64,000 bases of DNA from Sabellastarte sp. h YS-2021 (taxonomy: Eukaryota; Annelida; Polychaeta; Sabellida; Sabellidae). Of this stretch, positions 1-64,000 are shown piece by piece. The position numbers were made by a program, and so were the translations under genes. The DNA is taken from assembly GCA_964017235.1 (NCBI GenBank), contig OZ024934.1:77466706-77530705 (forward strand), in the 5' to 3' direction. The notes under the pieces were generated by a model, which was given only the letters and a program-made list of their open reading frames with translations, did not search any database and had not been told where the DNA came from. The number at the start of each line of letters is the position of its first letter. Positions within the stretch are counted from its first letter, which is position 1.

Positions 1-736
1 ATTTGTTATGCACTGTATTCATTGTATCATGTATCCTTTTTCTTTGAAACAAAAGCATGTACATTTAAAGAGAATACTTCAAACATACTTGAACTGAAAT
101 AGTTTTGGCTTACGAAATAAATTAGCCTTGTTCAGTTCAGGGTGCATACTAAAACGGAGAATAAAGTCTTGAACAGATCTCACACATAAAGTAACTTTGC
201 TATGTTGGCTAGATTTGTTTATGTTTTTTCTTTCTTTTATCTTAAGATGGCTATAAAACACAAAACACTACTTTGATATACTACACAAACTGAAACCTTT
301 ATTTTAAAACTTCACATAAAAGGTGATATATATTTATGGTGCATGAAGAAAAATGTTCTTCTTCAAATTCTGAATGAAATCTTTGCGGGTATGAATACAT
401 TTACAAGTTTACAAGTGGCTTAATATATAGCTGTGAATGTTTTATATGTGTTTACCATTCGCTTTTAAGTATTGTACTTGATACAATGATGTGCTGCCTG
501 GACATGAATAATAACAAATTACATGAACTAACAGCTCAAGAACTTTATTTATGATTTCATGCGGAAAAAAGTATATAGTGAAGTTACAATTAGTTACATG
601 AAGCTTGGGGACCATAAATGTAAAATGTTAATCCTGATATGGCCCTCTAAAAAGTTAAAGCTTACTATAGTCATGAAGGTTAGCTGCAGGGCATCCTAAT
701 AATTTATGTAGCTATTGTTTAGTCTACAGTGAATAT
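1..736. other. AT-rich sequence without recognised gene
   Basis: No splice-bounded coding exon or recognisable repeat was found here on either strand. It may be intron of the plus-strand gene whose terminal exon lies at 1,226, or intergenic DNA. Confidence 0.4.
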
Positions 737-968
737 AAAGAGCACTACAGTGGCCCAGTGCTAACACACTCGCCTGCCACCTGTGAGGTCGGCGTTTCAA
801 AACCTGGGTCCTATGTGGCAAGGGTGCTAGTTTCTTACTGATGGTGGGTAGTTTACAGTACAGAACCTTGACTAATGGTACGTTCTGGTTTCTTCTGCCC
901 ATAAAACTACCCATCTCGTTATGACCTATACAGTGTTGGAAGCTATGTTAAACACAAACAAACAAACC
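737..968 (+). repeat. SINE-1 copy (tRNA-derived), diverged
   Basis: This is an old copy of the commonest SINE in the window. The tRNA-like head (GTGGCCCAGTGCTAACACACTCGC) has box-A-like and box-B-like parts. The body reads towards TTTACAGTACAGAACC and ATGACCTATACAGTGTTGGAAG, and the tail is a short AAACAAACAAAC stretch. It is clearly more diverged than the copies at 7.7 and 44.4 kb. Confidence 0.8.
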
Positions 969-1225
969 GTAAATATAAAGATTTGTTGCAACATTGCTTT
1001 AAGTTCACAGCATCTTTTCTGTGTACAACGGTGGTTATTTTTTCCCCAATTCTTATTCTTTTCTGTAGGAATACTATGACTAGAGGTGTGTAGATGAGTT
1101 TTACAGGAGGTACATCATTCTGCCTGATGTTTATAACCCAAAGAAATTCCCCTGTAGTGTGACAGGGACATAAGGATATTTTTATAGCCCTTAAACTTTG
1201 TGCTAACTGATTTTACTGTACTTAG

Positions 1226-1329
1226 ACATGATCATGATGTATCAGTCCATAGGAGGTATGACAATGATGGACTTCAACCTGAAGGACAAAACCACGAAAG
1301 AATGTGACTACCATGACGAAACCCCGTAG
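1226..1329 (+). CDS. Putative terminal exon of an unidentified plus-strand gene
   Basis: A good 3' splice site (TTTTACTGTACTTAG, ending at 1225) is followed by an open frame of about 34 codons rich in methionine (MIMMYQSIGGMTMMDF...), ending at TAG 1327-1329 and directly followed by TAA. An AATAAA lies 62 nt after the stop. Splice site, frame, stop and poly(A) signal together look like the last coding exon of a gene that begins left of the window. No domain is recognisable in so short a piece, and no convincing upstream exon was found between 1 and 1,225. It would be convergent with gene 1 on the opposite strand. It could still be a chance arrangement. Confidence 0.35.
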
Positions 1330-1390
1330 TAATTATTTGGTGGAAAGGGGCATAACCCCGGGAGTTGGAACTCCAGAGAAGTTGTCACAC

Positions 1391-1396
1391 AATAAA
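1391..1396 (+). promoter_or_regulatory. AATAAA poly(A) signal of the 1.2-kb exon
   Basis: This is a canonical AATAAA 62 nt downstream of the TAG at 1327-1329 on the plus strand. It supports the putative terminal exon. Confidence 0.35.
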
Positions 1397-2355
1397 ACAC
1401 ACAATTAAAATGAATGTTTTATTTATACTTGGTTAAACAATCAGTTATACATGTTTATAAGGTTTATAGATTCTCTGGCCTCCCTTTTAACCACACTTGA
1501 ATTCATAGTATTAATGAACTAGCACATATAAGATACCAACTTGTTGAAGGACAATGACTGTTTTCTGGCAACTGTTTAGTCATGGCAAAAAAGTACACGT
1601 CAAAGCATGTTTTTCATATTTTTTTACATGTTACAATTATGCAAGGCAGATATAAGATATAAATGAATTAGCAATGGTAAAAGAAAACAAGCCAAATTTT
1701 TAATTTTCCAAGTAGAGCATTACATATTTAAGAATTTATTATAACTTATTTAGTGCTTTATTCAAATAGCATTGTAAATTTTTTATTTCTGTATACATAT
1801 TATTAGTGTAGCTAATTTGTATTTAATAATGCCCGGAAATCTCTTTTATTTTCACTTTTCTTTTGCTGCTCATTTGACTAGTTCACTAGCCTTGTTAAAG
1901 GCTCAAGTATCTTTGGAATGAAGGAAAAGATATATAGAGAAAATGTTCAGTGTTCATGATGTACTCTTATATTCACGTGTACTGGATTTTACTCAATCAT
2001 ATGGCATAGACAGAGACTGTGTTTCCTAACATGTATGAGTGTTTTATGAATACCAAATATCAGTGTACATGTATGAAACCATATGATACAAATTTGAGCC
2101 TTACGCAAGGCCCCTTAATTTGTAGAGAGACATTACATGTACCTGTACACAACTGCATATTTAAATGAAAACAAGTGGTGTAAATAAAAGGGAAAATAGA
2201 TATCCCCAGTGTCTCAATATTCTTTCAGAGCAGGCAATTTTCTATTTTCCAATGGTGTTTCCTAAAAGTAAAAACACCTAAATCTGAGCATCAAAATACA
2301 AGAGAAATGGTGGATGTGGAATATTGGCGCAATACATTCACCAAACATATAACAG
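1397..2355. other. Intergenic AT-rich DNA between convergent genes
   Basis: I see no coding exon or repeat here. It separates the poly(A) signal of the plus-strand exon from the end of minus-strand gene 1. Confidence 0.5.
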
Positions 2356-2361
2356 TTTATT
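2356..2361 (-). promoter_or_regulatory. Poly(A) signal of gene 1
   Basis: AATAAA on the minus strand (TTTATT on plus) lies 95 nt downstream of the gene 1 stop codon. It is the first canonical signal after the stop. Confidence 0.5.
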
Positions 2362-2456
2362 TAACTCATCCTCCACCTTGCCATTTCTCCACACTCAGAA
2401 TGTATCCTGTTTTATATTACTCATTAAATATTTAATATTTGACGTGGCTGGAGGCT

Positions 2457-5400
2457 TTAACACTTGGTCTTGATGCATCCTTTCATCATGTCTGGCAGGT
2501 TCCTTTGTTTGTACTTGTCCACCAGTTCTCTGAAGTATACCACTGCGCCTGTCATCCCTTGCTGTAAAACATATAGACAAACAAATTTGGGACATTAAGT
2601 ATTATTATAATACTTTTGTGATGTGTCACAAGTGGTATTTATTCTGAGCCCGCTTACCCTTTTATTTACAGTTAATTAAATCTGAACTAAACGCACATGG
2701 CTGTTAAATATGAAGACAAATAAAGTAATTGTGTATTTATTCAGATTTAACTTCAATTTCAACACATTGAGTAAGTTATATCCCGATGGGTGGTTATGGG
2801 GGGGGGGGGGGGGGGGCAGATTATAACAGCTGTAGTAGGTGGTTATAAGATTCTGCACTGTAGACTGCTGGGTATCAGTAAGCCACCAACAACAGTAAGC
2901 AACTTTCCACATAGGGTCCAGGGTTTGAACCACATGTCTCAGGGGTGGGAGGTGAAAGTGTTTCCCGCTACACAACCAAACCCTACCTTAGTAATAGAGT
3001 AATGGAGTATTATATTATGACAACAATATGGAATGATGCAATAATTAAATTAGAACTTGTATGACCTACTATGAAAACCCAGAAATGAGCTGATACAAAA
3101 TAAAGTTTACTTTGAAGAATTCTCAAATATTCCTATGATTGGTAAGTTGTATACACACTATGGTTGTGAAAAACATGAAACAGAATATTCAGTTGATCAG
3201 ATATAAAAGAATTATTTGGGTTTTAGCATCACTTTCAACACTGCGTAGGTTATGTCACGACAGGTAGTTTTATGGGCAGAAAAAAACCAGTACATACAGT
3301 TGGTCAAGGTTCTGTACTGTAAACTGACGACCATCGGTAAGCTACTTCCAACTTTGCCACTTAGGGTCTGGCGTTTGAACTACAGACCTCAGTGTTGGCA
3401 GGCGAGTCTGTTACCACTGTGGTCCCAACTAAAATTGAAATACTTGTTGATGCACCTGCGTGGAATGATGTGAACAGGCCTTTATCTTCAATTCATTTTG
3501 CAGTGATAAGGACTAACATTTTCAGTACATTAAATATGTCTTGTATGTCTCACTTATCAAGCGAATGTACTTGGAAACTTTGAAAACTAACATTATTTGA
3601 AAACACTCATAAAATGACATCATGGTGGGTTGGTACAATGAGATCCTGTGTGAACATATCATCTCAAATGTTATTTTGGCTGTCACTGTTTCCGGTTTAG
3701 GACATTTGTTTCACAAGAACATGTTATCATAACTTTTTTTAAAAAGTTAATCATGATCATTTTTCATGAAAGTGTACAAAGGAATACTTCATGACATATG
3801 AAGCCGCATAAGCTTGGTGTAATGGCCCTGTTCCACTGTTGCTAGTTTAATCATTGTCTTGTTAGTTTTAGCTTTTTCGTTGTACAACTTACCTTTTTAG
3901 TTATAAAGGTTATGCACCCATAGTACGTATTTTTCTCTCCTGGATACTCATCACAGATTTTTCAGTTATGACTAATGTCTATGATGCTGTGACTTATATT
4001 TAGGGTGTTATGACAGATATATTAACTGCTATGTGCCTTGTACACTCCTCTGTAAAAACTAGAGCCAAGTGATCCCAAGAGGGATGCTCCATATCTCAGA
4101 GTGGCTCGTAAATACACCTCCATGATAGGAAGAATTAAAACCAGTCACTATAAATGGGTGGATCTTATGATAGCTTTCTGAGCAATGTTGGGTCTAGAAA
4201 GCTTCCCATGTTTTCCCAATTCATCTCATTGGTCCCTGAAAATGTTGCAATCAGTTCCCAATTCCTCCCAAATGGATTACAAACATTACTAAGGCCTGTA
4301 TGATCGCTCGGATAGACCTTAGGTTAAAAAGATAGTTTTATGGATATTAAAATAGTTTCCAGATAGGTTTGCAACTGGTTTCCCCAATACAAGATCGGAT
4401 AAGGATCTGTGTGTTTGTAATAAATTCAAATAATTTGAATTAATTGGGGATTCACTAGAAGACCAAAACAATCACAATGAATAAATGCCAGTCCCGAATC
4501 AGTTGCAAACATTCTTATCATGGTTAATGAATGTTCTGATTGAAAAGATTGACCTCCTGAATAGACAATTTTCAGGAACAACACCCCTGAGTACAATCAT
4601 CAATATTGGCTTCTAAGAGAAGATGTCACCACAGTCCTTCAATTACTGCTTAGAGTTGATTAATGGCATTGTATTATCAATGACCTTTGAGAATCATAGG
4701 AGACAGGAGCAGGCCATAAATTTGACCTTTTGTTATTATTAGCTGATCTTTTCACTCGGGAGAAATCCTCCTACTTCTGATCACTTAAAAGCTCACTGTG
4801 CTTAAAATTGACTTCGTCTTCATGTTAGTAGTGACAGTGGAAGAGTAGTATAATCACATACGGATACTTACAATTATAGATTTGGGCTTGGCTACATTTG
4901 CTGCTACACAGGATATCTGACGGAAATGACAAACATTGAACTAGGTTTCATACTGATGTCAGTGCTTTGTTTAGATATAAACTTCAGGATGGAAGAAATA
5001 ACTCACATATTTTTACTGAGATTTGAAATTTAAAATAGCCAGCTCCCTGGTGACTGACATTCCCCTAACTGAAAGAGACTCAAGGATGACCATTTATCAA
5101 CACCAATGTGCTTCTCCGGCCTGTCATTGGGAATGAGATCAGAAGGCAAAAGACCACCATTTTATGTGGCCATACAAGCCACTGTGGATCTTCCTGTACC
5201 TGGGTTTGAACCCACGTCCTCTGTGCTCCTGGGCTAATGGGTTACCCACTAGGCCACAGTGGCAGATATATCAATATAAAGAACCAATCACAAGCATTAT
5301 TTATTTGGGGTTTTACATCGCTTTCAACACTGTACAGGTCATATCACGATGGGTAGTTGGAAGGGCAGAGGAAACCAGTACATAGAGTTCGTTAGGGTTC

Positions 5401-8400
5401 TGTACTGTAAACTGCCGACCAATGGCAAGCAACTGCCAGCTTTCCCACTTGAGGCCGTGCCGGGATCGAACCCCGGCCTTTGAGGTGGGAGGTGAGGGTG
5501 TTACCACTCTGCCACCATGGCCCCTACCACAGGCATTCATTCACACATAAAAGATAGGACTTTATATATCTTTGAACAGTCAATGTTATATCGGGACTAA
5601 CCCTCAGTTCACCTATTGCCTGGACCTGGATTAGAAACTGGGACAACAGAGTTGAGAAATGAACAAGTAAGTGATTAGCTGCCACAACTGTTGACCAACC
5701 ACTAAATGATGCCATTTTTCATTTACAATATGGTTTCTCCATTTTTCAGCTGTACCATTGCGCACAACATTATCTATATAATTCACAAAGAAAAGTACTA
5801 TCTAAGCTATCTTTATAGACATCATAATGCAGTATCTATAACGTCTGATAATCTTTAAGTTAAAATGTAAGATCATCTGAATTTCCTTTCATCCTTGCAC
5901 GGGTCTTACCGTTGAAGTGAGTTTAAGGTGACCTGAACTGTCAACTTGAGGTTAGAATCACACTATAAACTAAGTGTTTATTTATTTATTTCGGGTTTTA
6001 ACGTCTTTTTCAACACTGTATAAGTCATATCACGAGGGGTAGTTTTATGGGCAGAGGAAACCAGTACATACAGAGGCGTGCGCGTTTCCACTGTGCTACC
6101 GTGGCCTCTATGTTTACTTATTAAACTTGTATTATTCTGAACTAATATAACTGTTATTATTTCCCCAAATTCCCAGTTCTTTTTGACAAATCATTCGATT
6201 TATTGGTCATTGATAAAATTCACATAAAGCTCTTTGTGTGGCTGCTTATTCACTGCTTATCATGATTACTACACAAACAACTTCTCCTGTACATATTACT
6301 GTGGTAATGTTACCTTATGCTTACATATTGGCTTACTTTGAGGTTAATTATGATGGCTCAGGGTGCTGAAGTTTGTAGCCTACCTGAGTAATAGTCTTAG
6401 CAGTCTTGTATGTAAATTTGGTATCTTAGTATTTTGTTTCTAGGTGACAGACTTGAAAAATGTTATGAATTTTTATGCATTATGAAATGGCTTTTAATCT
6501 TTAATTTTTCATGGGATACTAATGCAATGGTTGATGTGCTGTGGTACAAAGATTTTAAAATTTTACTCCTAATTTTTATTGCCCCCTCCTGGGTTCCTTT
6601 GCTGTGTGTATTGTATTTAGTAATGTGTTAAAGTAATGTTGGTCCAGGCGCCATTCTTAAGTAGGTGCTGATACAGAAATGGTTATATATTAAAAGTTTT
6701 AGCTTCTATGCTTATTTTGTAGTGGATTTTAAGCTTTAATTTTCATAGGGTACTCATTTAATGTTTGATGTGATAGATAAATCTTAAAATTTCACACCGA
6801 AATTTTATTACCCTGGGCTCCTTTGCTGTGTGCGTTGTATTCAGTAATGTATTAAAAGTAATGTTCGCCAAGGCGCCATTGTTAAGTAGGTGATGACACA
6901 GAAATGGTTATCTGTTAAAAGTTTTAGCTTCTATGCTGATTTTTTTCATTGGGGTTTATTAGGAGGGCCCTTCCTATGGACTGAAATCACATATTTACTA
7001 ACCTTGGCCATGAACTCTTTGTCAGCCTCCTGCAATGTAAAGTCAGTGGTGTCTACATAGTCAGTGTAGATTCCTACAGTCCTGTGGTTGTCTCCTTTCT
7101 GCAAAAGGAGAAGTGATTTAATTATTTATTTGGGGTTTTACGTCGCTTTCAACACTGTACAGGTCATATCATCACGTGTAGTTGGAAGGGCAGAGGAAAC
7201 CAGTACATACAGTTCGTCAGGGTTCTGTACTGTAAACTGTGGACCAACGGCAAGCAACTACCAGCTTTCCCACTTGAGGCCGTGCCAGGAATTGAACCCC
7301 GGCCTTAGAGGTGGGAGGCAAGAGTGTTACCCCTCTGCCACCGTGGCCCCAAAAGGAGAAGTGAAAACATACTTATAAACAAGAGCACTCACAAAGTGCA
7401 TACTTCCCCCAAAGCATGTATAATTTTTTTGAAAACGACTCAATAATAAGTTAATTAAAAATCCGGGTCTTTTGTGTATCCAAGTGTGTATCCAAAATTT
7501 AACAGTATCTCAGTTATTAGACCGAAACCCATTATGAAAATCAAACAGGTAGTACCTGCTAACAAATAGACAAATAAATGGCCAGTATGTTTTAATGCTT
7601 CCAAGGTGGAGGTAAAAACACAATCTTTGCAAGGAGTTGTCAATTAAACTCAGTATGGATATAGTTACTGTATAGATAATGGCCAAGTGGCACTCCATTT
7701 TGTTTACGGGGCCACGGTGGCAGAGTGGTAACACTCTCGCCTCCCACCTCTGCAGCCTGGGTTCGATCCCCATCATGGCCGTAAGTGGGAAAGCTGGTAG
7801 TTGCTTGCCGTTGGTCGGCAGTTTACAGTACAGAACCCTAGCGAACTATATGTACTGGTTTCCTCTGCCCTTCCAACTACCCGTCGTGATATGACCTGTA
7901 CAGTGTTGAAAGCGACGTAAAACCCCAAACAAACAATCCATTTTGTTTACATAGTGGAAGTGCCACGAGGCTATTATCCATTATAAAGCCCTATAAATGG
8001 AAACCAATTTATTAATTTAATCATTTAACACCTTTTACCAAATGGTCAACCTAGACAATCTTTGCAAGGTTTCCTTTGGTGTGCATACCTTATGTGGCTT
8101 TCACTAAACTAGTTCTATTGTCTTTTTTATTTCAATACACAGTCAACATTGTTTCACCATGTGTATCACTGGTTTTCCTTTATGGGAAAATATAATCTTG
8201 GATAAAGTTTGAAAAGTTTGAATATAATCCGAATGCCACAAAGTTTAAACATGGATAATAGTAATGGATAAAATATGGATCTGTGACTTACAGAAAGTAC
8301 TTCCCAGAAAAAATTAGACTGTTCATATGCCAATGTTCATGCTGTGAATAATTTGTTGTGGTGAGTGTTTCATGTTGCTATAATGATCTGTGCTTATTTT

Positions 8401-11400
8401 AAGACAGTAAGCCATTATTTTTGTGGGTTTTTTGGCATTAAAAGTACTAGAAACTGGAGAATTACTTATATGTTTTATTTTGTGTTGGAGATTTTGGGTT
8501 TCTTATCAATTTTTGTCTTTATTTGTCTAAAATTTTGATTCAAGAAAAAATGCCTCTTGGAAAGATTTCTCCTGGAAAAAAGCCCCATAGAAAGACTGCT
8601 TACTCCTATTCCAGAAATACCTCTGTAGAACATTAATCCACAACATTTAAGAACAAAATTCATTTCAACCAGAAATAGTGCATTATGTTAGAAGTATATA
8701 ACAAAATGTAATAAAGTAAATCAAAACGGTTACCTATGTTTTGAACTTAAAACATTAAAAATTTAAATCAAATTTAAATCCAGCAGTCATGAATTTCAGC
8801 AATGCATTATAGCACTACGTTTTTTCTCATTTTACTTGAGTAAAAAAACTTCTTCCATATAGCATAATTTGGATTTTACATCAACAATAATATACATTCT
8901 GAGCCACTAAAAATACTCCTTTTAATGTAGTATGCTGGGTTAGCAATGACTTTTAAAAGGTAGCTGCTCCTTTGATTAAGTATACAAAAGATTATTTTAA
9001 ATTTAGATTGTAAAGAAAATGCAAAGAATTAAAAATATACAATTTTATAAATTGCTTGTTTTTATTTATCAGGAGGTATATTTTCAAGGTAGTATTTTTC
9101 TTTGAGGTATTTTCCTATGCACTCTGAATGTCGTGCAGAATTAAAAATATTTTGTAAATGTACCCACTGAACTAATTGATATGAAAGAAGTTATGAAAAC
9201 AATTCAATATTGAATGTATTGTGAGGATGACTGGCAAATACCCTTTTGTTCTCGGCACACTGTCCACTGAACTAAACCACATTCCATTGTTAAAAAATAA
9301 TGTTGTCTTAACTCTCCATTATGCAAAAATAATGGAAAATTAACATAATGGAAGGGTCACCCGTCTGGGTTTTATATCCAAATCTGTGATTGCGGTTTTT
9401 ATTCATTCTTATTAATGGGACTTGACACATCGTCTGAAACATTCTCAGGACATCACATAAACCTTAAAGAATCAGGATATTGAAAAAAAAAAACATGGCA
9501 ATCATTTGACCAAAGAAGCATACTACTTTGGGTTAACACCTTCTTTGTTCTACTCAATTTAAAGTTATTTAGTGACAATTTTATCTCCAGACAAAATGTA
9601 ATGAGTGGAGACAGACTCACATCTTCATGCTATGTTACCAAAGAGGGGTCTAAATAATAGGAAATATGTATATATTTCTCTTCTCTTGTGATAAATTTAA
9701 ATATATACATAATAAGGGTTATTTTACATTGATCATCCACCATTTAGCATGAACAATAAGTCTATATTTACCTCCATAATACAAAAAATGTCTCTCTCAA
9801 GATATATTTACTATATTTATAGATTACATCGTTTTAGAATTATTAATGCAAAAACATCATTGTTGTTCAAGTTGTTTCCTCAAAATCACCAAAATATTTC
9901 CATTGTAAGGGACACCAGAGTATTTAGATCAACAAATCTTTGTTTGGTGGATAGTAAATAATAAGCTAGAATCATACAAAATCATACAAGCCTAAATATC
10001 AAGTTACAACATACAAATACTACTACAAATACAATAGGAAGAATTCGTAAAATAAGCATACATGGGCACCAATGGATTTAAAAGCTTCAATTTCTAACTT
10101 TAGATTTCTCCATCATTTTTGCATGAGTTATGATGTAATAAAAAAAAAACAAGAAAAGCGCTGTAAAAATAATTCAGCTGGTGTATGCAACATATAGATG
10201 CTAACTGATGCTTTATACCTTGTAGAAGACTTTCTCTGTTGTGTTCAGAATAAGATTTAGAGTGACACAGAAGAACTTTGCAAAGTTATGCAAGTCGGTC
10301 ATTGTCCCTCCTTCTATCAAAGCATGAAAGATCACACCTTTTCTTTGCATATACCACAGAAACTCATTGAATGTTATCTGAAATGTAGAATTAATTGCAC
10401 CATTTGTATCACTGTCTTATATCGTAAGTAAAAAAAAGGTTTTGAGATAGAAAAGAAAGCATCAAGTAGACTTTTATAATGTTAAAGGTATTGAAGGCCA
10501 TGGGACTAAGAGGTGTGTACAAATTTTTATGTCCGTTCACTGTATCTGAAACAATAGCCTGGTGGGGAACTCACTCGTCTAAGAACAAGCGAAACGTGTG
10601 TTCGATCCCAGGTACAGAAGGAAGCATTGTGGCTTGAGTGACTTCTTAAAATGATACCCTTCTTTCATTGGGTCCTTTCCCAAGTCCAGGCTAAAAGGCT
10701 TCAGGGATGTTGAAACATGGTCATCCTTGAGAGGATTGTGTCAGATAGGGGGACATCGATTGATAGAGCTTGCAGCTATATTTCTTTGGAATAATCAAAT
10801 AGTACTTTGAACAGCAAATGTGATATAGCACTGAATATAAGCATAATATAATGTGGAAGAAGATGAACTGTAAACTTATTTTCCAATACTGTAAACTAAC
10901 TGTATATAATATATATATATATTCACATTTAATTTGGTTTAATATGTATTAATATCCAATTACTGAAAACCCAACCTTGCCATCTTGGTCTGTATCTATC
11001 AAGTCAAAAGCATCATCAATCTGAAAGTCCTTGCCAAATATCAACTCTGTATCTTCATCACACAATGTCAGCTGTAAAGTATATTTCAAAATATCTAATG
11101 ACTCTGAACCTTGTATAAATACTTCCACTAACATAAATAGAAGCATCAGTCAGCTTATGTGCTTCATTTTAGGGAATTTTTAATATAAACTACAATAACA
11201 ATCCAGTATTTTCATGTTATCATTTCAAGAAATGGGTTTGTTTGTTTATTTGTTTATTTGGGGTTTTACGTCGCTTTCAACACTGTACAGGTCATATCAC
11301 GACGGGTAGTTGGAAGGGCAGAGGAAACCAGTACATAGAGTTCGCTAGGGTTGTGTACTGTAAACTGCCGACCAACGGCAAGCAACTACCAGCTTTCCCA

Positions 11401-14400
11401 CTTGAGCCCGTGCGGGGATCGAACCCCGGCCTCAGAGGTGGGAGGCGAGAGTGTTACCACTCTGCCACCGTGGCCTTCAAGAAATGGGTGTCTTATCTCT
11501 TATTGAATCAGCAATGATATGCTTCATTGTGCATTAAAATATTGAATATATGACCTAACTGCCATTGTGACTGTTTTTCAGTCTGTTTTGAACAAGCGAT
11601 AAACAGTTAATGTTAAGCACAAACCAGTTTAAGTGTGTAGATCTACCTTTTTAAAAATGTCTTTAAATCTCTTCATGGATATGGCATGGTCTTGGTCCAC
11701 ACCAGCTTGCCTCAGTGCCTTCAAAAACCTCTTTCCTGCTTCCACAATACGTCGCTTGTTTTCATTCTCCAGCAGGATGTCGTCACACATTTTTTGCCTT
11801 GCCCTGGATTCAAAATGTCAAAGTTAAGTTTTAGTGGATCTTATTCTGGATACAAATTATCAGAGTTTAGTCTCAGTAGGTCTTACTCTTGATATAAAGT
11901 GTCCCCGTTTAGTCTTGCTCTGATTTTCCTTTGATACAAAGTGTCACACTTTAGCCTCAGTGGGCCTTGCCCTGAATTCAAAGTGCTACACGTTAATTTT
12001 GGTGGAATTTGTTTTGGATACAATGTGTCATTATTTATTTCTACTGTTTCTTGTCCTGGATACAAATGTGACATAATTTAGCTTTAGTGGGAATTTTCCT
12101 TGATACAAAGTGTTTTAGTAGTTCTTGCCCTGGATAATTTAAGTCATAGTATTAGTGGGACTTTTTCCATATTCAAAGTTTTACAGTTAGCTTCAGTTGG
12201 ACTTTTACACACCTTCAAATGAACAAAGTCATTCTTTGTATGCGTCTCTTGAACATCATACATCAAGCGGTAAAGGGTTTTTATGGCAATGAATTGTGAC
12301 ATCACAATAGAACAATAGAACTCTTAAGAATACTAATATGTTATTTTCTGAAATTATGTACAACTACCATAAGCCATAACTTAGTACACACTTCAACATA
12401 ATTAAAGTCGTCTTTTTTGTTGCTTTTCATTGGTAACACATGGATTTCCAGAAACATACCAAGCTAAATAAAGTTGAGGTGATAAGGGTTTGAGTGACTA
12501 TTGATATAGCCTTTTAGGGGGGATTCCTTTTGCAGATTCTTTGTTTTTGTGAGTGTCATTTGAGAAGAGTGAGACATATTCTAGCATCCCTTATAATCAC
12601 TAGTAACACACTTAGACAGTCCATCTGTATGTCTCACACATTGTTGGGAGTTGGATGTAAACCCATGGCCATAACATATCCACCATGGCCTCTTAAATAA
12701 CCTCTGGCAAAGAAGTATATGTTTTGCTGATGTTTGTTTGCAAAATAACTTGAAAAGTTGTGGATGAATTTTGACGACATATTTTTTTTAAATGTCAAAA
12801 ATAGCCATAAATCAAAGTCAAAGTTGGGATTTTATGTAACGTTCAACAGCCAGGGTCATATTGTAGACAATGGTATAAGGAACAGACGACTAAATTTTGG
12901 TGATGATCTTAGTCATTTCATGGAACCAGAATACTGTTAATGAATAGTTTATCATTGTACTCATATGTCATAGGTGAATAGGTACTGTAGGTGTTACACT
13001 TTGGAGAGGTTCTGTGTTTTTTTAATTTACCCTGCATCTCTGTGGTACTGAATTTTTTCTCGTCATTAGATTTTGAAACTGGACATAGAACGTCTGTATT
13101 GTGAATCAGAGTCTACTTTTTGGTGCGGATATAGTGCTTTAAAAGTTGGTTTAAATTAGAATATATATTTTACAAGGCCAAAAGGGGTCATAGTCTACTA
13201 GTGCAAGCCGCAAAGCCATGAGAGATATGAGTAGAACACCAAAGCTGTAAACCATCCCATAGCCCATTGCCGCTTAACTTCAGTGAACAGACAGATACTC
13301 ATCATGCTGTGCAACAAGTCATATAATTCTGGAGACAAAAAAGTGAAAGAAGAGTGATATCTAGAAGCTCGAGCCTCACTAGAGCTCAAGCTTAAAATCA
13401 GCATTTAAAGCAATGGATACAATTATATCACTGCACACCCAATAGTACCTTCAAAAGCATTTTAATGTCCATTAAAATTCTGTTCAAATACAACATGCTC
13501 CAATTTCTGTACAAACATCATCAATTATATTTGTGTGACTTACTGTAGTACAAGATTGTGTCATCACTTTGCAACCAGTGTAATTACTACAAAGACAAAT
13601 AACTGTGGAAGCTTCACTTACAGAGCCATTGGGGTGTTTGGTCTCTCTATCTTCTTATACAACTGTCTGCTGTGAAGTTCTGCCCTCATGAACCCTCCCT
13701 CTGAAGCATTGTACTAAGATAAAATGGAGACAGTAAGAAAATAAGGTCACATGTAATTAGCCCTCATTTTTGTAGTTGTACTGATACAGGCTTTCTGGAT
13801 GTCCTCTGTTCCAAAGATTCTATCATTATTTTTCTATAACGTACATATAGGTGGCCTTACAATACTATCAGAATTCCTATTGTATTGAGATTGTATTTTC
13901 TTTCCTGGTTTTCTTTATAGAATAAAAATCTAACTGCAATTTTAAAACAAGTGGCACTGAAAATAGCTATCTTTGAAGACAAGAGGGAGATCCTTGGTGG
14001 ACTACTGTTTAGCAAGTTTGGCATCTTATCAAAGACTGTCACCTTTGGTGGACTTGACTTCCACAAGTGGCAATTCTGAGGGTCTGTCGCAATATGACCC
14101 TGTCTTTTAAATGGAATGTAAAACTTCAACATTTGGAATGATTCAAAGAAACAATTGCTTGTTAAACTCAGAATGTCTACACAAAATAGCCCAGACAAAA
14201 TAGAAAAACCTCGTGATATATATAAAATATATAAAGATAAACAATATTTAATTTATTTGAGTTCATAACCCGAGGATTTTATTGTTGAACTTCATTGCTG
14301 ATATATTTGTAATGCTTATGCATTCTATGTGATACCGGTGAATACAAAAAAATATATATCAGACACTGAACGTCCCCTTTATGGGCAAAATTGGCTCATG

Positions 14401-17400
14401 GTGGGTAATGAAAGTATTTAAAAGTATTTATTATCGACCATCAGATATATTAGAACTAATTACTGAAGAATATGACTTGGACACATTTTATTCCAAGGTC
14501 CCCCTTACCATGGATAAATAAACATTACAATATGAGCAAGGGGCCACGGTGGCAGAGTGGTAACACTCTTGCCTCCCACCTCTGAGGCCGGGGTTTGGTT
14601 CCCGGCACAGCCTCAAGTGGGAAAGCTGGTAGTTCCTTGCCATTGGTCGGCAGTTTTCAGTACAGAACCCTGACAAACTGTATGTACTGGTTTCCTCTGC
14701 CCTTCCAACTACCCATTGAGATATGACCTATACAGTATTGAAAGTGATGTAAAACCCCTAATAAATAAATAAATACAATATGAGCAAAGGAGGAAGTGGT
14801 TACATTTTGGGAAAGATAAAAGATACAAAAATACCAAGTTTATTGTGCTTTCTAGATTCTACTCTATTTACATTAATCAGTATTGTATGACTTTTTGAGA
14901 GAAAAAACTACCACTTGATTCTGACAAAAGTTTGTATTTCCACATATTATACATTTACGTGTGTGGTCTCACTTCTGTAAGTTTCTAATACAAGGTGGGA
15001 TAATTGGACTAAATAGGTGAACTGATTTATTACATGTATATTAATGGAACGTCTTACCAATAAAAATCCAAGTGTTTTGGCGTTGAACTCTTTGAAATGT
15101 GGAATATTCCCTCCAAGTTTGCTGAAGAAGGAATCCTCAGTTTTCAGAGACAGATACCATCCTGAAAAGAAAAATTTTACTACTTATTAACTACGATGTA
15201 AGTGAAAGCCTAAAAGTGTTTACACTTTTTCAAATTAATGTGCACTTTAAAGGTTCTTGAATATCAACACATTCCTTTTGTAAAAAAGGCTGGTGAAAAT
15301 CTCTGAATGCCTGATAATTTTATCGTGCACAACCTTTACTAGTCAGTAATACCTAGGTCACACATCCCCTAGGTAGTAATACCTAGGTCACACCTCCCCA
15401 TGCAGGAGTAACAAGCTACAACCAATTTAGCTTGTGTATTTTTAAGCGCAAGCTCTAGTGAGGCTCGTGATTCTAGGGTTTAATTTTTTTTCTGGTTTTT
15501 TTATGGTCTCCAAACTTTCATGAATTGTGGCGCAGTGTGATGAGTGCCTGTGTCTTCACTAAAGTTAAGCAGCAATGGGCTATGTTAGTACTGTGATGGG
15601 TGACAGCTTCAGTGCACTACTCGTGTATCTGATGGCTTTGCAGCTCTCACTAGTAGACTGAAACCCCTTTTGGCCTTGTTGGTTGTGGATCTTTGTCGTA
15701 ACGTCCACTTTGTGTCTTGGAGGGATGCCTTTGGTGTGATTCAATGGGATTCACATTTGGTTAACCTGGATTCGACAGAGCTTAGAACAACATTTCTGTT
15801 CCAACTACTTTTTTTGAAATGTTTGAAAAACCTCTTGCAATCTCTCACAAGATTACTTAAACTCTACATGCTAGAGGAGTCGGCAGCAGAATGGCTATGC
15901 AAGACAGCTCGTTGTGTAATATTTACTAGCCACATATGAGGTTTCTGGTTACATCTGGTCATCTAGCGGAAATCAAATACTTGCAGGCATGACCAGATGG
16001 CAAAGTGTGAACTAGGCACGAGCACGATTAATAATAGAAACCTTTGTAAAGTGCAAAATTGAAGAGGATCCTCTAATTCACTGAAATTTAAAAAGGGAGT
16101 GCCTAAACCAAGCAAAAGTCATAATCTCAATAAATGAATGATTAATTTTTCATATATAATCGGGTCAGTTTGTTTGTCTATACACATACTTCACAAACTG
16201 TACATTTGATAAGGGCACACTTTAGCACAAGGTCGTGCAGGAAAACTAGGAAAACAGATTTGCCCTGAGTGAAAATATGGACAGTTTGACCAAAAATGAG
16301 TGTTTTCTAAGGATGATTTCTACTCCAACATTGTGACTATTTATAATACATCTCATCTTTTAAAATTCTTTATTGTGAAAAATTAAAGAATGTTATGGTT
16401 GGGTGTATCTTCCTGAAAAAAAAATCAGAAGTCATGGTCCAACTTAGATTTAATTAAATTTAAGAGACTTATCTGGATCAGCATATGGACACAAAAAAAA
16501 ATCCTGATTTTCCCATTTATTTTTCTGTGCCTTGGCAGAAGTATGTGCTCTTTGAGTGCTCTTGTTTTATTTATGCAAGTTTAACAACTGTTGATGTCAT
16601 GTTTGATGTCTTGCAGCTTTGCCAGACTATAATAGTGCATTATTGTCATGCAATTGGTTTCTTGTCAGATGGCCATAATTTGCTACCATGAATCTGCTAA
16701 TATTCTTCACTGGTAACTTTTAATAAGGTCCTCAGTGGCCTAGTGGTTAGCAAGTTTGGCATCTAATCATAGGCTGTCACCTCTGTGGGTTCGAGTCCCA
16801 CAAGTGGCAATTCTGAGGACCTGTCCCAATATGACCCTGGCTGTTGAACGGGACGTAAAACCCCAACTTTGACCTTTGGTAACTTTTAATGTATTTCTTA
16901 TTGACTAATGTTTACTCTGTTAACATTAGTCAAATAAATTTAGTCTGTTGGTTTTGGATAAACAAGTAAAATGTAAATATAACATTACAAACAATTTGGG
17001 GCTAAAACTATCTAGATAATTTTCTTCTCATTGAAGGCTGATATCTGATATAGCTTGAAAGCTTTTAACAAGATTACCTGTCCAATAATCAGGGCGGATC
17101 GGAGACAAACTTACCAATAGTGAATCAGTGGTATTATTAAAAATAGTGGATGTGTTGGTAGCATACCATCGAAGCAGTGCAGTGGGTAGTTACACACCAA
17201 ACCTCCTTCTGTATAATATTGTGGCATTCCATCCTGGGTTTGGTCCAGTACTGGCTGCAAGTAACCTGCAATACAAATGAAAAAAGTGCTACGTGGGAGT
17301 GAAAGTTATGAGTGGGAATGAACTTAATTTAGTATTGACAACAGCCTCTTCATTTCTGTAAGTTGGTAAAACCTTTACTTCTATATCAGAAAACATAAAT

Positions 17401-20400
17401 TCAAAAGACTATTTTTACCTCCTCCAATAAGGTTGTGTACTTGGCAGTATGCGTTTGTCTGTTTGTTTGCAAAAATGATTTAAAAAGTTACCAACAGATT
17501 TTGAATAAATTTGTATTTAATTTTGACAATTGCAGAAGGAACCGATGATTCAATTTTGGTGGTGATCTGGATTCCCATCTGAGTTCAGCTATTTTGAAAG
17601 GAAATTTTTATCATTGCACTCATAAGCAATGTTGAAAGTGCTGGGTCTTTGTAGAGGTATGCACGAGCTGTCTGAGTGATCTTGTTACAACAAGGCCGAA
17701 AGGGATTTTGGTCTACTAGCCTGAGACACAAAGAAATCAGACACAACTAGTACACCCATCCCAGTACTTCAGTGAACAGACAGATACTCATCACACTGTG
17801 CCACAATTCATGAAAGTCCAGAGACAAAAAAACTGAAGAAAAAACATGATTCCTAGAAGCGCGAACCTTGCTAGATATATGGACCTCTTTTCTGACAAGT
17901 GTGAGTCTGTTAAACCACAGAAAATAACTCACCTGGTATTGCAACAGAACATCTTATTGCCAAGGCTACTGGAAAGTTTGGTGTTGTCTTTGGATGAAAG
18001 TACTCCACGGACATGGTGCTGACATTGGTGGCCACAATACACAACACTTTGTTGTACCTTTTGTAAACCTTGAAGTAAAATGCAAAACATATGTATACCA
18101 GTTAAGCAGTTTGGTGCGAGTGTTACAGGTCCCACAAGTAACAATGCAGAGGACCTGTCCCAATATGACCCTGGCTATTGAACGGGATGTAAAAAACACC
18201 AACTTTGAACTTTGCGAGTGCAAATTACACCTATCTTTCTCAGGTAAATTAATTTCAACAGAATCATACTAGAGGAATCTGTTGGGAAAATTATTTTATT
18301 AGTACAAACACATATATGATATCAGTTAAGAACCATAAAGCTCACATGATTACAGCTACATCTACACTTAAAAACTTACATTTTAAAAGTGATGTGACCA
18401 GGGTAAGGTATTCACCAACACTGAATAAGATCAGGGGCTGTATTTATAAATGGGATAAGCCAAACATTGTCCCAAGTGGAGCCAAAAATCCCAATTCGGA
18501 TTAAGGTTTATATTCACAGAATAGCTGATTTTTGGCTTAATTTTGATCCACCCATCACAATCTATTCATTTTGGGTTCAAATATGATCGAATCTTCTGCA
18601 CTTAATCAAAAAAAAATCAGCTTAACTTTATGAATAACCATTTAGTATCCCATTCACACTACAGGCGGTAACTACGGTAACCAAAGGTGTGGTCCACAGT
18701 GTACATAAGGTTGTGATTCGACTGTCTTTCGGTGTACTACAGTGACATAAGGTGAGTTAAGGTATCGGTCGTTTTGCCATGTGTTCGTCTGACGGCTACT
18801 GCAAGTGAGCTGAGGTTAATGGAGGTTGCTTTTCAGTGACCAACATTTGTAGTACTGTCATCCTACTGTTATTGGCAGTTAAAAAACCATGTCCAATCAT
18901 TGACCGTCTGCCTGTACTGTGAACAACTCGGATGAAATGGGGCGACCTGGGGGCAGTTACGCCACTGAGTAAAATGTCTAACCATGGGATGTACCGTCTG
19001 TAGTGTGAAAGGGGCATAAGCCAAAGAATAGCTCAGCTATTTTCTATAAACTTTAATCTGCTGTGTGGCTGAACTTGAACTTGTGTGAATACAATCTTGT
19101 ATAAAGATCAGATCAAATTTTAAAGAAAAGTTTTAAATGGGCCAATGGATAAAAAGGTTTTTTTACCTCCATCTCTTTTATGGTTTTCTTTTCTTTTTTT
19201 TTTTAAATCAGTGCCATGGAAGATGTTTGTATTAATTTGGTGCTATGTATATAATTCTTTTAATAATTCAAATCAAACCTCACCTCTCTAAATGTTATAT
19301 CTGGGTTTCCCGTATATTCCTCCATGATGTCTCTCATGGCATTCAGAAATTTGTCACCAGGATTCCATCCAAATCTCCTCACTATATTTGGTAGCATAGA
19401 CAATGGCCCAAATGGACTGTCTGGAGATACAAAAATATTACTTTAATATTCTATCAGTAACTTTGGTGAGGGAGCAGTAAGGTAAAGACTTCTAAACCCA
19501 GAAAATCGCAAGATCTTATAAAGATAACTTCTATTGTATTATTTTTATTATTTTGCAAGTACCGTCTATGATCTTTGATGTGCAGCAAGAAACTAACCAA
19601 GTATCATGTCTTTAAGCTTGATGTGCATCTCCTTCTTGATGTCTGATATCTCTAGGTTGAGTGAGAGCAGAGCTGCAATAAAGGCCCCTCCACTGGTGCC
19701 TGCAAACCTCTTACACTTTTGTAGTACTCCCAGTGAATGCAGTACCTAGATAATAGAATACAGTTTGCAAAACACAGTAAATGCTAATACGAAATTCTTC
19801 ATTATAACAACTGTAATTCTGTTCATAGGACAGGTCATTACACCTAAGCAATTTTGATCTTCGTGTGTGTTTTGACTGGCTACAGAAAAAAGAGGGAAAG
19901 TATGAGATCAAAGTTAAACTGTTTTTACAATTTGGTTATATGACCTAAAATATTGGTTTCATAAGGTACCCGTGACTGTCAGTATTCATAACAGAATTCT
20001 GCTTACTCTTGGAAAGTAGAGAAGATTATTCAGCAGATTTGTTTGACTTATCTCCTCTTTTGGGACAACAGTACTTGTCTCTATCATATGCAAAGAGTGG
20101 AACATAAATATTATACTATCAAAATAAAAAATAGGTGGTATTACAGAAAAAGACTGGACATAAATAAATGGTAGGGAAAGACTCGCTGGCAAGTGTGTTT
20201 CCATGCTAAAACTTGGACAGGCTTCAATTCATTTGAAGGGTTAATCAAGAGCCATAGAATGGTAGTTTACTGGAAATATGCTTAAAGTGATCTGTGTTGT
20301 GGAAAGGTGTCACTTGGCTAATTTTTAAGCGTGAGCACTAGTGAGGCTCAAGCTTCTAGAGAACAATTTTTTGTCTCTGGAATTTCGTGAATTGTGGCAT

Positions 20401-21243
20401 AGTGTGATGAGTACCTGTCTCTTCACTGAAGTTAAGCAGCAATGGGCTATGTTAGTGCTTGGATGGGTGATTGCTTCAGTGCACTAAACATGTCTCTGGT
20501 GGTTTTGCAGCTGGTGCTATTAGACCGAAACCCCTTTTGGACTTGTGGCTTATGTTGTTTCCTATGTCATGTCACTGAATATAGCGTCACACTGATAATT
20601 CACTGATTGGCATTGTGACCAAGGATGTTAAACAATGCTGTTAAACTAGGTTATGGCCTTTTCACACAGTTCTCAATGGTCATAACACAACTAATATTTG
20701 AATGTTGCTTCAAAACCTTGTTCCTTATCACTATGAAGAGAGACCTCATCAGTTGGAAGTACGTAAAATGGATCATCCCACATTCTGATCCGCCCCTCTT
20801 CAGACCTCCTACCTGTTTATTTTAATGCAGGGAGGATGGCACAACATTATAAAAATCTGCTGTATGCCAGAAATGTGGTCTGTGCTGTGGAGAATGTGTC
20901 CCACTTAAATACGAATCCAAACTTATGTTCACGTATGAAACCAATACTAACAATAACACAAAATGCATCAAGCCAGCCCCAATGAGTTAAATATTTTGCA
21001 CTCGTATGTAAATTGTGAGAACAGCATGAAACTGTGTCAACTAGGTATTACAGGTGGGACAAAATGTGTAAGCAGTTCATGAAACTTGCAAATAATACTT
21101 ATTTTACTCACCTCCAAACAGCCATAAAAGCAGCCAGTTTTCACACCACCACCAGAAAATACAAGATTCTCAAAGTCATAATCATATTTCTTCAGCTCAT
21201 TTACTTGTTTCTTCAAATCCTTATGGTTTTCCAAAAGAGTCAT
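2457..21243 (-). CDS. Gene 1: patatin-like phospholipase with C-terminal EF-hand, 12 exons
   Basis: Coding exons, in transcript order: 21112-21243, 19598-19745, 19284-19420, 17933-18068, 17167-17265, 15058-15161, 13622-13713, 11647-11803, 10976-11071, 10219-10377, 7003-7098, 2457-2561. All junctions are GT-AG. The joined frame is 1,461 nt (486 aa) with no internal stop. Patatin-like acyl hydrolases use a Ser-Asp dyad to cleave lipid acyl esters. Here the oxyanion motif SGGGVK is at residues 30-35 and the nucleophile elbow GTSGG at 60-64 (Ser62). The usual DGG is TEGG (Glu204), so the dyad acid is replaced. One canonical EF-hand loop lies at 361-372 (DTDQDGKITFNE), split by an intron. The ATG aligns with that of gene 2. 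However, an acceptor-like TTTATCTCAG just upstream (exon edge about 21,266) leaves open a further 5' exon. Residues after about 375 match no family I recognise. Patatin assignment is confident; catalytic activity is uncertain. Confidence 0.88.
2770..2990 (-). repeat. SINE-1 copy, old, with poly-G expansion
   Basis: This is a diverged minus-strand copy. AACTTTCCACATAGGGTCC and GGTTTGAACCAC correspond to the body and box-B region. The usual GGGTAGTT segment has become an uninterrupted run of about 18 G at 2799-2816. It lies in the last intron of gene 1. Confidence 0.65.
3222..3428 (-). repeat. SINE-1 copy
   Basis: Minus-strand copy with GGGTTTTAGCATCACTTTCA, GTTCTGTACTGTAAACTG and a head ending ACCACTGTGGTCCC. 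It is moderately diverged and intronic in gene 1. Confidence 0.8.
3430..5159. other. Intronic DNA of gene 1 without recognised feature
   Basis: AT-rich intron sequence. No exon homologous to the paralog and no clear repeat was identified. Confidence 0.5.
5185..5266 (-). repeat. tRNA-like SINE head fragment
   Basis: Read on the minus strand, CCACTGTGGCCTAGTGGGTA (box-A-like) and GTGGGTTCAAACCCAGG (box-B-like) are spaced as in a tRNA gene. No acceptor stem or complete cloverleaf is evident and the sequence sits in repeat-rich intron DNA, so it is read as a SINE head, not a tRNA gene. Confidence 0.5.
5297..5525 (-). repeat. SINE-1 copy
   Basis: Near-complete minus-strand copy, from TTATTTATTTGGGGTTTTAC to CTGCCACCATGGCCCC. 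A mutated CACAAGCATT/CACAGGCATT pair at the flanks is the likely target duplication. Confidence 0.9.
5980..6112 (-). repeat. SINE-1 copy, internally deleted
   Basis: The tail-proximal part (TTTATTTATTTCGGGTTTTA to CCAGTACATACAG) is joined to the head (TCCACTGTGCTACCGTGGCC), with the middle missing. Confidence 0.75.
6490..6945 (+). repeat. Tandem duplication, two units of about 230 bp
   Basis: Unit 1 (about 6490-6717) and unit 2 (about 6727-6945) share CCTTTGCTGTGTG, CAGTAATGT-type, GGCGCCATT, TTAAGTAGGTG and AAAGTTTTAGCTTCTATGCT in the same order. They are old and clearly diverged. Neither has an open frame worth annotating. Confidence 0.75.
7117..7350 (-). repeat. SINE-1 copy abutting exon 11 splice acceptor of gene 1
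   Basis: Complete minus-strand SINE with a perfect 14-bp target duplication AAAAGGAGAAGTGA at 7103-7116 and 7351-7364. Read along gene 1, one duplicate is the pyrimidine tract of exon 11 (TCACTTCTCCTTTTGCAG). The SINE therefore inserted between that tract and the older upstream intron sequence. Confidence 0.93.
7708..7936 (+). repeat. SINE-1 copy, full length, perfect TSD
   Basis: Best-preserved plus copy. It starts GGGGCCACGGTGGCAGAGTG, carries a box-B-like GGGTTCGATCCC, ends AAAACCCCAAACAAACAA and is flanked by the 14-bp duplication TCCATTTTGTTTAC (7694-7707 and 7937-7950). It defines the family ends. Confidence 0.95.
7951..10218. other. Large intron segment of gene 1, AT-rich
   Basis: No coding exon or clear repeat is recognised between the SINE at 7.7 kb and exon 10. 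Confidence 0.5.
10555..10770 (+). repeat. Decayed tRNA-derived SINE-like sequence
   Basis: GCCTGGTGGGGAACTCACTCG followed by TGTTCGATCCCAGGTACAGA resembles box A and box B of a tRNA-derived head, unlike SINE-1 or SINE-2 in its downstream body. Only one copy is visible, so the family call is tentative. Confidence 0.4.
11238..11475 (-). repeat. SINE-1 copy, full length, perfect TSD
   Basis: Minus copy flanked by TTCAAGAAATGGGT at 11224-11237 and 11476-11489. It lies in the intron between exons 8 and 9 of gene 1. Confidence 0.95.
11795..12215 (-). repeat. Minisatellite of about 45-50 bp units containing a splice-acceptor motif
   Basis: Degenerate repeats share the core CTTGCCCTGGATACAAAGTG followed by CAC..TTTAGCTTCAGTGG, for example near 11797, 11965, 12047 and 12125. 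The first unit spans the exon 8 acceptor of gene 1 (minus strand TTTGAATCCAG|GGCAAG). The array therefore looks like serial duplication of an intron-exon border, upstream of exon 8 in transcript order. Confidence 0.7.
12822..12870 (-). repeat. SINE-2 3' fragment
   Basis: The reverse complement reads AATATGACCCTGGCTGTTGA then ACGTTACATAAAATCCC, the 3' part of SINE-2. Confidence 0.55.
13175..13394 (-). repeat. SINE-3 copy (5S rRNA-derived)
   Basis: Minus copy of the 5S-like family. Reverse complemented, it contains CTTCACTGAAGTTAAGCGGC and ends at the conserved TTTTGGCC-type 3' block. It starts TTAAGCTTGAGCTCTAGTGA. Confidence 0.75.
14012..14140 (+). repeat. SINE-2 copy, diverged
   Basis: AGCAAGTTTGGCATCTTATC, CCACAAGTGGCAATTCTGAG and CAATATGACCCTGTCTTTTA match the family seen intact at 16.7 kb. 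Confidence 0.75.
14540..14773 (+). repeat. SINE-1 copy, full length, perfect TSD
   Basis: Flanked by TACAATATGAGCAA at 14526-14539 and 14774-14787. The tail is an AATAAATAAATAAA repeat. Confidence 0.95.
15448..15685 (+). repeat. SINE-3 copy (5S rRNA-derived)
   Basis: AAGTTAAGCAGCAATGGGCT, then GTTAGTACT and GATGGGTGAC, follow the order of the 5S rRNA internal promoter (box A AGCTAAGCAGGGTCGGGC, intermediate element, box C TGGATGGGAGACC). The copy begins TTTTTAAGCGCAAGCTCTAG and ends CCCCTTTTGGCCTTGTTGG. Confidence 0.8.
16725..16876 (+). repeat. SINE-2 copy, full length, perfect TSD
   Basis: A tRNA-like head (CAGTGGCCTAGTGGTTAGCA; GGGTTCGAGTCCCACAAGTG) precedes a short body ending GACGTAAAACCCCAACTTTG. 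A 14-bp duplication TGGTAACTTTTAAT lies at 16711-16724 and 16877-16890. It defines the second SINE family. Confidence 0.93.
17690..17877 (-). repeat. SINE-3 copy (5S rRNA-derived)
   Basis: Minus copy. The CAGTACTTCAGTGAACAGAC segment is the reverse of the 5S-like core, with an internal deletion of the AAGCAGCAATGGGC part. It ends at CGCGAACCTTGCTAG. Confidence 0.7.
18108..18215 (+). repeat. SINE-2 copy, 5' part lost
   Basis: CAGGTCCCACAAGTAACAAT, GAGGACCTGTCCCAATATGA and TTGAACGGGATGTAAAAAAC match SINE-2. The head is degenerate. Confidence 0.75.
18645..19019. mobile_element. Putative MITE, about 375 bp, inverted termini
   Basis: The left end CATTCACACTACAGGCGGTA (18651-18670) and the reverse complement of the right end, TTTCACACTACAGACGGTA, form terminal inverted repeats of about 20 bp with two mismatches. 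There is no coding capacity. The exact outer ends and a target duplication could not be fixed, so the superfamily is not assigned. Confidence 0.55.
20325..20560 (+). repeat. SINE-3 copy (5S rRNA-derived), best preserved
   Basis: The core GAAGTTAAGCAGCAATGGGC, followed by TATGTTAGTGCTTGGATGGG, is strikingly 5S-like, including the GCTTGGATGGG box-C region. The 5S-like part spans about 20,398-20,490. A non-5S 5' leader (TTTTTAAGCGTGAGCACTAG) and a 3' tail ending CCCCTTTTGGACTTG are shared with the other three copies, so this is a mobile family and not a 5S gene. Confidence 0.85.
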
Positions 21244-21266
21244 GATAATTCCTACAGCTCCAATGC

Positions 21267-22436
21267 CTGAGATAAAAGTGTAAAAGCTACTTCAGTCTTA
21301 TGCTATGAAACTCTAGTTTTTGTACTCATGTAGCTTATATGGTAACATTTTCAAACTCATTTTGAACTAAAATAAATTGATTATTACTCTGTCATCACAC
21401 CTGTTCTATTGTTGATTATTGGCGGGTAACTCCTTTAATGTTTCATCTTTGTCACAAGGCCAATCCTCCAACAGAAATATAGGTCACATGATATAGGTCA
21501 CATGATATTAGCCAATATGAGCCAACAGCCAACACTGTTGATGCTGTAAAATAACTACTAAATTTACAACTATATTTCTTGGTAATTTACATACAATTGT
21601 ATTGATTGAGAAATACTCCGATAGTATCAGATGTTTCAGATTTTCTTTGTGTTCCCTACTTCCAATTAGTGTATGTTCTTCATATATCAGGTTTTGATCT
21701 TAATGCATCAATAGTCATATGAGTACAGCTAATTTAAATATTGATTTTATGATTTTTACACTGTGTTACTTTAGCATTCTACCGGAATACTAATTTGCTA
21801 CCCATGTATCTTTTACAATGTGACAAACAGCATAGTTGTTCCTATATTGCATTGATATTTTAATCATTACTTCTTTGCTTGGATTTATCACTTAATCTAT
21901 GGTCAATTTCTGATCAATGCTAACACGTTTACTTCTACTGTCAACGAATGAATTGTTAAACCTTTCTTTAGGTGTTACCATTTTTAAGTGGCAGTCATTT
22001 GATTTTACTTGCTGGATTCTACTGTAGATTCTTGGCCATCAAGATGAGCACCACCATAATATGGCAAATACAATGCACTTTTGTTTCTTGTCAGTGTCCA
22101 ATTGATTTCAATCGTGAGCAACTAGTATACATATGGTATGACTTATATATATTGAATTAAACCCAAATCAATCAAAAGTCAGAGGCCATATTTACCAAAA
22201 AAGATTAATGAAATATCATTGAAACTGTAGCTCTGGTTAATCAAAAAGAAGATTAGGATAATGGTTGATATTAAATGAGAAGCTGAGCTGATTTCTGTAC
22301 CAACATTTAGTTTTACTTTGATCCATCCATTTGAAAAGAATTAAATTCTTTTATTAAATATGAATCTTCCAAAGACACCAGCTTTAATTTTTGGATACCG
22401 ATTTAAGCCAAATATTATCTGAGCCATTTTCTGTAA
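21267..22436. other. Region 5' of gene 1, no feature recognised
   Basis: AT-rich DNA between the first recognised exon of gene 1 and Harbinger element A. It may contain the promoter or an untranslated first exon of gene 1. Nothing specific is visible. Confidence 0.4.
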
Positions 22437-22719
22437 TGCTGATGTTCCACTGGAGCGGACCAGTCGGTAACTTGTAATGTTTACAAGGTTGGTTAGGGTC
22501 GGTTATAGTCTCCAGGCTTGTCGGGGAGAGTCGGTGAAATATCAAACATGTTTGATTTTTTTTTTGCAAATTAGCTTAAGTTTAAGCTAGGCTGGACTGG
22601 CTGAGAGTAAAATCTGTTCTATGAGGTTTCACTTTTATTTTTAAGTTTTTGTTTTTTGCAATAGCTGTACATATAATTGATAGAATAATATGATTGAATT
22701 ACCCAGAGATACTCATGTG

Positions 22720-24151
22720 AGTTAGGAGATACAGCTGAGGATATAGAGAGAAGAAGGAGGGGGGAGAGGAGAGAGAGGAGAGAGAGAGGGGAACAGGATG
22801 AGAGGGACAGAGAGAGGATACAGAGAGAGGATGGAAGAGAGCCAGGAAAGGACAGAAAAGCGAACATGAACAGACACAGATACTGATGTAGAATCAACTC
22901 AACCCAGACAGAAGAAGGGGTCCATAAAGTCCATTTTCCTGAGTGATTCAGATGAAGAAGCCATCATGGAGTTCATTAAACAGCACAAGGAACTTTGACA
23001 AGACAAACAACAAGTTCAAAGACAATCAGAGGAAGGAAGGACTTTGGGAGGGACTAGCAGCTTCCAGAAACTTATCTGTCAACACTGTCAAGAAGTGGTT
23101 AGAGACTCAACATACCAGATATTGCAAGCTCACTCAGACAAAGTCAGTAGAAGCTGCTGAGAAGAGCACCGAAAGACAGACCTGGTTGAAGGACAGTTTC
23201 AGTTTTCTAGGAGGTCACATCAGAAGGAAGGGAGTGTCTAAGTTTTCTGCATTCAAGTCACCAGTGTGCCCTTCAGCAGCAGCAGCCACAGCTTCAGTTC
23301 CGGATACTTCACAAGAGACTAAATCTGAGACGGAAATCAGCATGTCATCTGATGTTCTCATCAGCTGTTGAGCACAAGCTCTTCACGACAACCACCAGCT
23401 GTTGCCACCACCCCTGCTGCAGATCTAGTTTTAGATCAGTTCCAGCAGATGAGGCCAATGATTTCCAGTTTTTTGGGTGCACGTCAGGACCCTACTCCAA
23501 GTCCAAGACAGTCATTCTGCAACTATCTCTACTCTGAGATTGAACACCTGGAGGAGTGAGACTTTTTGACTTTCAGGAATGAGACAGTGAAACTTCTCAG
23601 TGAAAGTACAACGCCAAAGAACGCAAGTGACAGGTCACAACTAGTCCACATGTCACCACATTTCAACTTCCAGAAGCAACACAGGCCACAGGAGGACATG
23701 AATACATACTCCCCATACCAGATACTCAACCAGTCTCCCTACCAGTTGTGCAGCCTTCTCAGATAGCCAAAACACAGCCTGCTACAGTGATTGCCAAAGT
23801 ACAGCAACCATCAAGGTCTTCATCAGCGTCAGCACAGCCAGCGTCTTTCCTAGTTGTGGATGACCAGCAGCCTGGGATTTCAGACAACTGATGTTTACTT
23901 TGAGCCCATCAAAGACAGTTAACCTGCCTTCAGTTGCATCTGGACAACAAGTGAAAAGTCAACACAACACTTCTGGATTGTCAAGCAGCTTTGGTGGGAT
24001 TCCAAGTGTACTACAGTACCAGCAGATCAACACACCACAACCATTTTCACCCTCTCAACTTCAATCAGCACAATCACCAGTGCCATCTTCCACTCATCAA
24101 GAACAGTCAAAACCTCCCAGCAAGTCCAGCCAGCAGAGTCAGCCCAAATAA
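22720..24151 (+). pseudogene. Element A MADF/Myb-like DNA-binding protein, frameshifted
   Basis: An acidic AG-rich leader (about 22,720-22,870) precedes a MADF/SANT-like helical domain. EEAIMEFIKQHKEL matches the element B protein, then a 2-nt loss near 22,995 shifts the frame to NNKFKDNQRKEGLW and VKKWLETQHTRYCKLTQ. The rest is a Gln/Ser/Pro-rich tail in several frames, ending at TAA 24149-24151. In PIF/Harbinger elements the second protein carries a Myb/SANT or MADF domain and helps the transposase to bind DNA and enter the nucleus. The start is not preserved clearly. The gene is followed after 31 nt by the stem-loop at 24,183. Confidence 0.75.
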
Positions 24152-24182
24152 GCAGATCAGCCTGCATTAAGTCGCACCAACC

Positions 24183-24198
24183 GGCCCTTATAAGGGCC
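24183..24198 (+). promoter_or_regulatory. Histone-like 3' stem-loop after element A MADF gene
   Basis: GGCCCTTATAAGGGCC has a perfect six-base stem with a TATA loop, 31 nt after the TAA stop, followed by ACACCA and by TCCAAAAACAATTTATT. The stem equals the histone consensus GGYYCU...AGRRCC. The loop deviates at its second base from UYUH. It is also a perfect palindrome, so a DNA-level role is possible. Confidence 0.6.
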
Positions 24199-24379
24199 AC
24201 ACCAATCGTCCAAAAACAATTTATTAAGCTACTTGTTGTTGCACAAAAACATAAAAGGCACACCATCCAACACTTACACTTCCCTCAAATACACAAAAAA
24301 ATTTGTGTGAATGAGTGAATGAATGTTATATACCAAAAAATAAAATTTCAGCACACACACAAAACCCAAAAAAACAAAC

Positions 24380-24570
24380 CCCCTCCAAAAAAATAATAAA
24401 GTGTCACTTCGCCCCACCCCCCAAAATTAAACTAAGACCTGAAGTGACACCCTCCCCCCCAAAAAATATATATAATAATTAAAGTGTCACTTTCCTCCCA
24501 CCACCCCCGCCAAACAAAAAATATAACACATGAAGTAACACCCCACCCCCACGCCCCAAAAATATTTTAA
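24380..24570 (+). repeat. Degenerate tandem repeat in element A
   Basis: Three or four units alternate AAGTGTCAC/GAAGTGACACC with C-runs (CGCCCCACCCCCCAAAA, CACCCTCCCCCCCAAAAA). They sit between the 3' ends of the two convergent genes. Confidence 0.65.
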
Positions 24571-25079
24571 AATAGTACACACATACAGACAGACAAACAA
24601 GTAAGAAACACACAGCATCTAAAAATACTGTGCTATGAATGTGTGGATGGACTCCAAAACAACACCTCGCATGTCACAAACATCCCATGACCTGGCTGTT
24701 AATTGGGTACTGACAGACTGATTTAAATATTACATTATTGGTAAAACTGGATTAAGTTAAAATTTGATTTTTATTTTTCAAAGGTTTGGGTTTTGCAAAA
24801 TTGCATGGAAATGATTAAAAACAGTTATTTTTTTCCAGGGATGAAATTATTATTATTTTTGGGAATAATGTTATTTTATGGGGGTTTGACTTTTGAACTT
24901 TGAGGACCTCGGTTTCAATCTGTGTGAGACCGGGTTAACTTTTGCAATAACATTGTCCACAATATTTTTAGTGGGGGGGTATTTTTTATTTATAATTTAA
25001 TTTGGATTCAGTGTGATTGAAAATTAGGTTTAATGTTTGTGTAACACTTTTTCAATAAAAGTTCATGGATTATTTTGGT

Positions 25080-25095
25080 AGTCCTTAAAAGGACT
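25080..25095 (-). promoter_or_regulatory. Histone-like 3' stem-loop after element A transposase
   Basis: On the minus strand it reads AGTCCTTTTAAGGACT: a perfect six-base stem, loop TTTA (fits UYUH), then ACCAAAATAATCC. It starts 33 nt after the ancestral transposase stop (25129-25131). The outermost pair is A-T where the histone consensus has G-C, with both sides changed. Confidence 0.65.
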
Positions 25096-25128
25096 GATTG
25101 ATGACAGCTTGTTCTCCCCTCAATCTTC

Positions 25129-26414
25129 TTAAATTCTGTCCTCCTCCCCAGCCAGTGCCCCAAGGTTGTTGAAGTAGTCTTTCTGTAGGTCTTGTTGATG
25201 TTTGGCCTCCCTCGATGGATTTCTGATGTTTTCATCCTGTGCTTTCTCCCCTGTGGTCATTTTGTGGTAGTTGTATGTCATCTGCTGGAGTGGGTGGTCT
25301 GTCTGCTCCCCCCTGATGGCTTCTCAGCATGTTATGTAGTACCACACATGTTAACACAATGTCTCTGACAACTTTTGGCCTCTGCTCCGTGGTGGTCAGC
25401 AGCACCCTGAATCTTCTTACTAGTATACCAAAAGAGTTCACGACCACCCTCCTGCCCCTGGATATCCTGTAGTTAGCTATTCTCTCCTTTCTAGTCAGTT
25501 GTCTGCTATATGGCTTGAGCAACCAAGGCATAAGGGCAAAAGCATCGTCCCCTAGTAGGAAGTAGTGTAGATATGCCCCTCAGGTCCAAGTGGTTCAGGT
25601 GGTGGTAGTTACAAGGTTCTGTTCTCAATTCTTCTTTTCAGTTTGCTGCGGTTGAATATCTCAGCATCAGATGATGACCTCTGGCCCCCATGTTCCCCCA
25701 CAGGAACTTGCACTCTGCATCTACTAAAGCCAGAAGTACCACGGAGAAGTAGCCCTTGTAGTTGAAATATTTACTGTCTGACTTCTTGGGCTTCTTCAAG
25801 GCAATGTGTTTGCCATCTAGTGTACCGACTACATGGGGACATTCCATCTGTTTCTAAATCTCTCTTCAATTTTCTTCCAGTCCTCTGAATCAGTTGGACA
25901 AATCAAATATTTGTGTTGAAATTCCTTTAAGATGGCTTTACAGACCTGGGGGACAAATTTCTTCCAAAATCTTCCAATGCTCCATTGGTATTGCAGTGAA
26001 GTGTATGTTTCCCCTGTGGATAAGTGTCTCAAAGTAACTGCCAGTTTCAATCCGATTTCCAGTGTCTTCTTTAAGTTGGTGGTTGACTTCCTCAGACGAC
26101 GGGTAATTCTTTTTTCAATTAAATAAAAAACTGCTGGTTCCATCCAGGTGAAGTTTTCTGTAGCCTGGTATGTCAGTTGTGATTAGCTCATCCAAGAGTG
26201 TTCCGTAGCAACCTCTCTCCTCTCCCTGCAGTATCCAGGGCATAACCCATGGCTTCTGTGGCTTCCTCCTCCTTCTGCATGGTGGGGGCTGTGGCTGTGG
26301 TGGTGATGCTGGCTGGGCAGGTGCTGGGTTCTGTTGTCTTCTGTGTCTTGAAATCATGATATATAATAGCATATTCAATTGAATAAAAAAACCAAAGGAG
26401 CCTGAACTTGTCAA
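25129..26414 (-). pseudogene. Element A PIF/Harbinger transposase (HARBI1-type DDE), broken
   Basis: Fragments in order, on three frames: PQPQPPPCRRRRKPQKPWVM (26.3 kb), LRHLSTGETYTSLQYQW (26.0 kb), [17 protein letters not shown] with the first Asp (25.8 kb), then [17 protein letters not shown] (25.5 kb). The position of the catalytic Glu reads V (VVVNSFGIL against VVENAFGIL in element B), and frameshifts separate the blocks. The C-terminal REAKHQQDLQKDYFNN ends at TAA 25129-25131, homologous to the end of the element B protein. The enzyme would have cut and joined transposon ends. This copy cannot. Confidence 0.88.
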
Positions 26415-27492
26415 ACAGTTCCTCTTAATGTGTTGCTGTCATCTTTGAGGTGTGAAATGAGTGTCACATCCCTAGTGGCTGGGGTTTAGATAGTGTGATA
26501 TGGATCCGGATTCTGGATCCTGACTATAGATACCGACCCACAAAATCAATTAGTCCTGTCAGCAAGGGTCGGGAACATGCTCCCAGCTTGTCTGTTTGTC
26601 TTTACGGCTTGTCTGTTTGTGATCCGGCTTGTCTGTAAGGAGTTTAGGACTTGTCAAGGTACTTTTACGACTGGCAAAGCAATAAACATCCCTGACCCTA
26701 CGTCTTATCGGGGCAGTCACCACATCCTGTCTGTAAGTACACCGTCCTGTTGGAGATTTCTTAACCGACTCCCACAATCTCACGACTTTCACAACCGACC
26801 CTAGAGTTGTAGGGTCGTAGAGTCGGATACAGTGTCAACTCCATTGGAACACCAGCATAAACTTTAAATCTGATGTTTGGCTCAGCTTGATCTTTCTTTG
26901 TAAATACAGTCTACAAGTAAAAATAATATATTTGTCTTGCTGTTCTATTTACCCATATACATTTCATTTGCCAGGCTTACCCACTTCTCTGTCTTCTTTG
27001 CTCTCAGTTTTACACATGGAAAAGTAAAGACAATTCAACTTTGGCCTGTTTTGTGCCCTTACATATAATATACATTACAAGAAATAAAACAAAGTACATG
27101 GTAATATGTTTTCCTTTACATTTGGCCTGAATTAGTTAATAAAAGGTTTTACTAATCGCCAGTTTTTGTTAAATGTTTCTTGTTTGATTTCCAGTCTTGC
27201 CACAAACTTTTGTTCCTCATAAATATTTTTTTTAATTCTAGTATATCTAATGTGGTTGCTCCACCACACGACTAAGCTTCCCGATTAAGGGTTTTTGGGT
27301 CGGCTTTAAATATTTGCTTCGTCCCAGATGTCCTGTAAGGGTCGGTAGTTGTCGGTTGTGGCCGTGAGAGAAATCAAACATGTTTGATATTTTTCATGAC
27401 CCAAACCGATTCTCATTTCCCGCCGACAACAAAATGTCCAGTCCCAGGCTTCCTCAGGCCTCCTCAGACCCAAATTTACACAGGTCTGGGAC

Positions 27493-27500
27493 TATATAAG
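27493..27500 (+). promoter_or_regulatory. TATA box of element B MADF gene
   Basis: TATATAAG in a locally GC-rich setting (GGGACTATATAAGCGACCGC) lies 181 nt before the ATG at 27681. The context is typical of a TATA-driven RNA polymerase II core promoter. Confidence 0.5.
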
Positions 27501-27680
27501 CGACCGCGCACACATTCTCGTTGTTACTGACTGTTTGGCTACTGAGAGACGTGTGTCACTGTTTTGTAGGGGTTTTTAGTTTTTTTTAAATATCATATAA
27601 TACTTGAGCTTAAGGTAAATTTTACAGTTAGGAGACACATTTTACTTTTTTACTTTTTTTTATTGCTATTGACTGGAGTT

Positions 27681-28838
27681 ATGAGGAAAGAGAAAGGAGG
27701 GAAGAGAGGAAAGAAGAAGATGGATGAGAGGCAAGAGGAGAGGGAGAAGGAAAGTGGAGAGGTGGAGGAAAGGATGGAGGAAAGGACGGAGGAGGGTACA
27801 GAGGAGGGTACACAAGAGACTGAGGAGCGATTGGAACTTACTGAGGAAGCTTGCGAAGAAGAAGAGAAGTGGATTTAGAGAGTCACTCGGCAGCCAAGAG
27901 AGCCAGGGTCTGTTCAACTTTCACTGACAGCCAAGAAACTGCAATAGTGGAGTTTGTGAAGGAGCATCCAGAGCTCTACGACAAGGAGCATGCACGTTTC
28001 CATGACAGACAGAAGAAGGAGGCTCTCTGGGCAGAAATTTTTGAAGCTCCAGCCCTTTGATGTCAGAAGATGGTTTGAATCCCAGCGAACGCGTTATGGC
28101 AAGCTGTCAAAACTACAATCTGGCCAAGCCCCAAGGGAGATGACCAAGAGACAGTCCTGGGTCTACCAGCAGATGGGTTTCCTTAAGACCCATATCAGAT
28201 GAAAGGGGGCCAGCAGAAGTTTAGGGTTCGAGGCCAGTCCAAATACCAGCAAGCAGGACGAATCTCGTGGATCTACTACTGATACAGAATACCTTGAGTC
28301 CAGTGTCCTCAGGGAGAGTAGGAGTCAACCTATGTTCACATCTACACCAGTTTCAACAGACTCCAAGATGCTTGAGCACTTTGACCAGATGAGGACATTG
28401 ATCTCATTGGCATCAGAGGCTAAAAAGATAACCCAAGAGGAATTTGAGGACCTTAAGGGCAGAATTTTTAGAGATATTGAAACCATTAAGACCAACTGTA
28501 GACGTCAACCACTAGCCAGAAGATCAGCCACTATTACCACGGAGTCCCAGAGGGTCGGGATACTGCCAACAACCACTCAACAGGCGTCTACTTCCACCCA
28601 AGCAGCAGCTAGCAGCAGTTACGTCTACTACACACCAAGCCCCCTTGGCTTTGGCAACCCTCCATCAGTTCTAACTGTACAGGATGAGGGAAATAGACAC
28701 AACTTAAGTGGAATACTAAGCCAGCTACCAGATCTGACATCTACACAGATCATTGAGCAGCCTCAGCAGCAGCAGCAGCTGCAACTCTTCACTATCACCA
28801 CTACAGCACTGCCTCAACAGCAGCAGCCTCCTCAGTAG
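27681..28838 (+). pseudogene. Element B MADF/Myb-like DNA-binding protein, degraded
   Basis: ATG 27681 opens a Lys/Glu-rich leader. A frameshift near 27,860 leads to SHSAAKRARVCSTF and the domain DSQETAIVEFVKEHPELYDK. A second shift near 28,058 leads to FDVRRWFESQRTRYGKLSK. TGA at 28200-28202 replaces an Arg codon still present in element A (HIRRKG). The C-terminal half (28,203-28,838) stays open: EQFEDLKGR-like helices, then a Gln-rich tail (QQQQQLQLF) ending at TAG. The domain is the short three-helix type that accompanies Harbinger transposases and is thought to bind the ends. As read, the protein is not made whole unless by other copies or unseen introns. Confidence 0.75.
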
Positions 28839-28870
28839 CCATCCAGTCAGGGTGGGTCTTTGACCTGCCA

Positions 28871-28886
28871 GCCCCTTTTCAGGGCC
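28871..28886 (+). promoter_or_regulatory. Histone-like 3' stem-loop after element B MADF gene
   Basis: GCCCCTTTTCAGGGCC differs by one base (position 2) from GGCCCTTTTCAGGGCC, a common histone stem-loop. It is followed by ACCCA and then AAATATTCCAAAAACAATTA. It starts 32 nt after the TAG. The single change breaks one stem pair, in line with the decay of this gene. Confidence 0.65.
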
Positions 28887-29154
28887 ACCCAAATATTCCA
28901 AAAACAATTATTTAGCTGCAAGTTATTCCAATTCCCTTCCCACAACATAACAGTTCAGTACAAATACTTATCACAAAAAAATTTAACACATAACCAAAAA
29001 AGGCCACATAGAAAAAATATTAAAATAAACTCCCAATATGGCCAATAATCAGCCCATTTTAGCTTAAAATCCATGGGATTGTTTAAAATCTTTAATAAAA
29101 AGTCCAACACTTACATCATTCCTAGAGTTAAAAGGCATTATCACATACTTACCA

Positions 29155-29320
29155 ACCCACAAACACACAAACCCAATACCAAACCTAACCCCCAACTAAA
29201 CAACACACAAACCAAATACCAAACCTAACCACCAACCCACAAACACACAAACCAAATATGAAACATAACCACCAACCAAGAAACAGACAAACCCAATAGC
29301 AAACAGAACCCAAACCAAAT
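29155..29320 (+). repeat. Short tandem repeat in element B
   Basis: Units of about 33-40 bp, built on ACCAACCCACAAACACACAA then ACC(C)AATACCAAACCTAACC, lie in the spacer between the gene ends. Confidence 0.7.
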
Positions 29321-29479
29321 AACTGACAAACTATTTTGCAAACATAACCCCCATCATTGTAAAGAAAACCAGTTTGGTGGTAATATTTCCTAAATATTTG
29401 TGAAGTGGAGTAAAAGATTTTAATTTTAAGATTTCCAGGAAACATTTCTGTTTCAAATATTTTTCCCTCAAAAAAACCC

Positions 29480-29690
29480 TGGATGAATTATGTTGGCCAT
29501 GGGGTTTGTCTGTTTGTTGGTTGCGTGACTTCTGTCGGGCATTGGGTTTGTCTGTTTGTTGGGTGAATTATGTTGGCCATGGGGTTTGTCTGTTTTTTGG
29601 TTGCATGACTTCTGTTGGGCATTGGGTTTGCTGTTTGTTGAGCGGGTGAATTATGTTAGGCATGGGGTTTGTCTGTTTGTTGGTTGGGTG
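29480..29690 (+). repeat. Tandem repeat of about 60-70 bp units in element B
   Basis: GGGTGAATTATGTTGGCCAT, GGGGTTTGTCTGTTTGTTGG and TTGCGTGACTTCTGTCGGGC recur about three times with few changes. Confidence 0.75.
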
Positions 29691-29760
29691 ACTTATGTTT
29701 GGTAATGTTTGGGTTATTTTGAACAAGCACAGCTGATTAATTGTTTTTGGAATATTTGGT

Positions 29761-29822
29761 AGTCCTGAAAAGGACTGGTTATTAGTCCTGAAAAGGACTG
29801 GTTATTAGTCCTGAAAAGGACT
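29761..29822 (-). promoter_or_regulatory. Triplicated histone-like stem-loop after element B transposase
   Basis: Three identical hairpins, AGTCCTTTTCAGGACT on the minus strand, lie at 29807-29822, 29784-29799 and 29761-29776 with a 23-bp period. Each has a perfect six-base stem and a TTTC loop, the commonest histone loop. The first starts 17 nt after the transposase stop. Only the last is followed by ACCAAATATTCCAAAAACAA, the same flank as behind the MADF-gene hairpin, so it is the likely original. Confidence 0.7.
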
Positions 29823-29839
29823 GGCTACTGCAGCAGCAG

Positions 29840-31150
29840 TTATATTCTGCCATCTTGCCAGGCCACTGCTCCCTCATTATTGAAGTAATCCTTGAGGTAA
29901 TCCCTCTGTCTTTTGGCTTCTCTAGCAGGGTTTCTGTCTGGACCACCACCAGCAGCACCACCAATCAGTTGACAATCACCAGGCACATCATCATCTTCAT
30001 CATCTCCAGGCTCTTGACCACCATGTTGACCTTGATACTGGCTTCTCAGTATGTTGTGCAGAACCACACAGGTCATGACCACATCCCTGACTGTTTCTGG
30101 GGGTAATTCAATAGTAGTCAACATCACTCTGAATCTTGAGACCAGGATGCCAAAAGCATTCTCAACAACTCTCCTGACCCTTGATATTCTGTAGTTGGCA
30201 ATCCTTTCCTCTCTGGTTAACATCCTTCTACCATAGGGTTTCATCAGCCAGGTCTTCAGGGCAAAAGCATCATCTGCCAGAATGAAGTAGGAGACATCTC
30301 TACCACCCTGTGTTATAGGAGCTGGGTCAGGGAAGCCTATCCTACCATCCTCAATCCTCCTCTTCAGCTGACAGGCATTAAATATCTGGGCATCTGAGCA
30401 AGATCCAGCTGTACCAGCATCCACCCATCTGAATTTGTACTGCCCATCTACCAAGGCCAACATTGCTATGGAAAAGAACCCCTTGTAGTTGTGGTACAGG
30501 GCTCCAGAGTTCTTGGGCTTCTTGAGGGCCACATGCTTTCCATCAAGGGCTCCCAGGGCATGTGGAACATTCCACCTGATCCTGAATTCCCTTTCCAGTT
30601 CTTTCCACTCATCTGGAGTAGTAGGACATCTGAGGTACTCTCTGGTGAACTCATCCTGGATGGCCCTGCAGACCTCTGGTAGAAACTTGGAAATGGTGGA
30701 TCTGCCAACCATGAACTGACAGGATAATGATGTGTATGACTCTCCAGTGGCCAGATATCTGATGGTGAGGGCTAACTTCTCCCCAACACTGATTGGAGCT
30801 CTGTAGTTGGTGGCCTGCCTGGCTAGACGTGGTTTCAGTCTGGTCTTTATCATTTCAAAGAATTCTGGGGTCATCCTCATGTAGTTGGTGAATCCTGGAT
30901 TGTCTGTGGCATACAGTTCAGCCATAATGTTGTGGTAGGCCCCCCTCTCCTCTCTCTGCAGTAGCCATGGCCTGACCCACATGTTGTGCCTTCTTCTAGG
31001 TCTCTGTATGGCTGGTGGTGGTGGTGATGCTGCTTGTGGTGGTTGCTGTGGTCTACATAGAAATAGCAAATACATCATTATTTGTAACTGAATAAAAACT
31101 AAAAAAACCCGAAGTTGTTGCTGAAGTTGTCTTCCATTAAAATGTGGCAT
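29840..31150 (-). CDS. Element B PIF/Harbinger transposase (HARBI1-like), intact
   Basis: A 436-aa frame from ATG 31150. The N-terminus is hydrophobic, then Pro-rich. A helix-turn-helix-like segment RYLATGESYTSLSCQFMVGR lies at 131-150. The DDE_4 catalytic core follows: Asp203 in GALDGKHVALKKP, Asp253 in AGTAGSCSDAQIF and Glu330 in RRVVENAFGILVSRFRV, with CVVLHNILRSQ after it. All three acidic residues are present, so the enzyme may be active for excision and integration at TWA sites. The C-terminal tail is acidic, then basic (EAKRQRDYLKDYFNN). The partner protein is broken in this copy, so mobilisation would need it from elsewhere. No intron is needed. Confidence 0.95.
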   Translation of the reverse strand: MPHFNGRQLQQQLRVFLVFIQLQIMMYLLFLCRPQQPPQAASPPPPAIQRPRRRHNMWVRPWLLQREERGAYHNIMAELYATDNPGFTNYMRMTPEFFEMIKTRLKPRLARQATNYRAPISVGEKLALTIRYLATGESYTSLSCQFMVGRSTISKFLPEVCRAIQDEFTREYLRCPTTPDEWKELEREFRIRWNVPHALGALDGKHVALKKPKNSGALYHNYKGFFSIAMLALVDGQYKFRWVDAGTAGSCSDAQIFNACQLKRRIEDGRIGFPDPAPITQGGRDVSYFILADDAFALKTWLMKPYGRRMLTREERIANYRISRVRRVVENAFGILVSRFRVMLTTIELPPETVRDVVMTCVVLHNILRSQYQGQHGGQEPGDDEDDDVPGDCQLIGGAAGGGPDRNPAREAKRQRDYLKDYFNNEGAVAWQDGRI

Positions 31151-31192
31151 CCTGCTGTGTTCCTATAAAAGTAATGATAATTAGATTGCGGA

Positions 31193-31195
<3 letters not shown>

Positions 31196-31224
<29 letters not shown>
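31196..31224. repeat. (TA)n microsatellite upstream of element B transposase
   Basis: An uninterrupted TA run 46 nt before the transposase ATG. It could act as the TATA region for the minus-strand gene. Confidence 0.7.
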
Positions 31225-31226
<2 letters not shown>

Positions 31227-31455
31227 TCAGAAAATCCAGCTTCTCTGCAAAACAAGAATCGGCGATCGTGGTCTGGGGAAAACTGAGGATGCCTGAGGAC
31301 GCCGGGACTTAATCGGGGGTTAGTCTGGGCTTAGTCCCAGGAGGTCTGAGGCGTCCTGGGACCCAGTCGGTATGTGTACGACAGGATCGTGGTTGAAACC
31401 GACCAGAAAACTGGCTTAATCGGTTCTTAGTCCCAGACCAGATGGCAATCTGACA

Positions 31456-33713
31456 AGAGTAACTAAAAAAGACATTAATAAGATCCTGGAAAGGGAAAAA
31501 TCCTAATTTTTCCAAATATAAGATGGTCAAAAATTATTTTATTTTAAAAACAATTCTTTGCAAATTTAATGCATTTACGGAATCTGTGAAGAACAAATAG
31601 AAGATCTCTAATTATCACATTCAAAGCATAATCACCCATTACCCATCAATTAGTATATTAAAGTGACAACCCCCTGCTGTATGGCACTAATTTTTTATTT
31701 ATTTACTTTTGTTATTTATGTTACTTTGGTGATATGTCTATTTCAGATGTATGATTGACTTTATATCACCTCCAAAAAGTTTAGTTCCACATGTATCTTG
31801 AACAAACCTCAAACCTAAACAGATCCTATTATTTTCTCATTTGTTCACATAAGCTTCCACCGCCTATGCCACTTTACTGACTTACTTACTACATTAATAC
31901 AAATTAGGTGTTTATAAAGATCTAATTTTAAAATGTGAGGGTGTCCCTTCCCTTTTATTAAGATCTAAATTTAAAATGTGAGGGTGTCCCTTCCCTTTTA
32001 TTTCATTTGGTGCATCCCTACCTTAATGAGACAATTTTATAACACTCCACTGGTTTCCACAGCTTAGTGATTCAACCTTGTGTTTTTGGTTTCTTTCAGG
32101 TCAGATTTCAAGGGGTTAACATCTTTTCCCTCCCTCCTACCCTTTTACTTTTATTTTCTTTCTTCCTTACATCCCCCTATCATTGTTCATCTTGAAAGAG
32201 TAACACATTTGTGGCTCTATATAACAAGTCATTAGCAAGTCATTTCAAGTCATTTAATTCTTTAACCCTACACCTTGGCACCTTTACCAAACTGATTTTA
32301 CCACTTCACATCTAAGGAGACAGTACTCTTGCCGTGACAGTACTCTATGCTTCATGGGGATTCACAAGTTAAATAATACGGTAACAGTGACTGCATATTT
32401 AAGTTAATGCTCTGCAATTACACAGAGAAGCAGTTTGGTTTTACAGAATTTAACAATAATGTTATGCGAAACTGTGTATATTGGGTTTAAGTGCTTGCAA
32501 GGCGCACATTTGTTACTATGGACTTAATGTTCTTAATCGATTGTATGTTTAATATATATGTCATTTATTAGGCGATGGGCCAGGTTTTGTTGGTGAATAA
32601 GAAATGTTGGCTGTGCGTCCCTTGCCCCAGGCTCTTAATTTTATGTAAGTGTTAATGTTTTAATGGAGTTGAACAGTATCAATATGATCAAATGTCTCCA
32701 ACAAGCCTGCGGCAGACGCCCTGGAGGATCGTATCCTTGATACTAAGGCATCACCAATGTCGCTGCTTCTGGTTATGTTAAACAGCTATGTTGGATCTTC
32801 TAAATGAATATAAATCATTTTAGTCAAAGGTCTCAATTTTAGCAAAGTATCAATAGACTCTCAACTCTTGACCTTACTCTTAAAAGGAAGGTCAACCATA
32901 ACCTTGATCTTTACCTTTTTGTTCAAGAAACTAAAAAGCCTGTTATTTTATAGTAAATAAGTAACTTTTGAAGTGATGGATAGAGATTAAAATTGCTTTA
33001 CATATTAACTTTTATTGACAAATAACATTTTACATTAACAATGCTATTACATCAACATATTCTTCAGCTTGAAGTAAGAACTTCAAGAACTATTATGAAG
33101 TAGTAAAATACACAATTTATTTATGACATTTGTAAACAGGATATACCCATCTAGTTACAAGAACCTGACTCTCTTTATAACATTAAACTGTGAGACCAGA
33201 TGAATATGGTAAACTAGAAGAATATGGTATTTATCTAGGGCATACTGTCTAACTGTTCTAAATTATTTCTTGGATAAAGTAGTGTAAATTTCGAATGACT
33301 TTGACAATCTCACTGCTGATTGACACTTTTGTTACAAATACTATTTATGTTGAAGTAGTCAAAACAAGGATGTTGAAAACATGCAACACTATAGACAAGC
33401 CAGAAGGTTCAAGACTAAGAAAGGGAAATTATTTTATTAGTACACATATAAAAAAGAGTAATAATACATCTAACACTGACTACCACTAAAACACATTCCA
33501 AAACTAGTTACACTAAAAGGCTAAATTTTCATAACTCAGTAGCTGAAGCCATTAAACCAGACACTCTTACCATATACAAACCTTGTTGATCACTACATGA
33601 GTGTTACTGCTTACAAAAAGCTCCTTACAGTTAAGCTGCCATGCTTTGATTTTGGTATAACAGGGCATTGTGACAGTCCCTGAAACACATCATTTTCTGT
33701 ACTGTATAACATA
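31456..33713. other. Intergenic region between element B and gene 2
   Basis: AT-rich DNA without a recognised exon. It includes a small direct duplication at about 31,918-32,001 (AAAATGTGAGGGTGTCCCTT twice). The 3' UTR and downstream region of gene 2 are at its right end. Confidence 0.5.
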
Positions 33714-33719
33714 TTTATT
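33714..33719 (-). promoter_or_regulatory. Poly(A) signal of gene 2
   Basis: AATAAA on the minus strand, 140 nt after the gene 2 stop codon. Confidence 0.5.
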
Positions 33720-33859
33720 TACAACCAGTGAAGGTAACTGGTATTACACATTCTTACTAAAATTGAGGCTATGTATAGCTTTAACATGGTTCACATTAGT
33801 ACTATATCCAAGTAACATGTAACAATGTCGAATGGTTTATCGTTGTCAAGAAATAAGTT

Positions 33860-36800
33860 TTAGCAGTCATCACAATCTTCAACTGGTCCTTCACCATAAT
33901 ACAGATTCCCCCATTTGAATCCTTCTGGTGTATTACTACACATTTTGTCCCATAGATTGGTCACACTATTTGACATTTGATGCATTAAACTATCTTTACG
34001 TCGAATACAACCAGTCATTTCTTTAGGCAGCTTGTTGCTTCTGTGATTTTCTAACAATTCTTTGAAGTACATCATGGTGCCTATGATTCCTTGCTGAAAA
34101 TATAATAGGAAAATATTCTCAGTGGTACATATTTTCATTTTTACACATAAGACAAATGAATACAATATTATTCAGAAGGACAAGGGTTGTCTATTTTGTC
34201 TTCTCGAATGATACAATTTTAAAATATGTACAAGATGGTTATATTTATTTTTATTATTCAGCAGTTTGCTTCAAGAGTAAGTAAAATTATCTCTTATGTA
34301 CCAAATGTATGCAGAAATTAACTTCGAAACATAAACCATAGCTATAGGCAACATTGACTCTAAAAAGTTGGACACCCTCCAGTAGCAAGTCTGAGGAACT
34401 GTCTTAATATGGCCCTGTCTGTTGTACAGGACATAAAGCCACAACTTTTATCTAAAGATACTTTCCCAGCACATGAAATAGGATACAATCAAGCCTTTAA
34501 AATATTAACTTACTCGTATTAAGAAGTGTCTGTCTTTGTCCTCCAGTGTAAAATCTGTAGTATCTACGTAGTCATGATACACCCCTATAGTTCTGTGGAT
34601 GTCATTCTCCTTAAACAAACACAAATTGAAGCATACAATGAGCTCAATCTTTAGAAATATCAGTCTGAGGACCTTGTTCTACCGTTATGAATCATGGAGA
34701 TAACTTGTAAATAAATCTTAATAATCCCACTTGTGTAGTAAACTGGTGAATTGTTTGAGTAACCCGCTTTAAGCTAAGTCAGAACAGACTTACGTTATAA
34801 CCAAAACAAAGACTAGTTATTACTAGTACTCGAGACTGAAATGCTTGTTTTTCTTAAAAGGTTTTTAATCTTGCTTAATACATTAGACTCAGGAAAGACA
34901 GTGGCCCTAACATTATTAGACCTATCGGGGGCGTTTGATACGATTGATCATTTTCTTTTATATGACTGCTTGCATGACTGGTTTAGTCTAGATGGTACTG
35001 TTTTGTCATGGATCAAATCGTATCTTTCAAACCGTAAACAAAAAATTAAAATAGGTGATAGTTTCTCTGAGGCGGTAATTCTCCCTTTCGGAGTCCCCCA
35101 AGGCTCTGTACTGGGTCCCCTCCTTTTCACCCTCTACACTAGTCCCCTCAGTCAAGTTATTTCAAATTCAATGTTACTCATCACCTGTATGCCGATGACA
35201 CCAAGATCTACCTAGCAGTTGACTCCAGGAATTTTGACTCTAGCATGGAAGAGCTGACCGAGTGTCTCAAGTCTGTACAGGAGTAGATGGACGGTGTCAA
35301 ACTAAAACTAAACCCAGAAAAAACCGAATTTATCATTATAGGTCAAAAAGCCATCAGAGAGTCGCTTGCACCAAATTTCCCTGTTCCACTCCTCCAAAAC
35401 AATATCTCTCCGTCGGTGGAAGTAAAAAATCTGGGGGTTATTTTCGACTCAGACAACTCCTTTGACAATCATGTTGCCAAGGTTTGCAAAGCATGTTACT
35501 ATCATCTTTGTGATTTGCGACGAATTCGCAAATTCCTTGGAGTTGAGACAGCAATATTTCTGGCAAATGCTATGGTCAGTAGTCGTCTAGACTACTGTAA
35601 CTCTTTACTCTATGGGGTAAGCAAGTCCAACATAGCCAAACTACAGAGAGTCCAGAATGCTCTTTGCCGCATCATCTTCAGACTTGACAAAATGAGTCAT
35701 GTTACACCCTTTTTGAAAAAACTCCACTGGCTCCCAATTCAACATCGCATCCTGTTTAAGTATAATATTTTGGTATTCAAGGCTATTAATCTTTCACAGC
35801 CCCCGTATCTTTCAGCTTTAATAAGATCGAGCAGTCTCACTCATGGCAACAGGCTATCTATCTCCTCAATCCGCCCTAATAAGCACATAGGAAGGCGTGG
35901 CTTTGCAGTAGCTGCACCAGCTGAGTGGAACAAGCTGCCACAGACTGTCAGATCTCAGCAAACAATAGATGGTTTCAGAAGCCAGCTAACGACCTACTTG
36001 TTTAGGCTGGCATACCCCCCACCTTAGTTATACCCTGGCGGGCGCTTTTTAGATGTCGACCCATGCCTGTCCCTGGACTCTCCCTTCTTGGACTCAAGCG
36101 CATTAGAGGATTTGTATCAACTTTGCGCTATATAAAACCTACTATTATTATTATTATTATTAGACGACCAACCAATGAAAGTCGTGATTATGCTCCAATT
36201 CTTAACAACTGAAAAAGATAAGTCATACAACCAATACGATTGTACCCAGGATTAATTGGGCAATCTGAAGGGAAACTCGTGACAGTGGAACAGGGTTATT
36301 AGTAACCTAGCAACTCTCCAATCAGTAGGCCATACTCATTAAATGGTTTTATATGATTTGGTGACAAATTTTCTATTATGGGGCTCAGAATGTATTTAGT
36401 GCCACAATAGTCCAATTAAATTTGATGCTACAGATTACCTTGACATTGATCAGCTGTGTCATGGTCAACACTGTATTCAAGGTCACCCCAAAGAAATCCC
36501 CCAGACTCTCAACAGTCCTGGGTACACCTTTATCAACTAGAACCCTGAATTGTACACCTTTTTCAGACATGTAGTACAGCAATTCATCAAAGGAAATCTA
36601 AAATACAAAGATAGCTGGGATGCCATGATTTATAATAGTGATAGTGGAAAAAACCATACTAAATATATCATGCGTGAAAAGATTCCCATATACCTTGAAC
36701 ATATTTTACAAAACGTTATTTTGACAACATTTGTGTGAACATATTGAAATTTCTGTTCAATACCTGCAGTTTGGGTGGGTAGTATTGGAAAGACAATGTT

Positions 36801-39800
36801 TACAAGTACCAAATTATGGATAAGTTAATTAGGTAAGCATCCGTAATAATTACAATTATAAGTCAAAATATATTAATAAATGCATGCTAGTTGATAAAAG
36901 ATACTAAGTCTTTAAATTGCAAAAAAGTGGCCATTAAACCATGAGTTTTTACTTGTTTGATAGGCCATTATACTGTTATTTCCACAGGAATATGCAACAT
37001 TTTACTCTGTCGAATGTGCACTGTAAGTAGTGGTGGAACGATTCGACGATACCTCGATTCCTGGACTCGATTCCGCGTTTTAGCATCCACATCGATCTGC
37101 ATTGGGAACGTCGGCGACGAAAGAAAAAACGAAACCATCGAAGACGTTTTGAATGGACGATAATAGAAATACTTACTGCAATGTGCGATGACGTGCGATC
37201 GTTTTCATGAAGTTTCTGAACTTTTATTGTTTTACTACTTCACTGTGTCTGATTTTTACTTTGTATGGAGCCAATGGATACAAGTGGACATACTTACTAC
37301 AATATGCAATCGTTTTTATAAACTTTTACTGTTTAACTGCTTTACTGTGCTTGACAATAACTCTGTATGGAGTTAAGTGGAAATACATATTACAATGTGT
37401 GATTGTTTTTATGAATTTTCTGAAGTCTGACACTAATTCTGTATGGAATATGGAGGCACTGAAGGGAAGTGAGGGCCAGCTCTATCCTTACCCAGGGAAG
37501 GTGAAGAGCTATGTATGGGCCCATTTTGGTTTCCAAAAATCTATGAAGGATGGGAAGCTTGATCTTACAAAAGCTGTATGCAGGGAATGTAAAAAAGAAT
37601 ACAGTAATAATGGTAAGGGCCAAGGATTTCTTCCAGTCATAAATCATGAAGTTTGAATAGGCATTTCCAAGAAAAATATATTGAAGTATTGTATTCTATC
37701 TGTTTTTTTTTTTTTTGTTTTTTTTTTTGTGTGTGTGTGGACTGCTTCTTCAGCCCTCTTATCAATACTGCCAAAATCTATGTATTAGCTTATTTAGTAC
37801 GAAGTGACTCCTGTAATGGCATCATGGTTTTAAGTTTTCGTCAGAAGTCATGGCATCGCACAACAAAAAAATCAGTTAATTTATTAGTGGTATATTTGTT
37901 TGACAATTGCATAGAATGTTGATGAGGTCACAGAATTCTGTGGGGTTTCCCAACAATGTGTAAAATTATTTTAATTGAAGGTCAAAATCCACAGAGAACT
38001 CATTAATATTCATGAGGTCACAGATTTCCATGGGCAGTTTCCTGGCAACATTTTCTGCTTCAAGATCAAACACTGGATGGTCTATACACAGCTCATGAAT
38101 ACTTATATATGCGCAGGAAATATATCACGATTTTGGGGGATTTTTAACAATATTTTAGTCGAAGACCAAAATTTGTGGACTACTCAATTAATATTCATGA
38201 GGTCACAGTATTATTTTATTTGTGTGAATCAATGGTATTATGATTGGGATCTGCAAATGCCATGATTTTAGATGAAAACGTAAAACCACGATGCAGTGAC
38301 AGGAGTCCCTGTGTATTTAGTATTTCCCATGGACAATAATACTTCATGTGCAATAACAGATTGCAAGGCAGTAGTGTGACACAAGGTCTAAGAGTCTGCA
38401 TATAAATAATTGTTATTTGCGTGACATTAAATGTTGTCCTGTAATCTAGTAGTTAGCAAGTTTGGCATCTAATCCTACAGCTGTTACCTCTGCCTGGGTT
38501 CGACGCTAGCAAGTGGCAAGGCTGAGGGCTGTCCCAATATAACCCTGGCTGTTGAATGGGATGCAAAGCCCCACTTAACTTTGTAATTACTCTGTAATTT
38601 AATATTGTTTGATTTTCAGTTTTTACAAAAACACTTTTTATATTTTCAGGCAACACAACAAATTTCTCAAATCATCTAAAAAGAAGCCACACCCAATTAT
38701 ATGCTCAAAAAGAAGGTCAACATTCTGCTCCACAGGAAACTATTACAAGTCACTTTGCCTCTAGTAGCAAAGCCAGTGAGTTACCTTTGCCATCTTCACG
38801 CACTGACTGTATTAATCAATCTCTTATTAATTATGTAATTGTATCAATGGAGCCAATCAGTACTGTGGAAAATCCTGCTTTTCGTCAATTTGTCAAGACC
38901 TTAGAGCCCAGATATCAGCTAATGTGTAGGAAATCCTTAAAGGATAAATTACAAAATAAGTATACAGCAATGAAAGAAAGTCTAAAAAAGGATATGTGTG
39001 CTGTGGACTTTGTAGGTTTGACCCATGATGGATGGACAAGTCTTAATACAGAAAGCTATGACACTGTTACATGTTCTTACATTGACAAGGACTGGAACAT
39101 GCAGTGTAAAGTTTTAGATACTCTAAAAGTTTGTGGGAGTCATACTGCGGAAAATATAGCCAACTGCTTGACGCAAGTGAAGACTAACTGGGGTTTTTTG
39201 TCTCAAACTCTGGTTACAGACAATGCTGCAAATGAAGTCAAAGCTGCCTCACTTATCAACTGGCCAAGACTTAGCTGTATGGGTCATAACATAAATCTCA
39301 TCGTTACTGCAGGTTTAAAAGAAGTACAACGGTTAATAGCAAAAGGTAGAACTCTAGTTGCTTTTTTCCATCGAAGTCCTCTGGCAACAGGTGCCTTATT
39401 GGAGAAACAGAAGTTGTTGCTGTCAGAGGCAGCTCAGGGTCACAAATTGATAATAGACTGTCCAACACGTTGGAACTCTTGCTTGGACATGCTTGAAAGA
39501 CTGTGTGAACAGTTACCTGCCATAACTGCTGTGGCTACTGACAAAGACCTTGACTTCAAATGTAACATTAAGTCTAAAATTTATACTTTTGAAGAGCAAA
39601 CTGTCATTGAATTACTTATAGAAGTGCTACAGCCATTCAAGAGAGCCACTGTTCTTCTATCTGGTGAGAAGACACCTACTTTATCCTTGGTTTTGCCAAC
39701 AATTATTAAATTGGAATGTGCATTGTTAGAGAAACCTGATGATCCAGCTTCAATAAAGAAAGTAAAGGAAGCCATGTCTCAAAATTTCCAGAAGAGAAAA

Positions 39801-42800
39801 CCTACTGTTGAAACCCACTTGACATCATATCAATTGGCATCTTTGCTAGACCCGAGAACAAAGACATTGGCATTTATGCGCCTACAAGAGAGGGGAGACA
39901 TCCACCAGCAACTAAAAACTGAATGCATTGAAAGGTTGAAATTAAAAGTGAAATTTCAAGTTAAAAAGGAGCCTGTTGAGCCTACAGAAGACAGTGGCAC
40001 ATTAATATTACCTGAGTCTAACCCAGACAAATCTGAGGGTGAAGCTTTAGAATTTCTACTTCCTCAGTTACCCAACTTACCTTCATTACCATCAGTGGCT
40101 GATCCATTTGAGTCAGATGGATTTGATTCCAATATGAATGTGGTCCCTGTGAGAAAGAAACTTAAGACTGAAATTGGTGAGGTGAACAAAAGTTTACATG
40201 AAAGCAAACCATCTACTCACTGGTTAGATGATGTTGTCTGCACAGGAAGTGACCAGCCCCAATTCTCCGATGAAGAAGTTGTTTGTAGAGAAATTGATTC
40301 TTACCTTATGGAGAGTCAAATTCCATCAGATCAGTGTCCATTAAAATGGTGGCAGAGTAAAGTACAATATCCTCATGTTACTGTTCTAGCCAAAAAATAC
40401 CTGTGTATTCCTGCCTCTTCTGTTTCATCAGAGAGAATTTTTAGTTTGGCAGGTTCAATTGTTAACAAAAAGAGAACACAACTAACTCCTGAAACTGTCA
40501 ATATGCTTATATTTCTCAACAAGAACTGTAAATAATAAGGGGTCCTGTAGTACTGACTAATTAAAAAAAAACATACAGTAACCTGAAATGGGCAAAAAAT
40601 GCCAAAGTGTAATTTGTCAAAGTTAGTGAATGAGTCTAAAGTAATTGGACATCTTTATTTTTCAATTTTTATTTTATTTTTCATTTCAATCATTTTGTAT
40701 TTTCTGTTAAGAATTCACTGTGAAATTACTGAAAAGAATAAATAAAACGTTCAAGTACATTGAAATGAGAAATGCAGCATTTTACTTAAATTATGTAATT
40801 TAAATCTTCACATGTTAACCTTTTAACAGCAAAAAAATTATAAAATTTTCATGTTTACTACTGTTACAGATAAAACTTACTGATTTATTATAAACCACTA
40901 CATTGCTGAATCCTAATATGACTCTGACTGCTATTTAGGATGACCTGGATGAGATAGAGAACCCAAATTAATATTTTTTATAGAAGGAACTTTGTAAAAT
41001 CCTGTATGACCCAAAAATCGATTCGACTCGATTAATCGTCTCTAGACTTTTCCGATTAATCGATTCTGATTTTCAAGTCCGATTCCCACCACTAACTGTA
41101 AGTCAAGTGCAGTGGGAGTTACTAAACCACTAAATTTAATGGTGATGTTCACTCAGCTTCCCGAGATACTCAAATCATATTTGTTCTCTTAAGACCTTTC
41201 CACCATAGTTTGTTATTCATCTGGTGTCTCTGTGGACACAAACATTGTTGTGCTCATGGACTGATGAATTTTGCAGTATTTATTTATTTGGGGTTTTATG
41301 TCGCTTTCAACACTGTACAGGTCATATCACGATGGGTAGTTGGAAGGGCAGAGGAAACCAGTACATAGAGTTCATCAGGGTTCTGTACCATAAACTGCCG
41401 ACCAACGGCAAGCAACTACCAGCTTTCCCACTTGAGACCATGCAGGGAACCGAACCCTGGCCTCAGAGGTGGGAGGCAAGAGTGTTACCACTCTGCCACC
41501 GTGGCCCCGAATTTTGCAGTAATACCTATCATTGTTTTGCCTTAGAGTCTGCTTAAGTGCAGAGATTAAGTACTATGAAAGTCTAGAATAGAATAGAATG
41601 GATACATTTATGAAGGAATACTTACCCGACCATCTTTGTTTCTGTCCAGGTACTGAAAGGCATCTTCTATTTCAAAATCTTCACCAAAGAGGAGACTTCC
41701 ATCTTTTGTTTCTTTCAACTGGAAATAAAGATATAAAATGTAACTATTTACTAAGTGAAACTATTGCTAAAGCCCGATATGTTTTAAGAATGATGAAATG
41801 TGATATAGTTATGTCTGCATTTTGTTCTCAAAGAAGCAGTGCCTGAGAATGTACAAGTGCTTGCCTTGCAGGTAGTCTTAAAATAATCTGGATTTTGAAT
41901 ACACAATACACATCTTGATCCGGATTTTTAAGGACTTTGAGGAGGACCAACCATGGCTAGTTCCCATCTTGTGTGACAATATAATCCAATTCGATGAGTA
42001 GTTTTTGAGTCGAGTTATGCATGCATCAGTGGGCATCAGTAAGGAACTACCAACTTTCCCACACGGATTCATGTCCATGGTTCAAACCGCTTACCTTATA
42101 GGTAGGAGGAGAGTGAGTAACCCACTACACCAGTAGAAGTTTGAGAATTTTTACAAAATAAAAATTGTTTGCTTATACTGCATAGTTATCAATGTGAGTA
42201 GACAAGCTAAATCATATAAGTTCAACTTTATCTTGGGATTGGATCATTGCTGGCGCAATGTATTCTGTTGCATTAAGGGTTGTCCTTCTTTACAATGTTG
42301 TTATGCAGTGCGGTCCTGAACATCCTACCTTTTCAAATGCTTTTTGGAATGTGGTGATGGTTATTCCATTCTCCTTGTCAGCATCTAGTTCTTTCAGTGT
42401 CTTCAGAAACACCAGGCCTGCATCTACTAGCTGTCTTTTCCTTTCATTCTCCTTCAAGACTTGGTCACAAAATCCATGTTTCAGTCTGGAAGAGAAAAAT
42501 AGGACAAATTTATAACACATTTGCCCATACAGATGATGCTAATGTAAAAGGTTTAATTGAAAACACTTACCCAAAGAATTGCATAAACCACAAAGCCTAG
42601 TTTTGAAACAACGAAGTATTTAAAAAGATATGAGTCAAGAATGCATTAGAAGTACTTAATTTTAACATATTTTTATGGGACATGCAAGTAATCATCCCTT
42701 GCTTCATCATTGGTACATGCTACCACACAGTACCACCATGTAAATATAATCTTGTGACAGGACTGTCCTTTATAGCTCCAGTAAAGTTTTGATTCAGATT

Positions 42801-45800
42801 TCTAGGTTAAAAATGTAAAATTTACAACAGTGGTTTAAGTTTGAGGACCCCCACGCCCCTTATTTCCTTAACATGTTGGAAATTCTTAACAAATTGATGC
42901 TTTGTTTGACTATACCAGGCCTCTGATCTCACCTTTTAGTTTTATTATAGGTGCTTTGTACAATAATAAGAAACCCAACTGGTTATAATTATTATATGTT
43001 AACTCTTTAACAGTGAAATCCTTTACAAACCCTTATATTAACAGCAGAGTTACAGCTTTCATATTTATCATGTTGCCCTTACAGCATGTGTTTTGTAATA
43101 TTTACTTATGACAGAAATTTAACCATGAAATGATAGATTTTAAAAGCTCTTTGATCTCTAAACTTTGGGTTTTACACCTGCTCTCTGGTAGTCTACTCAC
43201 TTGGCTAGCTGGGTGCCTGGTCTCTTTAGCTGCTGTCCTCTCTGTCTGTTGAAGAGCTCTGCTCTTTGAAACTCTGACTCTGTAGCAGTGTACTAACAAC
43301 ATAAATTATATAAAAGTGTAAAATTCACCATAGCATGTAAAATTTTAAACTGCTCAATTTGCTCAAAATGATCAAACATTCCAACATTTTTGAACATTTT
43401 GTAAAGGTTGTCACATCCTGAAAAATGCTGTCTATGTTGGGTTGAACGTCCCAATCAAGTCATTAAGCCTCATGGATACCACCACAACATGATATGCACA
43501 GACCCAAAAATGACCTTAGGCAAGGGTAAATATTTCACACTCATATGTAGCTCATGAGACCAACATGGAACAGTGTGACCAAGGTAATACCAGAGATGAG
43601 AGACCTAAAGTAGTCGCAGCAATTACAAATGTATAATGAATTTCCCACAAGAGCTGATAATAGAAAGGGTGGTCTATCATTGTTGGATGTTACATACTGT
43701 GGTAAAATTTTTACATTCTTATCCTAGTTTGATTACTTTTTACACACCAGTTTGATTCTACATGTGCATAACAAGAAAGCACTCAGAGAAAGCAAGACTT
43801 CCTTCAAGGTTCAATACTTTCAATATGGACTTATGCATGCAATGATTACAAAAAATCCTTTAAAAAGATCCTGGATCCAGGCAGTAATCCGGATCACTAT
43901 GAAGAACCTTTTTCTTGTGCCTTTGTTGACAAGATTAATGAAAATTCATCACCACCTTTTCAATTTATTTTTCAAACAACAAATAAAAGTCACTAATTTT
44001 ATGTACCTTGCTGTCGGTGTTAATCATGAAAAAGTTTCATGCAATAAATTACTACAGCAGTTATTAATAACTTAACAAAGAAACTGCTCTTCAGAGATCA
44101 TGTTATCAATTATGCCAAAGTCAGATATTTTTCAACCACAGTTCTTGATTTCTTCTTTGAAACCACCAATTATGATAAAAATTTGCTCTGATGCTTACCA
44201 GTAAAAAACCTAATGTTTTGGAATTAAAGCCTCCAAAATGAGGTTCATCACTTCCCAACTTGTGAAAGAAAGAGTCTTCAGGTTTCATAGAGAGATACCA
44301 ACCTGTAAAACACAAGGCATGCAAAACCAACTGATTTTATTTAGTTCAAAATAATGATTATATTTCATGTTGCTGCACCTCTATATGGTAATAAAAGCAT
44401 TTTAGGGGCCACGGTGGCGGAGTGGTAACACTCTCGCCTCCCACCTCTGAGGCCGGGGTTCGATCCCCATCAAGGCCTTATGTGGGAAAGCTGGTAGTTG
44501 CTTGCCGTTGGTCGGCAGTTTACAGTACAGAACCCTAGCGAACTCTATGTACTGGTTTCCTCTGCCCTTCCAACTACCCGTCGTGATATGACCTGTACAG
44601 TGTTGAAAGCGACGTAAAACCCCAAATAAATAAATAAATGAAAGCATTTTATATGATTCCAGGTCTTCTGTTCATTGTACAGATCTTCTGCTAGTGTGCT
44701 AGATAAAGTCCATGTAGAAATACCATAGAAATCTCAAGTTAATATTGCAGGTTTATAATTCAATAATGCTCATTGTTATGTATGGGTTTCACAGCTAATC
44801 TTTTTTATTATTCTTGTAAAGTTGGATTTAATTAACTTAGTATCAAACAAACTGCTGGCTAATACATATACAATAAATCATATAAAGCATATTTTTTTAA
44901 TTTTATTACTTGCAAAAGAGAACAAGTAACCACTGATCTGGATGGTATTTTTGTGTTTTCTCTTAGTACAACATAAAGCAAGCAGTTCCTTATAATACAT
45001 GAACCCTCAGGTGCCTGCGGTAAAGGCTTAAAGAAGTCTGGAGTTGGATCAGGGTTATCTCTCCAGAACACCTTTGAGGGGGATCATGCCTATGGTAGTC
45101 TTAACCTTATGTGAAAATACAGGCCTGATTCACTGAACAGATTTTCAGTTTTGATGTGGATATTCTGGATTCCCGATCTGGATTGGATTATCGTTGCAAA
45201 GAACTGAGCCAGAGATAGACCCCCCCCCCCCCCATGTACAATTATAACCTTGATCCAATATTCTGTTTTCCAGTTATGCACGGGGACAAACAGACAAACA
45301 AGGATGTGAACATACATCACTTGGGTAATTTTCGTTTTATATATTAAATACTGAAGACAGCTTATTTTGACACCACATCCCACATATCAAACCACTTACC
45401 ATCAAAACAGTACAAGGGGTAGTTAGCATTGAGTCCTCCATCCACATATACCTGTTTCATGTCATGTTTTTCATATACCACTGGCTGCATGTATACTGTG
45501 CAAATAGGTAAAAAGTCACATGTTAGTTTTAAGAGTCTCCCTGGCACCATCACCCATACAACATACTGTACAATACAGTATCCAATGGGCAAATTTGTCA
45601 TTCCAGGATAAAAAATCAATGACAGCTAACATTTGACATATTTATAGGTGCTACGTCCAAAAATAAGCATAATTGGTCGCTGAGGCATTTCACAGCACCC
45701 GTTTGATAGAGAACTCCTCTACATACCCTACATACCCTTATAACAACAGCAATATCACTGCTTTCACATGTAGACTAATTAATTCGCACTTGCCAGATAT

Positions 45801-48800
45801 ATTTTAGGATATTTACTCCAGCACACTACTTCGGCAATATTATTTTCATTGTGAAGTAAATTTGTTAGAAAAAACTTTCGGTCTTTTATTGTTGGAAATT
45901 CAAAGCAGTCCGTAGCTGGTATCGTACTTGCCCCAATGACTATAACATTTACAAATTTGCAATAAATCATAAGGGATCTAACTGAATTCAAAATTGGGTA
46001 TGTGCTGCTATGTTTTTCTTAGTCAAAAACTTGGGAACACCAAAATAACCCTTTTATGTTTGACTGAAAATATCAGTCATCAGATCACTGCAAAGACCAG
46101 TCTTGCAGCCTACTTATGGCAGCCAGCATTCAAAACATGAGACATAACAGGCCCCCGAGTCTTTTTTTCTAAATTGTATGATCTTGAAATAGGAATAAGT
46201 GTATAGGGGAGGGGTAAACATTTATAGACTATATTGAAAGACAAAGACTATGAAAAAGTACAAATTTCCCCATTTTACCTGGAAGAGCATTGCTGAGTCT
46301 GACAGCTAGAACAATTGGGAAGTCAGGAGTGGTCTTGTGATGGAAGTACTCTTCTTTACCAGCAGTCAGGTTAGCCCCCACCAAACACAGACTTTTGTTA
46401 TACCTTCTGTGGGCCTGAAAAGTGTGAACATTTCGACATAATAAATGTACAACATGTATCACTCAGTTAACGTTTTTAAATGTATTCATAAAATATTCAT
46501 TTATGTAATTGTTTTATCATGTACAGAAGCTATGAGCTGCCAAAACTGACTATATATTTAGTTATATATTTGACTAAGCAAACCATATGTTCAACTGAAC
46601 AATGTACATGACTCATTCACTCATAATTATATAATTTAGCAAGACAAAAACTATGACTTAGTATGCTGTGCGTTCAAATAAGTAAATCATTTTCACGAAT
46701 TACTATTTCAAATGTGCAATTTACAAGACACCACTTCATACATAAAATTATGAAATTGTATGCATGACTTACCGATAGTCTTACATCCAACCTTACGGGG
46801 AAACACGTATGGTGAAATGTAGGAGAGGATTAGTGTCTCATATATATGACTCAATTGTTTAACAGAAACTTTGTCAGCTGAGAAAAGTCAGCTTTATATT
46901 TATGTTATAGTCAGAACAGCTTCAAAAAATAAATACAACTATGTAAACCTTACCTACATGGACAAAAATCGTCAAAGCTATGGCATAAGTACCTGTTCAA
47001 ATGTTATGTATGGGTCACCTGTGTATTCCTCCACCATATCCTTGAGTACCTGAAGCCACTTTTCTGCTGGATTCCAACCGTATTTTGTCCACACATTAGG
47101 CACCAAAGACAACATTCCCATCTGATGATCTGCATTTGGGAAAGACAAAAAACCTTCAGCCAACATATGTTCATATCAGGTGTGACAATACCATAAAATC
47201 CCATCTTCTAAATTGGCAGATTGAACGGTGACCATGGGTACGTCTTTTGCGCAATTCACAAATCAGGAATATAGAATGGTCCAGTAAAGCCATGCTTTTG
47301 AATTTTACTTATATTGTACAAATATATACAAAATTATAGCTTTTAATTCGATTTTTAGATTTTTATATGTTTTTTATTCAATGGTTTCTTGTTTACTTTC
47401 TTAATTCATAACAATGGCATTCGTGGGAAAATGTTTATATATACCTTAATTATGAATTGTTTAGGCATATTTGTTTTGGTAACCAAGATATAATTATGTA
47501 TGGTTGAATGATGGAACAGCCACAATAGATTTGGATTTTGTTTTGATTTTTAGGTAAAATTTAATGCTTATCTTGACCAAAATATTAATTATAACTACTT
47601 TTGAATAGGAATAAATGACAAATTCGAGTGCTTTATGGTAGTGTTAAACTTTCAGTTTCACTTTGAGGACAATATTATCACATTGGTATAGCAGGAAACA
47701 ATCTTGCAATGGTGGAACTTGGGTATAAGTTAAGTACAAATGTGTATACAGAAAGATTTATGTGATGTATATCATGGAAAATTCTAATTTCTAACCAATT
47801 TTTATACAGCTTAGTCTCCAATAAAGAGTTGACTTTGAGATCCACCAATAAAGAACAATACCAAATTTTAATAATCTGCCTGGTTTTGTACCGACTGATA
47901 CAAGGACAAACATATACATCAAAATATTTAAAGTAACCATTTTGAAGAAACTTGTAAACTGGTGAGGCACTTTTGAACACTCAGCAATATTCAATATGCA
48001 ACCAGTGTAATTTCTGCGAATAAGGGTGACTATATTTAATATAATTCTGGCAAAACTATTGTGAATGTATTGAAACTTCTGTAGATTTGGTAGGCTCCAA
48101 AATGAATTGTAGTAATCCAGACGACTACTAACAAGACCATTTGCCACTACAAAAGAAGTATCATAAGTAAAACACCATTAAGAATGACAGAAAAATGAAG
48201 GAAATACCTGCAACTATCTCTCCAAGAGGGATATCCATCATCCTTTTGATTCCTTCGAAATCAAAGTCCAAAGCTAACAATGCAGCAAGGACTGATCCTC
48301 CACTAGTGGCAGCAAAGTTCTTACATTTTTGTAAGATCCCTAGTTCATGCAAAACCTAGAAATAACAAACCAAGAACTTATACAAGAACCAAGAAATATA
48401 CGTACATTTTCAGACCCAGCTTGTGAAGGACCTAAATGTATAACACATCAAGAATTTCTTTGAATGTAGTCAAACTCAAGCTGCTCGTTTAAATGCCAGT
48501 TATAGGACGGTTACCACTTTTGAAAACTAAGGTGTCTGTTTCCCCAAGGGTCGTACACAAGTCGAGGATTTAAAATTTAGATTTTTTTGTCTTGGGAAAT
48601 AATTTACTGTTATTGGCCCCTTACTACAGAAACACTTTTGCAAAGGCAAGTGCCAACTGTTTTACTATTTCTGATGCTGTGTAACCTTGATTTATTTATT
48701 TGGGGTTTTATTTCGCTTTCAACACTGTACAGGTCATATCACGACGGGAAGTTGGAAGGGCAGAGGAAACCAGTACATTCAGTTTGTTGGGGTTCTGTAC

Positions 48801-49687
48801 TGTAAACTGTTGACCAACGGCAAGCAACTACCAGCTTTCCCACTTGAGGCCATGCCGGGAATCGAACCCTGGCCTCAGAGGTGGGAGGCGAGTGTTACCA
48901 CTCTACCACCGTGGCCCCCTGTGTAACCTTGAATACATACCAGAAAAAAAGTATTTATCACTGTTTCTTCTCTCTTTTCTTTTTTCTTTTTCATTTGATA
49001 TTGAAGAAAAAAACTTTTACAGAAATCTCAAGATAAATTTTTAAGCTTTTATATTTGCTAATACCCTTTACCAATGTTCAGTCTCAGCTAGCTTTTGCAA
49101 ATAGGTACAGTAAGACTACATAGGTTTTGCTCAGTATTTTACTTATAACAGAAGCAAAGTGGTGGATAATAAAATAAAATAAACCTTTGTGGTACACATT
49201 TTAAAATTTCATCACTGTAGAAGACAAACACAATCCTTGTCGACCTCGAATTTTAAATAGATTTGTTTCCGGTCATGATAGAATTCAAATTTGTGTACTG
49301 CTCAAGTAACTTTCATTTTTTAATTAAACTGACAAATGATATCTGGATACAGATCATTTAAGTGTATTGCCTGTAATAGGAAAATGAATAATCACCTTTA
49401 CAAACATTTTACTTCAAAAACCAGGATTAAACTGTTTAATGTCCAAATAGGAGTCCAAATATATGCGAATTAACATGCCTAAACAGTTTAATGTCCAATT
49501 ATATGCAAATTAATTTATTTTAACACCTATAAAAGAGTACCATTACAACTCTTACCTTTATTCCACCAAGATATGAGGTTGTTTTTACACCACCACCGCT
49601 GAACACTATATTTTCAAAGTCAAACTCATATTGTTGAAGTTCAGTCAATAGATCTTTTAAGTCTTCTTCATAACATACCACAGACAT
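33860..49687 (-). CDS. Gene 2: patatin-like phospholipase with C-terminal EF-hand, 12 exons
   Basis: Coding exons, in transcript order: 49556-49687, 48208-48355, 46993-47129, 46279-46414, 45400-45495, 44199-44302, 43201-43292, 42329-42485, 41626-41718, 36439-36597, 34514-34609, 33860-34093. GT-AG borders give 1,584 nt, 527 aa, with no internal stop. Phases equal those of gene 1. Exons 5 and 9 are each one codon shorter than in gene 1, and the last exon is 43 codons longer, ending VEDCDDC. Patatin motifs: SGGGVK at 30-35, elbow ATSGG at 60-64 (Ser62) where the family has GxSxG, and VDGG with Asp203. EF-hand loop at 359-370 (DRNKDGRISFDE), plus a degenerate preceding one (LDADKENGITI, about 317-327). 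The expected role is calcium-responsive lipid acyl hydrolysis in the cytosol or at membranes, inferred only. No upstream acceptor precedes the ATG, so exon 1 looks like the true first coding exon. Confidence 0.9.
34365..34455 (+). repeat. SINE-2 fragment
   Basis: CAGTAGCAAGTCTGAGGAAC, then ATATGGCCCTGTCTGTTG and GACATAAAGCCACAACTTT, match the 3' half of SINE-2. Confidence 0.65.
34830..36161 (+). mobile_element. LINE fragment, L2/CR1-like, 5'-truncated reverse transcriptase
   Basis: The frame begins inside the RT: LLDLSGAFDTIDHFLL (about 34.92 kb), then GVPQGSVLGPLLF. A frameshift puts the catalytic YADD (35188-35199) in another frame, and TAG at about 35,284 replaces a Trp codon. The C-terminal part is open again (35,287-36,027), with NPEKTEFIIIG, LDYCNSLLYG, LKKLHWLPIQHRI and PAEWNKLPQTVR. 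The 3' end GCGCTATATAAAACC with an (ATT)n tail is typical of L2/CR1-type elements. Endonuclease and 5' parts are missing. It lies in intron 10 of gene 2, antisense to the gene. Confidence 0.9.
37160..37445 (+). repeat. Tandem repeat in the hAT 5' region
   Basis: Nearly three units of about 100 bp share TGCGATCGTTTT/TGCAATCGTTTT/TGTGATTGTTTT, then TTTATTGTTTTACT-like and CTGTATGGAGT-like blocks. They precede the transposase start and may hold promoter or transposase-binding sequences. Confidence 0.65.
37450..40535 (+). CDS. hAT transposase with BED zinc finger
   Basis: Two exons, 37450-37612 and 38650-40535, with GT-AG borders (TGGTAAGG; TATTTTCAG). The joined frame is 2,049 nt, 682 aa. A BED finger is assembled across the intron: aromatic YVWAHFGF, Cys44, Cys47, His63, His68. 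The RNase H-like core has Asp181 (GLTHDGWTS), Asp245 (LVTDNAANE) and Glu649 (SSERIF). CPTRWNSCLDML is the conserved hAT RW segment, and the C-terminus is the hAT dimerisation region (YLCIPASSVSSERIFSLAG). The length and all key residues suggest a potentially active enzyme that excises and inserts with 8-bp duplications. The intron contains a SINE-2 copy. The start was chosen as the ATG just before the finger; the frame is open further upstream. Confidence 0.93.
38438..38590 (+). repeat. SINE-2 copy inside the hAT intron
   Basis: AGTAGTTAGCAAGTTTGGCA, GGGTTCGACGCTAGCAAGTG and AACCCTGGCTGTTGAATGGG. It is more diverged than the 16.7-kb copy. Confidence 0.8.
41279..41508 (-). repeat. SINE-1 copy, full length, perfect TSD
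   Basis: Flanked by GAATTTTGCAGTA at 41266-41278 and 41509-41521. It lies in intron 9 of gene 2, between the hAT and exon 9. Confidence 0.95.
42015..42110 (-). repeat. Decayed SINE-1-like head
   Basis: GGAACTACCAACTTTCCCAC, then GGTTCAAACCGCTTACC and GTAACCCACTACACCAG, keep the layout of the SINE-1 head and proximal body. Confidence 0.5.
44405..44640 (+). repeat. SINE-1 copy, full length, perfect TSD
   Basis: Starts GGGGCCACGGTGGCGGAGTG, has GGGGTTCGATCCCC and ends with AAATAAATAAATAAATG. The duplication AAAGCATTTTA lies at 44394-44404 and 44641-44651. It is one of the youngest-looking copies. Confidence 0.95.
47680..48150 (-). repeat. LINE C-terminal remnant (L2/CR1-like)
   Basis: The minus strand reads ANGLVSSRLDYYNSFW and LQKFQYIHNSFARIIL, matching VSSRLDYCNSLLYG and LQRVQNALCRII in the LINE at 35.6 kb. 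Then it decays. It lies in an intron of gene 2 between exons 2 and 3. Confidence 0.75.
48691..48918 (-). repeat. SINE-1 copy, full length, perfect TSD
   Basis: Flanked by CTGTGTAACCTTGA at 48677-48690 and 48919-48932. It lies in intron 1 of gene 2. Confidence 0.95.
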
Positions 49688-50699
49688 GTTGTAATTAATG
49701 TAATAATTGTAATAACAAATAATTATATAGCACGGTTTAGTTTGTAATTTGTGTGTTTTTGTGACTTAAACAATGTTTACTCAATCCGTTGGCAACAACT
49801 CTCTCATTTAAGTCTCAATGACAAAGTGGTACTGATCAAATGATCAAGTGCAGCACTAAGTTACATTAATTCCTTTAAATTATCCCATTAGTTTATTTTA
49901 AAGTCATGCATTAGGTTCTATTTAACCACATACAAATGCAAAGAAGACTTTTTAGAAAACTAGAAATACATCTATTTGAGAATACATGTTATTTATACAA
50001 GTAGTTCTTCAAAAATCATGCCAGTTCACAATTTTGTATCTGCAACTTTAATTATTGTCAAATTTAAGCGACAGTTTGCTGTTTCGTTATCTTGGATTTA
50101 GAATCCCAAGAAATCAATCACATCTGCTCACTGTATATAGAACCTATCAATCACACAACATATCTCTATCATGTGATTAAAGTCAATAATATATATTACT
50201 TATATGCCTTTATTCTTTTGTTACAACCTTACGATCATCTGATATTGTAAAATCACATCTGTAAACCTACACAATCAAGAAGGATAATTATCTTAGTGGT
50301 GTATGGTGTTAAAGTTAAATCTAATGAATACATTTATTCCATTTGAAGTAAAGTTAAAATTGTGACCTTTGAGTTAGATATTTAACAAAGTGAAGCACAG
50401 TGGGATGATAATGGCCTCTTTATTGCACTGATTTTATTGGTTTCTCCCAAGAAGCCATAAACACCATTGATCCACTTTCACTAATTATAAACCTAATCGA
50501 TTCTAAAACGCTAAAAATAAGGTACTCTATGCAGCATTTTTATGCTAGATCCTACTGAGAAATGAAAAAAATTACAGCAAATATTGAAATAAATATTGAC
50601 ACCTTACAATATCATACTTAAGTTACAGAATCTGAATCCAAAAGTTAATTCTAATTGGACTTGTATAGAGTTTAATAACACTTATTCAAAGGGGACTCT
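49688..50699. other. Region 5' of gene 2, no feature recognised
   Basis: Very AT-rich. It should contain the promoter and any untranslated leader of gene 2, but no TATA box or other element stands out. Confidence 0.4.
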
Positions 50700-51062
50700 G
50701 AGGCGCAACAGAACCAAAACAGTCAACCAGTTTCAGTAACCATGGACAGAAAAACAGGTCAAACATCACAGAGAACAGCAGGGGGTGAGTAAGACAAAGG
50801 TTGGTATGCCTTGGTGTACAGGTAGGTTTTGAGCTGCTTTCTGAAAGAGTCTAGGGAAGGGGATGCACCAATCTCAGCAAGAAGAGCATTCCAAACAGTG
50901 GGGACATCAAAGCAACACAAAAACCAAACTGTTTGACAGATTTATATATAGAGGGTTGGAACTTTGGAATGACAAGGAAATTGTCACCACTCTGCCTGTG
51001 CCTGTAAGAACTGCTGTGGGTAGAGATATATGGAGCAAAATAGTTGGGAAAGCCAGTTTGAA
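50700..51062 (-). repeat. LINE remnant, 3' side of the Ngaro insertion
   Basis: The minus strand reads VPTVWNALLAEIGASPSLDS and FRKQLKTYLYTKAY, the conserved end of L2/CR1-like ORF2. It continues the reading at 57,569-57,690 across the inserted Ngaro element. Confidence 0.75.
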
Positions 51063-51517
51063 CAGTCCCCCCCCACCCCCGGAAGCCAGAGAAAGACACA
51101 GTGGAGGAATAAATTTTATTTTGATACATACATGATAACTATAGCTAATCATATGTACAGTCCAGCAACAATATACAATGATATATATATAACACAAGTA
51201 AAGGTTTACATTTACTACATCAGATTACATTGCTAAGTGAATAAAGTTACTACGCATGTAAATATAATTAACCAGTTAAACATTACTATGTATTACTTTA
51301 GGCTGATGAATAAAACATGGAGGATTCAAACCCAGGAGACCAAAGGCAGAGGTAACCACTAGGCCAGATAGGCAACCACTAAGGCCAGAATATTGGTACA
51401 GATGGTCAATGGTAGGCCTAAGTATAAATTTTACTGCTGTAATACATCAGCCCTGAATAAATATGAAATAAAATATATGTATATAATCCCCTCACATGTA
51501 TATATATATAAAACCCT
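51063..51517 (-). repeat. Split direct repeat B2 (3' terminus)
   Basis: From CAGTCCCCCCCCACCCCC to the TATATATATAAAACCCT end. About 98% identical to B1. Confidence 0.9.
51290..51385 (-). repeat. tRNA-like segment inside the Ngaro B repeats
   Basis: The minus strand reads TGGCCTAGTGGTTACCTCTG, a box-A match (a second, partial one lies just before it), and then GGGTTTGAATCC, a box-B match with one change. A second copy lies at about 52,070-52,164 in B1. It looks like a captured SINE or tRNA fragment. Confidence 0.6.
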
Positions 51518-51581
51518 AGATGAGACTAAAAACAATAAAATAATGCTAAATGAGCTTAAAAACAAGGAAAGGGAGGGCGGG

Positions 51582-51843
51582 CAATTATTTCCAAGATTTC
51601 CATCCACCCAGTTCACAAACTTTCATAAAAGTGGAGGGAAAAAACAGTTTTGGAGGGAATACAGAGACCTGACCCCTGACCCCCAAAGGTCAGCGAATCA
51701 GAAGTAACCTTACAACATGTGCAACATTTCATAATGACAGTGGGCCCCACCAGGGCTTAAGGTAGGCAACAACAATACCTCCACAGACCCTGGCTTCCAG
51801 GGGTGGGGGACTGACAACCGTGATGCCTGAACACCACTTATGA
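51582..51843 (-). repeat. Split direct repeat A2
   Basis: 262 bp, identical by eye to A1 at 57307-57568, and joined directly to B1. Confidence 0.92.
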
Positions 51844-52297
51844 CAGTCCCCCCCACCCCCGGAAGCCAGAGAAAGACACAGTGGAGGAATAAATTTTATT
51901 TTGATACATACATGATAACTATAGCTAATCATATGTACAGTCCAGCAACAATATACAATGATATATATATAACACAAGTAAAGGTTTACATTTACTACAT
52001 CAGATTACATTGCTAAGTGAATATAGTTACTACACATGTAAATATAATTAACCAGTTAAACATTACTATGTATTACTTTAGGCTGATGAATAAAACATGG
52101 ACGATTCAAACCCAGGAGACCAAAGGCAGAGGTAACCACTAGGCCAGATAGGCAACCACTAAGGCCAGAATATTGGTACAGATGGTCAATGGTAGGCCTG
52201 AGTATAAATTTTACTACTGTAATACATCAGCTCTGAATAAATATGAAATAAAATATATGTATATAATCCCCTCACATGTATATATATATAAAACCCT
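51844..52297 (-). repeat. Split direct repeat B1
   Basis: About 454 bp, next to the end of the recombinase frame. It matches B2 with about seven substitutions or length changes. Confidence 0.9.
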
Positions 52298-52325
52298 CAA
52301 AGGCCCAGTAGAAGTAGGGAAGCAT

Positions 52326-53315
52326 TTATATAATCCGAGCGAAAGTCTGAGCAATTTCTTTACCCGAGGACTTATTTTTCTGGATGTAAGTCCAGACACA
52401 GTCTGAAGACCAGGAGCCGTGTTGCTTGATGGATTGTAGTGAAGCATTTGAATTATAAGCCAGAGTTGCTCCTGACCGACGAAAGGTGTGGAATGTGTAT
52501 TCATTGGGGGGAAAACCTAATTTAACATTTAATTTTGCAAGTACTTTTCTAATCCTAGAGTCAATCAGTACTGACCATTTTCCAGCAGAAAAAATCTGAA
52601 ACAATGGGTCATGTGGGGCAGGATTGTACAAAGTCATAGCTTGCTTGAGAGCTCTAACAGGGCAAAGAATACTAGATTTAAGTCGAGGAAGAGTTATAGT
52701 TTCCACCCTATTTCTAAACTGATTTGTTTCTGACCACTTTATTGACACATACATGACGTGCTTAGAAATTTTAACGTCAGAAGGAGTGAGGTGTCTGGAA
52801 GGATCAAAGACTCCATAAGAGTGAGGTGCCATGTTTGAAATTCTCAAAAAACCAAAGTAAGCAATAAGAAACACGGCTGCAAAGATTTTACCATCAGGAA
52901 TGAAAGAGCATGCAGCAATGAAGGAATGGAGGGTTTGAATTGACATGATAGGTCTATGGGTGACAGATAAGGGTCTAGACATTTTCATAGACTTTAGAAA
53001 ATAACGTATTCTAGGGTGATCCATCAACTCATATTCTAGGCCATATACGACCAGGTTGGCTTTGATAGTGGATACATGATTTGCAATCATATGCACAGAT
53101 ACTTTATTCCATGCTAGGAATTCGAGGAAAGCCATTATGACTGCTAATGATATGCATTGAATTCTAATTTTTGAACACACACAAAACCCTATAAAGTTTC
53201 TAAACAGGAGCTGATAGCACCTCTTCGTCTTAGGCCTAAATGCATCTTTCACTCTTGAGTTTGCTGCACACACGAACCCAGCGATGCGCTTCTGACCTGC
53301 AAACAAAGAGTACAT
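52326..53315 (-). CDS. Ngaro tyrosine recombinase
   Basis: 329 aa. It integrates the circular DNA intermediate by site-specific recombination in place of a DDE integrase. The catalytic set is visible: Arg in YFGFLRISNM, the HxxR box HTFRRSGATL, then HGSW and the Tyr nucleophile in VWTYIQ near the C-terminus. The N-terminal half resembles a SAM-like core-binding domain (FLEFLAWNKVSVHMIANHVS). The frame is open to its stop just inside the border with B1. It starts 23 nt downstream of the RNase H stop, in a different frame. Confidence 0.93.
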   Translation of the reverse strand: MYSLFAGQKRIAGFVCAANSRVKDAFRPKTKRCYQLLFRNFIGFCVCSKIRIQCISLAVIMAFLEFLAWNKVSVHMIANHVSTIKANLVVYGLEYELMDHPRIRYFLKSMKMSRPLSVTHRPIMSIQTLHSFIAACSFIPDGKIFAAVFLIAYFGFLRISNMAPHSYGVFDPSRHLTPSDVKISKHVMYVSIKWSETNQFRNRVETITLPRLKSSILCPVRALKQAMTLYNPAPHDPLFQIFSAGKWSVLIDSRIRKVLAKLNVKLGFPPNEYTFHTFRRSGATLAYNSNASLQSIKQHGSWSSDCVWTYIQKNKSSGKEIAQTFARII

Positions 53316-53338
53316 CTGTTACTACCAGCTTATACAAG

Positions 53339-53761
53339 TTAAATATCATTATTAATATCTAACAGGGCTGAACTAGTGTGAATCCACACTGGGTTTGGAA
53401 TAATCTCTATGAGAGCTCGCATTTGACTTGGTGCATTTCTCCACCTGGACAACAAGTCCGCTGCAGTGTTTTGCTTCCCAGGAACATGCCTATATAATAA
53501 TTGAATATTGTACAGAGCTGCTGCCAGCCACACATTTCTAGCACAAGCGGCCATGAAGGCATCCTTAGTTCTACCAGTATTCAGTACCTGTACTACAGCT
53601 TGATTGTCGCATTTTATCAGTACTTTTTTGTTTTGCCATGTGGGGCCAAAAATTTTGATAGCCACAAGTATGTTTATCATCTCTAGTTGGGTGATATGCA
53701 GGTTTTTATAGTGTTTTTCAATGGGGAGATGGTAGACCTTATTATCACATCTACCACCCAA
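53339..53761 (-). CDS. Ngaro RNase H domain
   Basis: About 140 codons continuing the RT in another frame. DIRS-type RNase H residues are visible: HITQLEMINILVAIKIF (Glu), VLIKCDNQAVVQVLNTG (Asp) and PGKQNTAADLLSRW (final Asp). The frame overlaps the RT frame by 79 nt (53683-53761) and has no obvious ATG. It is therefore either fused to RT by a -1 shift or separated by a mutation near 53,770. It removes the RNA strand during reverse transcription. Confidence 0.85.
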   Translation of the reverse strand: MGGRCDNKVYHLPIEKHYKNLHITQLEMINILVAIKIFGPTWQNKKVLIKCDNQAVVQVLNTGRTKDAFMAACARNVWLAAALYNIQLLYRHVPGKQNTAADLLSRWRNAPSQMRALIEIIPNPVWIHTSSALLDINNDI

Positions 53762-55773
53762 ACCAAGACTTCTTGAATTGGCTTGTGGTCATAAAAGGCT
53801 GTCCCATTGAAATGACGCAAGAAAACCTGAAACCATCTTATATCTCTTCTGAAGTCATGATTGAGAGTGACACTTCTGGCGTCATAATTTGACCTCAATA
53901 ATTCTAGTATTCTGTTGACAAAGAAGCGTGATGGTCTGACGCATTTTTGAATATACATGAGATGGCCTAGCAATGACTGTAACTGGCGTATAGAACAGAA
54001 ACGCTTAGTACTCCATTCATCTACCATTTCACATATGCGTTGCAATTTTTCATCAGGGATGGCAATAGTGCGTCGCACCATGTCAATCTCGACGCCTAGA
54101 CATATAGCCTTAGTACTGGGTGGACATAGCTTCTTTTGGCTAACGTCAAGGCCAAGACGACGCAATAAGTCAAGCAAACAGTGATATGATGCAGATGCGA
54201 CGCTAGGCGTCCCAATCCCGACAAAATCGTCGACGTAGTTTATGACGCTGTACCCCCTCTGACGCATGCCAAAATGTATGGCGTCACTTATGCGTTGGAA
54301 GATTTGCGTCCTGTGACGCGCCCCGAATGGGAGGCAAGTGTCCACGTACGTGACGTCATTCCAGGACAGACCCAACAAGTCATAATCTGACGGGTCAAGC
54401 TTGACGTGATGAAACGCCCGACTTATGTCAATCTTATAGAGGTGGGCACCAGTGCCCAGCCGAGTCAGCTCAGATGTAATGTGATCGACAGAAGGAAAAG
54501 TAAGGGCAAAATCTGTGCCCAGATACGAATTTTTATCTATGCCTGCATTCACAGACAATCCTTGAGGCCATGACAGATCTACTATAACATGCCTTTTGTC
54601 AGATCCAGATTTTTCACGAGTAAGGAAAGGTGAATAGTGACATTTTTCAATGGGATTTTTTGTGAAAGGGCCCAGAATCGCCCCATGGGCAATTTCATCT
54701 TTCAAATAAGCATCTACATGATCAGGGAACTGCACAGCAGAAGCATGATTGTTTCTATCTGAAGATAGTGAAAAATTTCTGTTGTAGTCTAGAGGGAAGC
54801 CAAAGGCTAAGAGTTGTATTAATTGAGTGTCCCAGTAACCCTCCAACATTTCTTGCCAGGCTTGCAAATTGAACTGCGAAGCCACAGGAATTCTACAACC
54901 TAAAAAATTCATTTGACCACTATCTTTTATGTGTTTATGTAGGGCGAATGGTTCAATCACACAATGAGCCGGAATATCACTGATAGGTAACATAATAAAG
55001 TCAGACAGGGGAACAAAGCCAAAATCAAAGTCAGATTGGGCCCGCCATTGATTGAATATCTGTACATTGGTTTCCCCTTTGACACACAATAGTTCTTCTA
55101 ACTTCTTTTTACCTGTTACATTCAAAAATTTGTCATCACAACCATTGATGTCAAACAGTAACACCTTGTCCTGTTTTGACATGTCAGTTTGTTCACCATT
55201 GTTAGTGACACCAATGTTCAATTCATTTTCACCGACCTCAGCCTTTGTGTTGGGATTGGGAGTAATTACACCACCACATTCTTGATGGTTTTGTACCGGT
55301 GCAACAGAGTTTTCAGACCTCCTGACCTTTCCGTCCCTTTTTTGTACATATTTCTGGAGAACGGGAGAAACAACAATATCAGCATGACTTCTGACTTTAT
55401 GTGCGGTTTTACTGTTGATATTTTTAACACACTTCAGATCAGTGGTACTAGTTTCAAACCTATTACCATGAACTTTCTTACCGTGCTGTAAGGACCTCCT
55501 CTTATTGCCTCTGGCCAGTAAGCTTTCAACATTCCTCTTACTCACCTGTGAGTTATAAAACAGTCTCATTCGTACCTCTTTGCACTGGATAGTTTGATCT
55601 TTTGTATGCTCTCGAGTACATGCTTCCCTCACCTTAGGGTAAGTCACCTCCCTACCAGCACTTACCATTGGCATGTTTTTTGACACATTTAAAGTCTTGC
55701 TGCCCAGCCCTAATTTTGCTGAGCAGCCAATTGGTCGTTTTTTGCTACATTTGATTTCTTGGCAAACAGACAA
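53683..55773 (-). CDS. Ngaro reverse transcriptase
   Basis: About 696 open codons. The N-terminal 250 residues have no recognised domain. The RT follows: HVIVDLSWPQGLSVN, LYKIDISRAFHHVKL, DTCLPFGARHRTQIF and the catalytic YVDDFVGIG, then KAICLGVEIDMVRRTI and the thumb/connection region. The first codons lack an ATG and overlap the end of gag by 64 nt in the -1 frame, so expression as a Gag-Pol fusion by frameshifting is plausible. Alternatively it starts at an internal Met about 35 codons in. It copies the element RNA into DNA. Confidence 0.93.
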   Translation of the reverse strand: MSVCQEIKCSKKRPIGCSAKLGLGSKTLNVSKNMPMVSAGREVTYPKVREACTREHTKDQTIQCKEVRMRLFYNSQVSKRNVESLLARGNKRRSLQHGKKVHGNRFETSTTDLKCVKNINSKTAHKVRSHADIVVSPVLQKYVQKRDGKVRRSENSVAPVQNHQECGGVITPNPNTKAEVGENELNIGVTNNGEQTDMSKQDKVLLFDINGCDDKFLNVTGKKKLEELLCVKGETNVQIFNQWRAQSDFDFGFVPLSDFIMLPISDIPAHCVIEPFALHKHIKDSGQMNFLGCRIPVASQFNLQAWQEMLEGYWDTQLIQLLAFGFPLDYNRNFSLSSDRNNHASAVQFPDHVDAYLKDEIAHGAILGPFTKNPIEKCHYSPFLTREKSGSDKRHVIVDLSWPQGLSVNAGIDKNSYLGTDFALTFPSVDHITSELTRLGTGAHLYKIDISRAFHHVKLDPSDYDLLGLSWNDVTYVDTCLPFGARHRTQIFQRISDAIHFGMRQRGYSVINYVDDFVGIGTPSVASASYHCLLDLLRRLGLDVSQKKLCPPSTKAICLGVEIDMVRRTIAIPDEKLQRICEMVDEWSTKRFCSIRQLQSLLGHLMYIQKCVRPSRFFVNRILELLRSNYDARSVTLNHDFRRDIRWFQVFLRHFNGTAFYDHKPIQEVLVWVVDVIIRSTISPLKNTIKTCISPN

Positions 55774-56948
55774 TCTTTTTCTGGGTGTGTTAGAATTCTG
55801 CCCTGAGCAAGACAGTGAGCACAGATGTGCCTGTGAGTTTTCCCATTATTTTCATGATCTTTAGTATGATAACAGGTACCCACCTGGAAAGCTTTACAAA
55901 ACCAGGGTTTTTTGGCTTGATCAGTGGTTTTTTGCCAGGATTGTTTTGGTGGAGCAGTATGACGCTGAGCATGGGCACGCCTGATGCGATCAATTCTCTC
56001 AGTATTAAACCAATCTACCGAACCCCTCTCCATTTCACATAGGAGAACTGCATGGGCTGATTTAGCACTGGACCAACTGAAATCAGTCGCATCCTCCATC
56101 AAATCCCCTAAATAATGAAGCATTTTATCTTTACAATCCCTATTCTGCTCATCAATTATGTTTTTCACAAAACCTTGTATAAACTGGGTTAAGCTCAGCT
56201 GATCATAAGTAACCCTTTGACGGGTGTGACCCCCCAATATGTGCTCATGTGGCCATGCGACTTTTTTATTGACTACTACTTCCACAGGTCCCCCCCTTTT
56301 TGATTTTAGCTTGTGGGCATGGTCATTACCTTTGGGGATGTGGGTTGTGTCCAAATTGTCAAGCGACCGATCAATCTTCTTCTGGACCGACCTTGAGGAC
56401 TTTATATCAATCAAACTGGGGAAATCAGAATCATCAGATGATTCATCTGAACACACAACCTGCTTTTCGCTTTTTGATTTACTGTCACTTTTACCATATT
56501 TACCAACAGTACTTAACTTTCGCTTGTTACTGTCCTTCTTTGGTCTTGATTTCTTGGCCACTCGCTGTTCCACAACATCTAGGCGACTGTTCATTCTCTG
56601 TAATTCATGAAGAATCTTGGCTTGAACACTGCTACTTGCATCTGCTTCTTCATCTGTGTCTGTCGAATCAGCACTGGTGGAGGCACTGAGGTCGCCATGA
56701 CCGAGGGCACCAGGCCCACTAACAAACAAGTCCTTCTTGTGAGTGCTTCCCTTGGTGCTACACCCAGCCGAGGCCAGGCTCTTGGATACGGTTTGACCCG
56801 ACAGACTGTCCCGTACAACACTGTCTTCCTCCACTGTATCATTCGCTGCAGCCTTCTGTTGTTTCTCAATGTTCACAGGGCATTTTTTACCAGTCGGTGG
56901 AAAATGCTTCTTGGTACAAGTAGTGCACCAGTTCTTATTTTTGCCCAT
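55710..56948 (-). CDS. Ngaro Gag-like protein
   Basis: 412 aa from the first ATG of the frame (MGKNKNWCTTC). The N-terminal Cys cluster WCTTCTKKHFPPTGKKC may bind metal. A Ser/Asp-rich linker and a short helical segment (KILHELQRMNSRLDVVEQRV) likely to self-associate follow. The C-terminus has a Cys/His array WFCKAFQVGTCYH...HRHICAHC...HPEKDC, as in DIRS-order Gag proteins, thought to bind RNA. No stop interrupts the frame. It packages the element RNA. Confidence 0.85.
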   Translation of the reverse strand: MGKNKNWCTTCTKKHFPPTGKKCPVNIEKQQKAAANDTVEEDSVVRDSLSGQTVSKSLASAGCSTKGSTHKKDLFVSGPGALGHGDLSASTSADSTDTDEEADASSSVQAKILHELQRMNSRLDVVEQRVAKKSRPKKDSNKRKLSTVGKYGKSDSKSKSEKQVVCSDESSDDSDFPSLIDIKSSRSVQKKIDRSLDNLDTTHIPKGNDHAHKLKSKRGGPVEVVVNKKVAWPHEHILGGHTRQRVTYDQLSLTQFIQGFVKNIIDEQNRDCKDKMLHYLGDLMEDATDFSWSSAKSAHAVLLCEMERGSVDWFNTERIDRIRRAHAQRHTAPPKQSWQKTTDQAKKPWFCKAFQVGTCYHTKDHENNGKTHRHICAHCLAQGRILTHPEKDCLFAKKSNVAKNDQLAAQQN

Positions 56949-57306
56949 TATCAAAATGTATATTAACACACACTGCACTGAAACATATAAGGGAACAACT
57001 CCCCACAGAAATCTGGCTTCCACGGATTCAGAATTAACTTGGCTCAATACAACAAGGGAAAAATAAATAGGTTAGACCGTCCCTTCTGATCTGCCAAGTC
57101 AAGCCTGACGCCGTCAAGAAGACAAAAATCTGATCCACAAGCACAGTCTCCCTCAATAACATTCACAGTTCATGATAATCAGTCCAGAGTTCTTATTATA
57201 TTCACTCCACATGTAGATAAATTTCAGTGACATACAATAAAATTGGTACAATATACATGTCCTATGATAAAATCAATTCGTAAAAACACTAAAACATGTT
57301 GAGAGT

Positions 57307-57568
57307 CAATTATTTCCAAGATTTCCATCCACCCAGTTCACAAACTTTCATAAAAGTGGAGGGAAAAAACAGTTTTGGAGGGAATACAGAGACCTGACCC
57401 CTGACCCCCAAAGGTCAGCGAATCAGAAGTAACCTTACAACATGTGCAACATTTCATAATGACAGTGGGCCCCACCAGGGCTTAAGGTAGGCAACAACAA
57501 TACCTCCACAGACCCTGGCTTCCAGGGGTGGGGGACTGACAACCGTGATGCCTGAACACCACTTATGA
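57307..57568 (-). repeat. Split direct repeat A1 (5' terminus)
   Basis: The 262-bp upstream terminus of the element, identical by eye to A2. About 360 bp of leader separates it from the gag ATG. Confidence 0.92.
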
Positions 57569-57690
57569 GAAACTTGTAAACAAGGGTGACTGTTGTAAAA
57601 ATTCAGCGATGTTCAACAGGGAGCCAATGCAATTTCTTAAGCACAGAAGTTACTAGTATATCTACTGGTATAAGATACAATTCTAAACAA
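57569..57690 (-). repeat. LINE remnant, 5' side of the Ngaro insertion
   Basis: The minus strand reads LKKLHWLPVEHR, then TLVYKF, the standard L2/CR1-type motif before the C-terminal WNALP region found at the other side of the Ngaro element. Confidence 0.75.
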
Positions 57691-59589
57691 AATGGTACTA
57701 ATGATGCTTGAAAATCAATAAAACCACTGTAATGTAGTAGGATTGTCTAAAATATGATAATTTTCTCCTTTATTTAAATATGGATCAGTTGTATACGTTT
57801 GAAAAGTACTGAGTGAGACCTTTTCAATGGTATATAATATTACCATAGTAGACACAAATATTTTTAAGAATCCCTCATAGTTATTTCAAAACCCTAGGCG
57901 TGTGTTTACCTAAATGCGAGGATGTAATTGGCTGTGGGCTTCAGACAGACAGATTTTTGCATCTATTCATAAAGGTGGTGGGCAATGAATCAATATCAGA
58001 ATTAGAAAACCTATTGCTTTTCTTTAAACTAAATGTTGGTCTCAGATATGTATCATCCATACCTTTGTATCTTTCAGATTGTAGTCTCACATTTGGGTTC
58101 TGACCTTAAGTGTGAAAGTTTTGACTTACTGTAGATTAGTAGTCAAACTTCTGATTCTTAAACTAGTTTGCCTTGATTTTGTCAACCTTTTCTTTCTCAA
58201 AATGACCTTTCATTTGCTAGTGATGCTAAGGCTAAAGAGCTTACTTTCTTTTTTCCTAGGTCACATATTTCCATCGTGGATTCACGAGCTACAACCAATT
58301 GAGATCATGTAAGTTTGGGTGTGGTGTACATTTTACATCAGCACCACTTACTTGAGATAGTTCAAAAACCTCATAAGGTTGCTGGGATGAGGAGGGGGGG
58401 GGGGCGAGGAGGAGGAAATGGGTATACAGTGCAGTTATACTACCAAGATAAGAATGTCTCTTTATGGGCTATAACAATAAGGTACTCAAGGGGAAAGCAA
58501 AGACATACACATAAAATGTAAAGAAAGGTGTGAGATAGCCACTATTTATTATACAATATTATCCTGTAGAATGTTAAACCATTAGTATTCATTAGTTTTA
58601 CCAATATTTTCAATCTCAATGTGGCCGTTTACTGCTATAGATAGTAAGGCCAAAATAGTAACTGTCTTTTAACACATTTATCATCTCACCAGCATTTCTT
58701 ATTTTTGTCTCAACCCTTCATCTGTATATACATTTCAGTGATGATGTCCTGTTTTACCTGGTGATTTATGTCCATGTTGCAAGCAGATAGATTTGCCTTC
58801 CCATTTCTTCTCATTTGTAAGAGGTAAAAATAATTTGAATTTTCAGTATTGTGAAATCAAACATTTGTACATATCTACATGTTAATACTTAAATATCTTC
58901 TTTTACTTGCTCCATAATAAGTGCTGTTCAGAGCATCAAAATCTAAATTACTATAAAACTTTGATTCAATGATAACTTATAAATCATTGCTCCTGACACC
59001 CAGCAATAAACTGTGCTTCATGTGGCAATTCTAGTAAGGCTAGAGACACATACAACTGAGAGATACATAAATCTTCTGTTTCTGAGTATTTATTACAAAT
59101 GCATTTAAAGAGGAGTACAACATGCTGACCCGAATCGCTAGGAAAGTTAAGGTCACCTAAACTTAAGTGTTCTAATACTTACAAGCATCCTTTATCTTAG
59201 AAAAGACCATCCTAAATTAATTATTGTCCTTACATCAACAGAAAGATAAGGCAGCATACATAAATCTATGTATGATGCAAATTTCCTTGGAACAGCCAAA
59301 TTGCATGTTGTATTCTGGCTATTGTTTCAGTATTTCCCAATCAATATCTCAGATCTTTTTACTTCTTTTTGAAATCGTTTTTTTTTTTTTTTAATTTTTA
59401 ATTAAAAATTAGTGCATGATATTTTCAAGTTATGTTTTTTCTGATTCTGGCTTTCATGACAAGTCACATTGACTTGCATGATAATAACATTTTGATCACG
59501 GTAAAGATATCCTTCCTGCCAATGAGCTTTGCCTAATCATTTAGTTTAAACATATTTTATTAACACTTGGGCAACAATCGTAAATTACA
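57691..59589. other. Intergenic region without recognised gene
   Basis: AT-rich. A G-run lies at about 58,392-58,404. Short open frames have neither splice context nor recognisable motifs. Confidence 0.5.
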
Positions 59590-62500
59590 ATTATATTAAG
59601 CCCTCTCGCTGGATGAGGTATTTACAGATGAGATAGAAATGAGGCTGCACAGATAGATCACTGCTGGTAAGGCACTTAAGAGATCACCTCTGATGCCAGC
59701 ATACAATGGGCAAGATAAGAAATAGTGTGATGTGTCTTCTATCGGATAGTTGCAGGCACAAGATGAGTAGTCAATAACATGCAAATTCACATTTAGATGA
59801 TAATTCAGCTTGCTACAACCTAGCCTTAAACAGGTGTTGTGGATATTAGCAAAACGGGTGCCAGAACTGAAGAGTTTTTGTATTTCTTTATTAAGCATAT
59901 TGTTTCAGTACATTTTTTGCAAAGCATGTGAAAAAGACCCCAAAGATTGTTTTGATTTTAACTTGCTGGGAAGAGAGTTCCAGAGTTTAGAACCAACCAC
60001 AGAAAAAGAATGTTCCCTCAGTTTTGTCCTCACAGTTGGAATTGGATAGTCCCCGACTGAGAGTCTTGAGTCTTTCTAGGTTAGGTAGAATCTTTGTAAT
60101 TTGGGTTGCCAGAATATCTGCCAAATAGCTTGGAGCAAGGTTGGTTGAAATTTTGTACATCATCCTCAATATGTGAATTTTGCACCTTGTTGACAATAAC
60201 TGACAGCCTGTTTCCCTATAAAGACTAGCTATATTGGATCTTACTGGAGCTCCTGTAATGAGTCCCATTGCCTCAACAACTAAATGATCAAGTTAAACAA
60301 GTAAGCTGGTTGGTGCTCCAGACCAAACTATATCTCCATATTCCATTATAGGCCTTATATAAGATAAAAAGATCTTTTCAATGACTGCTCTATTAAGTTT
60401 GAATTTTAACAGTTTGAGTAGTCCAAGAAGAGTAGATCATTTTTTTACTAAACTATTGATGTGGTGGTCCCATTTTAGATTGTGTGTAATCCACAATCCC
60501 ACATGTTTGTGAAAAGATACATTAGCAATGGGCATGTTGTAAAAGATAAGCCTTTTGTGCCTAGTTTGATTATTTTGCTTTAATGAGATCACTGAGGACT
60601 CTGTTTTTGATGGACTGAATTTTATTAACCATTGATTAGCCCAGTTTTCAATATTAGCCAAGTCGTTGTTTATAAAATTAGTTAAAATTTCTGGGTTTAA
60701 CGTTTTTACAAAAAGACAAGTGTCATCAGCAAATAATCTTATGTCACAGTGATTAACAACTGAGGTTATATCATTAAAAAATACAAGGAAAAGCAATGGA
60801 CCTAGTACAGAGCCTTGAGGGACTCCTGCGTTAACTTTTACCCAATCAGAGTATTGACCATTAATAACAACTCTTTGGATTAGACAGATAGTCAGAGAAC
60901 GATTTCAACAAATTAGCACCAAATTGTGTAACTTAAGTAGTAACCCTTTGTGCCATACCCTATCAAATACTTTAGATATGTCAAGATAAACTACTCTTAC
61001 ATCCTTCCCTTAATCAATAGCACTGTAAAATTGGTTATACATTTCTAGTAGCTGGGTTACAGTTGAAGAACCTGGTAAGAAGCCAGATTGCCATTTACTT
61101 ATGAGGGCATTGTCTCTAAAATGATTATAAACATACTTAAATATAATATGTTCAAATATTTTATCTATAATGCTGAGTAGAGATACTGGCCAATAGTTGT
61201 CTGTAAATTGTTTCGAGGATTTCTTATGTAAAGGTAAGACATTAGCCTTGCATGGGAACATTCCTTTGCTGATTGATGCTTTGAACAGCAAAGTAAGTGG
61301 TTTAACTATGGAGGCACCTGCCATTTTGAGAAACCTTGGTGAGATACCATCGGGTCCATAAGACTTATTACGGTCTCAGAATTTAATTTGATCAAGTACC
61401 TCTTCATCATGAGCTACAATATTATTGAGCATTGGGAGATTTACAGGATTTGATATGGGAAGAGAAGTGGAGGAATCATCAATAACAGAAGATTTTGAAA
61501 ACAAATTTGTTAGAATGAGTTGCTTTATTCAACAATGACATCACCATTATCAGTAATAATAGGGGGTATAGCACTATCTCTTGGAAATAAAATGACAGAG
61601 ACTAAAAAAATTTTTGGAAGTTAAATTCTCAGAATTTATATTATCAAACTTGGACTGCGTAAAATTTGATTTTGCCTTTTGAACTTCTCTCACGTAAGTT
61701 GCCCATATCTCGGATGTGTTAATATGTTTAGCTTGGTTGTGTAACCTGTTCAACCTATATTTTAGTTGCCTAAGGTGGCTGTTGAAAAAAGATTTATTAT
61801 ATGGTCTTATTGTTACAACCTTGTTAGGGATAAATTGTTTTGCAGCACTTAATATTGTGTTAGTACTTTCATCACAGGTTTGAGCAATGGATTTATCATG
61901 AAAGTACTTGTCCCAGTTTTTATTCTCAAGAAAAGATCTGTAACCATCAATGTTTGCCTCATTAAACTTTCAAATATGTCTCTGGAAGGTTTCAGCTTGT
62001 TTTATTTTGAATGTAAGTCTTATATAAATTGTACAATGGTCATTGTTGGCTACCGGAGGCAAGACACCTGAGGTCTGGATTATATGAGGACAGTTGGATA
62101 AGCACTGATCTAATACTGAGCTATATCTGTCTGTGATTCTTGTTGGTTGGTTAATATTCATTTTCAGTCTATTCAGATTAGCAAATATATCTAACTGGTG
62201 GCCTGACAAAGCATTGGGGTCAGAGTTTAGGTCTCCTATAATTATATGGTCAAGAATGTTGCTTTGCTGTGCTTTGTCTAATGCAAATTGAAACTTATCA
62301 TAGAAGTTTGTAAAGCCAAGAGGATGATAAGCAGTACATAGTAGAAATTGTTTTATTTTTATGTCTTATTTCCAACCAAAGAGCTTCCAACTCTTTTAGT
62401 TCAAGGTCCATTCATCTTTTTGCCACAATGTCATAAGACCCCTCCAGCATGGGTGGGTCTGTTAAGAATAAACAGAGTTTGAAAGCCATCAATTAAGAAG

Positions 62501-62660
62501 TCCTGAATGTTGTCAGTATCGGATAACCATGTCTAGCTAACTGTAATTATGTTAAGAGTGAGATCGTGGAGGATAAGTTCAAGTTTTACATTAACATTGT
62601 TTATTTTGGTTTTTAAGCTGCGTACATTGAGATGACAAATTGAAATATTTCAGACAACGT
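59590..62660 (-). mobile_element. APE-type LINE (Jockey/CR1 group), decayed ORF2
   Basis: Read on the minus strand, blocks appear in order over several frames. Endonuclease start: CHLNVRSLKTKINNVN (about 62.62 kb) and TWLSDTDNIQDFLIDGF. Endonuclease: GDLNSDPNALSGHQLDIFAN and NNDHCTIYIRL. RT: NYWPVSLLSIIDKIFEHII and the catalytic FADDTCLFVK (60.7 kb). C-terminal Cys/His region: CACNYPIEDTSHYFLSCPLY (59.7 kb). Frameshifts and stops (for example within ITVS*TWLSD) make it non-functional. It is nearly full ORF2 length, and the 3' tail is not clear. Confidence 0.88.
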
Positions 62661-63338
62661 AGAATTAAATCTTGTAGTACCTACATCTGGTCCTGGATTT
62701 AGTTCTATATCCTACGCAGTGAATAAGTTTGAAATACAAAAGACGTATCTTTTTGTTGTATTAGAATTAGTAAGTATTTTAATATAGTAAATAGCCATAA
62801 TGTCACAAGTATGACCAGGAAATTTTGCTGATATTGTATCAAAGAAAGCAGTCCAATCAGGTATTATAAAAGTGATATTAAATTGGAGTGATTACAGACC
62901 CAGTTCTTTGACAACGCCTATCAACAGTGATTAATCTGTGCAGCAAAAATGATGATGGTGATGAATGAAACAGTTGACAAATATAGCATACAAAAATATA
63001 AATGTAGAATATACCAGAAAATACAATTTAGTGCAAATAATGATGAACAAGAAAAGTAATAAAAAAGAGAACATAAAAAAGAAAGTGAATAGAAAACATT
63101 TAAACACTTGGAAGGACTTGAAAACACATGATACAATAAAGGTCCTAACTAAAAAATGATGATTTTTTTCTATGGGTTACCAATAACATCACATTGAAGC
63201 TTAACATTTAAAAAAATAGAACAAAGTAGAAAATAAAGTAAAGATCAGTATGTGTTCAAAATAACCTTTATTAAATGGGCACATTAATTGTTTTGATAAT
63301 TTAAAGCATAGCAACTAGTAAACTGTAAAGAAACTGTA
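62661..63338. other. AT-rich DNA, no recognised feature
   Basis: Possibly the 5' leader of the LINE, then low-complexity AT-rich sequence. No gene seen. Confidence 0.4.
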
Positions 63339-63720
63339 AAAAGTGTAACACTAATAAACTAGTAATCAACTGTTATCATGAGAGAGTCTGCAATAATCAA
63401 TCCTAATGATCAGCTAATGTTAATACATGTACTATACTTCAGTTTGTGCATTGACATGAGTTTCATACAATGTCTTTAGTTGACTAAAAGCATTGGGATT
63501 CATTGATAGCACAGGAATTTCACGGGTTGACAGGTGAAAAGTGTAACACTAATAAACTAGTAAACAACTGATACCATAAGAGAGTCTGCAATGATCCAAC
63601 TCCAGGATCAGCTGATGTTAATATATGTACGATGCTTCGGTTTGTTCATTGACAGTTGACATGAACTTCACATAATATATAAATATGACCAAAAGCACTA
63701 GATTTCATTGATAACACAAA
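63339..63720 (+). repeat. Tandem duplication, two units of about 200 bp
   Basis: AAGTGTAACACTAATAAACT starts both units (about 63,339 and 63,540). GAGAGTCTGCAAT, GATCAGCT and ATGTTAATA recur in the same order with about 15% differences. Confidence 0.75.
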
Positions 63721-64000
63721 ATGCATCGGTATAAACAAAGGCAATTGACACAGTAATTAAATGATATTGATAGTGGCTATCTTTGTTAGCCAAAATACTG
63801 ATGTAAAGGAGATGGTGATTAGTGTTAATTTATGGACAGTAATAACAAGTGAAAGGAAGTAATCAGGATTTTGCAAAACAGGAAAAAAAAGAACTGCTTA
63901 GGTGATGGCTTCAATATTTCTTTATCTTTACACAAAAACAGCTGACATAAAAATCAGAGTTAGAGAAACAAATAAGTGATTAACTTTTGTGGTTTGAACC

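Follow-up and report, generated by a model that had tools for sequence, protein, structure and literature searches.

To our knowledge, 3' ends of the histone type are considered to be all but confined to replication-dependent histone genes. Within the open-access literature, judged by listings and with most subscription journals and bioRxiv outside its range, we found no report joining such ends with transposon genes. A paper on Drosophila does join 3'-end processing factors with transposons, namely Symplekin/CPSF73 with retrotransposon siRNAs (PMC5392987); by its abstract, it concerns retrotransposon small RNAs rather than histone-type ends of transposon genes. Here, we analyzed a 64-kb stretch of DNA (the window) that carries two transposons, elements A and B. 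We consider it probable that, in one two-gene PIF/Harbinger lineage, both convergent genes end with the complete cis signal of histone mRNA and that SLBP/U7-type 3'-end formation is used. The complete signal consists of a stem-loop, an ACC(C)A cleavage region, and the downstream block of host histone genes, 11–12 nt past the stem.

Element A has a degraded MADF-type gene on the forward strand (22952..24151, 5' limit approximate, stop at 24149–24151), whose PF10545 score of 21.1 bits lies just below the cut-off of 22; its longest ATG open frame is 139 aa (22952–23371), and it is 72% identical to a relative, L002, across 121 aa. The DDE-type transposase gene of the same element is frameshifted and lies on the reverse strand (25129..26400, 5' limit approximate, stop at 25129–25131). 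The MADF-type gene of element B (27681..28838, forward strand) also has a broken frame, with an open frame at 28332–28838 and the stop at 28836–28838; its best piece is 73–84% identical in amino acids to 15 of 28 sampled loci. Only the element B transposase (29840..31150, reverse strand, stop at 29840–29842) is unbroken in the window, as one open frame of 436 aa that matches PF13359 (DDE_Tnp_4, E 1.2e-32) and, its own copy counted, has 96 scored genomic matches of 91–100% identity. Intact relatives of the B-type MADF gene (L003 and L005) encode 405 aa and score 44.5 bits with PF10545 (cut-off 22). Read from DNA alone, this 405-aa protein and the 436-aa transposase are single open frames, and the element genes are apparently intronless. 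The transposases of A and B share 41% amino acid identity across 306 aa.

The combination of a DDE_Tnp_4 transposase and a second gene with a MADF domain is that of PIF/Harbinger, and by identity we judge the carriers of the signal to be one lineage of this class. TWA preceded the element end at 23 of the 28 ends found in 30 loci, in keeping with the terminal inverted repeats and 3-bp TWA target duplication of PIF/Harbinger. One small element (L013) has both ends between TAA repeats, one end each was seen for the large elements, and the end search found no element end for the window's own copies. The element ends lie away from the hairpins described below.

The first-pass annotation had reported hairpins 17–33 nt past the stop codon of each gene in A and B, on that gene's own strand, and their letters and coordinates proved correct. 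The element A MADF gene is followed after 31 nt by the histone-type stem-loop GGCCCTTATAAGGGCC (24183–24198, forward strand, 35.1 bits with the Rfam histone model RF00032), and the element B MADF gene after 32 nt by GCCCCTTTTCAGGGCC (28871–28886, forward strand, 24.3 bits). On the reverse strand, the element A transposase gene is followed after 33 nt by AGTCCTTTTAAGGACT (25080–25095, 30.4 bits), and that of element B by three copies of AGTCCTTTTCAGGACT with a 23-nt period: the first 17 nt past the stop (29807–29822), the second at 29784–29799, and the third at 29761–29776 (31.0 bits). A six-base stem and a four-base loop had been described throughout. This is right everywhere except in the element B MADF hairpin, where a C.C mismatch in the second pair means that the stem is not a full six bases; MADF hairpins in other copies, taken from a list that demanded six pairs, have a G at the mismatched position. 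The claimed fit of three of the four loops to UYUH stands (UUUA, UUUC, and UUUC match, UAUA departs), as does that of ACCA or ACCCA behind three hairpins, in that ACC directly follows the stem at three of four sites and ACACCA at the fourth. A strict search (UYUH loop and six pairs) returned the four transposase-side hairpins of the window and an unrelated place at 18825; both MADF hairpins fail it, one by its UAUA loop and the other by its mismatch. With RF00032 at E ≤ 1, the 64 kb contain exactly one matching place for each of the four genes, although only the element A MADF match lies above the gathering score of 34 and the other three lie below it. Since these are the sole matches at that threshold, we ruled out a chance origin of the window hairpins.

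We then compared the sites with the ends of the host's own histone genes, which read GGCTCTTTTCAGAGCC-ACC..CAARAAC... A model built solely from the five 3' ends of host H1, H2A, H2B, H3, and H4 (R1) picked the same four sites in the window, behind B MADF (52.1 bits), B transposase (51.4 bits, third stem-loop), A MADF (41.6 bits), and A transposase (40.2 bits); the next best place scored 17.0 bits. The four sites still came out on top with a model of the downstream block alone, the hairpin left out (R2). For the element A MADF gene, the cleavage-site region and an HDE-like block occupy 24199..24236 (forward strand, R2 E 0.0065). The block of the element A transposase, CATGAACTTTTATT (25043..25079, reverse strand, E 0.027), is closest to the H2A/H2B type. 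In element B, the MADF gene has ACCCAAATATTCCAAAAACAATTATTTAGCTG (28887..28923, forward strand, E 6.2e-7) and the transposase gene has ACCAAATATTCCAAAAACAATTAATCAGCTG after its third stem-loop (29725..29760, reverse strand, E 9.7e-6); the latter is 93% complementary to the former, that is, the same block on the opposite strand. The block lies 11–12 nt past each window stem. Its core, CA[AT][AG]AAC, is present at a distance of 11 or 12 nt in all four window sites, all five histone sites, 16 of 28 sampled hairpin loci, and 11 of 19 further element sites chosen from 75 ranked with Rfam, and no site that has the core has it at a different distance; shuffled sequences gave 0.2%. It was absent in its strict form from 12 of the 28. 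A block-only search of these 28 gave no match in five (L008, L123, L135, L137, and L139), and in L141 the match (E 0.037) fell behind the top two among the controls (E 0.028). With the host's own block behind each window hairpin at equal spacing, the reading of the hairpins as histone-type 3' ends is strongly supported.

The signal recurs throughout the genome. The hairpin pattern GGYYCTTYTHAGRRCC occurs at 2144 + 2237 places, versus 78 + 88 for the reversed pattern, and the composite of hairpin and block at 4375 places, versus none in the reversed control. Enrichment behind the stops of other copies had earlier been named as a check, and the signal does recur in other copies on both the MADF and the transposase side. 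Our sample of 28 from the 4381 pattern places was taken from the start of the file and is thus non-random, and it was selected for the hairpin; 27 of the 28 lie in sense behind MADF-like sequence, the weakest matches being L004 (29.3 bits) and L134 (27.7 bits). The signal is likewise present at 29 of 30 transposase loci (L009–L038), which are the 30 best of the 96 scored matches and close relatives. Neighbors less than 2 kb apart among the first 100 places form 29 pairs, all convergent and 715–1193 bp apart. Some element genes carry arrays of two to three hairpins, and the block then follows the last one. By contrast, none of 40 divergent PF13359 transposases of the same genome (L082–L121) has a histone-type 3' end; these controls were hand-picked from the higher-scoring part of 150 matches, most rows of equal score being skipped, and are not 40 independent families, as some are near-copies of each other. 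No relatives were confirmed in viral contigs.

The genome encodes an SLBP domain (PF15247), in two pieces of 56.8 and 35.9 bits at C6:90.39–90.40 Mb; the shorter piece has an internal stop, as an exon edge might. A genome search for U7 snRNA with RF00066 gave sub-threshold matches only (best 31.0 versus 34 bits), and of ten inspected none was U7-like; the four or five at the top belong to a repeat. Three patterns of U7 complementarity hit 95, 100, and 204 places (28, 331, and 17 when reversed), many of them repeats, and none of 19 chosen candidates was convincing as a U7 gene with an Sm site and a firm 3' hairpin; as the downstream block served as the template for these patterns, a U7 of another build would escape them. 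No paper on U7 in molluscs was found in the open-access literature. The nearest AATAAA or ATTAAA lies 62–398 nt downstream of the hairpin start at the four window sites and 115–665 nt at L001–L008, and polyadenylated read-through forms are therefore possible. Because 18 of the 40 hairpinless controls have AATAAA within 250 nt past the stop, this hexamer test fails to separate the groups, and we dropped a depletion of poly(A) signals in the elements. Element promoters bore no likeness to histone promoters by eye. In element B, an E2F-like TTTCCCGC is present at about 27416, with none in the element A and histone stretches tested or in the first 420 bases of L001–L008. As the stretches of L001, L003, and L005 begin just 57–70 bases ahead of their TATA box, 200 more upstream bases were read and again held no such site; the stretches of the other five loci may miss the promoter. 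An S-phase promoter was dropped, the E2F-like site being present in element B only.

From these sequences, we propose that host SLBP would bind the element stem-loop and U7 snRNP would pair with the downstream block, upon which the histone cleavage complex would cut between the two. The MADF and transposase mRNAs would then end in the stem-loop without poly(A), and would be stabilized mainly alongside histone mRNAs, i.e. in S phase. Cleavage, tail-lessness, and S-phase restriction of the element mRNAs are what we infer from the signal, which suggests that the elements took over a pathway otherwise attributed only to histones. The chances seem to us evenly poised for the fullest form of this proposal, in which the lineage captured or evolved the whole signal for both genes, makes tail-less and replication-coupled mRNAs, confines transposition to S phase, and has become, with its thousands of copies, a main client of the histone mRNA machinery.

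Histone-type ends might also be used for a benefit other than S-phase timing, which is a tentative reading and rather on the doubtful side. Such ends could let intronless mRNAs be exported and translated without a poly(A) tail, could provide a clean stop between convergent genes, or could serve expression in the oocyte and early embryo, where histone-processing factors are abundant. The genes are indeed single open frames and convergent, with 3' ends 0.7–1.2 kb apart, and the signals fit processing as such while being silent on when it occurs. The presence of the signal on both genes is expected under joint timing, yet it does not discriminate between the two readings.

A single capture of a histone 3' end, carried along since then as an unused passenger, is improbable. 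The element block is near the H1, H3, and H4 type, which makes capture plausible as an origin. Nevertheless, the two hairpin blocks are the sole stretches of intergenic DNA alike between A and B at E < 1e-6, in families with transposases as divergent as noted above; the next two likenesses (E 0.002) are further hairpin copies. The stems have also been altered in a compensated way, in that 98.8% of cells are paired and 13 cells changed on both sides, versus 2.7 in shuffles, whereas the count of pair types and, less so, the number of co-varying pairs showed no excess over shuffles (483 and 46 of 500). Moreover, the element stems (GGCCC/GGGCC, GGTCC/GGACC, and AGTCC/GGACT) differ from the common histone stem (GGCTC/GAGCC); the genome has 39 exact copies of that histone stem, of which 38 lie at C2:27.65–27.74 Mb or in the H1 array. 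In favor of the main reading, one host gene with an H2A.X-type C-terminus, which reads SQEF and which we take to be H2A.X, has a hairpin with the element-type stem GGTCCTTTTCAGGACC and the same downstream block.

Very improbable, too, is that the many copies are decoys that draw off SLBP or U7 and not productive mRNA ends: element-type composites do far outnumber exact histone stems in the assembly (4375 versus 39), but a decoy would require neither linkage to stop codons nor a signal kept on both genes, nor a block behind the last hairpin of an array. Palindromes acting in DNA, e.g. as binding sites for the transposase or the MADF protein near the element middle, are hardly credible and were rejected: the stems are near-palindromic and form tandem arrays behind some genes, and the MADF protein has a DNA-binding domain, but the strand is fixed (as in 27 of the first 28 places) and the UYUH loop lacks symmetry. 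In addition, each of the two genes has the hairpin after its stop codon, the block is one-sided and of the histone-gene kind, and the element ends are elsewhere.

If use of the histone-type signal by the elements is correct, it would be a natural takeover of the histone 3'-end pathway by a transposon lineage and would tie transposition to replication in a way open to direct testing, and element mRNAs would be expected to be depleted from RNA data sets made by poly(A) selection. From the thousands of natural variants, one could read the range of stems, loops, and downstream blocks that the machinery tolerates. As a caution, most Rfam matches to the histone stem-loop in genomes of this kind may belong to transposons.

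Collectively, the element ends resemble those of replication-dependent histone mRNAs (RF00032) in their UYUH-type stem-loop, ACC(C)A, and block at host spacing, and the element genes resemble histone genes in being single open frames with a hairpin 17–33 nt past the stop; they differ from histone genes in encoding a transposase and a MADF DNA-binding protein. Unlike the common host histone ends, they have stems with GGCCC, GGTCC, or AGTCC instead of GGCTC, and some have arrays of two to three. With the host H2A.X-type gene they share both stem type and downstream block, although H2A.X is a histone gene. In their DDE_Tnp_4 transposase, MADF protein, and TWA at the ends, the elements are like PIF/Harbinger transposons with a Myb/SANT (MADF) second gene, and unlike the 40 hand-picked, divergent PF13359 matches of the same genome, they carry a histone-type 3' end.

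Two two-gene DNA elements, A and B, lie at 22.5-31.4 kb of the window, each with a MADF-type gene on the + strand and a convergent DDE transposase gene on the - strand. The element-B transposase is an open frame of 436 aa (DDE_Tnp_4, PF13359, E 1.2e-32) and the two transposases share 41% identity over 306 aa. The window copies of the MADF gene are both disrupted, and the relatives L003 and L005 have an intact one, a single 405-aa frame (PF10545, 44.5 bits). We searched the whole genome (1.786 Gb, 647 contigs). Among the 30 best of 96 scored transposase matches, an element end was located in 28 loci, and TAA or TTA precedes 23 of these 28 ends; the end was not found in the window copies of A and B. 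One transposase copy (L013) contains an inserted short element of ~916 bp (354-1269), apparently a non-autonomous relative, whose two inverted ends are flanked by TAA repeats. Given the DDE_Tnp_4 transposase, the MADF second gene, the TAA/TTA before the ends and the inverted ends at L013, the elements fit PIF/Harbinger.

Roughly 40-bp tandem repeats fill part of the space separating the two convergent genes in element B (29151-29350 and 29480-29713); the two stretches are in part complementary (86% arms). At ~27416 (+), an E2F-like TTTCCCGC precedes the TATA box of the element-B MADF gene by some 75 bp; this motif was not found upstream of three sampled MADF loci (L001, L003, L005) or in element A. 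Elsewhere the window holds a hAT-family transposase frame of 562 aa (38847-40535 (+), PF05699) with a BED zinc finger frame nearby (37207-37656), and, at 52326-56948 (-), frames with reverse transcriptase and with RNase H-like and tyrosine-recombinase matches, the last two below cut-off. The latter frames have the make-up of a DIRS-like retrotransposon; frame 55710-56948 gave no Pfam match. Sub-threshold mascRNA matches at 48848-48916 (-) and 41436-41506 (-), with a tRNA-like GGTTCGATTCCC-type arm, are probably tRNA-derived repeats.

The first-pass annotation had placed six histone-type hairpins behind the four genes of A and B. On re-reading of the sequence all six positions were correct, and the six-base stem assigned to every hairpin held except at the element-B MADF gene, where there is one mismatch. 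A scan of the 64-kb window that included 4227 Rfam families returned exactly four Histone3 matches, one per gene. The stems in use are GGCCC/GGGCC, GGTCC/GGACC and AGTCC/GGACT, and most histone genes read have GGCTC/GAGCC. Two or three hairpins stand in a row behind the element-B transposase (29761-29822) and at the MADF loci L004, L134 and L141.

For comparison with the host, its own histone genes were located; Pfam confirms the identity of H3 and H2A, and H2B, H4 and H1 are presumed from their protein letters. H3, H2A, H2B and H4 cluster at C2:27.74 Mb and H1 forms a tandem array at C4:31.45-31.51 Mb; by coordinates, the hairpin assigned to H4 lies 41 nt past its stop. All five 3' ends read GGCTCTTTTCAGAGCC, then ACCYAWAWMTTYCAARAACWWTTAWT, then AGCT within a few bases. 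The exact stem GGCTCTTTTCAGAGCC occurs only 39 times in the genome. The H1 array accounts for 32 of these and C2:27.65-27.74 Mb for six, with a single further copy on C8. The 32 copies in the array (C4:31445400-31509300) are spaced 1932 bp apart with one longer gap, and at the host histone locus L062 a Lys/Ala/Pro-rich H1-type C-terminus ends 34 nt ahead of the hairpin.

The histone downstream block is also present in the elements. Behind the hairpin it reads ACCCAAATATTCCAAAAACAATTATTTAGCTG in the element-B MADF gene, ACCAAATATTCCAAAAACAATTAATCAGCTG in the element-B transposase, CCAAAAACAATTTATTAAGCT in the element-A MADF gene and CCATGAACTTTTATT, closest to the H2A/H2B type, in the element-A transposase; where found, its core lies 11 or 12 nt beyond the stem (12 for element A MADF). 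A profile trained only on the five host histone 3' ends (R1) gave its highest window scores to the four element sites (52.1, 51.4, 41.6 and 40.2 bits), and no other window match exceeds 17.0 bits (E 0.37). The downstream block alone (R2), with no hairpin, ranked the same four sites on top (E 6e-7, 1e-5, 0.0065 and 0.027; next 1.6). At L004, L134 and L141, R1 matched the last hairpin of the array, the one preceding the block, as expected if that hairpin directs cleavage. Behind the element-B transposase, too, the block comes after the third and last hairpin.

The signal is widespread. The strict hairpin pattern occurs at 4381 places in the genome versus 166 for the reversed control, and a composite of hairpin 3' half, ACC and block at 4375 versus 0. 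In the first 100 composite places, neighbours <2 kb apart make up 29 pairs, and 29/29 are convergent. Of the 28 strict places that come first on contig C1, 27 have MADF-like sequence ahead of them in the same orientation (weakest 27.7 bits; none at L136), as do 0/27 control stretches of ~3 kb. In this sample R2 matched beside the sampled hairpin, or the last of its array, in 23/28 (weakest E 0.037), and R1 in 25/28, its hairpin part being owed to selection of the sample for the hairpin. Recurrence behind the transposase in other copies was borne out at 29 of the 30 loci, in L010 ~0.9 kb past the protein match; by a stricter count, the hairpin lies <=120 nt from the stop in 28/30. At L037 the core of the hairpin is gone.

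Among 40 hand-picked divergent PF13359 transposases, R1 found nothing >13.7 bits and R2 gave five matches (two best, E 0.028). In none (0/40) do the 600 nt past the domain contain a six-pair hairpin in sense orientation with a CTT...AG core; in three, a hairpin of this kind with an unrelated loop falls within the domain on the other strand. The relatives sampled that lack the signal reach <=30% identity in the transposase domain.

In the DNA separating the convergent genes, ~1 kb in each of A and B, only the two hairpin blocks are alike at E<1e-6, the next two similar stretches (E 0.002) being further copies of the transposase hairpin. Likewise, L002 and L003 share a single 50-nt match, the hairpin plus block. 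The elements carry the cis signal, and it is under constraint. For a set of 28 hairpins that takes in histone ones as well, 98.8% of cells are paired and three of six pairs have changes on both sides. The covariation score was 0.266 versus 0.139 shuffled, reached in 0/500 shuffles; the count of three co-varying pairs was reached in 46/500 and the pair-type count in 483/500. Covariation favours stem constraint as support rather than proof, since the hairpin sequences are related and two measures do not exceed shuffles.

SLBP and U7 snRNP cut histone pre-mRNA after ACC(C)A, and the resulting mRNAs have no tail and vary in level with DNA synthesis. They would process the element mRNAs in the same way, and the sequence makes it probable that the elements really use this pathway. 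Coupling of transposition to S phase, argued by analogy, has an even chance. An SLBP-domain sequence lies at C6:90.39-90.40 Mb. No U7 RNA gene was identified in the genome and poly(A) hexamers lie downstream of the hairpins, hence element mRNAs with mixed 3' ends are possible.

At listing level, the open-access literature yielded no report joining histone-type 3' ends with transposon genes. The element kind of stem occurs in a host histone gene: an H2A gene whose C-terminus is of the H2A.X type (SQEF), at C6:30.6 Mb (L045:1267-1324 (-)) has the hairpin GGTCCTTTTCAGGACC 31 nt past its stop, followed by the block ACCCATATATTCCCAAAACAATTTATCAGCT (R1 48.3 bits). In its stem this gene resembles the elements and differs from the H1, H2A, H2B, H3 and H4 genes used for R1. 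Each part is of a known kind, and what appears to be new is that a transposon lineage combines them.
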